A DNA stretch of 64,000 nucleotides from Aquila chrysaetos chrysaetos. Its lineage: Eukaryota; Chordata; Aves; Accipitriformes; Accipitridae. The stretch lies in the NCBI RefSeq assembly GCF_900496995.4, contig NW_024470387.1, positions 1 through 64,000 of the forward strand, given 5' to 3'. The first letter of the stretch is position 1. Each line of letters starts with the position of its first letter. Below the pieces are notes generated by a model that did no database searches, was not told where the DNA came from, and was given only the letters and a program-made list of their open reading frames with translations. The translations under genes were made by a program, and so were the position numbers. Below are positions 1 through 64,000 of the stretch, one piece after another.

Positions 1-470
1 AACCTCACTCACATGGGTTAAAGCCTTACCGATGGCTCTATTAAGAATCAGAGTATAGCCAGAAGAGAAAGAAAATTTAAGTCATTATGCAATGTTATAT
101 GAAAGACCGTATCAAGAGTCCTATGTTCTGAGTACCTTGAGTGCCTTTGGAGATATGTTTTTAAAAGGTGTTACGATTTCTTTAAGCAATTCTTTTCAAG
201 AACTTCGTCAGTATGTCTCCGCAGCTGGACCCTTAGAATTGGACGTAGCAGCGCATCCCTTCCGACCCGGAGACTGAATATATATAAAATCGCTGAGAAG
301 CGGCAAGGACCATATCGAGTCATTTTAACAACACTTACAGCAGTAAAGGTCTGGGAGAAGAACCTTGGCTTCATTATTCAAGAATAAAGAAAGCACCAAC
401 AGGAAATTGGAAGTCTAAAGAAACTGGCCCTTTGAAACTGAAAACCTCTAAGTAAGTTTCACCTTATCTA
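1..470 (+). pseudogene. ERV integrase C-terminal remnant
   Basis: This is the 3' end of a retroviral pol gene, cut by the window edge. Spread over two or three frames, the reading shows a stretch like the end of an integrase catalytic domain, an ML-YERPY segment at 92-120, an AAHPFRPGD segment near 250-277, and a GPYRVI-type stretch near 309-330 that matches the GPY/F module of gammaretroviral-like integrases. Stop codons and frame changes break the frame (for example TGA at 275), so no enzyme can be made. The orientation and the env-like sequence that follows fit a plus-strand provirus whose 5' part lies outside the window. Family assignment is by motif only. Confidence 0.7.
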
Positions 471-479
471 TTTGGGAAA

Positions 480-1660
480 ACAATTGTGTAAAGTTTATAA
501 TATTGGGGTTGCTATTAGGAGTATTGCCAAGGGCAGTAATCTTTTTGTGTGTTACAGGGTTTAAGTATTTTTTTCGAGGGGTTCTAAACGTAAGGTAAAC
601 AAAATGAAACAATTATTGTCTGAGCTATTAATCTTGATATTCACCGTTCTTGTAATTTTGATTAAAAAAAATAAAATCTAGTTTTGTAATTGATTCAAAG
701 TTTTGTAAAGACACAAAATTTAACCTCGATAACAGCCTGCCTTCCGATTCCAAAGTCAGATGAAAATCTAGTTCCGTGGAGAATACTGACATTGAATTTA
801 ACCAAAACTTGAGAAAAGACGTAGAACGATGAGAATCATTTTAGCAAATTAAACTGGATGGATTTAAAAGGCAATTATTTTTTTAAATTTGAAAGAAGGA
901 ATTATAGCATTTTGAATAATAACATTACCAAACCATCCACCTCACGGACAAAAGAATTAATTTATCGCCCTCAGGGAGAAACTTGTACAAACACCCCTTG
1001 GGGCTGTCAGTTGCCAAAACCGTAGAGACAAGTGCAAAAAGGAGCTTGGGATCCTATTTAAAATCTAAAACGATGTTTAGAATTTACTGGAGTTCCAGGA
1101 TCCTCGTTAGATCCACCCAGAGTCAGGACCATCTATGGAAATTTAGATCGGTTTAGACAAACGGAGAAAAATCACACATCCTGAACAGAACGGTATGAAA
1201 GTTTATACTTGCAACTCCTCTGACCCCCAAATCCAAAGACTTTCTCTAGTAGCTAAAGCTCTAAGATGGGGGATGTATTTGTAGAAAGTATAATAACATT
1301 TTAAATGATCCTGGGTCCCCTCTTAATGATGGAAAAAAATTAGCTTGGAATTGACTGTATTAAAGGACAGGTGAAAAGTTTAGGGTTAACTGTTTGGGTG
1401 AATAGTGATGATACATGATCCACTCACCTTTTCACGAAGGACAAAAGCAAATAATGGACTTCAGACTTAATAACTCTATCCTCTCTCTGGAAGAAATCTC
1501 CCTTGTGGCCTCGATGGTGGACCTGGGTAAATCGAAAAGAAGATACCTGGCAATTGCCAAGTCTTAGAACGAAAATAAGATGGGTATTAAAATCTGTATT
1601 TTTACCCCAGTTAACAACTCTTCAAAATAAGATGACTCTCGACACCTTTCATTCCATAAA
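480..1660 (+). pseudogene. Probable decayed ERV env region
   Basis: AT-rich sequence directly downstream of the integrase tail, in the position of env. It has no long ORF. Short in-frame pieces such as KVYTCNSSD near 1,198-1,224 look like envelope surface-subunit text, but stops are frequent. No LTR end, polypurine tract or target-site duplication could be found between 1,600 and 1,690, where the composition switches abruptly to a GC-rich CpG island. The call rests on position and composition more than on motifs. Confidence 0.4.
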
Positions 1661-1689
1661 CGAAGCGCCTGCTTCTTAACTTCCCATGG

Positions 1690-3300
1690 GTGTTCAGGAG
1701 TTTGATTGCGGCTTTCGGTCCCACAGCTGCGGGCCGGGGCTGGAGGAGCCCCAGGTGCGGGCAGTGAGGCTGATGGCGACGGCCCCTCCCTGGAAAGGGG
1801 GGGGCTGCCGGGGGAGGGGCCGCGGCGGGGCCGGTGCGAGCCCAGGCAGGAGCAGAGCAGTGGCCGGGCTGCGGCTGGCCCTCGGGAGAAGGTGAGCGGG
1901 GCCGGGCGCCCCTCGGACCGCGAACGTCCCAGGCGGGGGTGGCCCGGGGGAGGTGGGGGCCGCCCGTGCCGAGGCCGGGGGGGGGGGGGGCTGGGGGCTC
2001 ACAGGGGGGCTGGGAGCACGTCGGCCGAGGGGGGGGGCGCGGGCCCCGTGGCGGGGCTGCGCAATCGCCCGGCGGGGTCCCGGGGAAAAACCCCGAGGAG
2101 GACGGCGGGGTCCGTGTCGGACGCACGGAGCGGCAGCGGGGTGTGGCGCGCCTATCGGTGCGGGGGGGGGCCGCGCCTGGGCGTAGCGGCGGCGGGGCTG
2201 TGCGCTGCCCCGATCCGCACCGGGCGGGGGGCCGCTCCGTGCCTGGAGCGGCGCGGGCGCTGCCCGAGCCGCAGCCGGGCGGGGGGGGGCCGCGCCGTGG
2301 CGGAGCGGCGGCGGCGGGCGCTGCCCCGAGCCGCAGCCGGGCGGGTGGTCGCGCCGTGGCGTGAGCGCGGCGGCGGGCGCTGCCCCTACCGCGCCGTTCG
2401 TGTGGGGCCGCGCCGTGCCGGAGCGGAGGGCGGCGGCGGCGGGCGTCTGCCCCGAGCCCCGCAGCCGGCGGGGGGGCCGCGCCGTGCGGGGGGCCGCGCC
2501 TGCCGGAGCGCGCGCGCCGGAGCGCCGGAGCTGCACGGAGCGCGCTGGGGGCTCGGCGGGGACTGCGGCTGCGCCGGCGTGGGGGTGGGCGGAAACGGAA
2601 GCGGCGTCCCCGCGGGGTCAGGCAGCAGGGCGGGCTGCCTCCCGGGGCATGCCGGGAGCTGTAGTTTTCGCGGACTCGGCGGCCGGGCAGCAGCGTGGCT
2701 CTCGGGCGCGGCGTAGTCCTCGCTGCCGCCGCCGCGGCCCCCGGAGTCCGACCGGCTCAGACTCAGGAGCGTCGCCGGTTTCGCGTGGTTTTCCGCGGGC
2801 TTCCCGCTGCGCCCGCTCCCCGACCAGCCGTGTGGACGCGCCTCCCTGCGCGGTACTGCAGCCCGGCGTTCGCGCGCCGGCTCCGGCCCCTCCGGCGCAC
2901 GCGTGGTCCCCGGGAGCCGCGTGGCGGTGCGCAGGGCGCGGGTCTCGGCGGCAGCGGGCGAGCGCCGGGACCGCGGGTGAGGTGAGCGATCCCCTCCGGC
3001 GGGGGCGAGGGTGGGGGCGGGGGCGGGGGGTGCCTCCTGCCCGCTGGCCGCCCGGGGCTGCCGGGCCGGGAAGCTGCGAAGCGGCCACCGCGGCAGGCTC
3101 CCGGTCCGCCGGAGGCGAGCCGGGCCAGGGCAGCGCCGGGGAGTTCCCCGAGAGCCGCCGGTAGAAGGGAAGAGGGGACGGAGGCGCGCACCCCCCAGGC
3201 GCGGCCAGCGGGCGCCTCCCCGAGTCGCCAGAGCTCCCCCGGCCCCGCTCGGCCCGTGCGGCTGCCCCCAGCTCCAGCCCCTCCCCTGAAGCCTGTGCTG
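1690..3300. promoter_or_regulatory. CpG island
   Basis: About 1.6 kb of very GC-rich, CpG-dense DNA with long G runs and many GC boxes, bounded by AT-rich ERV sequence on the left. It has the character of an unmethylated promoter island. Many long ORFs occur on both strands because stop codons are rare at this GC content; none has a recognisable domain, so I annotate no protein here. A ZNF143-type element sits at 2,646-2,665. Possible donor-like GGTGAG sequences occur near 2,970-2,985. Which gene it serves is not visible. Confidence 0.6.
2646..2665 (-). promoter_or_regulatory. ZNF143/SBS-type promoter motif
   Basis: The plus strand reads GGCATGCCGGGAGCTGTAGT; its complement is the ACTACA...CCC..GCATGC form of the Staf/ZNF143 (SBS) element found in many CpG-island promoters close to the transcription start. 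It supports a real promoter in this island. No binding data; motif match only. Confidence 0.5.
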
Positions 3301-3921
3301 TGGCCGCAGGCAGCCCCCGAGCCCTGTCGTGAGGGCAGCAAGCCGGCCCTGCGGTGTTCTCGAGTCTCCCTCAACGTGGGTGCCGCTAGCAGCGGCGCGG
3401 GGAACGAGCGGCGTCTGCGGAAGCCCCTGCGGAAGGAGGGGGCTCCGGCCAGGGTCGAGCTGCGGTAATAACGGTCACTGCTGCCTCTTTCCCTCTCCCA
3501 GAGGCCACGCTGTGGGTGCGGTTGTCCGTTCGTCCCCCGGGGATGCCGTTGAAAGCAGCAGCCTCAGGCTTGCGTGGGCTGTCTCTGCCTGGCCTCCCTC
3601 TCCTCGCGGCGCGGGAGCGCAGAGGGACAGGCGGAGCGCTTACTGGCTGTGGGCAGGAGCTGGTGAAGCTGGAGAGGCCACAGAAGGGTAAAGAAGAAGA
3701 AACGGAAGGCCGACTGGCCGGCAGCTGCCTCCCGCTGCAGGCAAGAGAGAGCCTGCCTCTCCGGGTGTGGAAGGATCCCTCCTCGTAGTCCACAGCAGGT
3801 CAGACCGCCAGGGTCCGTATGCATGACCGGCAGCGGGGTACGGCCACGTAGCGAGCGAGCGAGGCTACGTGTCTAGGAGGCCTCATCTCGTAAGAGCCGT
3901 GAGACACTCGCGTGTTCCGTT

Positions 3922-4033
3922 ATGTGGAGGACAGCCAAGCGACTGGAGTTACAGAAGAGGAAGGGAGGAGAGAAGGAGAAAGAAGCGTCTGAGCTGGCAA
4001 GGTCTCCTGGCAGCTCCAAGAGCGAGAGCTGTG
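3922..4033 (+). CDS. Possible first coding exon, unidentified
   Basis: An ATG at 3,922 opens a 37-codon, Lys/Glu-rich reading (begins MWRTAKRLELQKRKGG) that ends at a consensus splice donor, GTG|GTGAGTCC, at 4,033/4,034. It lies downstream of the CpG island and just upstream of a long polypyrimidine tract that would then be intronic. I do not recognise the protein. The charged, low-complexity sequence gives no domain, no acceptor partner can be located, and the frame simply continues into the polypyrimidine tract if unspliced. It could equally be a chance reading. Confidence 0.2.
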
Positions 4034-4059
4034 GTGAGTCCTGGGCCCTCGGGGCCCTG

Positions 4060-5540
4060 TCGCTCCTCTTGTGCGTCCCGGTCCCTCCCTCCCCCTCTCC
4101 TGGCCCCCTTGCTTTCCCATGCTGCTGTGACGTTTGGGGGTTGGTTTGGTTTGGGGTTTTTTTTTGGTGTGTTTTTTTTTTTTTTTTTTTTTTGCTTCCC
4201 TGTACCTCTCCTCTTCTGGCTATTCTCTTGTCCTGCTCCCTCTTCCTCTCCCCCTTTCTCTCTCTCGTTCAACTGCCCCCCTTCCTTTTTCTCTCTGCGT
4301 TCTTGTCCTGCTCCCTCTCCCTCTTCCCCCCCCCCCCCCCCCCCCCCCCCCATCTTTGTCCTGCAGCCAGTCCCTGTTTTTTCCTTTTCGGTCTCCTTGT
4401 CCTGATCTGCATCCGCCTCTTTCCCCGCCTCCCAATTTCTCTGGCCCGTTCCCTGGTGTTCTTTTCCTCTCTGCGCCTGTACGTGCCGCTCTGTGTCCCT
4501 GCCTTCCTATCTCTCGTCTTCCTACTTTCTCTTTCTCTCTCTATCCCTTTGTCTTGCTCGCTGTTGCTGTTTATTTTTTGTCATTCTGGATCTCACTGTC
4601 CCCGTCCTCCTTCCTGTTCATCTCTTGCTCTCTCTGACCCTTTGTGCTGCTTCCTGCCCCTTTTTTATTCACCCTCCCTCTCTCTGCAGGGCTCCTGATA
4701 CTTCTCTTTCTAAATTCCCCAACCCCCTGTGCTTCTCGCGGTCTCTGGCTCTCTCTCTGGGGCGCGCGCTCTCGTTGTCATTGTTCTTGTCTGTCGCTCT
4801 GTCTTGCTTCCTGTCCCGTCGTTTCTCGCTGTATCCCTTTGTCCCGCTCCCTGCTTGTATTCGTATTCCTCTCTGTCCTGAGGACCGTCCCAGTTTTTTA
4901 TCTGCGTGCTGGCGCTGTCCTGATTTGTCCTTCTCTGCCATGTTCCCTGTCCCTCTTTCTGTCTCTTTTCCTCTGTCCCTGCTGCTTATTTCTCCATCTC
5001 TGTCCAGACCCCTGTCCCTTCCCCCCCATCCCGCCCTGCTGTCCCTCTGTCTTGCTTTCTTTTGCTACTTTTTCTGTCTGTCTTTCTCTGCCCCGTTCCC
5101 TCTCCAGTCTTTTCTAACTGTGTCCCCCTGTCCAGCTAGCTGTCTCTTCTTTCTTTTTTCTGTTCCTCAGTACTTTTTTCTTTTCCCGTATCTCTCTCCC
5201 ACTGCCCATCGCAGTTGGTTTTTTCCCCTCTGATGCTGGCCTGCTCTTTGTCCCTTTTGTCTCTCTCTGTCCTTCCGTCGTGCTCCCTGTGTCTATTTAA
5301 TCCCTTCATCTCTGTCCTGCAGCCCGTCGCGATTTTTTTTTTTCTCTTCCGTCCCTTTGTCCTGCTCCCCGTCCTTGTCTCTCTTTCCCTTGGTTCTGCC
5401 TCCCGTCTTTTTTTCCTTTCTTTCTCCATCTCTCTGTCCTGCTCCCTATCCCTCGCGCGCGCTCTCTGTTTCTGCGTCCTTCTCCTTGCCTTTCCCCACG
5501 TTCTCTGTCTTGTTCCCTCTTTGGTTTTCTTGTTTTCCGG
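4060..5540 (+). repeat. 1.5-kb polypyrimidine tract / degenerate CT minisatellite
   Basis: The plus strand is overwhelmingly C and T for almost 1.5 kb, built from degenerate units like CTCTGTCCTGCTCCCTGTCC at irregular spacing, with an almost uninterrupted T run (4,172-4,192) and a C run of about 24 (4,326-4,350). Long Ser/Leu/Cys/Phe-rich ORFs across it are by-products of composition. Such asymmetric polypyrimidine/polypurine tracts can adopt triplex (H-DNA) structures. Confidence 0.85.
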
Positions 5541-5847
5541 GTGGCTGGGCCCGGCTACCCGCGGGGGTGCTTCGGCTCGGGGGTTTGGGGTGGGGGCCTG
5601 GCCGTGCCGGCGATGGCGGGGAAATAAAGCCTGAAAGGGCAATCGCGAAGCGACGCCCTGCCTGTGCTGGGGCTGCCCCGCAGAGGCGTGGGGCCGGGCC
5701 CTCCGCAGGTCGCGGGCACTCCCCAAAACTGCGCGTGGGGCCCCGGGGGTGCGGGGCTGTGGGGTGGCTACGCTCGGCGTCGCCCGTGGGCGCTGCAGGG
5801 TCAGAAATGGAGAACAAGTTTTCTGTTCCCGGGGCTTGACGACAGGC
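5541..5847. other. GC-rich spacer, no gene seen
   Basis: GC-rich DNA between the polypyrimidine tract and the inverted repeat arm. No ORF with recognisable content, RNA gene or mobile-element end was seen. Confidence 0.5.
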
Positions 5848-6776
5848 TCGCGCGGCTGATTTTGGGGCTCGGAAACAGACCGAGCTGCGCGGCTTTGGGC
5901 CCAGAAACAGAGGTCCGGCCCTGCGTTTTTGGGCCTTGAGAACAGGCTCGGCAGCCGGGGTTTTTGGCTCCCAAAGGGGCCCCGAGTCCGCTGGCGTGGG
6001 GGCCAAAAGCGGAAGCCGGCGTGGCTGGTTTGGCAGGCGGGTGGGAGGGTGTTGGGGGCTGCGGGGGGAAGCAGGGGGTGGGCAGGGTGCGTGGACCCTC
6101 CCCGGAGATGGGGGTCTGGTGGCGTCGGACGCCGAAGTTCGGGAGGCCGGCGCGCAGCAGGCCGCACTCAACTTCTGCGATGGTCTGTGGGGGGAAAGGC
6201 GCTTTTCAGACCCCACGTGCCCTCTTTGAGTCCAGCTCTTCTTTCTGCGCTGCTCAGAATAGTTGTTCAGTAATTAATCGCCCGAACTAACGACTATTTA
6301 TACGGCGTGTAACTCTGATGTTTAATCCCAATGCTCCAGTTTTGACAGCAGTTGATATACAACCTTGTGGAAAGGCCAGACCGTTGCACGTAGCTGGAGC
6401 TTGTAAGGAGAAGCAGCTGAAATCAGCCGGAGCTTCAGCGCGGAGCTGGGGCTTCAGCGAGCCAGAACTGTAGCAAGCGGGAGCTGGAACGAGGCGGGGT
6501 GTCCGCTGTCTGGAGCGTGCATTAGCCAGAGGCGAAAGTACCTGCGGCTGTAACGAGCAGGAGCCGTGATTAGCTGGAGCGTCCGTCGGCCGGACCGCGC
6601 TCCCAGCACGGCCGAAGGGCGGCCGGGCGCAGGCAGGGCTGTCCGCAGCAAGCAGCTCCGAGCAGCAGGGAGGCGAGCCGTCCTTCTGCCGGCGGGGAGC
6701 CCGGCCTCTTCCCTCGGGGATGCAATCCACGCCACGCTCCTCTCTCTGCGTGGAGGGTCTCGCCCGGTCCGTTCCC
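5848..6776 (+). repeat. Inverted repeat arm 1 (~930 bp)
   Basis: This segment reappears in reverse complement at 21,638-22,562 with high identity; the match stops sharply at both ends. Inside lies a degenerate 20-31-bp tandem repeat built around AGCTGGAGC (about 6,395-6,590) and CpG-rich flanks. No domain-bearing ORF is present. The other arm abuts the truncated LTR at the left edge of the tandem duplication, suggesting that an inverted-duplication event and the LTR break are linked. Confidence 0.85.
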
Positions 6777-7900
6777 CCCATTGTGCGGCCCTTGGGCTTC
6801 CACCTCCGCCACCTGCCTTCCCTCCCTGCTCCCCGGAACCGGCTCCCTGCGCCCCGCCATTCTCCCCGGGCCGCCTGCCTGCCCCTCGCTCCCATCCGCC
6901 CCATTCCAATGCCTCCTGCCCCACCCCAACACCTCCTGCCGCCATCTTGTGACAACAGGCAGCGGCACCGCCATGGCCAAGGTGGCGCAGGCTGGGCTGA
7001 GCCCCACCGCCCAGTGCAGGCTCCCTGGGGCTGCCCGAGGCGCTGCAGCCTGGCAGGATGGGGCTGAGGCTGCGGCAGGGTGGTGGCCGGCGGCCATCGG
7101 GGCCTCTTCGTGCCTGATGCAACTGGCTGTTGGTGTTGCTAGTGCTGGAGCCTTCCCAGCTCCCTCCTCTTCCTCCTCCTCCTCCCGCCGGCCCGTGGCA
7201 CCTGCCCAGCTGCCGGCCAGGTGCAGCTTGGCCCCTCCCCGGGGTCAGGTGCCAGCATGCAGAGCCCCAGGATGCGGCTGCTGGTGCTGGCATCTCCCTG
7301 GGGCACGGGGTGTGCCAGGATGGGGCTCCCCAGGAGCCTGGATGGGCAGCAGCGAGGGGCGGGCTGGGCAAGGACCTGCACAGCCAGGATAGATGGACAC
7401 CTGGCACCCACCTGCCCATGGCAAATGGGACACCCCCAGGATCCACAGAGGCAGGTCAGACGGACACCCTGGACAGACAGACAGCCAGGACCCTGATACC
7501 CAGGACAGACAGATACCTGGCACCCACCTGCCCAGGACAGACAGACACCCCCAGGACCCACAGAGGCCGGTCATACGGACACCCAGGACAGACGGACAGC
7601 TGTGCCTCAGAGCCAGCAGGGGTGGGGCCTGGCCCACGGGGGAGCCCTGGCCATGTGGGGCCAGGGGGGCGGAACCCTGGGGGCATGCCCCACCCCTCCC
7701 ACTGCCTATTTGCATAGGGGGCAGAGGCAGCACAGTTGAGGGTCTATTTACATAGGGGGTGGGGACAAATCTGCATTTGGCGCGGGACAGCACTGTGCTG
7801 GGACCCACCGCCTGGCCCTGGCTATCATCTTCCCCCTACACTAACCCCCCCCCGCCCCACCAGTCCCCCTGGAGCCTTCCTCCCCCACGCCAACACCACA
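6777..7900. other. GC-rich non-coding region with short minisatellite
   Basis: GC-rich sequence between the inverted repeat and the H2A.Z 3' region. An ATG in good context at 6,973 opens a 140-codon frame without recognisable content, which I do not call as a gene. At 7,390-7,590 an irregular minisatellite of GGACAGACAGACACC/CCCAGGACCCACAGAGG units is present. At 7,706-7,765 an imperfect direct repeat CTATTTGCATAGGGGG / CTATTTACATAGGGGG occurs, the first copy holding an octamer-like ATTTGCAT. Confidence 0.5.
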
Positions 7901-8226
7901 GGAGAGGCGTGGTTTGGGGTTTGTTTTTTTTTTTTTTGTAAAAAATGGTTTATCCTTTACATTTTTGTATAAAACCCAGGGGAGCAGCCGAGCCCCTCGC
8001 CCCCCCCACCCCGACTGCTGCCGCCTGGCAAGATACAACTTTGTGTCAAACTTTAAATCTAAAGCCCATACCAATGTTTTCTCCTCTCTACAGTCAATTG
8101 TCTATGCTCCTCCTTTGAACTATGACTTAAAAAAAATTCCACATATCCCCAAGATTTCTTCTGTCCCAGGTACAGTACAATGACGGGAGGGAGGCGGCTG
8201 CTTTTTTTTTTTTTTTTTCCTCCTCT
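7901..8226 (-). other. Probable H2A.Z 3' untranslated region
   Basis: Sequence immediately downstream of the H2A.Z stop codon on the minus strand. It includes a purine stretch, a moderately AT-rich part and, read on the minus strand, GATAAA and GTATAAAA near 7,950-7,970 as weak polyadenylation candidates. No canonical AATAAA was found in this interval, so the 3' end is uncertain. Confidence 0.4.
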
Positions 8227-9463
8227 CTACACCATTTTTTGTTGTCCCTTCTTCCCAGTCAGAGACTTGTGGATGTGGGGGATGACACCTGCAGAGAGAA
8301 GAGGAGGATTCCCATCAGATACTTCCCAAAAAGCTCCAAGAAAATCTCGATTCCCAGCGGAGTTTTGTGATAACCCAGCACAAACCCTTCCTTCCAGTCG
8401 GATCTGGGGAAGCAGTGAGCCGCCAGTATTTATGCCAAATTTCCGTGTGTCTTCCTGTATTTTTTCCCCCCCTCTTCTCACTAAAATTCCCAGTTAGGGA
8501 CAGGAACGAGGGAAGGGGGCAGCAAGGACGATATCCACCTCCACCGGCAATGGTGGCTTTGATCAGGGAATCCAACTCTTCATCGCCATGGATCGCCAGC
8601 TGCAAGTGACGGGGAGTGATCCGCTTGACTTTGAGATCCTTCGAAGCATTCCCCGCCAGCTCCAGCACCTGCTGAGAAATCGGGAAGACACTCGGGATCC
8701 CGAGGGACGCAGGATTTTTTTTTTTTTTTAATTTATTTTATTTATATTTTGTTTTGGTTTGGTTTTTTTAAACGGAGGAAGGCAAAGCGTGGGGACCTAC
8801 CTCGGCAGTGAGGTACTCGAGGATGGCAGCGCTGTAGACAGCAGCGGTGGCACCCACTCGCCTGTGACTGGTGGTGCGAGTCTTCAGATGTCTGTGGATC
8901 CGGCCCACCGGGAACTGGGGTGGGAGCAATCAACACCTCCTTAACACCTATAGCCCCCCTATATGCCATAGGCCCCAAGCGACTCCCCACCCTGCATGTC
9001 TACGGCTTCCAGGAGCTCCTAGAATGACGTTAATGACATTAACGTGAGTTTTAACGAGAGCACAGCTGAGGGAGACACAAAGCCAGATCCTCCTCACACT
9101 TTTCCCCATGGGATTCCATCATAATTATTCAAATTAATCCTCACACCCTCTCTGTAGGAGACACGGATCCTGCCCAAGTCAGGACACAGCTGGGAGCAAA
9201 CAGCCCCTGCGGTTCTCGTCCCTCCATGATGACGACACAAATCATAAAACATTAAGTTTTTACCCAAAAAGAAAAATAAAAAAAGAGGGTCTGGGGCAAC
9301 CTGCCCACCAGGAAGTGGAGGTTTTACTCAGAAATTCATGTTTTATGATGAGATCGGGGAACCAGCGGGCGCCACTGTGCCTCACCTGCAGCCCGGCTCT
9401 CTGTGAGCACGACACCGCCTTCGCCTTGGCCTTCCCGCTGTCCTTCCCTGCCTTACCACCAGC
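8227..9463 (-). CDS. H2AZ2: Histone variant H2A.Z (H2A.Z.2-like), coding exons 2-5
   Basis: Four spliced exons on the minus strand give residues 2-128 of an H2A.Z protein, which replaces H2A in nucleosomes at promoters. Exon 2 is 9,463-9,386 ([18 protein letters not shown]...), exon 3 is 8,914-8,801 ([15 protein letters not shown]...), exon 4 is 8,668-8,539 ([16 protein letters not shown]...), and exon 5 is 8,288-8,227 (VIPHIHKSL... then TAG). All acceptors are AG and donors GT, phases join cleanly, and the length equals the family's 128 residues. KAKAKA and HLKTR favour H2A.Z.2 over H2A.Z.1. Six residues differ from the near-invariant vertebrate sequence as I remember it: Arg to Cys in the N-tail, Gly to Arg in SHGR, Arg to His in AIRGD, Ile to Thr in KSLIG, and Lys-Met-Val at the end instead of Lys-Thr-Ala. 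The initiator ATG should be on an upstream exon 1, which I could not find. It is a functional divergent gene or a decaying paralogue. Confidence 0.85.
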
Positions 9464-12239
9464 CTGCAAGAGAGAAACACACCTATCAATTAGTCTTAAT
9501 TAAGCCAGAGAGACCTGCTGCACTGTCATCCAGAGGCAAGCATGCTCTCTGCCGCTGCAGGAAACTTGTGGCCTCTCGAACAACCCAAAATGAGGTGAAT
9601 TCGAGGGGACAAGGTGGGGGCTCGAGGGGTGCGGCAGCTGCTTTATCACCCCGGGTGTCTCCCTCTCTCATTTCCTGCTACTGCTATTCCCATTATTTTT
9701 CAGTAAACGCCAAACGGGGGGAAAAGCAGCCCAAAGAACCCGTTTGGTTTGGTGGTTTGGTTTGGTTTTTTTTCCAGCAGTTGTGAGAACGGCTTGATTT
9801 CAGACTCATTTGCTCTGCTCTGAAGGCACGCGCTGACACAGGTCGCGCGGCAGGATGCTGTTCCTGTACATAGGAATTTGCAGCCCAGGCCTGTGGAATT
9901 CAAGGGCAATCCTCTTCCTGCTCCGGAGTGGAAAATCATCAGGGAGCCCCAGAAATCACGGATTTAATAAAAAATCGTGTTGTAGGGCACGGCTGAAACC
10001 CCAAAGTGCAAGAGTTTGGAAGCCACCAAGAAATGAGGAAGAACTAAACGTGGGTTTGCTGGGCTCTCTCACATCTGCCTTAAGGAAATAGATCCATTCA
10101 AGGGATATTGAAAGAAACTGTGATGTCACTAACAGCTAACGAGAGCCATTTCTAATGAAGGCGAGAGCAGCAGACGGATGCAGCAGGCCAGTCAGAAAGA
10201 GCCTGCGCCCTCCATGTGAAAAACCATGTTACCAACCCAAAATCTGGTCCTTTTAAGAAACAACAGAAACTATAACCCACAAAATTAAGTCTCCCAGCCC
10301 ATGATGAGCGGAGAAGAACTGCAGAGGGAAAGCGGGGCCCTAAAACACGCTGGATACTGGTAATCCCTATTTTTACACCACATATTGATTCCCACAGTCC
10401 CCATCCCCTTCTAAAAGAAGGAATTATGGCTTACTGTGAGGGAGCTCAAAGCTGCCACCAGGCCTTCCCGCTCACTTAGGAGAAACCACAGGATCCAGAG
10501 ATACCCAGGAGACCGAGGTGACGCTAATTGAGCGCATTAATCCTTAAAATAAGACACCAGCTTAACACGGGAATGTCCAAGATCCACATCCCATCCCAGC
10601 GAGGTGGGAGTTAACACCACGCGCTTGCACCGGCTGGGGAGCGCCAGCCCAGTTTAAAGGGGGAAATATTTAATCTGGAGGTGATAAAGCACAGAGCGGC
10701 GCTGGGCCAGGTTGGCAGGAGAGCCAGGCTGGCATCCCACGGCACCGAGCACAGGTGGGTTCTTCCCCGAGGCTGCCAGCGGTGATCCGGCTGTGGGAAT
10801 GCTGGCACCTGGCAAAGCCGCTCGGTGTTTTGGCAGCCGACACCCGGACAGGAGTGTCTGCAGAAGCGGTTGGCTCTGGTTTGTTAGGAGAACGGCTGAG
10901 GGATGACTTGGAGACGTGTCTAAAATCGCTTTGAAGCGCCAACTCGACACTGCCTTCACTGCAGTGAAGCATCAGGAGTTACTTTTATCAGTAGAAAACA
11001 TCATTCAGTAAAACTTAAAAAATCAGGAAGGGGGATTTGGGGATATTTCCTCGCTCTAGAAATAAAAGGCAGCTCTGGGAAAAGCCCTGGCTGTTCACAC
11101 TGAGGGCTTTTATCAGCCAGCTGTGAACTTTCCCACTTCTCCGTCAAGTTTTCCAGCCATCAGCTGCCCGCCTGATGGTTCTTTACATGATATTTGACCA
11201 AAAAGAGGGAAGAAAAGTCTCACAGCAGAAGTACTGAGGGTTGTCTCCATCTTCACCAACGTCGAAACCCTCTGTGGGGTTTGCAGAGGAAACGCCGCAA
11301 CAGTTTCCCACAGCTGAGCCGCCAGCGGCTCCCTGCGGAAGCTCATCACCCTCCCGGCCGCAGTCCCAGCGGAGGAACGAGGGCTCCTTGACAAACATAG
11401 CGTTCACAGCATGCAGGTCTCCTTCTCTTCCTCAGGAAGCAGCGCTTGTGGGGGCTAATTTGGGTCAGAAACAGCAGTGATTCGATTCTTCATCTGGAGG
11501 GGACCATGCTGACGGGCACAGGAATGCGACGTCTCCTTCCCTTCTCCCCACAGAAGTCACTCGCTGAAAGCACATTCCCATACCAAAACCCCACCGGATT
11601 TAACACACTGGATCTCTCACAGCAGGCAAACAACTTTTTTTTTTTTTTTTTCTTCTTGTTGCTTCAAACACGACTAAAATACTTCAAAAAGCAACTTTTT
11701 ATCTATTGCCACAAGTTCTGAGATACCCTCTGGCAAGGGCTGCATAATCTCAAAGCGTTTCCACGTCAACCCTCAGCAACCCGGGGCCCTTATCTCCCGC
11801 CTGGGAACCTCCTCTCCTCTGTATCCTAACCAACAGTTACAGACCCTGCAACCGTGACTTCCGCAACTTTCAGACCCCAAGCCACACGAAGAAGGCATCA
11901 GGGAGGATTAAACCCCAACCTTCTCCCCCCACCGTTGCCATGGAATCAGTCTCTGCCGAGAGCCAACGCGCACAGAGATGTCAGTTAGAATCTAAACTGT
12001 GGAAATCCAATGCTCCTTGGGGCAGGGGCTACCTGGGCAAGGCAGCCGGGCCACTTGACAGACATCCTTCAGGCCACTCTGACCCGTTTTACACCCCTGA
12101 CAGTCACTTCCTTACTACACAATCAACTTTTAAAATATATTAAGCACGGAGAGTAGCTGTAAAGAGGCAGTTTCCCTCCAAAAGCCGATGAAATAGAGGC
12201 AGTTTCCCTCCAAAAGCCGATGAAGTAGAGGCAGTCACG
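9464..12239 (-). other. Presumed H2A.Z intron 1, no gene seen
   Basis: About 2.8 kb of mixed-composition DNA between H2A.Z exon 2 and the CpG island at 12,240. No ORF with recognisable content and no mobile-element ends were seen. It is probably the first intron if the island is the promoter. A T run (11,637-11,650) is the only simple repeat of note apart from the 32-bp tandem repeat listed separately. Confidence 0.45.
12163..12237 (+). repeat. 32-bp tandem repeat, 2.3 copies
   Basis: The unit AGAGGCAGTTTCCCTCCAAA plus AGCCGATGAAAT is repeated twice almost exactly and a third time in part, just upstream of the CpG island. Confidence 0.85.
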
Positions 12240-13680
12240 GTGTTTCCCAGCCTCCCCGGGAAACCTTTGACAGCACAAGGGAGTCACCGGCTCCGCCGCT
12301 CGCTCTCCCTCTGGCCCGATCGGCAGGGCCGGCTTTTTGGGAAGCGGCACGAATCGTCTCCCGAGGGGCCTCGCAACGAGATGAAGTCGGCGAGAAGCTT
12401 TGGTTACACAACGGTGGCGGCCCCGGGGACCACGGGGCTGGGAGGGGGGGTATGGGGGGGACAGCGGACAGAAGCGGTTTTCGGTGCATTTCCAGGCGCC
12501 CGGTCAACGGGAGGCTGCCGGGGGAGCCCCGCAGGAAGGGCAGGGAGCGGCGCCGTGCCCAAGGTCACGGATCGGTGACAGAGCCCGGCACAGGAGCCGC
12601 CCGTTCCCCCCCCCCCCCCCCCCGCCTCCACAGCCCCGGTCTCTCCCCGAGAGGAACGGCAGCCGATGCCCGACTCTGGGTCCACGCTGACAGCGGCGTC
12701 TCCGGCCCCCACCGGGCGGCCCTGTCACCTCTGGGCCTGCGGCCAGCCACCCCGGCCCAGCGGGGAAGCGGAACGTCCCGGCCTCGGCCTCCCACCGGCT
12801 CCGCTACCGGTCCCGGAGCCCCCAGAGGAGCCGGACCGAGCCCGGCCGCTGCCGCTGCCGCCGCCTGAGCCCTGGTCCCAAGTCCGCGCTGGAGCCGTCT
12901 CAGGAGCCACCAGACAATAACCCGCCCGAGCGCGAGGAGGGAGCCCGCCCTGCCGCGGCAGCCCCGAGCCAATCAAGGCATCCCATACTAGTTTGAACAT
13001 CCGGCTACTGCCAATCCAGGCACCACTTCTTGCCCCCTCACTGGCTCCGCCCCGCGGCCCGTTTAACGGCTGTTTTTTCCTTTGCACACAGCACGCAGGG
13101 GTGAGGGTGGGGGGCGTGTCCGCTGGCTCCGAGCCAGTGGGCGGTGCAGCGGAGTGATGTGATCGTCTACCAATCGAAAGAGCCGGCTGTCTCCTGAGAG
13201 GCGGGGCCGGGCAGACAGACAGCTCGTGCAGCCAATGGAAGGAGAGAAGCCTTTCCCGCCCAGTCTCTCCCCCTGCCCCCCATGTTGTTTTTTGCGCAGA
13301 GAGGGGGAGGGGGCGGATGGGGCGCTGAGGGGAGCGGGGCGGCGGTGGAGGGTTCGCTGGGCTCCGCCACCGTGTCAGGCGGGCCCCGGGCCCCGTTCCG
13401 CGGACGCGGTCCCCATCAGGGCCGTTGGTGTGTCCCGGCGGGTCTCCCCGGTCGTGGGCCGGGGTCTCCCCGGGCACCGGGGCTCGGCTCCTGAGAGGGC
13501 CCGGGGCCCGCGGCCTCTGTAGGCCTTAGGACCACTCCGTACACCCCCGGTATCAGCGCCCCACTTCTCCCCTCCGCCCGCTTCAGGGGTGGACGGAGTT
13601 TCCCACCCGCTCCCCGCCCAGCCCAGGCGCTGTCATCACCTCCACAGCCGACTGAAGGACTTGGGCCTGAGGCGCAGCCT
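12240..13680. promoter_or_regulatory. CpG island with four CCAAT boxes (probable H2A.Z promoter)
   Basis: GC-rich, CpG-dense island with a cluster of four CCAAT motifs at 12,969-12,973, 13,011-13,015, 13,170-13,174 and 13,232-13,236, interspersed with GC boxes such as GGGCGG and GGGGCGGG. Multiple CCAAT boxes are typical of histone-gene promoters, including H2A.Z, and the island lies upstream of the minus-strand H2A.Z exons. No ATG followed by a donor was found on the minus strand here, so exon 1 is unproven. It may also drive a divergent transcript. ORFs inside are composition artefacts. Confidence 0.55.
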
Positions 13681-14381
13681 AGAAAGACTTAAAGCTCGCT
13701 TATAAACTGCTGCGCTTGGCCCAGCCCGGCCGCTGCCTGTGCCAGCTCAGTGCCAGGAGGAGGCGGCTGCCGGCACGGGCACCACCGAGGTGAGGGGAAT
13801 CCTTCCCAGGTGACGCTGAGGCCCGGTGGTGGCTCTGAGTCCTTCCCCATGTGTTTTTCAGGAAATGCAGAAAAAAAGGCTGCTTCTGCCCCGTAGGGTA
13901 AGAAGGGCAGTGGCAGTGAGGTAACACAGACCGTCCCCTCAGCCCCAGGGGAGGGATTTGGGCTGGGGCTCATGACACGGGGGGACGTTGAGAAGGAAAA
14001 GGGCTGGTCGTTGGTAACGGCAGGGATAAAATACGGCCAAAAAAAGCCCCAAAAATTCCTGGTCCAGACTGTCACGGGACGGGGAGGGTAGGGGGTGTGC
14101 TAGGGAAGAGTGTGTCACGGGAAATAAAACCTTTAATTTCTCAGGATAAGCCCATTCCAGCGTCAAACCGAACCCAATTTACGCAACAGGGTTAATTTTA
14201 TACGAGAAAATTTGGATTTTAGAGAGCAAGGGTCAATGACTTAACAGGAGCAGCTTCGGGAGCGTTAAGCTCCTGCGCGGCGCAGCCACTGCCTGAGGAT
14301 AATGGAAGGAGCTCCCGAGCCTGCCCTGCCCCAGGTAGGGGAGTGCCGGGCTGGGGAGGAGGAGGAGACGAGGAAGTCACC
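13681..14381. other. Intergenic, no gene seen
   Basis: Moderately GC-rich DNA between the CpG island and the solo LTR. No supportable ORF, RNA gene or repeat was recognised. Confidence 0.5.
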
Positions 14382-15147
14382 TGTAAGAGTCGGTCAGAAA
14401 ATCAGCATTGTCTCAACATTGTCATCAGGAACATGAACAGTACATTACCTGACAACGGCCTGTTTGGAGCGCAGCGGCCAATCCCAAGGACAGAATGTGC
14501 GGTACAAGGCTCCTGGAAGGTACCTGGCTAGAGCCCTTAGAGATAACCGCATAGCTACTGTCAAAAAGGATGGATTGCAACCGTTGCCATAACATCGATG
14601 AAGAAATCATGAACTCTAGATGAACTTTGCTTCATTATAATACCAAAACACACCTCCTGGTCGAAGGCTACCTGCCTCCAAGACTTACCACGCCTCGGAC
14701 ACCGACCCTGCGCCTGCGTGATAGCCTCGCTCGAGAAGGGCGGAGATATGATAATTGTATTCCGAGAGGGGCGGAGACTCCTGAGGCAGAGGTGGAGCAA
14801 GGTGTGTTACTAAGCATAAAAGATGACTTCTGAACAATGGGAATTTGAAGCTTCCCCACCAAGGACCACGACGATCGACGACGCAGCAGTAGCTGGATCC
14901 GGGACTGTTAGGACGTCTTGAGATCAGCGGTGGTAGCTATAACCTCTCTTTCTCCTCTCTCTAAACTTTACTTTACTTTTCTCCTTCCTTTCACCCATCT
15001 CTAAGTATCACGTGCCTCTTCACAGGCAATACAATAAAGTTTTACTGTGTGATTACTGCTATCCCCTTTGGTGTTGGTCACCTTAATTTTGCACTTTCAA
15101 GATCGTAGCAAATGAACCATCACGAGTGCACTGAGTGGACCGTGACA
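14382..15147 (+). mobile_element. Solo LTR, family B, plus orientation
   Basis: A 766-bp TG...CA element starting TGTAAGAGTCGGTCAG and ending GGACCGTGACA, with AATAAA at 15,033-15,038 near its 3' end. The flanking five bases are TCACC on the left and GCACC on the right, a target-site duplication with one mismatch. Two further copies of the same family lie in reverse orientation at 31,019-32,429 and 55,609-56,357. No internal retroviral sequence is attached, so it is a solo LTR left by LTR-LTR recombination. Confidence 0.85.
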
Positions 15148-16429
15148 GCACCTTTGCCCCGTCGCTGTCCCACCCTGGGTGTCCCAGACGCCTTGGCTCA
15201 CGCCCCACCCTGTGCCTCAGTTTCCCTCCAGTGCCAGGCAGAGTGGGGGGGGGGGGCCCTGCCCCTCGCTGCAGCTGCTGTGGGGGGTGCCCGGGTGACC
15301 CTGCTGGGGGCCCTGAGCCCCTCCCTGGCCCTGCAGCTGCTCCCACTCCCCCCTTGGAGGGAATGCTGGCTGCACCTGCCCTGCAGGCAGCAACTGCTGT
15401 GCGTCCAGGGCCCCCCCAGCTGTCCCCCGTCAGCCCCCCCAGCTCCGTTCGGGGAGGGCTGGAGCAGCTGCCCACCCCGGCATCTGGGGGACGTGGGGGA
15501 CGGGGTCCTCGGGGACGCCGCCAGCTGTTCCCCAAGGGGCGAGGGACCCCGGTCGGAGGGGATCCAGCCCCCCCCCACCCCGCCGCCAGGGACAGGGTCA
15601 GGCCAGGCCCTGGCTGCCTGCGGTGTTGGGGACAGGTGGCGGCGGTGGCGGCCGGTTTGCGGTGCTGCGGCGGGCGGCAGCGGCTCATGCGCAGGCGGTT
15701 CCCGCTCGTGTCCTCAGATGAGCCCGTGCCCGCAGGGAGCCGCAGAGCTAAATGCGGCGCGGGCTGCGGCGCCTGCATCACCGCATGCCGCCCAGACGCG
15801 GGCCGCCTCGCTGCTGGGGGCGGCATGGGATTGCTGACACCCTGCCCGGCACAGGCCGCACGCCGCACACATGGTGGTGAACGCGCCACGCAGCCGTGTG
15901 CGCGGCGCACACGCCTTGTGCAGGGCATGCATGCCTTACACATGCCTGCTCACACACCACACAGCCGTGTGCGTGGCACTCATGGCTTGCCATGCCAGTC
16001 TGCGCACACCAGCGTGCTTGCGTGAGCCGTGCCAAACCCTCCTCCCTCCCCATGGTGCCAATCCCTTGCACCCCCAAGTGCCCCCCAGCTCCCCGCGGTG
16101 CTCCCCGCAGCTGCCCCGGCTCCGGGGACCCCCTTTGGGGACAGGGCCCTACTTGGGGACAAGGTGGCCCCTCAACGTGCCCGTGCTGGGGACTCCGTGT
16201 GCCCCCTCTGTGCCACCCCAAACCCTCAGGACACCTGTGTGTTACCCCCCAGAGCCCCGAGGGTCCCCAAGAAACCCCCACAACGCCACTGCTGTCCCTG
16301 CCCACCCCATCCCTTACCAAGATGGTGGCAGTGGTGAGACCCTCTTGCACCAGGGACAGTTGGGGATCCCCCCCCAAACCCCCCCCAAGGAGCGAGACGG
16401 GGCCGGGATGGGTTTTTCATTAACTTTTC
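15148..16429. other. GC-rich region, no gene seen
   Basis: GC-rich DNA with long but overlapping, domain-free ORFs on both strands. A 15,840-16,030 stretch is rich in alternating CACACG/GTGTGC words. No coding call can be supported. Confidence 0.5.
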
Positions 16430-19400
16430 CGCATACTTTTTATTTGTTACAAACATACAATTCTTTAAATATAGACTTGTAAAACTCCATTTGCAAAAAT
16501 CTGCTACGGTAAGGAGTGCTCGCTAGCATGAGGAGTTCGTCACGTCGGGCGTCGTCTTTGCTAGTGGTAAAGTCCAGGACCTGCCTTCGGCAACCGCCGG
16601 CCGCTCCCCGGCGTCTCCCGAAGCCGCCCCACCGGCCACAGAGGAAGGGAGAGGGGGGGGGACGGGACCCCCCCCCGGGCGCCGGCAGCCCCGCGCTGGG
16701 CCGCCTAAAGTGCATGGTTTGCTTTATTTTTTGTTTTTCTTTCATTAAAAAAATAAGAGGAATAAAACTTTCTTCTTTCGTCAGGGTACTTCAGGGTGAA
16801 TGTTTTGGTCCCTCAGCAGATATTGGCCGAAGCCAGTCCCGGCCCCAGTGGCTCTCGGAGGAGGATCTGGCTCTCTCCCATGCCGATGCTTTACCAACCG
16901 GCCGGCACGTTTCCGCCTCTGCCTGGGGTGAAACACGTGCCGGGGACGGGAGAGCCACCTGTGCCGGACCTGCTCTCAGCCGTTGCGTCGGCATTGGTGC
17001 CGCTCCGAGGCCAGAAATCCCCAGGGCCTCTCCTGCCCGCCGGTAACGCCGTGGTTTCGAGGCCTTGATGCCCATTATTTTCAATACCTTCTTAGCACAC
17101 AAGTAAACACTCTTGCCGGGGTTGGAAAACGTCTCCTCCCTTCCTTACAGCACTGCTGCAGGGAGAGAACCCCGGGAGGCTGCGGGACGAGGTCGTACAC
17201 AATCAGAATCTACGCTTACGGATCCACCGCAACAGCTACAGCCCTTGCGCTGCTGCTGCTGCTTTGCATCTTGCTTGTTTGGTGAATAAAGCTGAAAGTG
17301 AAGTGGAAAACTTCAAAGAGCAACATGAAAAATAAAGAATAAATCTCAATAATTCACTTTACACTCAAAGGGTGTGCCCACGTTTATATACATCCAGTAA
17401 GAATACTTATACTGTAAAAGTATTTGATTTTCCTTTTGCATTACCTTAACTTGCACAGCTCTGAATTCCTACCATTAAATTATCTATCTCCAAAGTACAC
17501 AGTTATAATGTGACTAGGGGTTTTTGTGTGTGTTACGTAATGAGGAGGAACACCTGGCCAGCTGCGCTGCCCAAGAGAGGTGCTACTGAACTGCCAGGAA
17601 AACACACCATTGAAAGCCAGAGAGAAAGAAAGTACTTCAGAGCACTCCGTCAAAACGTCAGGAAAGAAAACCCATAACATTCAGTTGCCTCTCTTTTTAA
17701 ACATTTAGAAAAATACCTAACTGCTTACATACACCTCATAAATGATATACTACAGCTATTTGGCAGTTACACTTTAAACAATGCAGGTCAATTTGTAAAA
17801 TCCCCAGTGCTGCAATACCTCAGACTACCAAAAAGGACTGGCGGATTTCCTAAGGCTTTTGGCAGTACTGAAGCACGCAGAGCAACACATTTTCATGTTG
17901 TCGCGACCGTTACAACTGAGAAACCAAAGACCAGCGATGCCATCAACTTTAGGAAGATGGGCTGTGCTTGGGTCTTTGGAAGGAAATTGACTTTTTTTTT
18001 TTTTTTTTTCCTTTGTTTAAAGAGAGTGAAAAGTCTTGTTACTGATGACTTCTACTGTCAAGTCGATCACCTCTGAAGATCCACTCTGATGGGAAGTTCA
18101 TAAAAGAAAATTTCTTTGAGTGACAAAGACTTCCATTTTGGAAAATCTCTTTCCAACTGAAGTCAAAATGACACGCTGTAGGTTAAAGGAAAAAATACAT
18201 TACTGAAGCAGTAACTCATCAAAAACAATCAGGACTCGCTGTCACTAGTTACAAGGCTGCCAGTGCTTCCTGGGAAAGCCTGGAAAACACACAGATGTGA
18301 CGCCAATTTGTCCTGTTTTGTCCACGTCTCTTCTTTGACCTCGATTGCTTTTAGCACAGATGCTAGTTATCTCAGTAAGGTTGTCGAGTACTCCTATCAG
18401 ATATTTTAAAAAACTCACGGACTGCAAAAGCATAAAGCTTTTATCATGAAAACAAAGTCTGTTTCTTCTGAACAGCTGAACTCTTACGAACAGTTTCTTC
18501 CCTCTTTTAGTACAAAATTATTTTCACTATACCATTTACTAGCAAGTGCACAGAAACAGAAGATTATGCTTTCAGGAAGAGAAAATACACGGAGGGAAGT
18601 AAACTTTGCATAGGTGTAACATGCTCCAGAACAGAACTTATCTTTAGTATTTGCGTTACAATATTTCACGTAAAAAGATGTAAAAGGAGAGTTGGCACAC
18701 TCTTAATGTTAAAGTCCATACTGCAAGTACCTTTGGAAAAACGCAGACACACATCACAGACATACCTTGTACTTGCAGACCACTACGGATTCTTTCCATC
18801 TGTCTCGTATTGTCATGGCAGAAGAAAGGGCAACCAGGGCGAAACAGTGCCAGCTGACATCCAGCTGAGAGAAGAAAAAACTCATTAGCATAAAGCTGGG
18901 TAGGAATCCAAAGCTGCCTTTTTTTGTGAAGGTTTGTGAAGACAGTACGACGGAGCAGAGCAAAAAGTATTTTTGCATTTTTCAGACAACCGTGCCTTTT
19001 TTTTTTTTTTTTTTTTTTTGACTCATCGGTAACTTTAGTTTCGCTAGAACTCACTTTCCTAGATACACGCAGGTGACAGACATAGAGACCTACGTACATT
19101 TTCTCAAGCCTTAGTATAGCCAAGACTTCCTCACCCTATACATCACAAGTTGAGTATTTTTGCTAAAGAGCACAGCAACACATCTGTCCTTGCGAACTGC
19201 CTCGTTGCAAAAAAGGAATGATTTTTTCCAGGCCGTTGCTCCAAAAGGTCAAGATCTTTTAAAAACCGCAGTTGCGCCACCAAACCCGCTCAGGGTCCCT
19301 GCTAGCTTTTGACTGCCCTGACATTTGACAGGCACACGCTCCATTCCATCTTCCAACAGCAAAAATACGTTAATGCTCTCGGACCCAGAGCGCAACCCTA

Positions 19401-21637
19401 CAGATGTCCACACACACACCCACCCCTTGCCGTTTTGATGAGGAGCCACCGAGCATCCCTGCGAGCACAGCCGCAAGCGCCAGATTGGTTTCACCTACGC
19501 CGCGACTTACCGTTTTCAGTGAATGTAGTTTTTGACACTTTAAACTGAAAACCGTATCTTGACGCTTCGCCACAGCAGAAAAGACGCATAACTAGAATGC
19601 TACAAAAATGCAGTTACACAAATTGCAAACCCACAGCAGCAACAGCTTCAGAAATATTTAGACCAGGAACAAGGGAGAAAAATAAAACAGCTTCATCTCA
19701 CGCTCAGGGGAGCGGCAGACAGAGAAAAGGGTTGGCATTCTGAGCCCTTACAGAAAACGGGCATTCTCCTTCCATTCCTCAGCCCGTCCGTTAAGGTCTC
19801 AATACCGCAACACTGCTCTGGCAACGTCGAGAGTAGGGAACAACAGCCCTGCCGCTGGACTTGCCACTGACCCATGCTATTTACGTAGCAGAACGCATAC
19901 ACAGAGGGACATGTTTTACTACACACAACCCCGAACTTCCTGAAAATTTACATTTACCAAAAAACGCTATTTGGAACATATCGCCAAACAACATTTGGCA
20001 ATAAAGCTTTGATGCATTTGACACACAAATTTTAGGTCACTTGCTATTTGCTTCCTGTTGCTGCTGCTGTTCTTCCTTCAGAAATTCTACTTGTAGCCAA
20101 GTTATTCACTACTGGTTCAAGCATTTGCCTTCCTGGTATTACCAGCACATTCACAGAGGCAAGTAACTTAATTGCTCTTCTACAATTATCCAAACGACAA
20201 TTACAGCCATGAAAGAGAAGGAGAGGTCAGGCAGCAGAAGAGCTCTGCAGGCTGGCACCAGTCAATATTGCACTCTTTTAAAAACAAACAACAACAAAAC
20301 AAAACCGTGACCCTGTAGCTTCCCCCCCCCCCCCCCTTTCAGAGCTCATCCCTGCCTCAGCATTTTGTCTCGTCAGAGCATGAAGCGCAGGTGATCCGCA
20401 CCCTGACAACTTTTGCGTGTGATGAATGCCTGTTCAGAAGTAGTCCAGATCTGCTATTGTCTCACCAGACCGGTGTCATTTTTATGGTTTTAATCATCAT
20501 AACTCAAATTTGATTTACTCACGCATTTGTGAGGAAACTAATTAACTTTTAGACACTGCCTCTCCTTTTTTTGGGGGGGTGGCGGGGAGGTGGAAACGTG
20601 TTAGAGACTGAAACACATTACGATTCAGAGCTCCCAACCATGACGGAGTGCTGGAGAAATCAATGAAAGCAAAGACCAACAGCAGCAACATCAACTGAAA
20701 GTTGGCTTTAATTCCGGTCACGTACTTAAGCGACTCTCCAAGTCTATGCCTCGGTCCTATGAATGACTGACTAGTCCTTTTTTGGAAGGACAAACTTTTT
20801 TACTTAGAAGTCCTAGACTGAAGACTCCGCTGAACGGAATGGGGATTGTGCCATGGGACAACATGCCATTGACACTCTTAATGGGGAAGAAAAAAAAAAA
20901 AAAAAAATCAAATAAAAATCAAGTTTAAGTACCAGTTTCCATCACGTTTCACTCATGACATTTCTACTGGCATCTAGGTGCTCAAAAATGAACTACAGGG
21001 ACACCACATATTCCTAACAATTCAGTTACACATAAAAAAGTAAAAGGCTGTTTCCAACTTGCCCATAAAATCCGTATGAACAGAGCGAAGAGAAACACTC
21101 GACCCTAAAGAAGCTAACAGGCAGCTCTGAATTTACCAGACACGAAATTTCGTTCTTTCACCTGAAGCAAAAACGTATCAAGGGACCAGTGCAAGAACAG
21201 GGCACGATCTGTTAACAGCAATTTTCCCATCAGCTTTTCTGCACTAGCAGCAAATTGGCCTTTTCTGTGGGTTTAACGTGGAGCATCCGTAGTGCCCTCG
21301 AACTCGCAAGTGTTTCTCTCCGCTCCCCCAGCCCGATACGTGCGATTACCTGAGCAGCAAGCGGAATTACCCACGCAGGATTTTCTTCGTGTGACGCGGA
21401 AGGTGACGCTGGGAAAAGAGGAGACAAAGAAATGAACCTGCTTGTCGCACCCAGCCAACGGTGAAAAGACAGGGGAGGATTCTGCCGGAAGGGCTCTCCG
21501 CACCCCAGGAGCTCCCACCGGCCCGTTTCTCTCCCCTTTGCCCGGTACCGAGGGGACGACGACACCTCGCCCGCGCCCCCTCACAGGGGGGCTGCCCCAG
21601 GAGAGCCGGGGGACGCCCACCTTGCTTCTGCCCGCGG
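16430..21637. other. Unique non-coding DNA with possible 3' ends
   Basis: About 5.2 kb, AT-rich from 17,060 onwards. A minus-strand AATAAA at 16,439-16,444 follows a low-GC stretch that looks like a 3' untranslated end, and plus-strand AATAAA copies occur at 17,285-17,340. Homopolymers occur at 17,992-18,010 (T), 18,996-19,019 (T), 20,322-20,337 (C) and 20,889-20,907 (A). No ORF with recognisable content was found. It may be a long 3' UTR plus intergenic DNA. Confidence 0.4.
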
Positions 21638-22562
21638 GAACGGACCGGGCGAGACCCTCCATGCAGAGAGAGGAGCATGGCGTGGATTGCATCCCCGAGG
21701 GAAGAGGCCGGGCTCCCCGCCGGCAGAAGGACGGCTCGCCTCCCTGCTGCTCGGAGCTGCTTGCTGCGGACAGCCCTGCCTGCGCCCGGCCGCCCTTCGG
21801 CCGTGCTGGGAGCGCGGTCCGGCCGACGGACGGTCCAGCTAATCACGGCTCCTGCTCGTTACAGCCGCAGGTACTTTCGCCTCTGGCTAATGCACGCTCC
21901 AGACAGCGGACACCCCACCTCGTTCCAGCTCCCGCTTGCTACAGTTCTGGCTCGCTGAAGCCCCAGCTCCGTGCTGAAGCTCCGGCTGATTTCAGCTGCT
22001 TCTCCTTACAAGCTCCAGCTATGTGCAACGGTCCGGGCTTTCCACAAGGTTGTGTATCAACTGCTGTCAAAACTGGAGCACTGGGATTAAACATCAGAGT
22101 TACACGCCGTATAAATATTCGTTAGTTCGGGCGATTAATTACTTAACAACTATTCTGAGCAGCGCAGAAAGAAGAGCTGGACTCAAAGAGGGCACGTGGG
22201 GTCTGAAAAGCGCCTTTCCCCCCACAGACCATCGCAGAAGTTGAGTGCGGCCTGCTGCGCGCCGGCCTCCCAAACTTTGGCGTCCGACACCACCAGACCC
22301 CCATCTCCGGGGAGGGTCCACGCACCCTGCCCACCCCCTGCTTCCCCCCGCAGCCCCCAACACCCTCCCACCTGCCTGCCAAACCAGCCACGCCGGCTTC
22401 CGCTTTTGGCCCCCACGCCAGCGGACTCGGGGCCCCTTTGGGAGCCAAAACCCCGGCTGCCGAGCCTGTTCTCAAGGTCCAAAAATGCAGGGCCGGACCT
22501 CTGTTTCTGGGCCCAAAGCCACGCAGCTCGGTCTGTTTCGGAGCCCCAAAATCAGCCACGCG
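21638..22562 (-). repeat. Inverted repeat arm 2 (~930 bp)
   Basis: Reverse-complement partner of 5,848-6,776, including the AGCTGGAGC tandem repeat (about 21,840-22,020). A TATAAATA sequence is present near 22,108 on the plus strand. The arm stops at 22,562, two bases before the truncated LTR that opens duplication copy A. Confidence 0.85.
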
Positions 22563-22564
22563 AG

Positions 22565-22834
22565 CCACCAGAGACCTTCAATGCGCCTGCATAAAGGACA
22601 TTTGCATATACTAATAGTTTCCCAGAAAACTAATGAATATGTATAACATTTCTCAGAAATCTAGTGAATATGTATGTAGAACCTGTACTTAACCTGCACA
22701 ATTAGACCTGACGGGGTGTGCCTTGGTAGAGCAGAGGCACCCGGTGCACCCAGCACTGTTTGCTTACCTCTATTCGTGTAATAAATCGTAAACTTTAATT
22801 AGAATCCTGTTTTTGGACATGATCATTTTTCACA
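22565..22834 (+). mobile_element. Truncated LTR, family E (3' part), copy A
   Basis: Matches 41,840-42,109, the last 270 bp of the full LTR, including AATAAA near 22,780 and the CACA end at 22,834. The 5' 447 bp are missing; the break is the left boundary of the tandem duplication. Confidence 0.85.
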
Positions 22835-25800
22835 GATGGCAAAGCCCCCCTTCCGGGCGGGGGGAAAGGTTCCCCCAGGCCCCCGGCTTGAGCAGCAGGG
22901 TGCAGCTGGGAAGGGGTGGGCAGGCTGTCCTTGGCTGTCCCCGTGCACAGGGGACCCCAGAGACCTCAGACTGCCACAGGGAGACCCCAGACTGCTTTTG
23001 CATGTGGGTGCCCATGGCTGGGTACTGTGAGTGCTTTGAAAACTCGGAGCTGATCTTTAATCCTAAATTTAGGAAGCAGGGTGGGAGCTGAAGGCGCACA
23101 GGGTCCCGGCGTGGAGCTGCTGCCATGGCACGGGGACGTACCAGGCATGAGCCAGGCCGGTCCTGCCATCGTCCTCTCCTGGCTTCCCCTCGCCAGTGCT
23201 GCTGCGGGCGTCTGGTATCCCAGGGAGGACACCCTCCAAACCCTGCAGCCCGTCCCCCCCAAACCCTTTTATCGGTACACCTCCTACGGGTGAAGCTGAT
23301 TTTTCCCCCTGCTACACCGGGAAGCAGAGCTGCAGGCACAGCCCGTGCTGCCGGAGGGGGTGTGTGCCCCGTCACGGGGCTCTTCTCCTCCCAGTTCAGT
23401 GCAGGATGGTTTGAGGTGCAACACCCAGTTTGGCACTTCCCTGCTGGGTCAGGCTGGGCCTTTTCTGGCTTGAATTTTGCCCTTAGAGGCAGCAACAGGG
23501 CACCCCCCCCCCCTGCCCCCCCCGCTTCGGCTTCATCTCTTCCCCCTCCTTCCTTTTCTCCCTGGGGAAAAGGATGGGACTGGGACAGACCTTCCCAGCA
23601 GCAGCACCCCAAGTCCCGCTTCCTGCTGGGTTTCCACCTCAAGCCTGTCCCGTTTCTCCTGGGTTTTGCTTTACCCCGGCCTGGGGCGAAGGGAGCCGCT
23701 CGCTCGGCAGGCATGCAGCCTGGGCTTCTCTGTGCACCGTGTGTCCCCAGGGGACCTGAGCGAGAAGTCAGACCTCGGAGTTAATAAATCAGCTCGAGGA
23801 ATAATCACAAGGCCGTTTCCTAAATTCCTTCTTCCCCTGCATATGCGTCTGTACAGCTCCTCGGGGACAGTCGGCGGAGCCCGCTTGTCTCTGGGAATTG
23901 CCTGTCAGCCGCGTGGTGACATCCTGAGCGGCGCTAATTGCTCGTTTAATGGGGCTGGTGGCTCCGGAGGAGAGGGACTTCTCCCCTGGTTTGACTTGGG
24001 GCTGTGGACGGATCCCGCAGGCGGTGCTCGTGAGGCAGCCCGGTCCCCCCGGGAGCTGGACGGAAAGCAGCCTCCGGTGGGATGCTCCGCTCCGCCAGCA
24101 TCAGGGGGGCCAAGGTTCCCGGTCCTGCTGAAAAAGAGGGCGCAGGCACCCCAAAACTGGGCACTGGGCTGGGGACGGGGACGGGGACGGGGACGGGACG
24201 GGATGGGCTCTCAGCTCCCCAGCCCTGCGTCTGTGGAGCCGGGCTGGCAGCACCCCCGGCTGGGGGGCAAGAGGAGGGAGCTGGATGCAGCCGGAGGGCT
24301 GCAGATGTGCCGGTCCTGCCGTAGCCCGGGGGGGGGGCTTTGCAGAGGGACCCCCAAGAGCCCCCACGGCTCCATAGGGGTCCCGGCCATCCTGCTGGGG
24401 TGCCAGGGGACAGCCCCATTTTGCCCTCCCCCTGGTTGGGTGGCACAGGGGGGCTGGAAGACCAGTTCCCCCCCTGCCGTAGGCATCCATCTGCTCGGCA
24501 TCCAGCTCCTGCCTGCTCCCTCTGCCCCCCGCTCTGCCTGCAGGCAGCGCGTCCGCGGGGTCTGCACGTCCTCGGCGTGGGACGTGCCGCGGTGCATTGG
24601 CAGGAGCAGAGCAAGGAACCCAGGAGACTCCGGGAGAGGGTCCAGCCAAATCCCTCGCTGGAGAGATGCCACAGCGAGAGGGGGACACGCAGCTGGCACA
24701 GCTGCAAAGCCCCAGTACCAACGGTGGGGATATCCCCCCCTCCCAGCCCCAAACCTGCTGCCGCTGGCGTGGCCGGCGGCACTCGCTCTCCTCCGAGGTG
24801 CCGAGAGGAGAGGCTGGTGCCGAATTCCCGAGCATCGTTACCGCCCGTGTATCTGGGAGCGTTTAAACGTGCCGACCAGGAGCATCTTCGTGCTCCTGTC
24901 GCGGCACCCACGGCCAAAACAGCCGGAATGGTCTGCAAAGCCTCGTCCTGTGTCAGTTCATCGCTGAGGACGGTTCCTGACTGAGCCCCGGGCTGAGCAC
25001 CGATTCCTGCCGCCAGTCAGGGCAGGGGACGGGGGGGCTCCCGGGGATGTGGGCAGCCAGGCTGGGGACACCCCGCTGCTGTACTGGGACACACCTCATC
25101 AGCGGGGGGGGACACAAACGCACGGGGACAGCAGCATCGCCATCGCCGGACCCCGTGCAGCACAGACCCTGGGACAGCACACGTGGTCCCGGGCTTTCCC
25201 CCGGGCACCCGTGACCCCACAGGGATGGGGAGAAAGGCCCCAGAAAGGGTGGGCAGAGAGGTTTAGTGGGAAACCTCCTGGGGACCAGAGCGGTGGGTGA
25301 CAGAGGGGACCAGCAAGAGCTGCCCTCAGTCCCTGTCGCTCTCGTACCCTCCCTTGGTGATCCGCAGATACTCGGCCCGTGCCTCAGTTTCCCCATGGGG
25401 CAGCAGGGAGCGCACGGCTCCTGCATCCCGCAGGCGGGAAGGACCGGCTTTTGGTGCCGGGGCTCCAGGGAGGAGCTGGGGCTGTCGGCACCGGTGGAGT
25501 GACCTCGCGTCCGTGGGACCCCCCCGGGGACCCCCCGAGCTGTCCCGGGTCCACCTGTGGCAGGCTGGGAGGGGGCACGTAGCCTGCTCTTGAGGCATTT
25601 CCTCGGTGCCTGCGCTCAGCGTGCAGACGGGACCCCCTGTGCCGAGCCGGGGCGATGGGGTGCTCGTGGGGGGGGGGCAGCCGTCCGAGAGAGGGTGAGG
25701 GAGGAGGAGCAGCACCGGGCAGCCCCGTGCCAGCCCCGGGCACCAGGCGGGAGCATCCCTGCTCAGAGCGGCATGAAATCGCCTCCCCAGCCCCAAACCA

Positions 25801-26830
25801 GCCCCGGCTTACAACAGCCGGGGTGGCACGGAGGCACCCCCAGGCCACGGCACCCTGCATTGGGGCGCAGGGTCCCCTGGGCAAGGAGGTGCTGCTGCTT
25901 GGCTTTGGCCTTGGGGAGCAGGGTGAGACACCTGCCCGAGGCTAGGCTGGGTTAGATTAGATGGGACTAGGTTGGATTAGATCAGATTGGAACTGGAAAC
26001 GTACCCGGTGGAAGGAAGGAAAGGACGGACAGGTGGGTGGGTGGACAGACAGACGGATGGATGGCTGAGTGCAGGGGTGCAGTGGGGTGCGGGTGATCTT
26101 CCCGGCAGAGCCCCAGAACAAGGTTTTCCCCTCCAGCTCCTCGTCAGAAAGCAGGCCGAGTCAGGCTGGACTGGCTGGGCCAGAGGTGGGTGCAGGGGAG
26201 GTTTAGGCAAAGCCCGCGGGCAGAGAGAAGCACGGGGTGACGGGTGTCCCTGGAGCATCCTCTCATGTGGCACCACCCGGTTTTGAAGGAATTGTCCACT
26301 CTTTGCCATCATTTGTTCTCTGTTTTGTGCCCTGGTTTGGGTCTGTAGCCTGGAGCGAGAGCTCCCGCCTGGAGCCTGGGCTCCTGCCTGCCGCTGCAAA
26401 GCTGATCTTGAATGCCTTGGGGGTTTTCTGCTCCCCGACGGGCAGAGGGACACTGCCCGAACAGGAGCTGTGCCCAGTCTGGGAAAAGCCCTGGGGATCT
26501 CCTGCTGACAGGAGCCGTCTCTGGCCGTAACTCCCACATCTGCCGGCAGAGCCGGAGTGTTTGGCGGGGATGCGCATGCAGGTCCTCGTGCCGGCCTCAT
26601 CCTCTTCCTGAAATGCCGTGAAATGCCGTGACTCTGCCAGGGACCTCAGAGGGAGAGGCTGCCCCTCGGTTATCCACCCGGGGCTTCTCCCTGCCTTCAA
26701 GCCTGCCTGGAGCTGCCTGCTGCCATCACCGATGGATAAGGGATGGGGACAGACTCCAGCGCGACAGTCCCCGCTCCCTGATGTTGTCATATAACGTCAC
26801 GATATCATGACGACACCTCTTGGTGTTATT
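22835..26830. other. GC-rich duplicated DNA without a supportable gene (copy A)
   Basis: Four kilobases of GC-rich unique-looking DNA repeated at 42,110-46,105. ORFs up to 496 codons exist on both strands, but none carries a recognisable domain and the same stretch is open in several frames. A GGGGAC hexamer run at 24,174-24,205 is a G-quadruplex-type motif. CCTCAGTTTCCCCATGGGG at 25,380-25,400 is a common intronic word. A short minus-strand reading ending ITKGGYESDRD and TGA at 25,326 is conserved in both copies but lacks other support. Confidence 0.4.
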
Positions 26831-26835
26831 GCAGG

Positions 26836-27237
26836 ACCTCTCTCCCATTATTTTTCAACAGTCTTGGGAGCCTGGAGAGGTCGTGGCTGGCTGGAAGCTG
26901 GCCAACGTTGTCCCGATTTTCCAGAAGAGTAAGAAGGAAGACCCTGCTAATTACAGCCTGTCGGTCTCACTTCAGTGCCCGGTAAAACGATGGAGAAAGT
27001 TATTCTGGGAGTGCTTGAAAACCACTTGAGAGACAATGCAGTCGCTGGTCAGAGCCAGCACTGCTTCACACGAGGCAAGTCCCGCTTAACCAACCTAGTT
27101 TCCTGTTACGACAAGGTCACCTATCGAGTTGACCAAAGGAAGGCAGTAGATGTGGGGTTTTGGGATTTTAGCAAAGCTTTTGATACGTCTCTCACAGTAT
27201 CCTTCTGGACAGAACGTCCAGCACCCGGCTAGACAAG
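26836..27237 (+). mobile_element. CR1 LINE reverse-transcriptase fragment, copy A
   Basis: Translation in two frames gives a typical CR1 RT central block: DLSPIIFQQSW, GWKLANVVPIF, KKEDPANY, ENHLRDNAVAGQSQH, GKSRLTNLVS and DFSKAFDT. This is the avian CR1 palm/finger region. Frameshifts (near 26,975) and loss of both ends make it dead. It is cut on the right by the LTR starting at 27,247. Confidence 0.9.
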
Positions 27238-27246
27238 TCCGTAACA

Positions 27247-27752
27247 TGTTGGTGTGGCAGTACATCCCGCCCCCCCCTCCTGCCAGCAGGAAACGAAACT
27301 TCTCCAGGAAGGGAGAAGGGGAAGGAAACCCTGGAGGCCGCGGGCTGAAATTGGAACTGGCCAGTGGAGATGCGCCAGGAACACCAAGGTGACCCTCCTA
27401 GCCGATAGGATTAAATGACCACCGGTCAGATTCGACAGGGGTGTAAACGGGGTCCCGCCGGAGGACACGTTGGAACCAGCCTTCCTGGGAGCAGCGGGTC
27501 TGCAGTCGGGGACTCCCCCTCCATCGCCCGAGGTAACTCCTCGAGGGAGAGAGCCCTCAGCTTTTAGGGGAGCGATACGCGCGTTTTGAGCCATCGCTTT
27601 CAATCTTGGGGATTCTTAAGTCGGCCGTGTCGTATTAATTCTCTTTACATCATTGAGCCGCTGGCTTTACAACATGTTACCGGACTTCTAACTAACTTTT
27701 GCTGAAGAATAAATCTGAGTTTTAACACCTGTTGGATTCAGTTAGTCGTGCA
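27247..27752 (+). mobile_element. Solo LTR, family H, inserted in CR1 (copy A)
   Basis: A 506-bp element from TGTTGGTGTGGCAG to TTAGTCGTGCA with AATAAA at about 27,709. It interrupts the CR1 fragment on its left. Nine identical bases, TCCGTAACA, flank it at 27,238-27,246 and 27,753-27,761, longer than a usual retroviral target duplication, so the exact borders are uncertain. Confidence 0.65.
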
Positions 27753-28046
27753 TCCGTAACAGGGTGTACCTGCCACATGGGGACGTGGAGGTGGACTGGG
27801 ACGTGGAGATGATGGACTGGGACGTGGAGACGGGGGTCAGACCCAGCACAGGAGCCGGAAGGCTGGGGCATCTCCAGCCCTGGAGACACGTGCTGGTCCT
27901 GCACAGGCGCACCCACGGGACACCCCCCCCCCCCCATCCCATCAGACGCGAACGCCCACCCACGGGACACGACGGCGGGGGACACGCAGCCGGCGCACAG
28001 GGAGACACACAGCCAGAACACACACAGCCCATGCCAGCATTCCAGC

Positions 28047-28052
28047 TTTATT
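28047..28052 (-). other. AATAAA polyadenylation signal, minus-strand protamine-like gene A
   Basis: Minus-strand CCAATAAAGCTGG about 217 bp after the stop codon of the ORF at 28,269-28,448. Conserved in copy B at 47,377-47,382. Confidence 0.65.
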
Positions 28053-28268
28053 GGTGGAGCCAGGGCCTCCGTAGTCCGGCAGCATGGAGTCAGGGGTGGC
28101 CGGGCTCAGCGGAGCTGCCCCCCATCCCGCCCCACACGTTGGGGGCAAGGAGGGTACGGGGGGGGCCCGGCTGTGCGAGGGGACAGCCCTGCAGCCGACC
28201 CAGCATCAAGCCAGGGCTCAGCATGGGACCCTCCACCCCGCAGCCCCCCGCCCAGTGCTGGGGTCTGC

Positions 28269-28448
28269 TCAGCAGCACCCGCTGCGTTTCCCATCCCACC
28301 ACCGCACCCTGTGCCGGCGGCGGCGTGCCGCGGGCTTGCGTCGCCTCATCCCGTACCGGCGACGAGGCCCGCGGAGGATGCGACGCGTGGTGTGGTGGCG
28401 GCGGCGCCGGCTCCTGTCGTGACCCCCGCTGTATCTGGGCCGGGCCAT
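28269..28448 (-). CDS. Protamine-like sperm nuclear basic protein (copy A)
   Basis: A 59-codon intronless ORF, too short for a usual ORF cut-off. It starts MARPRYSGGHDRSRRRRHH and ends RWWDGKRSGCC with TGA. About 40% of residues are arginine, and it has a Cys-Cys end. The MAR- start followed by Ser/Arg clusters is that of vertebrate protamines, which replace histones in sperm heads; the terminal Cys pair could form disulphides. A TATA-like box lies 70 bp upstream (28,518-28,525) and AATAAA lies 217 bp downstream. The same architecture is kept in copy B (47,602-47,781) and, decayed, at 50,440-50,587. A plus-strand Arg-rich gene lies head to head nearby. The start is the only ATG close to the TATA box. 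Seen: composition, gene signals, conservation. Inferred: protamine function. Arg-richness can arise by chance in GC-rich DNA, but the conserved signals argue against that. Confidence 0.7.
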   Translation of the reverse strand: MARPRYSGGHDRSRRRRHHTTRRILRGPRRRYGMRRRKPAARRRRHRVRWWDGKRSGCC

Positions 28449-28517
28449 GCTGGCTGACTGGGTTCGATGGCCGCCTGGCCCCGCCAGAGTGACATGGGTG
28501 CGCGCCCACCGCCCCGC

Positions 28518-28525
28518 TTTAGATA
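28518..28525 (-). promoter_or_regulatory. Degraded TATA box of minus-strand gene A
   Basis: Minus-strand TATCTAAAG at the place where the three paralogous promoters (29,741; 47,851; 50,659) have TATATAAAG. The single change probably weakens the copy-A promoter. Confidence 0.7.
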
Positions 28526-28529
28526 GGGG

Positions 28530-28645
28530 TGCCGGGTCACCGCCCCGGCGCAGGAGACGCAGGAGGAGTCCCCGGGCTGGCCGGTGGCGCAGCGCAGCGC
28601 GGCGCGGCGCAGCGGAAGAAGGCGGCGCAGGGGCAGAGGTGCTCC
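28530..28645 (+). pseudogene. Truncated exon 1 of plus-strand protamine-like gene
   Basis: Matches 30,014-30,108 (exon 1 of the plus-strand gene from about codon 7) but lacks the ATG, and it is fused directly to the TATA region of the neighbouring minus-strand gene. An indel shifts the frame after the RRRRRRRSPRAG part. Exon 2 is missing, and 42-bp repeats follow. Both duplication copies have it (47,863-47,978), so the deletion is older than the duplication. Confidence 0.7.
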
Positions 28646-29735
28646 TTTTGCACCGCTGGCGGCATGTCCCATGCCACCGCCAGCTCCTTCCCTACTGGCG
28701 GCTGCCAGTCCCATTGTCCTAGTTTCAGCTGGGATAGAGTTAACTGTCTTCCTAGTAGCTGGTACGGTGCTGTGTTTTGAGTTCAGTATGTGAAGAACGT
28801 TGATAACACTGATGTTTTCAGTTGTTCCTAAGTAGCGTTTAGACTAAGTCAAGGATTTTTCAGCTCCTCATGCCCAGCCAGCGAGAAAGCTGGAGGGGCA
28901 CAAGAAGTTGGCACAGGACACAGCCAAGGCAGCTGACCCAAACTGGCCAACGGGGTATTCCATACCATGGGACGTCGCATTTAGCATAGGAACTGGGGAG
29001 TGGGGGCGGGGAATCGCCACTCGGGGACTAGCTGCGTGCCGGTCGGAGGGTAGTGATAAATTGCACTGCGCATCATTTGTACATTCCAATCCTTTTATTG
29101 TTGCTGTTGTCATTTTATCAGTGTTATCATTATCATTATTAGTTTCTTCCTTTCTGTTCTATTAAACCGTTCTTATCTCAACCCGTGGGTTTTGCTTCTT
29201 TTCCCGATTTTCTCCCCCATCCCACTGGGTGGGGGGGAGTGAGTGAGCAGCCGTGTGCTGCTTAGTTGCTGGCTGGGGTTAAACAACGACCCCCATGCTG
29301 CTGCCGGCTCCCTGCATACTGGCGGCTTCTTATCCACGCTGCCGCTGGCTCCATCAGTACCGCTGGCAGTGTGTCCCATGCCATCGCCACCTCCTTTGCT
29401 ACAGGCGCCTGCCTGTCCCACGCCAGCACTGGCTCCTTCAGTACTGTCGGCTTCGTGTCCACGGCGCCGCCGGCTCCTTCGTTACCGGCGGGTGCAGGTC
29501 CCACGCCGCCACCGGCTCCTTCGGTAGCGGCGGCAGCAGGTCCCACGCCGCCACCGGCTCCTTCGGTACCGGCGGCAGCGGGTCCCACGCCGCCACCGAC
29601 TCCTTCGGTACCGGCGGCAGCGGGTCCCACGCCGCCACCGACTCCTTCGGTACCGGCGGCAGCGGGTCCCACGCCGCCACCGACTCCTTCGGTACCGGCG
29701 GCAGCGGGTCCCACGCCCGCCACCGACTCCACCGC
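28646..29735 (-). repeat. 42-bp minisatellite derived from a protamine-like gene (copy A)
   Basis: Tandem 42-bp units (plus strand GTCCCACGCCGCCACCGGCT then CCTTCGGTACCGGCGGCAGCGG), degenerate at 28,650-28,714 and 29,292-29,470 and nearly perfect at 29,480-29,735, interrupted by an ERVL-type LTR. On the minus strand one frame codes for a 14-residue repeat, RRYRRSRWRRGTCC or GTRC. It aligns with the 3' coding part of the decayed minus-strand gene at 50,440-50,587. Here the array abuts a TATA box (29,741-29,748) with the gene's start lost. Confidence 0.85.
28715..29291 (+). mobile_element. Solo LTR, ERVL-type, in 42-bp array (copy A)
   Basis: 577 bp beginning TGTCCTAGTTTCAGCTGGGA and ending GGCTGGGGTTAAACAACGACC, with ATTAAA at about 29,160. 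It matches, as I remember it, the widespread neoavian ERVL-type LTR. The target-site duplication is CCCAT at 28,710-28,714 and 29,292-29,296. The insertion is in the same place in copy B (48,048-48,661), so it predates the duplication. Confidence 0.9.
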
Positions 29736-29740
29736 CGCGC

Positions 29741-29748
29741 TTTATATA
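29741..29748 (-). promoter_or_regulatory. TATA box of lost minus-strand gene unit (copy A)
   Basis: Minus-strand TATATAAAGCG, same context as the other family promoters, but the start codon and first half of the gene are deleted and 42-bp repeats follow at once. Confidence 0.7.
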
Positions 29749-29782
29749 GGGGTGCCGGGGCGAGGCCCTTTGTGACACGGGC

Positions 29783-29930
29783 GCGTTGCGAGGCCAACCT
29801 CACCGGTGGCATCACAATGTCCCCACGGCGACGCCCGACCATGCGTGGCCGCGTTGCGAGGCCGCGTTGCGAGGCCAACCTCACCGGTGGCATCACAATG
29901 TCCCCACGGTGACGCCCGACCGTGCGTGGC
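29783..29930. promoter_or_regulatory. Two 81-bp repeats in the bidirectional promoter (copy A)
   Basis: A unit beginning GCGTTGCGAGGCCAACCTCA and holding CATCACAATGTCCCC and GTGCGTGGCC words occurs twice with 81-bp period between the minus-strand TATA box and the plus-strand start codon. The arrangement is kept in copy B (50,701-50,849). Its position makes it a candidate shared enhancer or promoter of the head-to-head pair. Confidence 0.6.
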
Positions 29931-29994
29931 CTCCGTGGCTGCCGGCCGGCCCCAGCCCGCAGGAGGAGGGCGGCCGCCCCGCGTCAGCACCGCC

Positions 29995-30295
29995 ATGTGC
30001 CGGCGGGTCCGCCGGTCACCGCCCCGGCACAGGAGACGCAGGAGGAGTCCCCGGGCCGGCCGGCGGCGCAGGCGGCGCAGCGGGAGGAGGCGGCGCAGGG
30101 GCAGAGGTGCTGGCTGCGGTGCCGGCGTCGATGCTGGCGGTGGCGGTGGCGCCGTCTGACCCCACGGCCGAGGGGTCCCAGCTTCTGGTCCCCCCGGCCG
30201 GGGGTGGGAGCGGTGATGGGCTCAGCATCGCTTCTCCCCCAGGTGTCGAAGCCAGGACCCTCGACTACCGCAGGAGGAAGAGGAGGGTCCTGTGA
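29995..30295 (+). CDS. Two-exon protamine-like gene (copy A)
   Basis: Exon 1 (29,995-30,106) starts in good context, CACCGCCATGTG, and reads MCRRVRRSPPRHRRRRRSPR and then more Arg/Gly/Ser. It stops at an AGAG|GTGCTG donor in phase 1. A 136-bp intron ends in CTTCTCCCCCAG. Exon 2 (30,243-30,295) reads VEARTLDYRRRKRRVL and TGA. The 54-residue product has over half arginine. ATTAAA follows at 30,392-30,397. A single short intron before a brief basic tail is the layout of mammalian PRM1 and PRM2. The gene is head to head with the minus-strand unit and shares its promoter interval with it. If unspliced, translation would run into the intron and stop at 30,157-30,159. Seen: ORF, splice sites, polyA signal. 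Inferred: sperm chromatin role. It could also be a transition-protein-like gene. Confidence 0.7.
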
Positions 30296-30391
30296 GCCTC
30301 GCCACAGCTGGGCCTGGGGGACACCCACGGGCGCCGTCGTCACCCGCGCCCGCCGTGGTCCCCCAGACTGCCCTTTAGTGACGCCTCCGTC

Positions 30392-30397
30392 ATTAAA
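30392..30397 (+). other. ATTAAA polyadenylation signal, plus-strand gene A
   Basis: CATTAAAGCCCC about 97 bp after the stop codon; same in copy B at 51,310-51,315. Confidence 0.6.
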
Positions 30398-30502
30398 GCC
30401 CCTGCATTTCCCTCCGCACCATCGCCCTCAGCCTTCCTGGCGCCGCCGACCGCCGGGCCCAGCCCTGCCCCGGCCCCCGGTGCCCGGCCCCGGCACGGCA
30501 GG

Positions 30503-30860
30503 TGACAGCATATTTCCATACATTCCGTATGGTATGTCTAAATCTGTGGATGGTTTTAGTATTTTGTACCAGCCGTGGAAACTGGTTTGCTGCCAGGTGA
30601 CTGTGAAAGTGAGATCTGGCAAATAATTATTAGGAATCTTATACTAACGCTATGACTGAAACAATAGACAAGAGTATAGCAAGCCATTAACTGGTAATTA
30701 TTCATAAGTTTTGCAGTTCTTTGCTCTTAGGACTAGGTGTTCCTGTACGCTAGACGAGAACAATGCTGAAACGGACCGCATGTGATTGACGCTGCGTTAA
30801 GCTTCCAGGTCAAGGAACAAGGACAGGAATAAGGACTTCAAGGGCAGCCGACAAGAACTT
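30503..30860 (+). mobile_element. 5' LTR fragment of ERV1 (family A), copy A
   Basis: Begins TGACAGCATATTTCCATACA and matches the first ~360 bp of the ERV1 3' LTR at 38,315-38,979, ending at ACAAGAACTT. R, U5 and the primer-binding site are missing. The five bases before it, GCAGG, resemble GCAAG after the 3' LTR, a possible target-site duplication with one mismatch. Confidence 0.75.
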
Positions 30861-31018
30861 TTGGGCCCGGGCTGCCGCTGCCACCGCTGTCACCTCGCGG
30901 GGCAGCCGGGGCTCCACGGGGACGGGGCTCGAGCGCCAGGCCCTCCTCGCCGGGGGGGGCAGAGGCTTGCGGGGCGGCGGCGATGGCCGGGAGGAGCGGG
31001 GGGGGGGGGCTCCGGCGG
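30861..31018. other. GC-rich host-like segment, left part (copy A)
   Basis: About 158 bp of GC-rich DNA between the ERV1 5' LTR fragment and the family-B LTR. With 32,435-33,330 it would be continuous before the family-B insertion. In copy B most of it is deleted around ERV2. Confidence 0.5.
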
Positions 31019-32429
31019 TGTCACGGTCCACTCTGTGGACTCCTGATGGTACGTTTGCTACGATCTCGAAAGTGCAAAATTAAGGTGACCAACACCAAAG
31101 GGGATAGCAGTAATCACACAGTAAAACTTTATTGTATTGCCTGTGAAGAGGCACGCGATACTGTAAGAGGCTGAATTGTTATCTCGAACCGTTTGCCTCA
31201 AAGATTGTTAGGTATGAGGGACTGGGCTGTCATCAAGGAACTGTGAACTGCTCATCTTGAGCCCTTTGTCTCCAAGATGGCCGGTTTAAGCGGGACACTC
31301 CTCTGTCCATAAGGACGATTACCCGGCCATTGAGGCGTCCAGGGGAGGAAACTGGGCTGGAGCTGATAAGATATTGGTTTCTGGTATCGATCACGCGAAG
31401 GTTGTGTGATAAATGAAACCTGCAGCACATGACATCATCGAAATATGCCCTATAAAAAACCCCTAGAGACAAGTGGTGAGAGGGCCTTTTCTTCCTCACC
31501 AAAGAATTGAAGATTAAGGACCGACGGGACGCCGCTGGATCCGTGCTGGTGACCATCCTTGCAACTCCCACCACCGACTGCTTGCCTGAGGGCCGACGGG
31601 ACGCCGCTGGATCCATGGTGGTGACTATCCTTGCAACTCTATCCCGACTGCTTGCTTAATTTCTACCTTTTCTTCCATTCTATCCTATCGCTACCATTTT
31701 CCACTTTTGATACTTTTGATAATAAAAACTCTTTTGACTATACGGCATTTGACCTCGTTTGTGTCTTAATCTCGCTCTTGGGATCATATCGAAACCTTCC
31801 CCAACACTGGATCGGGACAGATACTTAGAGATGGGTGAAAGAAAGGAGAAAAGTAAAGTAAAGTTTAGAGAGAGGAGAAAGAGAGGTTATAGCTACCACC
31901 GCTGATCTCAAGGCGTCCTAACGGTCCCGGGTCCAGCTACTGCTGCGTCGTCGATCGTCGTGGTCCTTGGTGGGGAAGCTTCAAATGCCCACTGTTCAGA
32001 AGTCATCTTTTATGCCTAGTAACACACCTTGCTCCACCTCCGCCTCAGGAGTCTCCGCCCCTCTCGGAATACAATTATCATATCTCCGCCCTTCTCGAGC
32101 GAGGGTCGGTGTCCGAGGCGTGGTAAGTCTTGGAGGCGGGTAGCCTTCGACCAGGAGGTGTGCTTTGGTATTACAATGAAGCAAAGTTCGTCTAGAGTTC
32201 ACGATCTCTTCATCGATGTTACGGCAACGGTCGCAATCCATCCTTTTTGACAGTAGCTGTGCGGTTATCTCTAAGGGCTCTGGCCAGGTACCTTCCAGGA
32301 GCCTCGTACCGCACGTTCTGTCCTTGGGATCGGCCGCTGCGCTCCACACAGGCCGTTGTCAGGTAACGTGCTGTTCGTGTTCCCGATGGCAGTGTTGAGA
32401 CAATGCGGATCTTCTGACCGACTCTGACA
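31019..32429 (-). mobile_element. Solo LTR, family B, minus orientation, interrupted (copy A)
   Basis: Reverse-orientation member of the family seen at 14,382-15,147; net length about 748 bp. Flanked by GGCGG at 31,014-31,018 and 32,430-32,434, a clean 5-bp target-site duplication. It is split by the nested LTR at 31,162-31,819. Confidence 0.9.
31162..31819 (+). mobile_element. Nested solo LTR, family C (copy A only)
   Basis: A 658-bp TG...CA element (TGTAAGAGGCTGAATTG to GGATCGGGACA) with TATAAAA near 31,450 and AATAAA near 31,722. Target-site duplication GATAC at 31,157-31,161 and 31,820-31,824. Copy B has a single uninterrupted GATAC at 55,747-55,751, the empty site. Confidence 0.95.
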
Positions 32430-32434
32430 GGCGG

Positions 32435-33330
32435 GGAACGGGTGTGCGCGGGGGCGGCAAGGGAAGGGCTGCCGCCGGGGAGCGCGGCGAGCCGAGCGGA
32501 GCGGAGCGGAGCGGAGCGGAGCGGGCTGCCCTGCCCTGCGCTGCCCTGCCCTGCGCTGCCCTGCCCTGCGCTGCCCTGCCCTGCCCGGGGGTGCCCGCGG
32601 GCCGAGCCCCTCCGCCGCGGCGGGCTGCTGAGGAGAGCGGCAGCGGCGGCGGCGGGCGAAGTCGGGCGGCGGAGGGGGCGGCGGCGAGGGCGGGGGGGGG
32701 CAGCGGGCGCCCCGCCGCCCGACTTCGCCCGCCGCCGCCGCCGCCGCCGCCTCCCCGGGCGGACCCTTCGCCGCCGCCGTGGCCGTGGCCGGCCGGCGGC
32801 GGGCGGTCCGGCGGCGCGACGCGCAAAGAGTTAAGGTGCCGTCCGGGGCGGGAGGCGGTGGGAGCGCGGTGCCCCTCTCCCTCTTTGCGGACTAGTTGGA
32901 GTGACGCTGCGATCGTCTCGTTTCCCTTCGAGCTTCGCCTGCTGCCGCCGCCGCTCCAGCGCCGAGCCGGGAGCCGGGGAGCGGAGAGCGCAGGCTGAGG
33001 CTCCGCCGACTCCTGCCGAGAAATCCCCCGTCTTTATGCCGTGATCTCCCAGCCCGGCCAGGCACCGGGGGCGCGGGGTGGGGTGGGGGGGACTGCGGGC
33101 TCTCGCCAGCCCTCCCGCCGCACACCTCTTCGGGGGGCTTCCCCCCCTCCTTCCTCCGGGGCGATTTGTCGGGCTCCCCCCCTCTTCTGCCAGCAGCGCC
33201 AGCAGCACCAGCAGCGCCAGCAGCGCCAGCAGCAGCAGCACCAGCAGCACCAGCAGCACCAGCAGCAGGGCTGTCCTCCCCTCTGTGCCGCCTCCTCCTC
33301 CTCCTCGGCATCGTGTATGCACAGCAACAA
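32435..33330. other. GC-rich CAG-repeat segment inside ERV1 5' region (copy A)
   Basis: About 0.9 kb of CpG-rich DNA with GAGCGGAGCGGA and CTGCCCTGCG tandem words (32,500-32,590) and a CAGCAGCGCCAGCAGCACC-type triplet repeat (33,188-33,268). It lies where ERV1 should have R, U5 and the primer-binding site, directly before the ERV1 leader. ORFs across the triplet run read poly-Gln or poly-Leu depending on strand; I call no gene. It looks like a host CpG-island or first-exon fragment, origin unknown. Copy B has it at 56,362-57,243 with fewer triplets. Confidence 0.55.
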
Positions 33331-33539
33331 AAAATATATCCCCAGCGCAGCCCTCGAGCCGAGACTGGAGCAGCTCACCGGATCTTTTTGGTCTCGGTAC
33401 TTTGATTAAGGCTTTGGTATTTGACTATTGACTCTGGATATGACCTTTTGATCTCCGATTGATTCTGCTTGGTATTCTGACTCAGGCTCTGATATCTGAC
33501 TTCCCGATTTCTGATTTTTGTATACTGAAGGCGTTGATA

Positions 33540-34494
33540 ATGGGAGCGGGACAGTCAAGTGAACTCCCTCAAAGATCACCTCTGGGGTGTGTTTTAAAGC
33601 ACTGGAAACAGCTGGGGGGTGTTTCGGGTAGTAACATGCGGAGAGAAGGTTTGATTTAATATTGTAATCATTGGTGGCCTCCGTATAAGCTCGATGAAGG
33701 GAAAAGTGGCCTGTGAATGGGACGCTAAATTGTAACACCATGTTAGAACTGATGTTATTTTTGAGACGGGAGCAGAAACGGGATGAAGTTATGTAGTGTG
33801 ATTTGTTCTTTACCTTAAAGAAATCATCCTGAGTGACAGAAGGATTGTGGAATTAATATACCACCCAGCGATCCTTTTGTGCTATCTTCAGAAAAAGAAG
33901 GAAACAAAAAAGGTGACAACAAGCTCAAAAAGTGTTGTTCCCCATGTGGTACTGGGCAAAGATGCTTCTACTGTGGATTTAAATAACTGGAAAATAGCAG
34001 CTGGGAGCTATCGGGGAAAACCCCGATCAAACAGCCCATGCTTTTGAAACAACGATTCAGACTCAGGATCCTGATTAGAAAGAGATACGAGTAATAATGA
34101 ATGTAGTTTTTGATAGTACAAAAAGAGATATGATCCGGAGGGTTGCTAAAACCCAGGTAAAAGCACAAGTGGCTTCTGGAGTATTGCAGGGAACAGTGGA
34201 ACAAAATTTTCCATCTGCTGATCCCAAATGAGATCCTAATAACTTGGCTCAGAGCAGACTGCTGGATCAATATTAAAAATGGATTCTATTCGGAATCAGA
34301 AATGCTATGCCTAAGGCAATTCAGATTAAAAGATGCTGCTAAGAAATATACTAATATGGATCCTGAGTCTGAAGAAGGAAAAGCTCAGTTGGCTCCTTTC
34401 TTTACAGGACAAGCCTCTGATGATACCAGAAAGAAATTACAAAAAATTACAAGGAGCAGTGACGTGCGGAAACAGACTCCACAACCAGCGGGAT
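33540..34494 (+). pseudogene. ERV1 gag, 5' part (copy A)
   Basis: Gag begins at 33,540 with MGAGQSSELPQRSPLG, a myristoylation-type Met-Gly start typical of retroviral matrix. The frame then breaks repeatedly (stop at 33,657-33,659 and others). A capsid C-terminal piece, NMDPESEEGKAQLAPFF, is readable near 34,355-34,410, similar to the gammaretroviral capsid end. At 34,495 gag is interrupted by an LTR in reverse orientation. It is non-functional as retroviral structural protein. Confidence 0.8.
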
Positions 34495-34985
34495 TGTAAA
34501 GCAGGTATGTTCATTCGGCGCTGGGCAGCACGGGGGGGTAGTCCCACCAAAGTCGTGCGCGCCCGACTCGGCAGTTCGCTTCAAGTTTATACAGTCAAGT
34601 GTTACATATTCACAATACGCCTATACATATGCATGACCTGTCCCCGCTTCATATTAAAATTAGCTCCGAGAGGTCATTTCCATAGTCTCCTCTCAACTGC
34701 GCTTGCGCAGTGCCTCTTTATGGTGGTCGTCTGGTGGTCGCAGAGATGAAGACAGATGACTCCTCTTCGTCACCGCTAGTGACCTCTTTTCTTGCGCGGG
34801 CTCGGTGCTTTCTTGGCATTCACCCAGGCCGCAAGACCAGTCTTGGCTGGCTCTTGGGGCCAGCTCTTCTTATCAAGGACTGTCTCTATGTCAGCTAATT
34901 TCAACAATGTAAGCGCTAAACATCATCTTTCATCCCCCTTTATTATGTCTACCGAGATTCTTTTGACTCCCCTTGTCTCAGCAGA
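34495..34985 (-). mobile_element. LTR family D with polypurine tract inside gag (copy A)
   Basis: In minus orientation an LTR of about 438 bp (34,932 to 34,495, TGAAAGATGATG to GCTTTACA) is preceded by a polypurine tract, AATAAAGGGGGA (34,933-34,944), and about 40 bp more of internal sequence. It interrupts ERV1 gag in both duplication copies. It is the 3' end of another provirus and not a clean solo LTR. No clear target-site duplication was seen. Confidence 0.7.
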
Positions 34986-35394
34986 TTCTTGAGACTGGGG
35001 AAAATTATTAGAAGTTGCTTGGGTGGCATATAGAAATAGAGATGAATTACAGAGTAAAAATGAATGCAAGGTTAACAGCTGCTCTGGAAGTAGCAGCTGG
35101 TGTGGGACGAAGCAGAGGAGTTATTCCTCGAGGAAGGGGATGTGGTCGAAGAATGGGATGAGGGAGAGGAACTGGACTGGGGTCACCAGTGGGATTCAGC
35201 CAGCCCCTGGGCCCGAATCAGTGTGCACGCTGTAAACAAGAAGGACACTGGAAAGGGGAACGTCCCCTGAGACCCGCAAGGTCACAAGTGATCCCAATTT
35301 CGACCGCACAATCTCAGCAAGTTCCCCTTTTCTTGGGAAAGTTGAGTAAAAAGTATCTGGCAGGGACCGGAGGGGAGTCTCCCAGCAGAACCTC
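34986..35394 (+). pseudogene. ERV1 gag nucleocapsid part (copy A)
   Basis: Gag resumes after the inserted LTR. A single zinc knuckle is readable at 35,220-35,265 as CARCKQEGHWKGER: the C-x2-C-x4-H part is intact, but the fourth ligand is Arg where the family has Cys. Upstream are Arg/Gly-rich stretches as usual for nucleocapsid, broken by frameshifts. Confidence 0.75.
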
Positions 35395-35755
35395 TGGTTA
35401 CAGCTAACCTGGGAGAACAGAAAATTGAATTTGTAGTTGACACTGGAGCCACCTTTTCAGTTTTAAACACCTTAAAGGGGGAATTAAGTTCTGAAGAAAT
35501 TAGTGGTGTTGGTGCGACAGGTGAACGAGAGACCAGACCCTTTTTTAAACCTTTGACAATGAAATTAGGAAAGCAATGGGTCACTCCTCAGTTTCTGTAT
35601 TTGCCAAATCCTCCTAAACCCCTGTTAGGGAGAGACCTACTTGAGAAATTGGAAGCAGAAATTAAATTTAAAAATGGTGAGATTAAAATTCTAATTCCAG
35701 AAACTGAACATATCGAAGCAGTGGCTTTGTTGTTACAGGACGGTCACCGAAAGTA
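35395..35755 (+). pseudogene. ERV1 protease (copy A)
   Basis: Retroviral aspartic protease. The active-site DTG is at 35,439-35,447 in the context FVVDTGATFSVLN, and the conserved C-terminal LLGRDLLEKL is at about 35,624-35,655. A stop at 35,753-35,755 separates it from RT, as expected for readthrough or after decay. This section is open in copy A but frameshifted beside the DTG in copy B. Confidence 0.8.
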
Positions 35756-36518
35756 GAGGATCATACCAGTCGAAGTAAATAATGCTGTAATTCCAGTCAT
35801 CTGGGCTGGGGAAGTTCCTGGTAAATCCAAAAGAGCGGAGCCTGTGAGAATTGATTTAAAGCCAGGATCGAGTCCGGTAAGAATTCAACAATACCCCCTA
35901 AAACTGGAAAGTCGGAAGGGGTTAGTACCGATAATACAAAAATTTCTAAAGTACAAATTGTTAATAGAATGTGAATCCAAATATAATACCCCAATCTTGC
36001 CTGTTAAAAAGGCTAATGGAAAAGATTACAGGCTGGTTCAAGACCTCAGAGCAATAAATCAAATAGTACAAGATATTCATCCAGTAGTAGCAAATCCTAA
36101 TACTTTGTTAACAACCCTAACAGAGAAACAAGAATGGCTCACAGTGTTAGACTTAAAAGATGCCTTCTTCTGTGTTCCCTTGGATCCCAATAGTCAAGAG
36201 CTTTTTGCTTTTGAATGGGAAAATCCTGAGACTGGGAGAAAAACACAATATACGTGGACAGTCTTGCCTCAAGGCTTTAAGAACAGCCCTACCATTTTTG
36301 GAAATCAACTGGCACGAGAATTAGAGATTTGGAAGAAAGCAAATAATCAAGGAATCTTGTTGCAATATGTGGATGATTTATTAATTGCAGCTGAGACAGA
36401 AGAACAATGCACACAGTTAACTATTAGCCTTTTTGAACTTTTGGGGAATTGGTGGATATCGAGTGTCAAAAGAAAAAGCCCAAATAACCCAGAAAGAAGT
36501 AACTTACTTGAGTTTTGA
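35756..36518 (+). pseudogene. ERV1 reverse transcriptase (copy A)
   Basis: Reverse transcriptase polymerase domain of gammaretroviral type. LPVKKANGKDYRLVQDLRAI, TVLDLKDAFFCVPLD, TVLPQGFKNSPT and the catalytic YVDD (36,366-36,377) are in one frame from 35,844. The frame slips near 36,448, so the thumb and connection continue in another frame (EVTYLSFEILKGQ). The catalytic core is thus complete in this copy, but the enzyme is truncated. Confidence 0.85.
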
Positions 36519-37735
36519 AATCCTGAAAGGACAGAGACAATCAGGAACTGAGAGAAAGGAGGCAATTGGACGTCTCCCTGAACCTAAGACTCTAAAAGAA
36601 TTGCGAGCATTTCTGGGAAGGGTTGGGTCGTGTCACCTGTGAATTGCAAATTATAGCTTGCTGGTCCGACCTTTATACGAGCAGCTCAAAACCTCAAACA
36701 ATGGATTTATAGGTTGGACTGATGCCGGGAAAGCTGCTTTCAAACAACTAAAAAAGGCTTGAATGGAGGCACCAGCCCTAGGCCTGCCAGATCTCACAAA
36801 GACATTTGAACTCTTTACTCATGAAAGAAAAAAGTATAGCTCTGGGTGTCCCTGGTCCAATATCTGGGACCAAGTCGGCGAGCTGTGGCCTACTTCTCAA
36901 AACAATTAGACAATGTGAGTCTGGGATGGCCCGGTTGTCTGAGAGCCATCGCTGCAGCTGTGCTATTGATCCAAGAAGCTCGCGAGTTCACCCTAGGACA
37001 AAGAATTACAGTGTACATTCCCCACATGGTGATCACTGTGCTCGAACAGAAAGGGGGGCATTGGTTATCCCCTAGTAGAATGCGGAAATACCAAGTGGTG
37101 TTGTTGGAGCAAGACGATGTTTACTTAAAAACTACTATTGTTAACCCTGCTGTGTTTTTAACAACTGATCAAGTTGAAGGAGAACCAGAACGTGACCGCC
37201 TGCAGACAATTGAAGAAGTCTATTCCAGCTGCCCAGATCTCTGAGACGCACCACTGGAAGAAGCGGATTGGGGGCTATATACCGACGGAAGCAGTTTCAT
37301 CCGTGAAGGAAAACGTTTATCAGGATATGTGGTAACCACTCCTGAAAAGGTAACTGAATCACGAGCTTTGCCTTCAAATGTATCTGCCCAAAAGGCTGAA
37401 TTGATAGCTCTCACTCGAGCACTGGAACGAAGTCAAGGAAGGCGAGTCAACATTTGGACAGACTCAAAGTATGCTTTTGGAGTAGTACATACACATGGAG
37501 CAATATGGAAAAAACAGGACTGTTATCTGCACAAGGAACCACCATTCAGCATGCAGAACAAATACTGAAATTGTTAGAAGCCATTCAAAAGCCAACAGCA
37601 GTCATGATAATGCACTGTAAAACACATCAGTCAGGTAGGACTGTCCCTGAAACAGGTAACCGATTGGCTGACAGAGCTGCTAAAGAGGCTGCAGAAAAAG
37701 ACATCCTAACACTAGTTCCAGAGAAAGTGTAAATT
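36519..37735 (+). pseudogene. ERV1 connection and RNase H (copy A)
   Basis: Connection domain pieces (LRAFLGRVGSCHL, then a stop at 36,640) and an RNase H domain with YTDGSS (about 37,276), AELIALTRAL and DSKYAFGVVH (about 37,459) are readable. Frames change at least twice, and stops at 36,640 and 37,242 break it. Non-functional. Confidence 0.8.
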
Positions 37736-38314
37736 TACCTAAAGATGCTCCAAATTATAATGAAAAAGGTGAAGAATTAGTTATTAAATTGCAGACTAAT
37801 AAAAACTGAAACAGGATGGGCTGTAACACCAACAGGTCAAATAATAGTCCCACCTGCAATAATGAGAGAAATTGCCCGGGCTGAACATAACAAAGTACAC
37901 TGGGGAAGAGAAAACCTTGTTAAGCATTTACAAAAGTGTATTTTGTAAGAGGTATGACAAAAATTATTTGAATAATTACAAGTAGATGTGAAATTTGTAT
38001 ATGTAATAATTCCAAAACCAATAATAAAATCATTTTTTTAATTACTAAGCAAGGAAATTCTCCAGGAAAATATTGGCAAATCGATTTTACAGAATTGCTT
38101 CAAAATGAAGGATATTGATATATCCTAGTTCTAGTTGATAGATGTACTGGGTAGCCTGAAGCTTCCCCTTGTCGCACCAACAGAGCAAGAGAAGTAGTTA
38201 TCATCATTGTTATAATCTGTGTCGCATTTAGCTGTCTTAAACAAGCTGTGACTCAACCTATGTTCAAGTGAGACTACTAAAAGACTTAGTAGCCTCAAAC
38301 AGAAAGGGGGGAAT
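37736..38314 (+). pseudogene. ERV1 integrase remnant, fused to env tail (copy A)
   Basis: Only the zinc-binding N-terminus (EHNKVHWGRENLVKHLQ near 37,880) and the first part of the core (YWQIDFTE, VLVDRCTG) survive, with stops. After about 38,200 the sequence jumps to a short env C-terminal tail and the polypurine tract AGAAAGGGGGG (38,301-38,312). Most of integrase and env is deleted. The same deletion is present in copy B. Confidence 0.75.
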
Positions 38315-38979
38315 TGATAGCATATTTCCATACATTCTGTATGGTATGTCTAAATATTTGGATGGTTTTAATATTTTGTACCAGCCGTGGAAACTGGTTT
38401 GCTGCTAGGTGACTGTAAAAGTGAGATCTGGTAAATAATTATTAGAAATCTTACACTAACGCTATGACTGAAACAATAGACAAGAGTATAGCCAAGCAAT
38501 TAACTGGTAGAGGTAGTTACTCCTAAGTTTTGCAGTTCTTTGCTCTTAGGACTACATGTTCCTGTACGCTAGATGAGAGCAATGCTGAAACGGACCACAT
38601 GTGATTGAAGCTGCGTTAAGCTTCAAGATCAAAGAACAATGACAGGAATAAGGACTTCAAGGACAGCCGACAAGAACTTCCCATGGGTCGGTGGTCGCAA
38701 AAGCAGCCCTTCGACTCAAAGGGATCCTTCATTGCGCGTGATCGGATGTAGGCAGTACAGTACTGCGATAATCAGTTCCAATCATTTTTATGTATATGTA
38801 TCCTAATCGGACTAATAGGCAATTAGTTATTCTATATAACCTGTTTGTGCTAAAGCTGTGGCATGCACGCTAGGTGGAACCATCCCCCGCGCACCCAGCG
38901 CTGCAATAAAGAATGCCTGCTTTCTAAAACTCCAAAACGAGTCCCGGAGGGTTTCTTCTACCGGCTTTTCGGTATCACA
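38315..38979 (+). mobile_element. ERV1 3' LTR (family A), copy A
   Basis: 665 bp, TGATAGCATATTTCC to CGGTATCACA, right after the polypurine tract; AATAAA at 38,905-38,910. The following bases GCAAG may pair with GCAGG before the 5' LTR fragment. Confidence 0.9.
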
Positions 38980-39299
38980 GCAAGTGGCCTGCGGAGATGG
39001 GGGAGACAGCGGGGTGAGACGGACCCACTGAGCCTCCCTGCCCGGCCGAGCCCCCCCTCCAGCCAGGCAGCCCCTGCTGGTGACACGGCCGTCACCGCAC
39101 GCAGCGCCGGGGTGGCGTGGGCAGGATGGGACTGCGAGAGGGACACCTCCGGGGTCCACAGCTGTCCCCGCTGCCAGGGGACACGCGGTGCCTGGGGGGC
39201 ACAACGTTGGGGACGCAGCGTCCGCCGGCGCTGGGGACAGCGCCACAGCCAGCGGGTGTCCGCAGGGGCTGGTGCGGCGAGATCCCAGGCACGGCCAGC

Positions 39300-39780
39300 C
39301 CTTGGGTTGTCCCCAAACACGGCCATCCCCTGGGATGTCCCCTCATGTCCCCAGCCTGGCCAGGGCCTGGGTGTCCCCTTGTGTCCCCAACGTGTCCATC
39401 CCTTGGGATGTCCCCAACCTCTCCATCCCTCGGCGTGTCTCCACCATGTCCCCAACCTGTCCAGCCTCTGCATGTCCCCAGCTTGGTCATCCCTTGGGGC
39501 GTCCCCTTGTGTCCCCAGACTGTCCACCCCTGGGGTGTCCCCGTTTCCCCAGCCTGTCTGTCCCCTGGGGTGTCCCCTTGTGTCCCCAGACTGTCCACCC
39601 CTGGGGTGTCCCCCGTGTCCCCAGCCTGTCTGTCCCCTGGGGTGTCCCCTTGTGTCCCCAACCTGTCCATCCCTGGGGTGTCCCCGTTTCCCCCAACATG
39701 TCCACCCCCGGGGTGCCCCTCCCCGTTCCCAGCCTGTCCACCCTCGGGCTGCCCCCGCCGTGTCCCCAGGGTGGCCGCCC
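39300..39780 (+). repeat. GTGTCCCC minisatellite (copy A)
   Basis: Irregular units of about 30-33 bp like CCTGGGGTGTCCCC-TGTCCCCAGCCTGTC. Longer than in copy B (63,206-63,605). Probably in intron 1 of the minus-strand gene whose exon 1 is at 39,816-39,988. Confidence 0.8.
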
Positions 39781-39815
39781 CCCCCCTCTCCCCCCAGTCC
39801 CGCCGCAGCCCTCAC

Positions 39816-39988
39816 CCAGGCAGTAGGCGCCCCGTAGGGCGGGGGGGCCGGAGCAGGGGGGGGGGGTCCCCGCGGCGGGGCCGCAGCAGGTCGCCGAGGG
39901 CCGCCGCGTCCCAGCGGTACAGCAGGTCCAGCAGCGCCAGCCCCGGCACCCGCAGCGCCACGTTGGCCACCGCCTCCAGCCGCGCCAT
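39816..39988 (-). CDS. First coding exon of unidentified gene (copy A)
   Basis: Minus-strand ATG at 39,988 in good context (CCGGCCATGGCG) opens MARLEAVANVALRVPGLALL and then DLLYRWDAAALGDLL, a Leu-rich, probably helical segment, and ends at donor CCTGG|GTGAGG (39,816/39,815). It lies at the downstream edge of a CpG island with YY1-type motifs in the matching orientation. The same exon occurs in copy B (63,648-63,817); the only length difference is three bases in a C run, which keeps the frame. I do not recognise the protein. Later exons are not visible: downstream there is a minisatellite and then ERV1. Confidence 0.6.
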
Positions 39989-40560
39989 GGCCGGGGGGGG
40001 TCGGGGAAGGGGGTCCGGGGTTGGGGGGGGGTCCCCGCGTCCCGCAGCCCCGCCCGGGGGGACAGGGGGGACCCCCGACGCCGCCCCGGCCGGCTCCTCC
40101 GGCCCGGCAGGGGGCGCGCGTCCCGCGCCCAGCAGGGGCCCGTCTGCCTCTCGCCGGGGCCCGGCCGCCTCCCGCCGGGAGCTCCCTCTCCCGCTTCTCC
40201 CCTCTCCCGCTTCTCCCGCTCCCGCCGCCGCGGCCGACCCGGTCCCTCCGCCACTTTCGCTTTCTCCCGCCCCGCCCCTACGCCCAGCGCGCAGCGGTGA
40301 GGCCTGGCGCCGGGGCGGTGCGCTGACGCTGCGCCCGCCATCTTAGGAGAGGGCGCGGCACCGTTTCCTCCACTAGGCCTTCCGCCACCTTGGCTAAGGG
40401 CAACGCGCCGGCGGCGGGGAGTGCGCGCGGCCATCTTGGGGAGGAGGGGCGCTGCTCTGCGGTGACGTCGCTCCCGCCCAGCCCCGCGTCAGCCATCTTG
40501 GGTGAGGGCAGGCGGTGAGGGCAGGCTCTGGCCGCCATTTTGGTAGGGGAATCGGGGAGG
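39989..40560 (-). promoter_or_regulatory. CpG-island promoter with YY1 cluster and CRE
   Basis: CpG-dense DNA upstream of the minus-strand exon. GCCATCTT/GCCATTTTG motifs at 40,337-40,345, 40,430-40,438, 40,492-40,500 and 40,531-40,542 are YY1 sites in minus-strand orientation. A CRE half-palindrome TGACGTCG is at 40,463-40,470. YY1 sites near starts commonly mark TATA-less housekeeping promoters. Confidence 0.6.
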
Positions 40561-41069
40561 GGGGGGCCTGGGGTCCCCTGCCCCCAGAGGGGTCAAATGG
40601 GGGCCTCAAGGATTGTCCGGGACCCTCAGGGGGTCGCCTGAGATCCCTTGGGATCAGCTGGGGTCCTCCGGGACCAGATGGGGCCCTCTGGGGTTGGCTG
40701 GGGTAATGTGGGCTCAAGCGGGGGTCCTCTGGGAATGGGGGGGACCCCATGGGAATATCTGGAGTTCTGGGGGTCGGCTGGGGCTGGGGCTGGGGGGGAC
40801 CCCCCAGCATCGGCTGGGATCAGTGGGGACCTCGAGGATGGGGTCCCTGTGAGCCCCATCCCTCCGGGGTCTCAGGGGCCGGCCGGCGCCGCTGTGGGGG
40901 GACGAACTGGGGGGTCCCATGGCAGGTCCCATCCGCACAGAGAGGTTGTGGCTGGTTTGGCACAGCCCCCTCCTCCCCCTCCCCAGGGCAGTGTGGGGCC
41001 AGGGCTGCCAAATTGTGGGGGACGGATGCTCCTCTGGCCTTGGGGTGCACTGGAGAGGTCAGGGATGGT
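40561..41069. other. G-rich degenerate repeat, no gene seen
   Basis: Loose repetition of GGGGTCCTCTGGGA-like words; no supportable ORF. Near 41,069 the composition switches to AT-rich retroviral sequence. Confidence 0.5.
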
Positions 41070-41392
41070 GTGAAATATGTTCCCCTGATTTGTGTCAATA
41101 TAAAACAATGCTAGGGCCGCATGGTGAAATGTGACCCTCTCTGCATATGTAATTTTAAACCGTTTTGCTTGATCTTGTATAACCATAGGCCTAAGGGAAG
41201 TAGGAGAGTATGTACATAGTTCTTGCTTCCTGCAAAAGCCATATAACAGTAGGAAATTACGAAAGTTGGAAACGAAATAAAATCAGACATCAAGTAGAAA
41301 TCGAAAAATACTTTACACGGTCTCTCGGAAGCAGTGGAATCCTATAGTTGCAAAAGAATTTGCAAAGGTTTAAAGAAAAAAGGGGGGGGGAT
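41070..41392 (+). mobile_element. 3' internal remnant of ERV family E
   Basis: AT-rich sequence ending in a polypurine tract, AAAAAAGGGGGGGGG (about 41,375-41,390), directly before the LTR at 41,393. It has no open frame; its position suggests the env tail and untranslated region. Confidence 0.6.
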
Positions 41393-42109
41393 TGATATGG
41401 AGAACAAACTGCTTATTGCTTAATGATAGTCTCTCTGTAACTTTACATACCAAGGACTGGTGTTTGTCAAGGATTAAGCCTGTCAGAGACTGGTACTTAG
41501 GAATGATGAGCAAGAAGGAACCAAGAGCGATGACAAGACTTAATTAAGTGTTCGATGAATTTACAATCTTGTTAAGAAGGCACAAGTAGAGGCCTTGCTT
41601 GAATAGATAAGGCCGGAAAAGATAAGAACTCCTGCCTTTGTTCCCATCCTTGTAGGTAATTTAGCTTAAACTAACCATATGGTTCTATACCACTAATGAG
41701 AACTTAGATAATAAGAACACAAACAAGCACTAGGGTATCAAAACATGTAAAGGACCGTACTGCGCAGAATCACCTGAGGAGGGTCAAATAGCGGACAAGT
41801 GAGGAAGACTATGGAGGACCACCAGAGGACTCCTGAAGACCACCAGAGACCTTCAATGCGCCTGCATAAAGGACACTTGCATATGCTAATAGTTTCCCGG
41901 AAAAGTAATGAATATGTATAACATTTCTCAGGAATCTAGTGAACATGTATGTAGAACCTGTACTTAACCTGCACAATTAGACCTGACGGGGTGTGCCTTG
42001 GTAGAGCAGAGGCTCCGGGTGCACCCAGCGCTGTTTGCTTACCTCTATTCGTGTAATAAACCGTAAACTTTAATTAGAATCCTGGTTTTGGACATGATCA
42101 TTTTTCACA
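41393..42109 (+). mobile_element. Full LTR, family E, spanning the duplication junction
   Basis: 717 bp, TGATATGGAGAACAAAC to ATTTTTCACA, with AATAAA near 42,053. From 41,840 on it equals 22,565-22,834. It therefore holds the joint between copies A and B. Confidence 0.85.
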
Positions 42110-45100
42110 GATGGCAAAGCCCCCCTGCTGGGGGGGGGAAAGGTTCCCCCAGGCCCCCGGCTTGAGCAGCAGGGTGCAGCTGGGAAGGGGTGGGCAGGCT
42201 GTCCTTGGCTGTCCCCGTGCACAGGGGACCCCAGAGACCCCAGACTGCCACAGGGAGACCCCAGACTGCTTTTGCATGTGGGTGCCCATGGCTGGGTACT
42301 GTGAGTGCTTTGAAAACTCGGAGCTGATCTTTAATCCTAAATTTAGGAAGCAGGGCGGGAGCTGAAGGCGCACAGGGTCCCGGCGTGGAGCTGCTGCCAT
42401 GGCACGGGGACGTACCAGGCATGAGCCAGGCCGGTCCTGCCATCGTCCTCTCCTGGCTTCCCCTCGCCAGTGCTGCTGCGGGCGTCTGGTATCCCAGGGA
42501 GGACACCCTCCAAACCCTGCAGCCCGTCCCCCCCAAACCCTTTTATCGGTACACCTCCTACGGGTGAAGCTGATTTTTCCCCCTGCTACACCGGGAAGCA
42601 GAGCTGCAGGCACAGCCCGTGCTGCCAGGAGGGGGTGTGTGCCCCGTCACGGGGCTCTTCTCCTCCCAGTTCAGTGCAGGATGGTTTGAGGTGCAACACC
42701 CAGTTTGGCACTTCCCTGCTGGGTCAGGCTGGGCCTTTTCTGGCTTGAATTTTGCCCTTAGAGGCAGCAACAGGGCACCCCCCCCCCTGCCCCCCCGCTT
42801 CGGCTTCATCTCTTCCCCCTCCTTCCTTTTCTCCCTGGGGAAAAGGATGGGACTGGGACAGACCTTCCCAGCAGCAGCACCCCAAGTCCCGCTTCCTGCT
42901 GGGTTTCCACCTCAAGCCTGTCCCGTTTCTCCTGGGTTTTGCTTTACCCCGGCCTGGGGCGAAGGGAGCCGCTCGCTCGGCAGGCATGCAGCCTGGGCTT
43001 CTCTGTGCACCGTGTGTCCCCAGGGGACCTGAGCGAGAAGTCAGACCTCGGAGTTAATAAATCAGCTCGAGGAATAATCACAAGGCCGTTTCCTAAATTC
43101 CTTCTTCCCCTGCATATGCGTCTGTACAGCTCCTCGGGGACAGTCGGCGGAGCCCGCTTGTCTCTGGGAATTGCCTGTCAGCCGCGTGGTGACATCCTGA
43201 GCGGCGCTAATTGCTCGTTTAATGGGGCTGGTGGCTCCGGAGGAGAGGGACTTCTCCCCTGGTTTGACTTGGGGCTGTGGACGGGGATCCCGCAGGCGGT
43301 GCTCGTGAGGCAGCCCGGTCCCCCCGGGAGCTGGTCGGAAAGCAGCCTCCGGTGGGATGCTCCGCTCCGCCAGCATCAGGGGGGCCGAGGTTCCCGGTCC
43401 TGCTGAAAAAGAGGGCGCAGGCACCCCAAAACTGGGCACTGGGCTGGGGACGGGGACGGGGACGGGGACGGGACGGGATGGGCTCTCAGCTCCCCAGCCC
43501 TGCGTCTGTGGAGCCGGGCTGGCAGCACCCCCGGCTGGGGGGCAAGAGGAGGGAGCTGGATGCAGCCGGAGGGCTGCAGATGTGCCGGTCCTGCCGTAGC
43601 CCGGGGGGGGGCTTTGCAGAGGGACCCCCAAGAGCCCCCACGGCTCCATAGGGGTCCCGGCCATCCTGCTGGGGTGCCAGGGGACAGCCCCATTTTGCCC
43701 TCCCCCTGGTTGGGTGGCACAGGGGGGCTGGAAGACCAGTTCCCCCCCTGCCGTAGGCATCCATCTGCTCGGCATCCAGCTCCTGCCTGCTCCCTCTGCC
43801 CCCCGCTCTGCCTGCAGGCAGCGCGTCCGCGGGGTCTGCACGTCCTCGGCGTGGGACGTGCCGTGGTGCATTGGCAGGAGCAGAGCGAGGAACCCAGGAG
43901 ACTCCGGGAGAGGGTCCAGCCAAATCCCTCGCTGGAGAGATGCCACAGCGAGAGGGGGACATGCAGCTGGCACAGCTGCAAAGCCCCAGTACCAATGGTG
44001 GGGATATCCCCCCCTCCCAGCCCCAAACCTGCTGCCACTGGCCACGCCAGCGGCACTCGCTCTCCTCCGAGGTGCCGAGAGGAGAGGCTGGTGCCGAATT
44101 CCCGAGCATCATTACCGCCTGTGCATCTGGGAGCGTTTAAACGTGCCGACCAGGAGCATCTTCGTGCTCCTGTCGCAGCACCCATGGCCAAAACAGCCGG
44201 AATGGTCTGCAAAGCCTCGTCCTGTGTCAGTTCATCGCTGAGGACGGTTCCTGACTGAGCCCCGGGCTGAGCACCGATCCCTGCCGCCAGTCAGGGCAGG
44301 GGACGGGGGGGCTCCCGGGGATGTGGGCAGCCAGGCTGGGGACACCCCGCTGCTGTACTGGGACATACCTCATCAGCGGGGGGGGACACAAACGCACGGG
44401 GACAGCAGCATCGCCATCGCCGGACCCCGTGCAGCACAGACCCTGGGACAGCACACATGGTCCCGGGCTTTCCCCCCAGGCACCCGTGACCCCACAGGGA
44501 TGGGGAGAAAGGTCCCAGAAAGGGTGGGCAGAGAGGTTTAGTGGGAAACCTGCTGGGGACCAGAGCGGTGGGTGACAGAGGGGACCAGCAAGAGCTGCCC
44601 TCAGTCCCTGTCGCTCTCGTACCCTCCCTTGGTGATCCGCAGATACTCGGCCTGTGCCTCAGTTTCCCCATGGGGCAGCAGGGAGCGCACGGCTCCTGCA
44701 TCCCGCAGGCGGGAAGGACCGGCTTTTGGTGCCGGGGCTCCAGGGAGGAGCTGGGGCTGTCGGCACCGGTGGAGTGACCTCGCGTCCGTGGGACCCCCCC
44801 GGGGACCCCCCGAGCTGTCCTGGGTCCAGCTGTGGCAGGCTGGGAGGGGGGACGTAGCCTGCTCTTGAGGCATTTCCTCGGTGCCTGTGCTCAGCATGCA
44901 GACGGGACCGCCTGTGCCGAGCCGGGGCGATGGGGTGCTCGTGGCGGGGGGGCAGCCGGCCGAGAGAGGGTGAGGGAGGAGGAGCAGCCCCGGGCAGCCC
45001 CGTGCCAGCCCCGGGCACCAGGCGGGAGCATCCCTGCTCAGAGTGGCATGAAATCGCCTCCCCAGCCCCAAACCAGCCCTGCCTTACAACAGCCAGGGTG

Positions 45101-46105
45101 GCACGGAGGCACCCCCAGGCCACGGCACCCTGCATTGGGGCGCAGGGTCCCCTGGGCAAGGAGGTGCTGCTGCTTGGCTTTGGCCTTGGGGAGCAGGGTG
45201 AGACACCTGCCCGAGGCTAGGCTGGGTTAGATTAGATGGGACTAGGTTGGATGAGATCAGATTGGAACTGGAAACGTACCCGGTGGAAGGAAGGAAAGGA
45301 CGGACAGGTGGGTGGGTGGACAGACAGACGGATGGATGGCTGAGTGCAGGGGTGCAGTGGGGTGCGGGTGATCTTCCCGGCAGAGCCCCAGAACCAGGTT
45401 TTCCCCTCCAGCTCCTCGTCAGAAAGCGGGCCGAGTCAGGCTGGACTGGCTGGGCCAGAGGTGGGTGCAGGGGAGGTTTAGGCAAAGCCCGCATGCAGAA
45501 AGAAGCACGGGGTGACAGGTGTCCCTGGAGCATCCTCTCATGCGGCACCACCCGGTTTTGAAGGAATTGTCCACTCTTTGCCATCATTTGTTCTCTGTTT
45601 TGTGCCCTGGTTTGGGTCTGGAGCCTGGAGCGAGAGCTCCCGCCTGGAGCCTGGGCTCCTGCCTGCCGCTGCAAAGCTGATCTTGAATGCCTTGGGGGTT
45701 TTCTGCTCCCTGACGGGCAGAGGGACACTGCCCGAACAGGAGCTGTGCCCAGTCTGGGAAAAGCCCTGGGGATCTCCTGCTGACAGGAGCCGTCTCTGGC
45801 CGTAACTCCCACATCTGCCGGCAGAGCCGGAGTGTTTGGAGGGGATGCGCATGCAGGTCCTCGTGCCGGCCTCATCCTCTTCCTGAAATGCCGTGAAATG
45901 CCGTGACTCTGCCAGGGACCTCGGAGGGAGAGGCTGCCCCTCGGTTATCCACCCGGGGCTTCTCCCTGCCTTCAAGCCTGCCTGGAGCTGCCTGCTGCCG
46001 TCACCGATGGATAAGGGATGGGGACAGACTCCAGCGCGACAGTCCCCGCTCCCTGATGTTATCATATAACGTCACGATATCATGACGACACCTCTTGGTG
46101 TTATT
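42110..46105. other. GC-rich duplicated DNA without a supportable gene (copy B)
   Basis: Near-identical to 22,835-26,830 with scattered substitutions and homopolymer length changes. It includes the GGGGAC run at 43,447-43,480. No gene called, for the same reasons as in copy A. Confidence 0.4.
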
Positions 46106-46110
46106 GCAGG

Positions 46111-46512
46111 ACCTCTCTCCCATTATTTTTCAACAGTCTTGGGAGCCTGGAGAGGTCCTGGCTGGCTGGAAGCTGGCGAACGTTGTCCCGATTTTCAAGA
46201 AGAGTAAGAAGGAAGACCCTGCTAATTACAGCCTGTCGGTCTCACTTCAGTGCCCAGTAAAACGATGGAGAAAGTTATTCTGGGAGTGCTTGAAAACCAC
46301 TTGAGAGACAATGCAGTCGCTGGTCAGAGCCAGCACTGCTTCACACGAGGCAAGTCCCGCTTAACCAACTTAGTTTCCTGTTACGACAAGGTCACCTATC
46401 GAGTTGACCAAAGGAAGGCAGTAGATGTGGGGTTTTTGGATTTTAGCAAAGCTTTTGATACGTCTCTCACAGTATCCTTCTGGACAGAACGTCCAGCACC
46501 CAGCTAGACAAG
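46111..46512 (+). mobile_element. CR1 LINE reverse-transcriptase fragment, copy B
   Basis: Same fragment as 26,836-27,237, with small changes such as FLDFSKAFDT, closer to the CR1 consensus than copy A's WDFSKAFDT. Confidence 0.9.
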
Positions 46513-46521
46513 TCCGTAACA

Positions 46522-47029
46522 CGTTGGTGTGGCAGTACATCCCGCCCCCCCGCCTCCTGCCAGCAGGAAACGAAACTTCTCCAGGAAGGGAGAAGGGGAA
46601 GGAAACCCTGGAGGCCACGGGCTGAAATTGGAACTGGCCAGTGGAGATGCGCCAGGTACACCGAGGTGACCCTCCTAGCCGATAGGATTAAATGACCACC
46701 GGTCAGATTCGACAGGGGTATAAACGGGGTCCCGCCGGAGGACACGTTGGAACCAGCCCTCCTGGGAGCAGCGGGTCTGCAGTCGGGGACTCCCCCTCCA
46801 TCGCCCGAGGTAACTTCTCGAGGGAGAGAGCCCTCAGCTTTTAGGGGAGCGATACGCGCGTTTTGAGCCATCGCTTTCAATCCTGGGGATTCTTAAGTCG
46901 GCCGTGTAGTATTAATTCTCTTTACATCATTGAGCCGGTGGCTTTACAACATGTTACCGGACTTCTAACTAACTTTTGCTGAAGAATAAATCTGAGTTTT
47001 AACACCTGTTGGATTTGGTTAGTCGTGCA
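46522..47029 (+). mobile_element. Solo LTR, family H (copy B)
   Basis: Counterpart of 27,247-27,752; its first base pair TG has become CG, and the right flank reads TCCGTAGCA. Confidence 0.65.
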
Positions 47030-47376
47030 TCCGTAGCAGGGTGTACCTGCCACATGGCTGGGACATGGAGATGGGCTGGGACATGGAGGTGGCCTGGGGA
47101 CGTGGAGATGGACTGGGACGTGCAGATGGACTGGGAACGTGGAGATGGGCTGGGACATGCAGACAGGGGTCAGACCCAGCACAGGAGCCGGCAGGCTGGG
47201 GCATCTCCAGCCCTGGAGACACGTGCTGGTCCTGCACAGGCGCACCCACGGGACACCCCCCCCCCCTCCCATCAGACGCGGACGCCCAGCCACGGGACAC
47301 GACGGCGGGGGACACGCAGCCGGCGCACAGGGAGACACACAGCCAGAACACACACAGCTCATGCCAGCATTCCAGC

Positions 47377-47382
47377 TTTATT
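47377..47382 (-). other. AATAAA polyadenylation signal, minus-strand gene B
   Basis: Same position relative to the ORF as in copy A, about 220 bp downstream of the stop codon. Confidence 0.65.
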
Positions 47383-47601
47383 GGTGGAGCCAGGGCCTCC
47401 GTAGTCCGGCAGCATGGAGTCAGGGGTGGCCGGGCTCAGCGGAGCTGCCCCCCATCCCGCCCCACACGGGACGGGAGGCAAGGAGGGTACGGGGGGGGGC
47501 CCGGCTGTGCGAGGGGACAGCCCTGCAGCCGGCCCAGCATCAAGCCGGGCTCAGCATGGGACCCTCCATCCCGCAGCCCCCCGCCCAGTGCTGGGGTCTG
47601 C

Positions 47602-47781
47602 TCAGCAGCACCCGCTGCGTTTCGCATCCCACCACCGCACCCTGTGCCGGCGGCGGCGTGCCGCGGGCTTGCGTCGCCTCATCCCGTACCGGCGGCGAGG
47701 GCGGCGCAGGATGCCACGCGTGGGGCGGCGGTGGCGGCACCGCATCCTGCCGTGCCCCCCGCTGTAGCTGGGCCGGGCCAT
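47602..47781 (-). CDS. Protamine-like sperm nuclear basic protein (copy B)
   Basis: 59-codon intact ORF, paralogue of 28,269-28,448 of identical length. It begins MARPSYSGGHGRMRCRHRR and ends RWWDAKRSGCC. A canonical minus-strand TATATAAAG lies 70 bp upstream at 47,851-47,858 and AATAAA about 220 bp downstream, so this is the paralogue with the best set of expression signals. Compared with copy A it has 11 amino-acid changes, ten of them in the first 27 residues, with no indel. An extra internal Cys at residue 15 joins the Cys-Cys end. Protamine role is inferred from composition, size and gene context; the family name is not proven. Confidence 0.72.
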   Translation of the reverse strand: MARPSYSGGHGRMRCRHRRPTRGILRRPRRRYGMRRRKPAARRRRHRVRWWDAKRSGCC

Positions 47782-47850
47782 GCTGGCTGACTGGGTTCGA
47801 TGGCCGCCTGGCCCCGCCGGAGTGACATGGGTGCGCGCCCACCGCCCCGC

Positions 47851-47858
47851 TTTATATA
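47851..47858 (-). promoter_or_regulatory. TATA box of minus-strand gene B
   Basis: Minus-strand CCCCTATATAAAGCGGGGCG, 70 bp before the ATG at 47,781. Confidence 0.75.
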
Positions 47859-47862
47859 GGGG

Positions 47863-47978
47863 TGCCGGGTCACCGCCCCGGCGCAGGAGACGCAGGAGGA
47901 GTCCCCGGGCCGGCCGGCGGCGCGGCGCAGCGCGGCGCGGCGCAGCGGGAGAAGGCGGCGCAGGGGCAGAGGTGCTCC
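47863..47978 (+). pseudogene. Truncated exon 1 of plus-strand protamine-like gene (copy B)
   Basis: Counterpart of 28,530-28,645: no ATG, no exon 2, fused to the TATA region and followed by 42-bp repeats. Confidence 0.7.
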
Positions 47979-48047
47979 TTTTGCACCGCTGGCGGCATGT
48001 CCCATGCCACCGCCAGCTCCTTCCCTACTGGCGGCTGCCAGTCCCAT

Positions 48048-48661
48048 TGTCCTAGTTTCAGCTGGGATAGAGTTAACTGTCTTCCTAGTAGCTGGTACGG
48101 TCCTGTGTTTTGAGTTCCGTACGTGAAGAACGTTGATAACACTGATGTTTTCAGTTGTTCCTAAGTAGCGTTTAGACTAAGTCAAGGATTTTTCAGCTCC
48201 TCATGCCCAGCCAGCGAGAAAGCTGGAGGGGCACAAGAAGTGGGCACAGGACACAGCCAGGGCAGCTGACCCAAACTGGCCAACGGGGTATTCCATACCA
48301 TGGGACGTCGCATTTAGCATAGGAACTGGGGAGTGGGGGCGGGGAATCGCCACTCGGGGACTAGCTGGGTGCCGGTCGGCGGGTAGTGATAAATTGCACT
48401 GCGCATCATTTGTACATTCCAATCCTTTTATTGTTGCTGTTGTCATTTTATCAGTGTTATCATTTATTGTTGCTGTTGTCATTTTATCAGTGTTATCATT
48501 ATCATTATCAGTTTCTTCCTTTCTGTTCTATTAAACCGTTCTTATCTCAACCCGTGGGTTTTGCTTCTTTTTCCGATTTTCTCCCCCCATCCCACTGGGT
48601 GGGGGGGAGTGAGTGAGCAGCCGTGTGCTGCTTAGTTGCTGGCTGGGGTTAAACAACGACC
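48048..48661 (+). mobile_element. Solo LTR, ERVL-type (copy B)
   Basis: Same insertion as 28,715-29,291 with the same CCCAT duplication (48,043-48,047; 48,662-48,666). It is 37 bp longer because TTATTGTTGCTGTTGTCATT and adjoining bases are tandemly duplicated at about 48,428-48,500. Confidence 0.9.
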
Positions 48662-48666
48662 CCCAT

Positions 48667-50460
48667 GGTGCCGCCGGCTCCCTGCATACCGGCGGCTTCT
48701 TATCCACACTGCCGCTGGCTCCATCAGTACCGCTGACAGTGTGTCCCATGCCATCGCCACCTCCTTTGCTACAGGCGCCTGCCTGTCCCACGCCAGCACT
48801 GGCTCCTTCAGTACTGTCGGCTTCGTGTCCACGGCGCCGCCGGCTCCTTCGTTACCGGCGGGTGCAGGTCCCACGCCGCCGCTGGCTCCTTCGGTCCCAC
48901 TGGGTGCAGATCCCACGCCGCCGCTGGCTTCCTTCGGATCCCACTGGGTGCAGATCCCACGCCGCCGCTGGCTCCTTCTGTACCTGGTAGGCAGAAGGTC
49001 CCACGCCGCTGCCGGTCCTTCGGTACCGGTGGGTGCATGTCCCACGCCACCGCCGACTCCTTCGGTACCGGCGGCAGCGGGTCCCACGCCGCCACCGTCT
49101 CCTTCAATACTGGCAGGCCAGTCAGGTCCCACGCCACCACCGGCTCCTTCGTACCGGTGGGGCAGCCCACATCGCCACCGGCTCCTTCGTAACCGGCGCA
49201 GCAGGGTCCCCCGCCACCGGCTCCTTGTAGCGGCGGCAGCAGGTCCCACGCCGCCACCGGTCCTTCGGTACGCGGGGCAGCAGGTCCCAGCCGCCACCGG
49301 CTCCTTCGTAGCGGCGGCAGCAGGTCCCACGCCACCACCGGGCTCCTTCATACTGCGGCAGCAGTCCCACGCCACCACCGGCTCCTTCGTACGCGGCAGC
49401 AGGTTCCACGCCACCACCGCTCCTTCGGTAGCGGCGGCACAGGTCCCACCCACCACCGGCTCCTTCAATCTGGCGGCAGCAGTCCCACGCCACCACCGGC
49501 TCCTTCTTGCGGCGGCAGCAGGTCCCACTCCACCACCGGCCCTTCGGTAGCGGCGGCAGCAGGTCCCACTCCGCCACCGGCTCCTTCGTAGCGGCGGCAG
49601 CAGGTCCCACGCCGCACCGGCTCCTTCGGTAGCGCGCAGTCAGTTCCCACGCCGCCACGGCTCCTCGTAGCGGCGCAGCAGGTCCCACGCCACCACCGGC
49701 TCCTTCGGTAGCGGCGCAGCAGTTCCCACGCCACCCCGCTCCTTCATACTGGCGGCAGCAGGTCCCACGCACCCAGCGCTCCTTCGGTAGCGGCGGCAGC
49801 AGGTCCCACGCCACCACGGCTCCTTCGGTAGGCGGCGCAGCAGGTCCCACGCCGCCACCGGCTCCTTCGGTACGGGCGGCAGCAGTCCACGCCGCCACCG
49901 CTCCTTCGGTAGCGGCGGCAGCAGGTCCCACGCCGCCACCGGCTCCTTCGGTAGCGGGCAGCAGGTCCCACGCCGCCACCGGCTCCTTCGGTAGCGGCGG
50001 CAGCAGGTCCCACGCCGCCACCGGCTCCTTCGGTAGCGGCGGCAGCAGGTCCCACGCCGCCACCGGCTCCTTCGGTAGCGGCGGCAGCAGGTCCCACGCC
50101 GCCACCGGCTCCTTCGGTAGCGGCGGCAGCAGGTCCCACGCCACCACAAACAAAAAAAAAAAAGCTCCCGAGAGGAGGAGAAGAAAAGAAACAAAAACCC
50201 CCCCCAAACAAAAAAAAATACCACAACAAAAGAAAAAAAAAGACAAAAAAAAAAACCCACAATAAAAGGAAACCCACCCCCCGGCTTACTTCGGTAGCGG
50301 TCGGCAGCAGGTCCCACGCCAGCCACCGTCTCTCGGTACAGGCGCAGCAGTCCCCCTCCACCACCGGCTCCTAAATACTGGCGGCAGCAGGTCCCACGCC
50401 ACCACCGGCTCCTTCGATACTGGCAGCAGCGGGTCCCACACCGCCACCGGCTCCTCCGGT
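48667..50460 (-). repeat. Expanded 42-bp minisatellite (copy B)
   Basis: About 40 units against roughly 10 in copy A, degenerate near 48,670-49,100 and nearly perfect at 49,900-50,145, with an A/C-rich break at 50,146-50,283. On the minus strand the good part reads a repeated RRYRRSRWRRGTCC. Many one-base gaps shift the frame between units, so the whole array is not one ORF. It continues into the 3' end of the decayed gene at 50,440-50,587. Confidence 0.85.
50146..50283. repeat. A/C-rich low-complexity insert in the array
   Basis: About 138 bp of poly-A runs mixed with CCCC and a GCTCCCGAGAGGAGGAGAAG core, unlike the flanking repeats and absent from copy A. It may be a simple-sequence expansion, or a consensus or assembly artefact. 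Confidence 0.7.
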
Positions 50461-50587
50461 GCCAGCGGCTGCGTGCCGCGGGTCTGCATCACCTCTTCCC
50501 GTACCAGCGGTGAGGGCGGCTGTGGATGCGACGCGTGGTGCAGCGTCAGCTCCTGCTTCGGCTCCTGCTATGCCTGGACCGGGCCAT
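50440..50587 (-). pseudogene. Decayed minus-strand protamine-like gene, source of the 42-bp repeat
   Basis: ATG at 50,587 reads MARSRHSRSRSRS and then TGA at codon 14; a second TGA follows after WYGKR. Both are consistent with CGA-to-TGA changes. Homology to the intact genes continues through the RPAARSRWHRRSRWR region, whose frame runs straight into the 42-bp repeat motif (CCQYRRSRWWRGTCC). The start resembles classical protamine N-termini more closely than the intact paralogues do. A TATA box lies 72 bp upstream (50,659-50,666). This copy shows how the minisatellite grew out of the gene's 3' coding end. Confidence 0.7.
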
Positions 50588-50658
50588 GCTGGCTCCCTGG
50601 CTTCGGGTGGCCGCCTGCCCCCTGCCGGAGGGCGATGGCTCTGTGCCCACCGCCCCGC

Positions 50659-50666
50659 TTTATATA
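50659..50666 (-). promoter_or_regulatory. TATA box of decayed minus-strand gene
   Basis: Minus-strand TATATAAAGCGGGGCGG, same setting as 47,851-47,858. Confidence 0.7.
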
Positions 50667-50700
50667 GGGGTGCCGGGGCGAGGCCCTTTGTGACACGGGC

Positions 50701-50849
50701 GCGTTGCGAGGCCAACCTCACCGGTGGCATCACAATGTCCCCACGGCGACGCCCGACCGTGCGTGGCCGCGTTGCGAGGCCGCGTTGCGAGGCCAACCTC
50801 ACCGGTGGCATCACAATGTCCCCACGGCGACGCCTGACCGTGCGTGGCC
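50701..50849. promoter_or_regulatory. Two 81-bp promoter repeats (copy B)
   Basis: Counterpart of 29,783-29,930 with few substitutions; first unit starts at 50,701, second at 50,782. Confidence 0.6.
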
Positions 50850-50912
50850 TCCGTGGCTGCCGGCCGGCCCCAGCCCGCAGGAGGAGGGCGGCCGCCCCGC
50901 GTCAGCACCGCC

Positions 50913-51213
50913 ACGTGCCGGCGGGTCCGCCGGTCACCGCCCCGGCACAGGAGACGCAGGAGGAGTCCCCGGGCCGGCCGGCGGCGCAGGCGGCGCAGCG
51001 GGAGGAGGCGGCGCAGGGGCAGAGGTGCCGGCTGCGGTGCCGGCGTCGATGCTGGCGGTGGCGGTGGTGCCGTCTGGCCCCACGGCCGAGGGGTCCCAGC
51101 TCCTGGTCCCCCCGGCCGGGGGTGGGAGCGGTGATGGGCTCAGCATCGCTTCTCCCCCAGGTGTCGAAGCCAGGACCCTCGACTACCGCAGGAGGAAGAG
51201 GAGGGTCCTGTGA
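50913..51213 (+). pseudogene. Two-exon protamine-like gene lacking ATG (copy B)
   Basis: Matches 29,995-30,295 at an offset of 20,918 throughout. Exon 1 (50,913-51,024), the AGAG|GTGCCG donor, the CCCCCAG acceptor and exon 2 (51,161-51,213, ending RRRKRRVL) are all kept, as is ATTAAA at 51,310. The initiator, however, is ACG within CACCGCCACGTG. Without an upstream in-frame AUG near the promoter it is probably silent at the protein level, unless ACG is used as a weak start in its strong context. All else is intact, so the loss may be recent or a consensus error. Confidence 0.65.
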
Positions 51214-51420
51214 GCCTCGCCACAGCTGGGCCTGGGGGACACCCACGGGCGCCGTCGTCACCCGCGCCCGCCGTGGTCCCCCAGACTGCCCTTTAGTGAC
51301 GCCTCCGTCATTAAAGCCCCCGCATTTCCCTCCGCACCATCGCCCTCAGCCTTCCTGGCGCCGCCGACCGCCGGGCCCAGCCCTGCCCCGGCCCCCGGTG
51401 CCCGGCCCCGGCACGGCAGG

Positions 51421-51766
51421 TGACAGCATATTTCCATACATTCCGTATGGTATGTCTAAATCTGTGGATGGTTTTAGTATTTTGTACCAGCCGTGGAAAC
51501 TGGTTTGCTGCCAGGTGACTGTGAAAGTGAGATCTGGCAAATAATTATTAGAAATCTTATACTAACGCTATGACTGAAACAATAGACAAGAGTATAGCAA
51601 GCCATTAACTGGTAATTATTCATGAGTTTTGCAGTTCTTTGCTCTTAGGGCTAGGTGTTCCTGTACGCTAGACGAGAGCAATGCTGAAACGGACCGCATG
51701 TGATTGACGCTGCGTTAAGCTTCCAGGTCAAGGAACAAGGACAGGAATAAGGACTTCAAGGACAGC
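51421..51766 (+). mobile_element. 5' LTR fragment of ERV1 (family A), copy B
   Basis: Counterpart of 30,503-30,860 but cut 14 bp earlier, at AAGGACAGC, where ERV2 integrase sequence begins. Confidence 0.75.
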
Positions 51767-52750
51767 ATCGATCATTTCGCAATAAAGTACATGTGTATTG
51801 GGGTTTATAATGTAGCCAAGGGAATCGTACAAGGGTGCCTAACGTGCCAGAGGATCAATAAGCAGCATCTTAGAGAAAAAGTACAAGGGGGACGGGAATT
51901 GGCACACCGACCATTCGCCAAAATACAGATTGATTTTACTGATCTCCCTAAAGTAGGGCGATATAAACACTTACTTGTATTGGTAGACCACCTCACTCAT
52001 TATGTCGAGGCGTTCCCTACTGCTAGGGCAACTGCCAATACAGTGCTAAAAATACTTTTAGAGCATATCATACCGCGATATGGAAATATTGAAACTATTG
52101 ATTCAGATAGAGGCCCACATTTCGTTTCCAAAGTAGTAAAAGAAGCTCTAGCCCCCTTTGGAACTAAGTGGGAGTTCCATACCCCGTGGCATCCCCAAAG
52201 CTCCGGGAAAGTAGAACGAATGAATGGAGAAATAAAGAAGCAACTAACTAAGTTAATGATAGAAACCAAAATGTCCTGGGTAAAAGGTTTGCCAATTGCT
52301 TTATTAAATATTCGGACTCAGCCCCGAGCAGATACTGGAATTTCTCCCTTTGAAATGTTATATGGCATGCCCTATGATATGGAATGCCCAGCCGATTATC
52401 CTACTTTAGATGAAGATAGCATTAACCCTTATATTGTTCAGATAATGAAAAGGAGGGAGCGATTGCGAAAGAAGGGAATGGTGGTACAGAGGCCACCCTT
52501 AGATATATCCATACATTCGGTGAAGCCAGGTGATATGGTATTAACCAGAGCCTGGAAAGAATCCTCTCTCACTCCTAGGTGGGAGGGGCCCTTTCTTGTT
52601 TTACTTACCACAGAAACTGCTGTCCGAACTGCAGAACGAGGATGGACTCATGCAAGCAGGATCAAAGGACCAATTCAGAGTTCTCACTGGGAGGCGACCA
52701 GAGACCCTGACAGCTTGAAAATCAAGTTCCGAAGAAAAGTGGAGGAGTGA
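51767..52750 (+). CDS. ERV2 integrase, long open frame
   Basis: Open frame through a gammaretroviral-like integrase (319 codons from the ATG at 51,791, frame open from 51,767). The second half of the zinc finger (CLTCQRI) is present. The DDE core shows QIDFTDLP (first Asp), TIDSDRGPHF (second Asp) and SSGKVERMNGE (catalytic Glu). A GPF/L module lies near the end (WEGPFLVLLTT). It joins the viral DNA to host DNA in life. The N-terminal His ligands and all upstream pol and gag are deleted, so it is a 5'-truncated relic with a preserved catalytic domain. The lack of stops over 960 bp contrasts with ERV1 and marks ERV2 as the younger element. It is found only in duplication copy B. Confidence 0.85.
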   Translation: MDHFAIKYMCIGVYNVAKGIVQGCLTCQRINKQHLREKVQGGRELAHRPFAKIQIDFTDLPKVGRYKHLLVLVDHLTHYVEAFPTARATANTVLKILLEHIIPRYGNIETIDSDRGPHFVSKVVKEALAPFGTKWEFHTPWHPQSSGKVERMNGEIKKQLTKLMIETKMSWVKGLPIALLNIRTQPRADTGISPFEMLYGMPYDMECPADYPTLDEDSINPYIVQIMKRRERLRKKGMVVQRPPLDISIHSVKPGDMVLTRAWKESSLTPRWEGPFLVLLTTETAVRTAERGWTHASRIKGPIQSSHWEATRDPDSLKIKFRRKVEE

Positions 52751-53520
52751 GACTGTCTTTTGTAAAAAAATCCTCACTGTATATGTTATCTTTCTATGTT
52801 ACAGGTGTAAACTTTGTAGAGAAAAGTGGTGGACACATTGCTCCTATGGGTATTCCCCTGGTGACATTTGCCACGAATGTTATAATTACGAACAGGAATT
52901 AATTGAGTAAGCATTACGTGTGGGAGTATCAACTTGGAAAATTATTAAAAAAAAAAACCAACAAAAAAACCACACAAAAAAACCCCCCCCAAAACCAAAA
53001 CAAACAAACAAACTCCAAAGAATGGTGGGATATTTTTGCTAAAGGCATAAACCCTGAGAGGTGTTACCTTTATGTAAATGAGTTATGCCCAACGAAAGCT
53101 GAAATAGTGCAAGTATCCCGCAGACGAACAGTGGTCAGAGTGGGGCGGGGAGCTGGGGAAGTGAAGGATACAAACTGGGACGCATATAAGTCAAAGCAAA
53201 GTAAATATAAAGGAGGTTCCCCTGAAGAATACGACTGCTGCCAAGAAGATGGTACACCTCGCTGCTCTAAGCAACAGAGTAGGCAGAGAAGAGGGCAGAG
53301 ACGTACTGCTGTGGGGATTAAGGTTGATGAACTACCTCCAGAGAAGGCTCACGGAGCCTCTTGACTTATTACTCCCAAACAAAATGTCCTCAGAGCTTCC
53401 CCAAAGTCTCCCATCTCTCACCAGGGATGAAGACAAAAATCAAAATGATTATCAGCACCCTCGGAACACCTATCGCAAGGGTAAAGGGACACCACTTTTC
53501 TCAAACTTGAGATTAAGCAC
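52751..53520 (+). pseudogene. ERV2 pre-env / env leader region
   Basis: After integrase comes a Cys-rich reading (CKLCREKWWTHC...) near 52,803-52,900, then an A/C-rich low-complexity insert at 52,943-53,012, then basic ORF pieces. The region ahead of the surface subunit encodes the long env leader in such elements. It is broken by stops and the insert. Confidence 0.5.
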
Positions 53521-54600
53521 TTGGATGATAGGACCGTTACTAATGCTAATAGGGACAACCCAAGGCAAAGGGAACCCCCACCAACCCTACAAATGGAGAC
53601 GCTCTATAGGTGGGAGGATCAAAAGATGCTACAGCAAGTAATTGCTGCCGGGGCCCCAAGCTTTAATCAATCCTTATGTCAAATCGTCCCCAGGAACCCA
53701 TGTCTACATAACTTAGGCTTTTACTTTTGTCCCAGTTCTAACCCTGGAAAGGGGTATTGCAACCATCCCGACTCTTACTATTGTGCTTATTGGGGTTGCG
53801 AAACTATAGCTTCTGATTGGATTCCTGGGGGAGGTCCAGATAAATTCCAGTCTGTAGGGTGGGGGCCTCATGGATGTACACCTGCCTCACAGGGTTGGGA
53901 TGGAAGCCAAACAGGACTATGGAGTGGAAATTGCCCATATATTTATATTAATGTAACCAACCCGAAAGATCCTGCTTGGTTAACCGGGAGAACATGGGGA
54001 GTCAGACTTTGGAAACCAGGCACAGATTCAGGAGGAATAATTACGATAAGGAAAGAGCTGGTGCCAAATGAACCCTCTGGTGTAGGACCAAATTCGGTCG
54101 TAGCAGAGGAAGATGATAGTAACAGTATTGTACAGACTGCTACTATCCTCCCTAACATAGACATCGCTGAAAACAATATCTCGGGCGTATCAACAAAAAT
54201 CAACCCATTGTGGGATATGCTCCAAGCCAGTTATCAGGTACTGAATGCCGCCCACCCTAATATGACTGAGCATTGTTGGTTGTGTTACGACATTCGACCG
54301 CCCTTTTATGAAGCTATTGGGGTGGACAGTAGATTTAAAAAGTCCAACAGAACAAACCCAGCTCAGTGCGTGTGGAATAAAGAATCCGGACGTAAACAAG
54401 GGATAACAATGTCTCAAGTATCGGGAAAAGGAAAGTGTATCGGAAATGTCCCAAAGGACAAACGACACCTGTGTAACACAACTCGCAGATCAGGAGAAAT
54501 AACAGCTGAGTGGTTAATTCCTGCAGATAATACTAAGTGGATTTGCTCCCAAACTGGGGTTACACCTTGTATATCCCTAAAGGTCTTTATCAGAAGTAGT
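53521..54600 (+). pseudogene. ERV2 envelope surface subunit, frame-broken
   Basis: Retroviral surface glycoprotein region. A signal-peptide-like stretch (MIGPLLMLIGTTQG at about 53,524-53,565) is in one frame and the bulk of the subunit in another, so a frame change lies near 53,600. The body has many Cys residues, N-glycosylation sites and the CWLC motif (about 54,274-54,285), which in gammaretroviral-type envelopes links covalently to the transmembrane subunit. The main frame is open for nearly 400 codons to 54,705. As it stands it does not give a complete envelope protein. Confidence 0.75.
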
Positions 54601-55060
54601 ATTACAAAACAGACGGGGCTTGGACTTAATGTTCATGCAGCAGGGGGGGGTTATGTGCAGCCCTACGGGAGGAGTGTTGTGTATATGTTGACCATACTGG
54701 GATAGTTAGAGATACAATGGCCAAGCTACGGGAGGGGTTAGAAAAAACGGAAAAAAGACTGGGAAGTACAACAGAACTGGTCTGAATCCATGTTTAATTA
54801 TTCACCCTGGTTAACCACCCTATTGTCAACCGTTGCAGGACCTCTTATTTTGTTGATCTTATTTTTGACTTTTGGGCCATGCATTTTTAATAAGTTGATC
54901 GCTGTTGTTAAAGGGCGCTTAGAAGCTGCACATTTAATGCTGCTACGAAAGCAATATGAACAGATCGGAGATGGAGGAATTACTCCTATCCTTGGGCGAG
55001 CAGAAGAAGCATTGGATCGATTTAATGAACAAAATCAGGATAAAATAGAAAAGGGGGGAT
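54601..55060 (+). pseudogene. ERV2 envelope transmembrane subunit, frame-broken
   Basis: The transmembrane subunit is split over frames. A gammaretroviral-type CX6CC motif is present near 54,655-54,681 but lies after a G-run frame change, and a stop follows near 54,783. The downstream open piece (54,790-55,065) holds the hydrophobic membrane anchor ([20 protein letters not shown]) and a cytoplasmic tail. It is followed by the polypurine tract AAAAGGGGGGAT. Confidence 0.75.
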
Positions 55061-55567
55061 TGTAATGAACGGGTTAACTTTGTTCATGAAATCAAGAAGG
55101 GGGAAGAGACACATGGAGAGTTAACATATGCCTGGTGTAAATAACAAAGCTTGCTTAAGTGACGCGTAAAGGTCACGGGAAGAGGGCAATGGCTATAACT
55201 TACTAGATAAGGGGCGGGGAAAGAACAACAGCTATAACTTACTGGATAAGGAGAGGAAGGACAAGAGCTGCAATTTACCAAGACTATATTTCTCCATACT
55301 CATCCTTGAGAAAATTACCGAATCTGCATAGCAACAGACCTGCACGAGTGAAGAAAGAAGAAGCAGGACAAGGCGGAGACTTACAAGAAAGGGGTACAAG
55401 CAATGTATAGAAGGAATGTAACGGTAACATAAAGTTGCGGGCCTATGGCGGAGCGTTGCCTCCCCGGCCGCCCAGCGCTGTTTTGCTCTCTTATCGCTTG
55501 CTAATAAAGTCGATTTTTTTATCCAATACAAATTGGCTCCTCCAATTTGTCACGAGCGTTTATAACA
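55061..55567 (+). mobile_element. ERV2 3' LTR (family F)
   Basis: 507 bp from TGTAATGAACGGG to GTTTATAACA, directly after the polypurine tract; AATAAA at 55,503-55,508. The next bases, GGGAGGAGCGGG, equal copy A at 30,989, so copy A keeps the uninserted flank. Confidence 0.9.
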
Positions 55568-55608
55568 GGGAGGAGCGGGGGGGGGGGGGGGGGGGGGGGC
55601 TCCGGCGC

Positions 55609-56357
55609 TGTCACGGTCCACTCGGTGGACTCGTGATGGTTCGTTTGCCACGATCTCGAAAGTGCAAAATTCAGGTGACCAACACCAAAGGGGATAGCAG
55701 TAATCACACAGTAAAACTTTATTGTATTGCCTGTGAAGAGGCACGCGATACTTAGAGATGGGTGAAAGGAAGGAGAAAAGTAAAGTAAAGTTTAGAGAGA
55801 GGAGAAAGAGAGGTTATAGCTACCACCGCTGATCTCAAGGCGTCCTAACGGTCCCGGGTCCAGCTACTGCTGCGTCGTCGATCGTCGAGGTCCTTGGTGG
55901 GGAAGCTTCAAATGCCCACTGTTCAGAAGTCCTCTTTTATGCCTAGTAACACACCTTGCTCCACCTCCGCCTCAGGAGTCTCCCGCCCCTCTCGGAATAC
56001 AATTATCATATCTCCGCCCTTCTCGAGCGAGGGTCGGTGTCCGAGGCGTGGTAAGTCTTGGAGGCGGGTAGCCTTCGACCAGGAGGTGTGCTTTGGTATT
56101 ACAATGAAGCAAAGTTCGTCTAGAGTTCACGATCTCTTCATCGATGTTACGGCAACGGTCGCAATCCATCCTTTTTGACAGTAGCTGTGCGGTTATCTCT
56201 AAGGGCTCTGGCCAGGTACCTTCCAGGAGCCTCGTACCGCACGTTCTGTCCTTGGGATCGGCCGCTGCGCTCCACACAGGCCGTTGTCAGGTAACGTGCT
56301 GTTCGTGTTCCCGATGACAGTGTTGAGACAATGCGGATCTTCTGACCGACTCTGACA
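55609..56357 (-). mobile_element. Solo LTR, family B, minus orientation (copy B)
   Basis: Uninterrupted counterpart of 31,019-32,429. The left target duplication has mutated to GGCGC, the right is still GGCGG. It contains the empty GATAC site (55,747-55,751). Confidence 0.9.
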
Positions 56358-57243
56358 GGCGGGGAACGGGTGTGCGCGGGGGCGGCAAGGGAAGGGCTGC
56401 CGCCGGGGAGCGCGGCGAGCGGAGCGGAGCGGAGCGGAGCGGAGCGGGCTGCCCTGCCCTGCGCTGCCCTGCCCTGCGCTGCCCTGCCCTGCCCGGGGGT
56501 GCCCGCGGGCCGAGCCCCTCCGCCGCGGCGGGCTGCTGAGGAGAGCGGCAGCGGGCGGCGGCGGGCGAAGTCGGGCGGCGGAGGGGGGCGGCGGGCGAGG
56601 GCGGGGGGGGGCAGCGGGCGCCCCCGCCGCCCGACTTCGCCCGCCGCCGCCGCCGCCGCCGCCTCCCCGGGCGGACCCTTCGCCGCCGCCGTGGCCGTGG
56701 CCGGCCGGCGGCGGGCGGTCCGGCGGCGCGACGCGCAAAGAGTTAAGGTGCCGTCCGGGGCGGGAGGGCGGTGGGAGCGCGGTGCCCCTCTCCCTCTTTG
56801 CGGACTAGTTGGAGTGACGCTGCGATCGTCTCGTTTCCCTTCGAGCTTCGCCTGCTGCCGCCGCCGCTCCAGCGCCGAGCCGGGAGCCGCGGAGCGGAGA
56901 GCGCAGGCTGAGGCTCCGCCGACTCCTGCCGAGAAATCCCCCGTCTTTATGCCGTGATCTCCCAGCCCGGCCAGGCACCGGGGGCGCGGGGTGGGGTGGG
57001 GGGGACTGCGGGCTCTCGCCAGCCCTCCCGCCGCACACCTCTTCGGGGGGCTTCCCCCCCTCCTTCCTCCGGGGCGATTTGTCGGGCTCCCCCCCTCTTC
57101 TGCCAGCAGCACCAGCAGCGCCAGCAGCGCCAGCAGCACCAGCAGCAGCAGCAGCACCAGCAGCAGGGCTGTCCTCCCCTCTGTGCCGCCTCCTCCTCCT
57201 CCTCGGCATCGTGTATGCACAGCAACAAAAATATATCCCCAGC
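56358..57243. other. GC-rich CAG-repeat segment (copy B)
   Basis: Counterpart of 32,435-33,330; the triplet run at 57,103-57,165 is about 18 bp shorter and the GAGCG/CTGCC words differ in number. No gene called. Confidence 0.5.
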
Positions 57244-57436
57244 GCAGCCCTCGAGCCGAGACTGGAGCAGCTCACCGGATCTTTTTGGTCTCGGTACTTT
57301 GATTAAGGCTTTGGTATTTGACTATTGATTCTGGATATGAGCTTTTGATCTCCGACTGATTCTGCTTGGTATTCTGACTCAGGCTCTGATATTTGACTTC
57401 CCGATTTCTGATTTTTGTATACTGAAGGCGTTGATA

Positions 57437-58393
57437 ATGGGAGCGGGACAGTCAAGTGAACTCCCTCAAAGATCACCTCTGGGGTGTGTTTTAAAGCACT
57501 GGAAACAGCTGGGGGGGTGTTTCGGGTAGTAACATGCGGAGAGAAGGTTTGATTTAATATTGTAATCATTGGTGGCCTCCGTATAAGCTCGATGAAGGGA
57601 AAAGTGGCCTGTGAATGGGACGCTAAATTGTAACCACCATGTTAGAACTGATGTTATTTTTGAGACGGGAGCAGAAACGGGATGAAGTTATGTAGTGTGA
57701 TTTGTTCTTTACCTTGAAGAAATCATCCTGAGTGACAGAAGGATTGTGGAATTAATATACCACCCAGCGATCCTTTTGTGCTATCTTCAGAAAAAGAAGG
57801 AAACAAAAAAGGTGACAACAAGCTCAAAAAGTGTTGTTCCCCATGTGGTACTGGGCAAAGATGCTTCTACTGTGGATTTAAATAACTGGAAAATAGCAGC
57901 TGGGAGCTATCGGGGAAAACCCCGATCAAACAGCCCATGCTTTTGAAACAACGATTCAGACTCAGGATCCTGATTAGAAAGAGATACGAGTAATAATGAA
58001 TGTAGTTTTTGATAGTACAAAAAGAGATATGATCCGGAGGGTTGCTAAAACCCAGGTAAAAGCACAAGTGGCTTCTGGAGTATTGCAGGGAACAGTGGAA
58101 CAAAATTTTCCATCTGCTGATCCCAAATGAGATCCTAATAACTTGGCTCAGAGCAGACTGCTGGATCAATATTAAAAATGGATTCTATTCGGAATCAGAA
58201 ATGCTATGCCTAAGGCAATTCAGATTAAAAGATGCTGCTAAGAAATATACTAATATGGATCCTGAGTCTGAAGAAGGAAAAGCTCAGTTGGCTCCTTTCT
58301 TTACAGGACAAGCCTCTGATGATACCAGAAAGAAATTACAAAAAATTACAAGGAGCAGTGACGTGTGGAAACAGACTCCACAACCAGCGGGAT
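57437..58393 (+). pseudogene. ERV1 gag, 5' part (copy B)
   Basis: Same start (MGAGQSSELPQRSPLG) and same stops as copy A plus one-base differences (for example an extra G near 57,515). Interrupted at 58,394 by the reverse LTR. Confidence 0.8.
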
Positions 58394-58884
58394 TGTAAAG
58401 TAGGTATGTTCATTCGGCGCTGGGCAGCACGGGGGGGTAGTCCCACCAAAGTCGTGCGCGCCCGACTCGGCAGTTCGCTTCAAGTTTATACAGTCAAGTG
58501 TTACATATTCACAATACGCCTATACATATGCATGACCTGTCCCCGCTTCATATTAAAATTAGCTCCGAGAGGTCATTTCCATAGTCTCCTCTCAACTGCG
58601 CTTGCGCAGTGCCTCTTTATGGTGGCGTCTGGGTGGTCGCAGAGATGAAGACAGATGACTCCTCTTCGTCACCGCTAGTGACCTCTTTTCTTGCGCGGGC
58701 TCGGTGCTTTCTTGGCATTCACCCAGCCCGCAGACCATCTTGGCTGGCTCTTGGGGCCAGCTCTTCTTATCAAGGACTGTCTCTATGTCAGCTAATTTCA
58801 ACAATGTAATGCGCTAAACAGCATCTTTCATATCCCCTTTATTATGTCTACTGAGATTCTTTTGACTCCCCTTGTCTCAGCAGA
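58394..58884 (-). mobile_element. LTR family D with polypurine tract inside gag (copy B)
   Basis: Counterpart of 34,495-34,985 at the same gag position, with several one-base indels (around 58,622-58,640 and 58,725-58,740). Confidence 0.7.
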
Positions 58885-59654
58885 TTCTCGAGACTGGGGA
58901 AAATTATTATAAGTTTGCTTGGGTGGCATATAGAAATAGAGATGAATTACAGAGTAAAAATGAATGCAAGGTTAACAGCTGCTCTGGAAGTAGCAGCTGG
59001 TGTGGGACGAAGCAGAGGGAGTTATTCCTCGAGGAAGGGGATGTGGTCGAAGAATGGGATGAGGGAGAGGAACTGGACTGGGGTCACCAGTGGGATTCAG
59101 CCAGCCCCTGGGCCCGAATCAGTGTGCACACTGTAAACAAGAAGGACACTGGAAAGGGGAACGTCCCCTGAGACCCGCAAGGTCACAGTGATCCCAATTT
59201 CGACCGCAAAATCTCAGCAAGTTCCCCTTTTCTTGGGAAAGTTGAGTAAAAAGTATCTGGCAGGGACCGGAGGGGAGTCTCCAGCAGAACCTCTGGTTAC
59301 AGCTAACCTGGGAGAACAGAAAATTGAAATTTTTAGTTGACACTGGAGCCACCTTTCAGTTTTAAAACACCTTAAAGGGGGAATTAAGTTCTGAAGAAAT
59401 TAGTGGTGTTGGTGCGACAGGTGAACGAGAGACCAGACCCTTTTTTAAAAACCTTTGACATGAAATTAGGAAAGCAATGGGTCACTCCTCAGTTTCTGTG
59501 TTTGCCAAATCCTCCTAAACCCCTGTTAGGGAGAGACCTACTTGAGAAATTGGAAGCAGAAATTAAATTTAAAAATGGTGAGATTAAAATTCTAATTCCA
59601 GAAACTGAACATATCGAAGCAGTGGCTTTGTTCTTACAGTACGGTCACCGAAAG
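58885..59654 (+). pseudogene. ERV1 nucleocapsid and protease (copy B)
   Basis: The zinc knuckle again lacks the fourth Cys (Arg codon), so this change predates the duplication. The third residue of the knuckle differs (CAHCK-type reading against CARCK). Extra and missing bases near the DTG (59,325-59,345) shift the protease frame, which is open again from about 59,460 to LLGRDLLEKL. Confidence 0.75.
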
Positions 59655-60421
59655 TAGAGGAATCATACCAGTCGAAGTAAATAATGCTGTAATTCCAGTC
59701 GTCTGGGCCGGGGAAGTTCCTGGTAAATCCAAAGAGCGGAGCCTGTGAGAATTGATTTAAAGCCAGGATCGAGTCCGGTAAGAATTCAACAATATCCCCT
59801 AAAACTGGAAAGTCGGAAGGGGGTTAGTACCGATAATACAAAAATTTCTAAAGTACAAATTGTTAATAGAATGTGAATCCAAATATAATACCCCAATCTT
59901 GCCTGTTAAAAAGGCTAATGGAAAAGATTACAGGCTGGTTCAAGACCTCAGAGCAATAAATCAAATAGTACAAGATATTCATCCAGTAGTAGCAAATCCT
60001 AATACTTTGTTAACAACCCTAACAGAGAAACAAGAACGGCTCACAGTGTTAGACTTAAAAGATGCCTTCTTCTGTATTCCCTTGGATCCCAATAGTCAAG
60101 AGCTTTTTGCTTTTGAATGGGAAAATCCTGAGACTGGGAGAAAAACACAATATACGTGGACAGTCTTGCCTCAAGGCTTTAAGAACAGCCCTACCATTTT
60201 TTGGAAATCAACTGGCACGAGAATTAGAGATTTGGAAGAAAGCAAATAATCAAGGAATCTTGTTGCAATATGTGGATGATTTATTAATTGCAGCTGAGAC
60301 AGAAGAACAATGCACAAAGTTAACTATTAGCCTGTTTGAACTTTTGGGGAATCGGTGGATATCGAGTGTCAAAAGAAAAAGCCCAAATAACCCAGAAAGA
60401 AGTAACTTACTTGAGTTTTGA
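59655..60421 (+). pseudogene. ERV1 reverse transcriptase (copy B)
   Basis: Same RT as copy A, but a T run of six in place of five near 60,196-60,201 splits the frame between QGFKNSPT and the YVDD part; another one-base loss is near 59,738. YVDD is at about 60,270. Non-functional. Confidence 0.8.
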
Positions 60422-62221
60422 AATCCTGAAAGGACAGAGACAATCAGGGACTGAGAGAAAGGAGGCAATCGGTCGTCTCCCTGAACCTAAGACTCTAAAA
60501 GAATTGCGAGCATTTCTGGGAAGGGTTGGGTCGTGTCACCTGTGAATTGCAAATTATAGCTTGCTGGTCCGACCTTTATACGAGCAGCTCAAAACCTCAA
60601 ACAATGGATTTATAGATTGGACTGATGCCGGGAAAGCTGCTTTCAAACAACTAAAACAGGCTTGAATGGAGGCACCAGCCCTAGGCCTGCCAGATCTCAC
60701 AAAGACATTTGAACTCTTTACTCATGAAAGAAAAAAGTATAGCCCTGGGTGTCCCGGTCCAATATCTGGGACCAAGTCGGCGAGCTGTGGCCTACTTCTC
60801 AAAACAATTAGACAATGTGAGTCTGGGATGGCCCGGTTGTCTGAGAGCCGTCGCTGCAGCTGTGCTATTGATCCAAGAAGCTCGCGAGTTCACCCTAGGA
60901 CAAAGAATTACAGTGTACGTTCCCCACATGGTGATCACTGCGCTCGAACAGAAAGGGGGGCATTGGTTATCCCCTAGTAGAATGCGGAAATACCAAGTGG
61001 TGTTGTTGGAGCAAGACGATGTTTATTTACTTAAAAACTACTATTGTTAACCCTGCTGTGTTTTTAACAACTGATCAAGTTGAAGGAGAACCGGAACGTG
61101 ACCGCCTGCAGACAACTGAAGAAGTCTATTCCAGCCGCCCAGATCTCTGAGACGCACCACTGGAAGAAGCGGATTGGGAGCTATATACCGACGGAAGCAG
61201 TTTCATCCGTGAAGGAAAACGTTTATCAGGATATGTGGTAACCACTACTGAAAAGGTAACTGAATCACGAGCTTTGCCTTCAAATGTATCTGCCCAAAAG
61301 GCTGAATTGATAGCTCTCACTCGAGCACTGGAACTAAGTCAAGGAAAGCGAGTCAACATTTGGACAGACTCAAAGTATGCTTTCGGAGTAGTACGTGCAC
61401 ATGGAGCAATATGGAAAAAACAGGACTGTTATCTGCACAAGGAACCACCATTCAGCATGCAGAACAAATACTGAAATTGTTAGAAGCCATTCAAAAGCCA
61501 ACAGCAGTCATGATAATACACCGTAAAACACATCAGTCAGGTAGGACTGTCCCTGAAACAGGTAACCGATTGGCTGACAGAGCTGCTAAAGAGGCTGCAG
61601 AAAAAGACATCCTAACACTAGTTCCAGAGAAAGTGTAAATTTACCCAAAGATGCTCCAAATTATAATGAAAAAGGTGAAGAATTAGTTATTAAATTGCAG
61701 GCTAATAAAAACTGAAACAGGATGGGCTGTAACAGCAAGAGGTCAAATAATAGTCCCGCCTGCAATAATGAGAGAAATTGCCCGGGCTGAACATAACAAA
61801 GTACACTGGGGAAGAGAAAACCTTATTAAGCATTTACAAAAGTGTATTTCGTAAGAGATATGACAAAAATTATTTGAATAATTACAAGTAGATGTGAAAT
61901 TTGTATATGTAATAATGCCAAAAACCAATAATAAAATCATTTTTTTAATTACTAAGCAAGGAAATTCTCCAGGAAAATATTGGCAAATTGATTTTACAGA
62001 ATTGCTTCAAAACGAAGGATATTGATATGTCCTAGTTCTAGTTGATAGCTGTACTGGGTAGCCTGAAGCTTCCCCTTGTCGCACCAACAAAGCAAGAGAA
62101 GTAGTTATCATCATTGTTATAATCTGTGTCGCATTTAGCTGTCTTAAACAAGCTGTGACTCAACCTATGTTCAAGTGAGACTACTAAAAGAATTAGTAGC
62201 CTCAAACAGAAAGGGGGGAAT
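60422..62221 (+). pseudogene. ERV1 RNase H and integrase remnant (copy B)
   Basis: RNase H pieces (YTDGSS near 61,182; DSKYAFGVVR near 61,365) and the same integrase-to-env-tail deletion as in copy A, ending in AGAAAGGGGGG just before the LTR. Stops are shared with copy A. Confidence 0.75.
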
Positions 62222-62885
62222 TGATAGCATATTTCCATACATTCTGCATGGTATGTCTAAATATTTGGGTGGTTTTAATATTTTGTACCAGCCGTGGAAA
62301 CTGGTTTGCTGCTAGGTGACTGTAGAAGTGAGATCTGGTAAATAATTATTAGAAATCTTACACTAACGCTATGACTGAAACAATAGACAAGAGTATAGCC
62401 GAGCAATTAACTGGTAGAGGTAGTTACTCCTAAGTTTTGCAGTTCTTTGCTCTTAGGACTACATGTTCCTGTACGCTAGATGAGAGCAATGCTGAAACAG
62501 ACCACATGTGATTGAAGCTGCGGTAAGCTTCCAGGTCAAGGAACAAGGACAGGAATAGGACTTCAAGGACAGCCGACAAGAACTTCCCATGGGTCGGTGG
62601 TCGCAAAAGCAGCCCTTCGACTCAAAGGGATCCTTCATTGCGCGTGATCGGATGTAGGCAGTACAGTACTGCGATAATCGGTTCCAATCATTTTTATGTA
62701 TATGTATCCTAATCGGACTAATAGGCAATTAGTTATTCTATATAACCTGTTTGTGCTAAAGCTGTGGCGTGCACGCTAGGTGGAACTATCCCCCGCGCAC
62801 CCAGCGCTGCAATAAAGAATGCCTGCTTTCTAAAACTCCAAAACGAGTCCCGGAGGGTTTCTTCTACCGGCTTTTCGGTATCACA
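62222..62885 (+). mobile_element. ERV1 3' LTR (family A), copy B
   Basis: 664 bp, TGATAGCATATTTCC to GGTATCACA; AATAAA at 62,811-62,816. Few differences from 38,315-38,979. Confidence 0.9.
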
Positions 62886-63205
62886 GCAAGTGGCCTGCGG
62901 AGATGGGGGAGACAGCGGGGTGAGACGGACCCACTGAGCCTCCCTGCCCGGCCAAGCCCCCCCTCCAGCCAGGCAGCCCCCGCCGGTGACACGGCCATCA
63001 CCGCACGCAGCGCCGGGGTGGCGTGGGCAGGATGGGACTGCGAGAGGGACACCTCCGGGGTCCACAGCTGTCCCCGCTGCCAGGGGACACGCGGTGCCGG
63101 GGGGCACAACGTTGGGGACGCAGCGTCCGCCGGCGCCGGGGACAGCGCCACAGCCAGCGGGTGTCCGCAGGGGCTGGTGCGGCGAGATCCCAGGCACGGC
63201 CAGCC

Positions 63206-63605
63206 CTTGGGTTGTCCCCAAACACGGCCATCCCCTGGGATGTCCCCTCATGTCCCCAGCCTGGCCAGGGCCTGGGTGTCCCCTTGTGTCCCCAACGTGT
63301 CCATCCCTTGGGATGTCCCCAACCTCTCCATCCCTCGGCGTGTCTCCACCATGTCCCCAACCTGTCCAGCCTCTGCATGTCCCCAGCTTGGTCATCCCTT
63401 GGGGCGTCCCCTTGTGTCCCCAGACTGTCCACCCCTGGGGTGTCCCCGTTTCCCCAGCCTGTCTGTCCCCTGGGGTGTCCCCTTGTGTCCCCAACCTGTC
63501 CACCCCTGGGGTGTCCCCGTTTCCCCCAACATGTCCACCCTCGGGGTGCCCCCCCCCGTCCCCAGCCTGTCCACCCTCAGGCTGCCCCCGCCGTGTCCCC
63601 AGGGT
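63206..63605 (+). repeat. GTGTCCCC minisatellite (copy B)
   Basis: Shorter counterpart of 39,300-39,780, missing about two units around the CAGACTGTCCACCCCTGGGG words. Confidence 0.8.
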
Positions 63606-63647
63606 GGCCGCCCCCCCCTCTCCCCCCAGTCCCGCCGCAGCCCTCAC

Positions 63648-63817
63648 CCAGGCAGTAGGCGCCCCGTAGGGCGGGGGGGCCGGAGCAGGGGGGGGTCCCC
63701 GCGGCGGGGCCGCAGCAGGTCGCCGAGGGCCGCCGCGTCCCAGCGGTACAGCAGGTCCAGCAGCGCCAGCCCCGGCACCCGCAGCGCCACGTTGGCCACC
63801 GCCTCCAGCCGCGCCAT
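63648..63817 (-). CDS. First coding exon of unidentified gene (copy B)
   Basis: Same MARLEAVANVALRVPGLALL exon and GTGAGG donor as 39,816-39,988, three bases shorter in a C run so that the frame is kept. The window ends before the promoter motifs seen in copy A, so whether this copy has them is unknown. Confidence 0.6.
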
Positions 63818-64000
63818 GGCCGGGGGGGGGTCGGGGAAGGGGGTCCGGGGTTGGGGGGGGGTCCCCGCGTCCCGCAGCCCCGCCCGGGGGGACAGGGGGG
63901 ACCCCCGACGCCGCCCCGGCCGGCTCCTCCGGCCCGGCAGGGGGCACGCGTCCCGCGCCCAGCAAGGGCCCGTCTGCCTCTCGCCGGGGCCCGGCCGCCT

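Follow-up and report, generated by a model that had tools for sequence, protein, structure and literature searches.

An arginine-rich reading frame in an Aquila chrysaetos contig likely belongs to a dispersed, cysteine-terminated protamine-like family within an apparently decaying array

A 59-codon open reading frame (ORF) on the minus strand is, we think likely, one member of a protamine-like family that is single-exon, Cys-terminated and spread over several loci, with the surrounding window forming a decaying array and an apparent spliced gene on the plus strand not being conserved. The window is the whole stretch of 64,000 nucleotides that was analysed, bases 1-64000 of contig C95 (246,161 bp), in an assembly of 1.23 Gb and 144 contigs.

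Results

Copies and signals of the candidate family

A reading made from the sequence alone had proposed a minus-strand, Arg/Cys-rich ORF of 59 codons with an AATAAA signal, and we found both, together with a further copy in the window:

28269..28448, minus strand: protamine-like single-exon CDS, window copy 1, 59 aa
28047..28052, minus strand: AATAAA poly(A) signal (TTTATT on the plus strand), copy 1
28518..28525, minus strand: degraded TATA box, TATCTAAA, copy 1
47602..47781, minus strand: protamine-like CDS, window copy 2, 59 aa, with an intact TATA at 47850-47859

Searching the window's own genome with the query 28030-28525 returned 47 matches to the minus-gene region. Those on C95, C1 (first 124 kb), C93, C131 and the C8 end are array copies, whole or in fragments; the other seven are diverged copies, of which C5 holds six and C2 a single one, at 53.03 Mb. 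Around AATAAA, 78 bp (28030-28107) are 90-91% identical at these seven C5/C2 copies, and the coding and 5' part of the window copy is 69-76% identical to them. All seven carry TATATAAAG, a start, a stop and AATAAA; their frames are open over 59-63 Arg-rich codons and finish with RSRRC, and their coding sequences differ in length by whole codons. At least 13 family copies are open: the window's array (C95 and C1) has six of them, C5 another six and C2 one. In these 13 a single open exon encodes 58-63 aa with 20-30 Arg and one to three Cys, the final residue always being Cys. The minus-strand ORF is real and, judged by homology, open frames and signals, a member of a protamine-like family.

The six C5 copies form three head-to-head pairs, within which about 0.4, 1.9 and 1.9 kb separate the start codons. 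The most compact pair lies at C5:2630282-2631287, and the interval C5:3695083-3709559 holds two head-to-head protamine-like pairs about 12 kb apart. Coding sequence is identical in 2630k and 2631k, in 3695k and 3707k, and in C1:41k and C1:43k. A tree of 23 copies, from which C1:14k and shorter fragments were left out, resolved three groups, namely the C5/C2 copies, the window type and a stop-bearing type, with window-type copies about 30% diverged from C5/C2.

All galline alignment scores, expressed here as the number of shuffles reaching the observed score, rest on a provisional galline sequence. By global alignment the counts were 0/3000 for C2, 1/3000 for C5:3697k and 0/3000 for C5:2631k, and by local alignment 6/3000, 3/3000 and 8/3000, respectively; in global alignment these three thus resemble galline by more than composition. 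The window copy was weakly alike (78/3000 global, 76/3000 local), so its protamine kinship runs through its DNA homology to C5/C2; for C1:43k the counts were 143/3000 global and 1550/3000 local. The proposal of an amplified, Cys-bearing protamine-type gene on the minus strand is supported: 13 copies spread over C95, C1, C5 and C2 are open, and the C5/C2 members include galline-like ones.

Domain and database searches added little. Pfam assigned no family to four proteins (the window proteins and the C2 protein), including no match to Protamine_P1 (PF00260), and none to 100 of 189 filtered ORFs taken from five C5/C2 loci for synteny. A whole-genome search with the Protamine_P1 profile gave 0 matches and says little, as controls likewise returned 0 genomes. 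Protein database searches gave 1 and 25 candidates, none scored and nothing of use, and a search of viral contigs yielded nothing relevant.

Probable decay of the local array

Large tandem segmental duplications of 96-97% identity join 22565-29730 to 41840-49102 and 31820-40170 to 55747-64000, and the protamine part of the tandem duplication is present in more copies, reaching C95:74k. A repeat of about 360 bp and 90-91% identity (30503-30860, 38315-38679, 51421-51766 and 62222-62585) lies just beyond the ATTAAA of the plus-strand reading described below and recurs near the distal end of each duplicated segment. ORFs in 1-41840 include retroviral pieces (reverse transcriptase, RNase H, protease and Gag p30), and a stretch near the C8 end (L010 about 8000-8400) is presumably retroviral integrase-like. 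At about 8480-8730 on the minus strand lies what we take to be one histone H2A.Z exon; a Pfam scan of 122 window ORFs gave one Histone and one Histone_H2A_C match, which probably correspond to this ORF.

Ten window-type copies were counted, shorter fragments such as C1:17k, 121k and 123k being left out. Six are open (C95:28k, 47k and 71k; C1:41k, 43k and 54k) and four are frame-shifted (C1:4k, C93:4k, C131:21k and C131:42.7k). A second, diverged type occurs at seven places, with a stop at codon 14 in six and a frame shift in the seventh; its representative in the window is as follows:

50426..50587, minus strand: diverged protamine-like pseudogene, stop at codon 14, continuing into minisatellite units; TATA at 50658-50667

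Some of the frame shifts could stem from errors in assembling repeats, since small indels are numerous in C1:14k.

The minus ORF had also been credited with a TATA box, which copy 1 does not bear out: the position reads TATCTAAA there and in the 71k copy, as against TATATAAA in the 47k, C1:54k, C1:43k, C1:41k, C5 and C2 copies. In addition, the block found upstream of the TATA at C2 and C5 is missing from all five open array copies aligned, the 71k copy not being among them, and is kept at all four stop-bearing loci aligned (C95:50k, C95:74k, C8 and C131:9k). Window copy 1 therefore looks compromised in both respects. With the upstream block lost, and with TATCTAAA in the 28k and 71k copies, expression of the window copies is probably weak or absent, and the functional members are more likely those on C5 and C2.

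The strongest competing account accepts the family and takes the open array copies to be active protamine genes driven from a new and shorter promoter. The fact that six of ten copies have stayed open despite 30% divergence from C5/C2 speaks for it, as does the retention of TATATAAA in four of them; nevertheless, the deletion of the upstream block in every open copy aligned and the altered TATA in two make this account doubtful, if a real possibility.

The interval and the plus-strand reading

The two ORFs had been read as sharing a bidirectional promoter. Between them, however, lie a truncated exon-1 duplicate, a solo LTR and a 42-bp minisatellite, which does not fit a shared promoter:

28535..28643, plus strand: truncated duplicate of the exon-1 stretch, adjoining the TATA box, with the remaining upstream block deleted
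28715..29290, no strand assigned: solo LTR with CCCAT on each side; about 30 more genome copies among the matches listed
29334..29730, minus strand: 42-bp minisatellite, about 9.5 units, the minus strand reading TRCRRYRRSRWRRG
29740..29749, minus strand: orphan TATA box (CTATATAAAG), with no protamine CDS after it in copy 1
29750..29994, no strand assigned: upstream block common to the C2 and C5 protamine loci, with two 81-bp units in copy 1
29995..30295, plus strand: plus-strand reading, exon 1 29995-30106, intron 30107-30242, exon 2 30243-30295
30392..30397, plus strand: ATTAAA, 3' of the plus-strand reading
48670..50142, minus strand: expanded 42-bp minisatellite, about 36 units, frames broken
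50913..50915, plus strand: ACG where the plus-strand ATG would stand in copy 2, from the alignment

The minisatellite appears to have grown from protamine 3' codons, because its unit matches the 3' ends of family coding sequences and the stop-bearing copies lead directly into it. The score of the unit against the 3' end of the C2 CDS was reached by 1/500 codon-order shuffles, with 4/500 for C5:2631k, 2/500 for C1:43k and 26/500 for the window copy. The bare unit is not galline-like, 1248/2000 local and 793/2000 global shuffles reaching its score. A giant protamine built of minisatellite units was also considered and rejected, given the mixed frames and stops and a pseudogene entering the repeat that is broken at all seven places.

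A spliced plus-strand reading does exist as proposed, with an ATG at 29995, a GT at 30107, an AG before 30243, a 54-aa product and ATTAAA at 30392. Both reading frames had been described as conserved in the second copy; this holds for the minus ORF (59 aa, 47602-47781) and fails for the plus reading, whose start there is ACG. The donor, which had been called clean, reads GAG|GTGCTG and scores -0.5 with a matrix of approximate frequencies, ranking sixth of the 33 GTs in 29731-30300. The acceptor has 75% pyrimidines and is kept among copies.

Across eight aligned copies the plus start reads ATG in four, ACG in two (C95:50k and C8) and TTG in one (C95:74k), and is changed in one (C1:14k). Among the four ATG copies, the frame of one carries a 1-bp insertion and that of another has lost 4 bp, which leaves start and frame together in two of eight. 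Further relics of the plus reading, for example at C1:54k, are without the start region. At C2 the upstream block could be followed with CACGTG and a 4-bp insertion that shifts the frame, after which the sequences diverge; the start region is absent on C5, where at 2630k the remainder of the plus-reading sequence lies in the short gap that separates two protamine-like genes. The C2 and C5 stretches compared contain no match to exon 2. A longer frame from an upstream ATG (MSPRRR...) was set aside: it lies in the shared upstream block, the window ORF stops at 29912, and C5 has an 8-bp gap.

We regard it as improbable that the window holds two functional head-to-head genes for sperm basic proteins with a shared promoter, the plus one being spliced and protamine- or transition-protein-like. 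Apart from the spliced reading itself, two things speak for such a pair: the acceptor, exon 2, stop and ATTAAA are kept with few changes in C95:50k, C8, C131:8k and C1:54k, and the plus peptide is somewhat like the provisional galline sequence (5/2000 shuffles global, 55/2000 local). Weighing more heavily against it are the loss of start or frame in most aligned copies, the ACG and 4-bp shift at C2, the lack of the start region on C5, the unmatched exon 2 in the stretches compared, and the weak donor. Nor does the plus candidate display the conserved start, frame and splice sites of a mammalian-type spliced protamine or TNP gene. The supposed spliced partner sits in the family's upstream non-coding block, lacks a conserved start and frame, and is probably not a conserved gene but upstream DNA of the family that happens to read as Arg.

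Chance, constraint and the minus-strand ORF

An ATG ORF of 50-75 aa with at least 35% Arg arose in 0/2000 dinucleotide shuffles of 28201-28720 and in 0/60 shuffles of the whole window. The window itself contains three such ORFs, at 28269-28448, at 47602-47781 and in the unspliced plus reading, and the presence of the last means that this test cannot separate the minus from the plus gene. Pairwise dN/dS was 0.98-1.48 between array and C5/C2 copies, 0.59-1.77 among array copies, and 2.2-2.9 between C5 and C2, the last from only 2 synonymous and 11-14 non-synonymous changes. This pattern is one of fast change; it is no proof of selection, and the values near 1 are no proof of coding. Simulated under a simple neutral model with 0.17 changes per site, the C2 frame stayed intact in 893/3000 runs without indels and in 219/3000 with indels.

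That the minus ORF is no gene at all, and only GC-rich DNA with repeats whose Arg reading is accidental and which was duplicated along with its flanks, is highly improbable: other reading frames there are open too, four of ten window-type copies are frame-shifted and dN/dS is near 1, but no shuffle produced such an ORF and all seven C5/C2 copies agree in having a start, a stop, a TATA box and a poly(A) signal, and their differences in length are whole codons.

Discussion

Homology, open frames and signals argue for the family membership of the minus ORF, with the best preserved members being those on C2 and in the three head-to-head pairs on C5. By analogy with known protamines, a TATA-driven spermatid transcript would yield an Arg-rich peptide of 59-63 aa, which is predicted to replace histones and condense sperm DNA, and the terminal Cys could form cross-links. 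The window would then be part of a rearranged local array with decaying copies, in which copies that retain the upstream block are broken by stops or frame shifts; the block is missing from the open copies aligned. The plus 'gene' would consist of the upstream block joined to array-specific DNA.

That plus exon 1 corresponds to upstream DNA at C2 and C5 counts for this explanation, as do the 47 genome matches, the open copies with their shared signals, the galline likeness of the C2 and two C5 members, and the neutral simulation. Counting against it are the absence of a Pfam match, dN/dS near 1, the frame shifts in four of ten copies and the reliance on a provisional galline sequence, as well as the weak galline likeness of the window copy and the lack of any for C1:43k.

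On a broader level, we give roughly even weight to the view that this is an expanded, dispersed, fast-changing, Cys-bearing protamine family, partly arranged as head-to-head inverted pairs on one chromosome and with some members identical, beside an array that spins off new variants from its broken copies and from a 42-bp coding minisatellite of protamine origin with up to about 36 units. If true, this would overturn the idea that birds have one protamine without Cys, and would point to sperm competition or chromosome drive. With a family spread over several contigs, ending in Cys and including inverted pairs, it would become possible to test in birds how copy number and disulfide bonding evolve in sperm chromatin. 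The correction has its own value, as the attractive spliced partner makes most sense as DNA from upstream of protamine-family genes.

Among the titles listed from a library that covers few subscription journals, none concerned a bird protamine gene family. The accessible portions of PMC8812575, PMC11607694 and PMC12216123 are silent on bird protamine genes, and one listed title (PMC6702581) has serum protamine 1 in chickens as its subject.

Comparison with known systems

The family resembles galline in its length of about 60 aa, its richness in Arg and its apparently intronless structure, and also in an M-x-R-x-R-R-S-R start and, at C2 and C5, an RRRR[YF]GSRRR motif. In contrast, the family here ends in Cys, and galline is not known to contain any. 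Mammalian PRM1/PRM2 and TNP1 encode small, Arg-rich, Cys-bearing products and in this are alike; unlike them, with one intron per gene, the family described here has a single exon and no Protamine_P1 match. For birds, the accessible part of PMC7126135 describes two identical protamine gene copies; here at least 13 copies, spread over several contigs, are open, and with pseudogenes counted the family falls into three groups. Finally, Drosophila has amplified sperm nuclear basic protein genes, and although those proteins are unrelated to the present ones as far as is known, the accessible parts of PMC9917458 and PMC10120018 point to the same kind of multi-copy, fast-changing sperm packaging genes.
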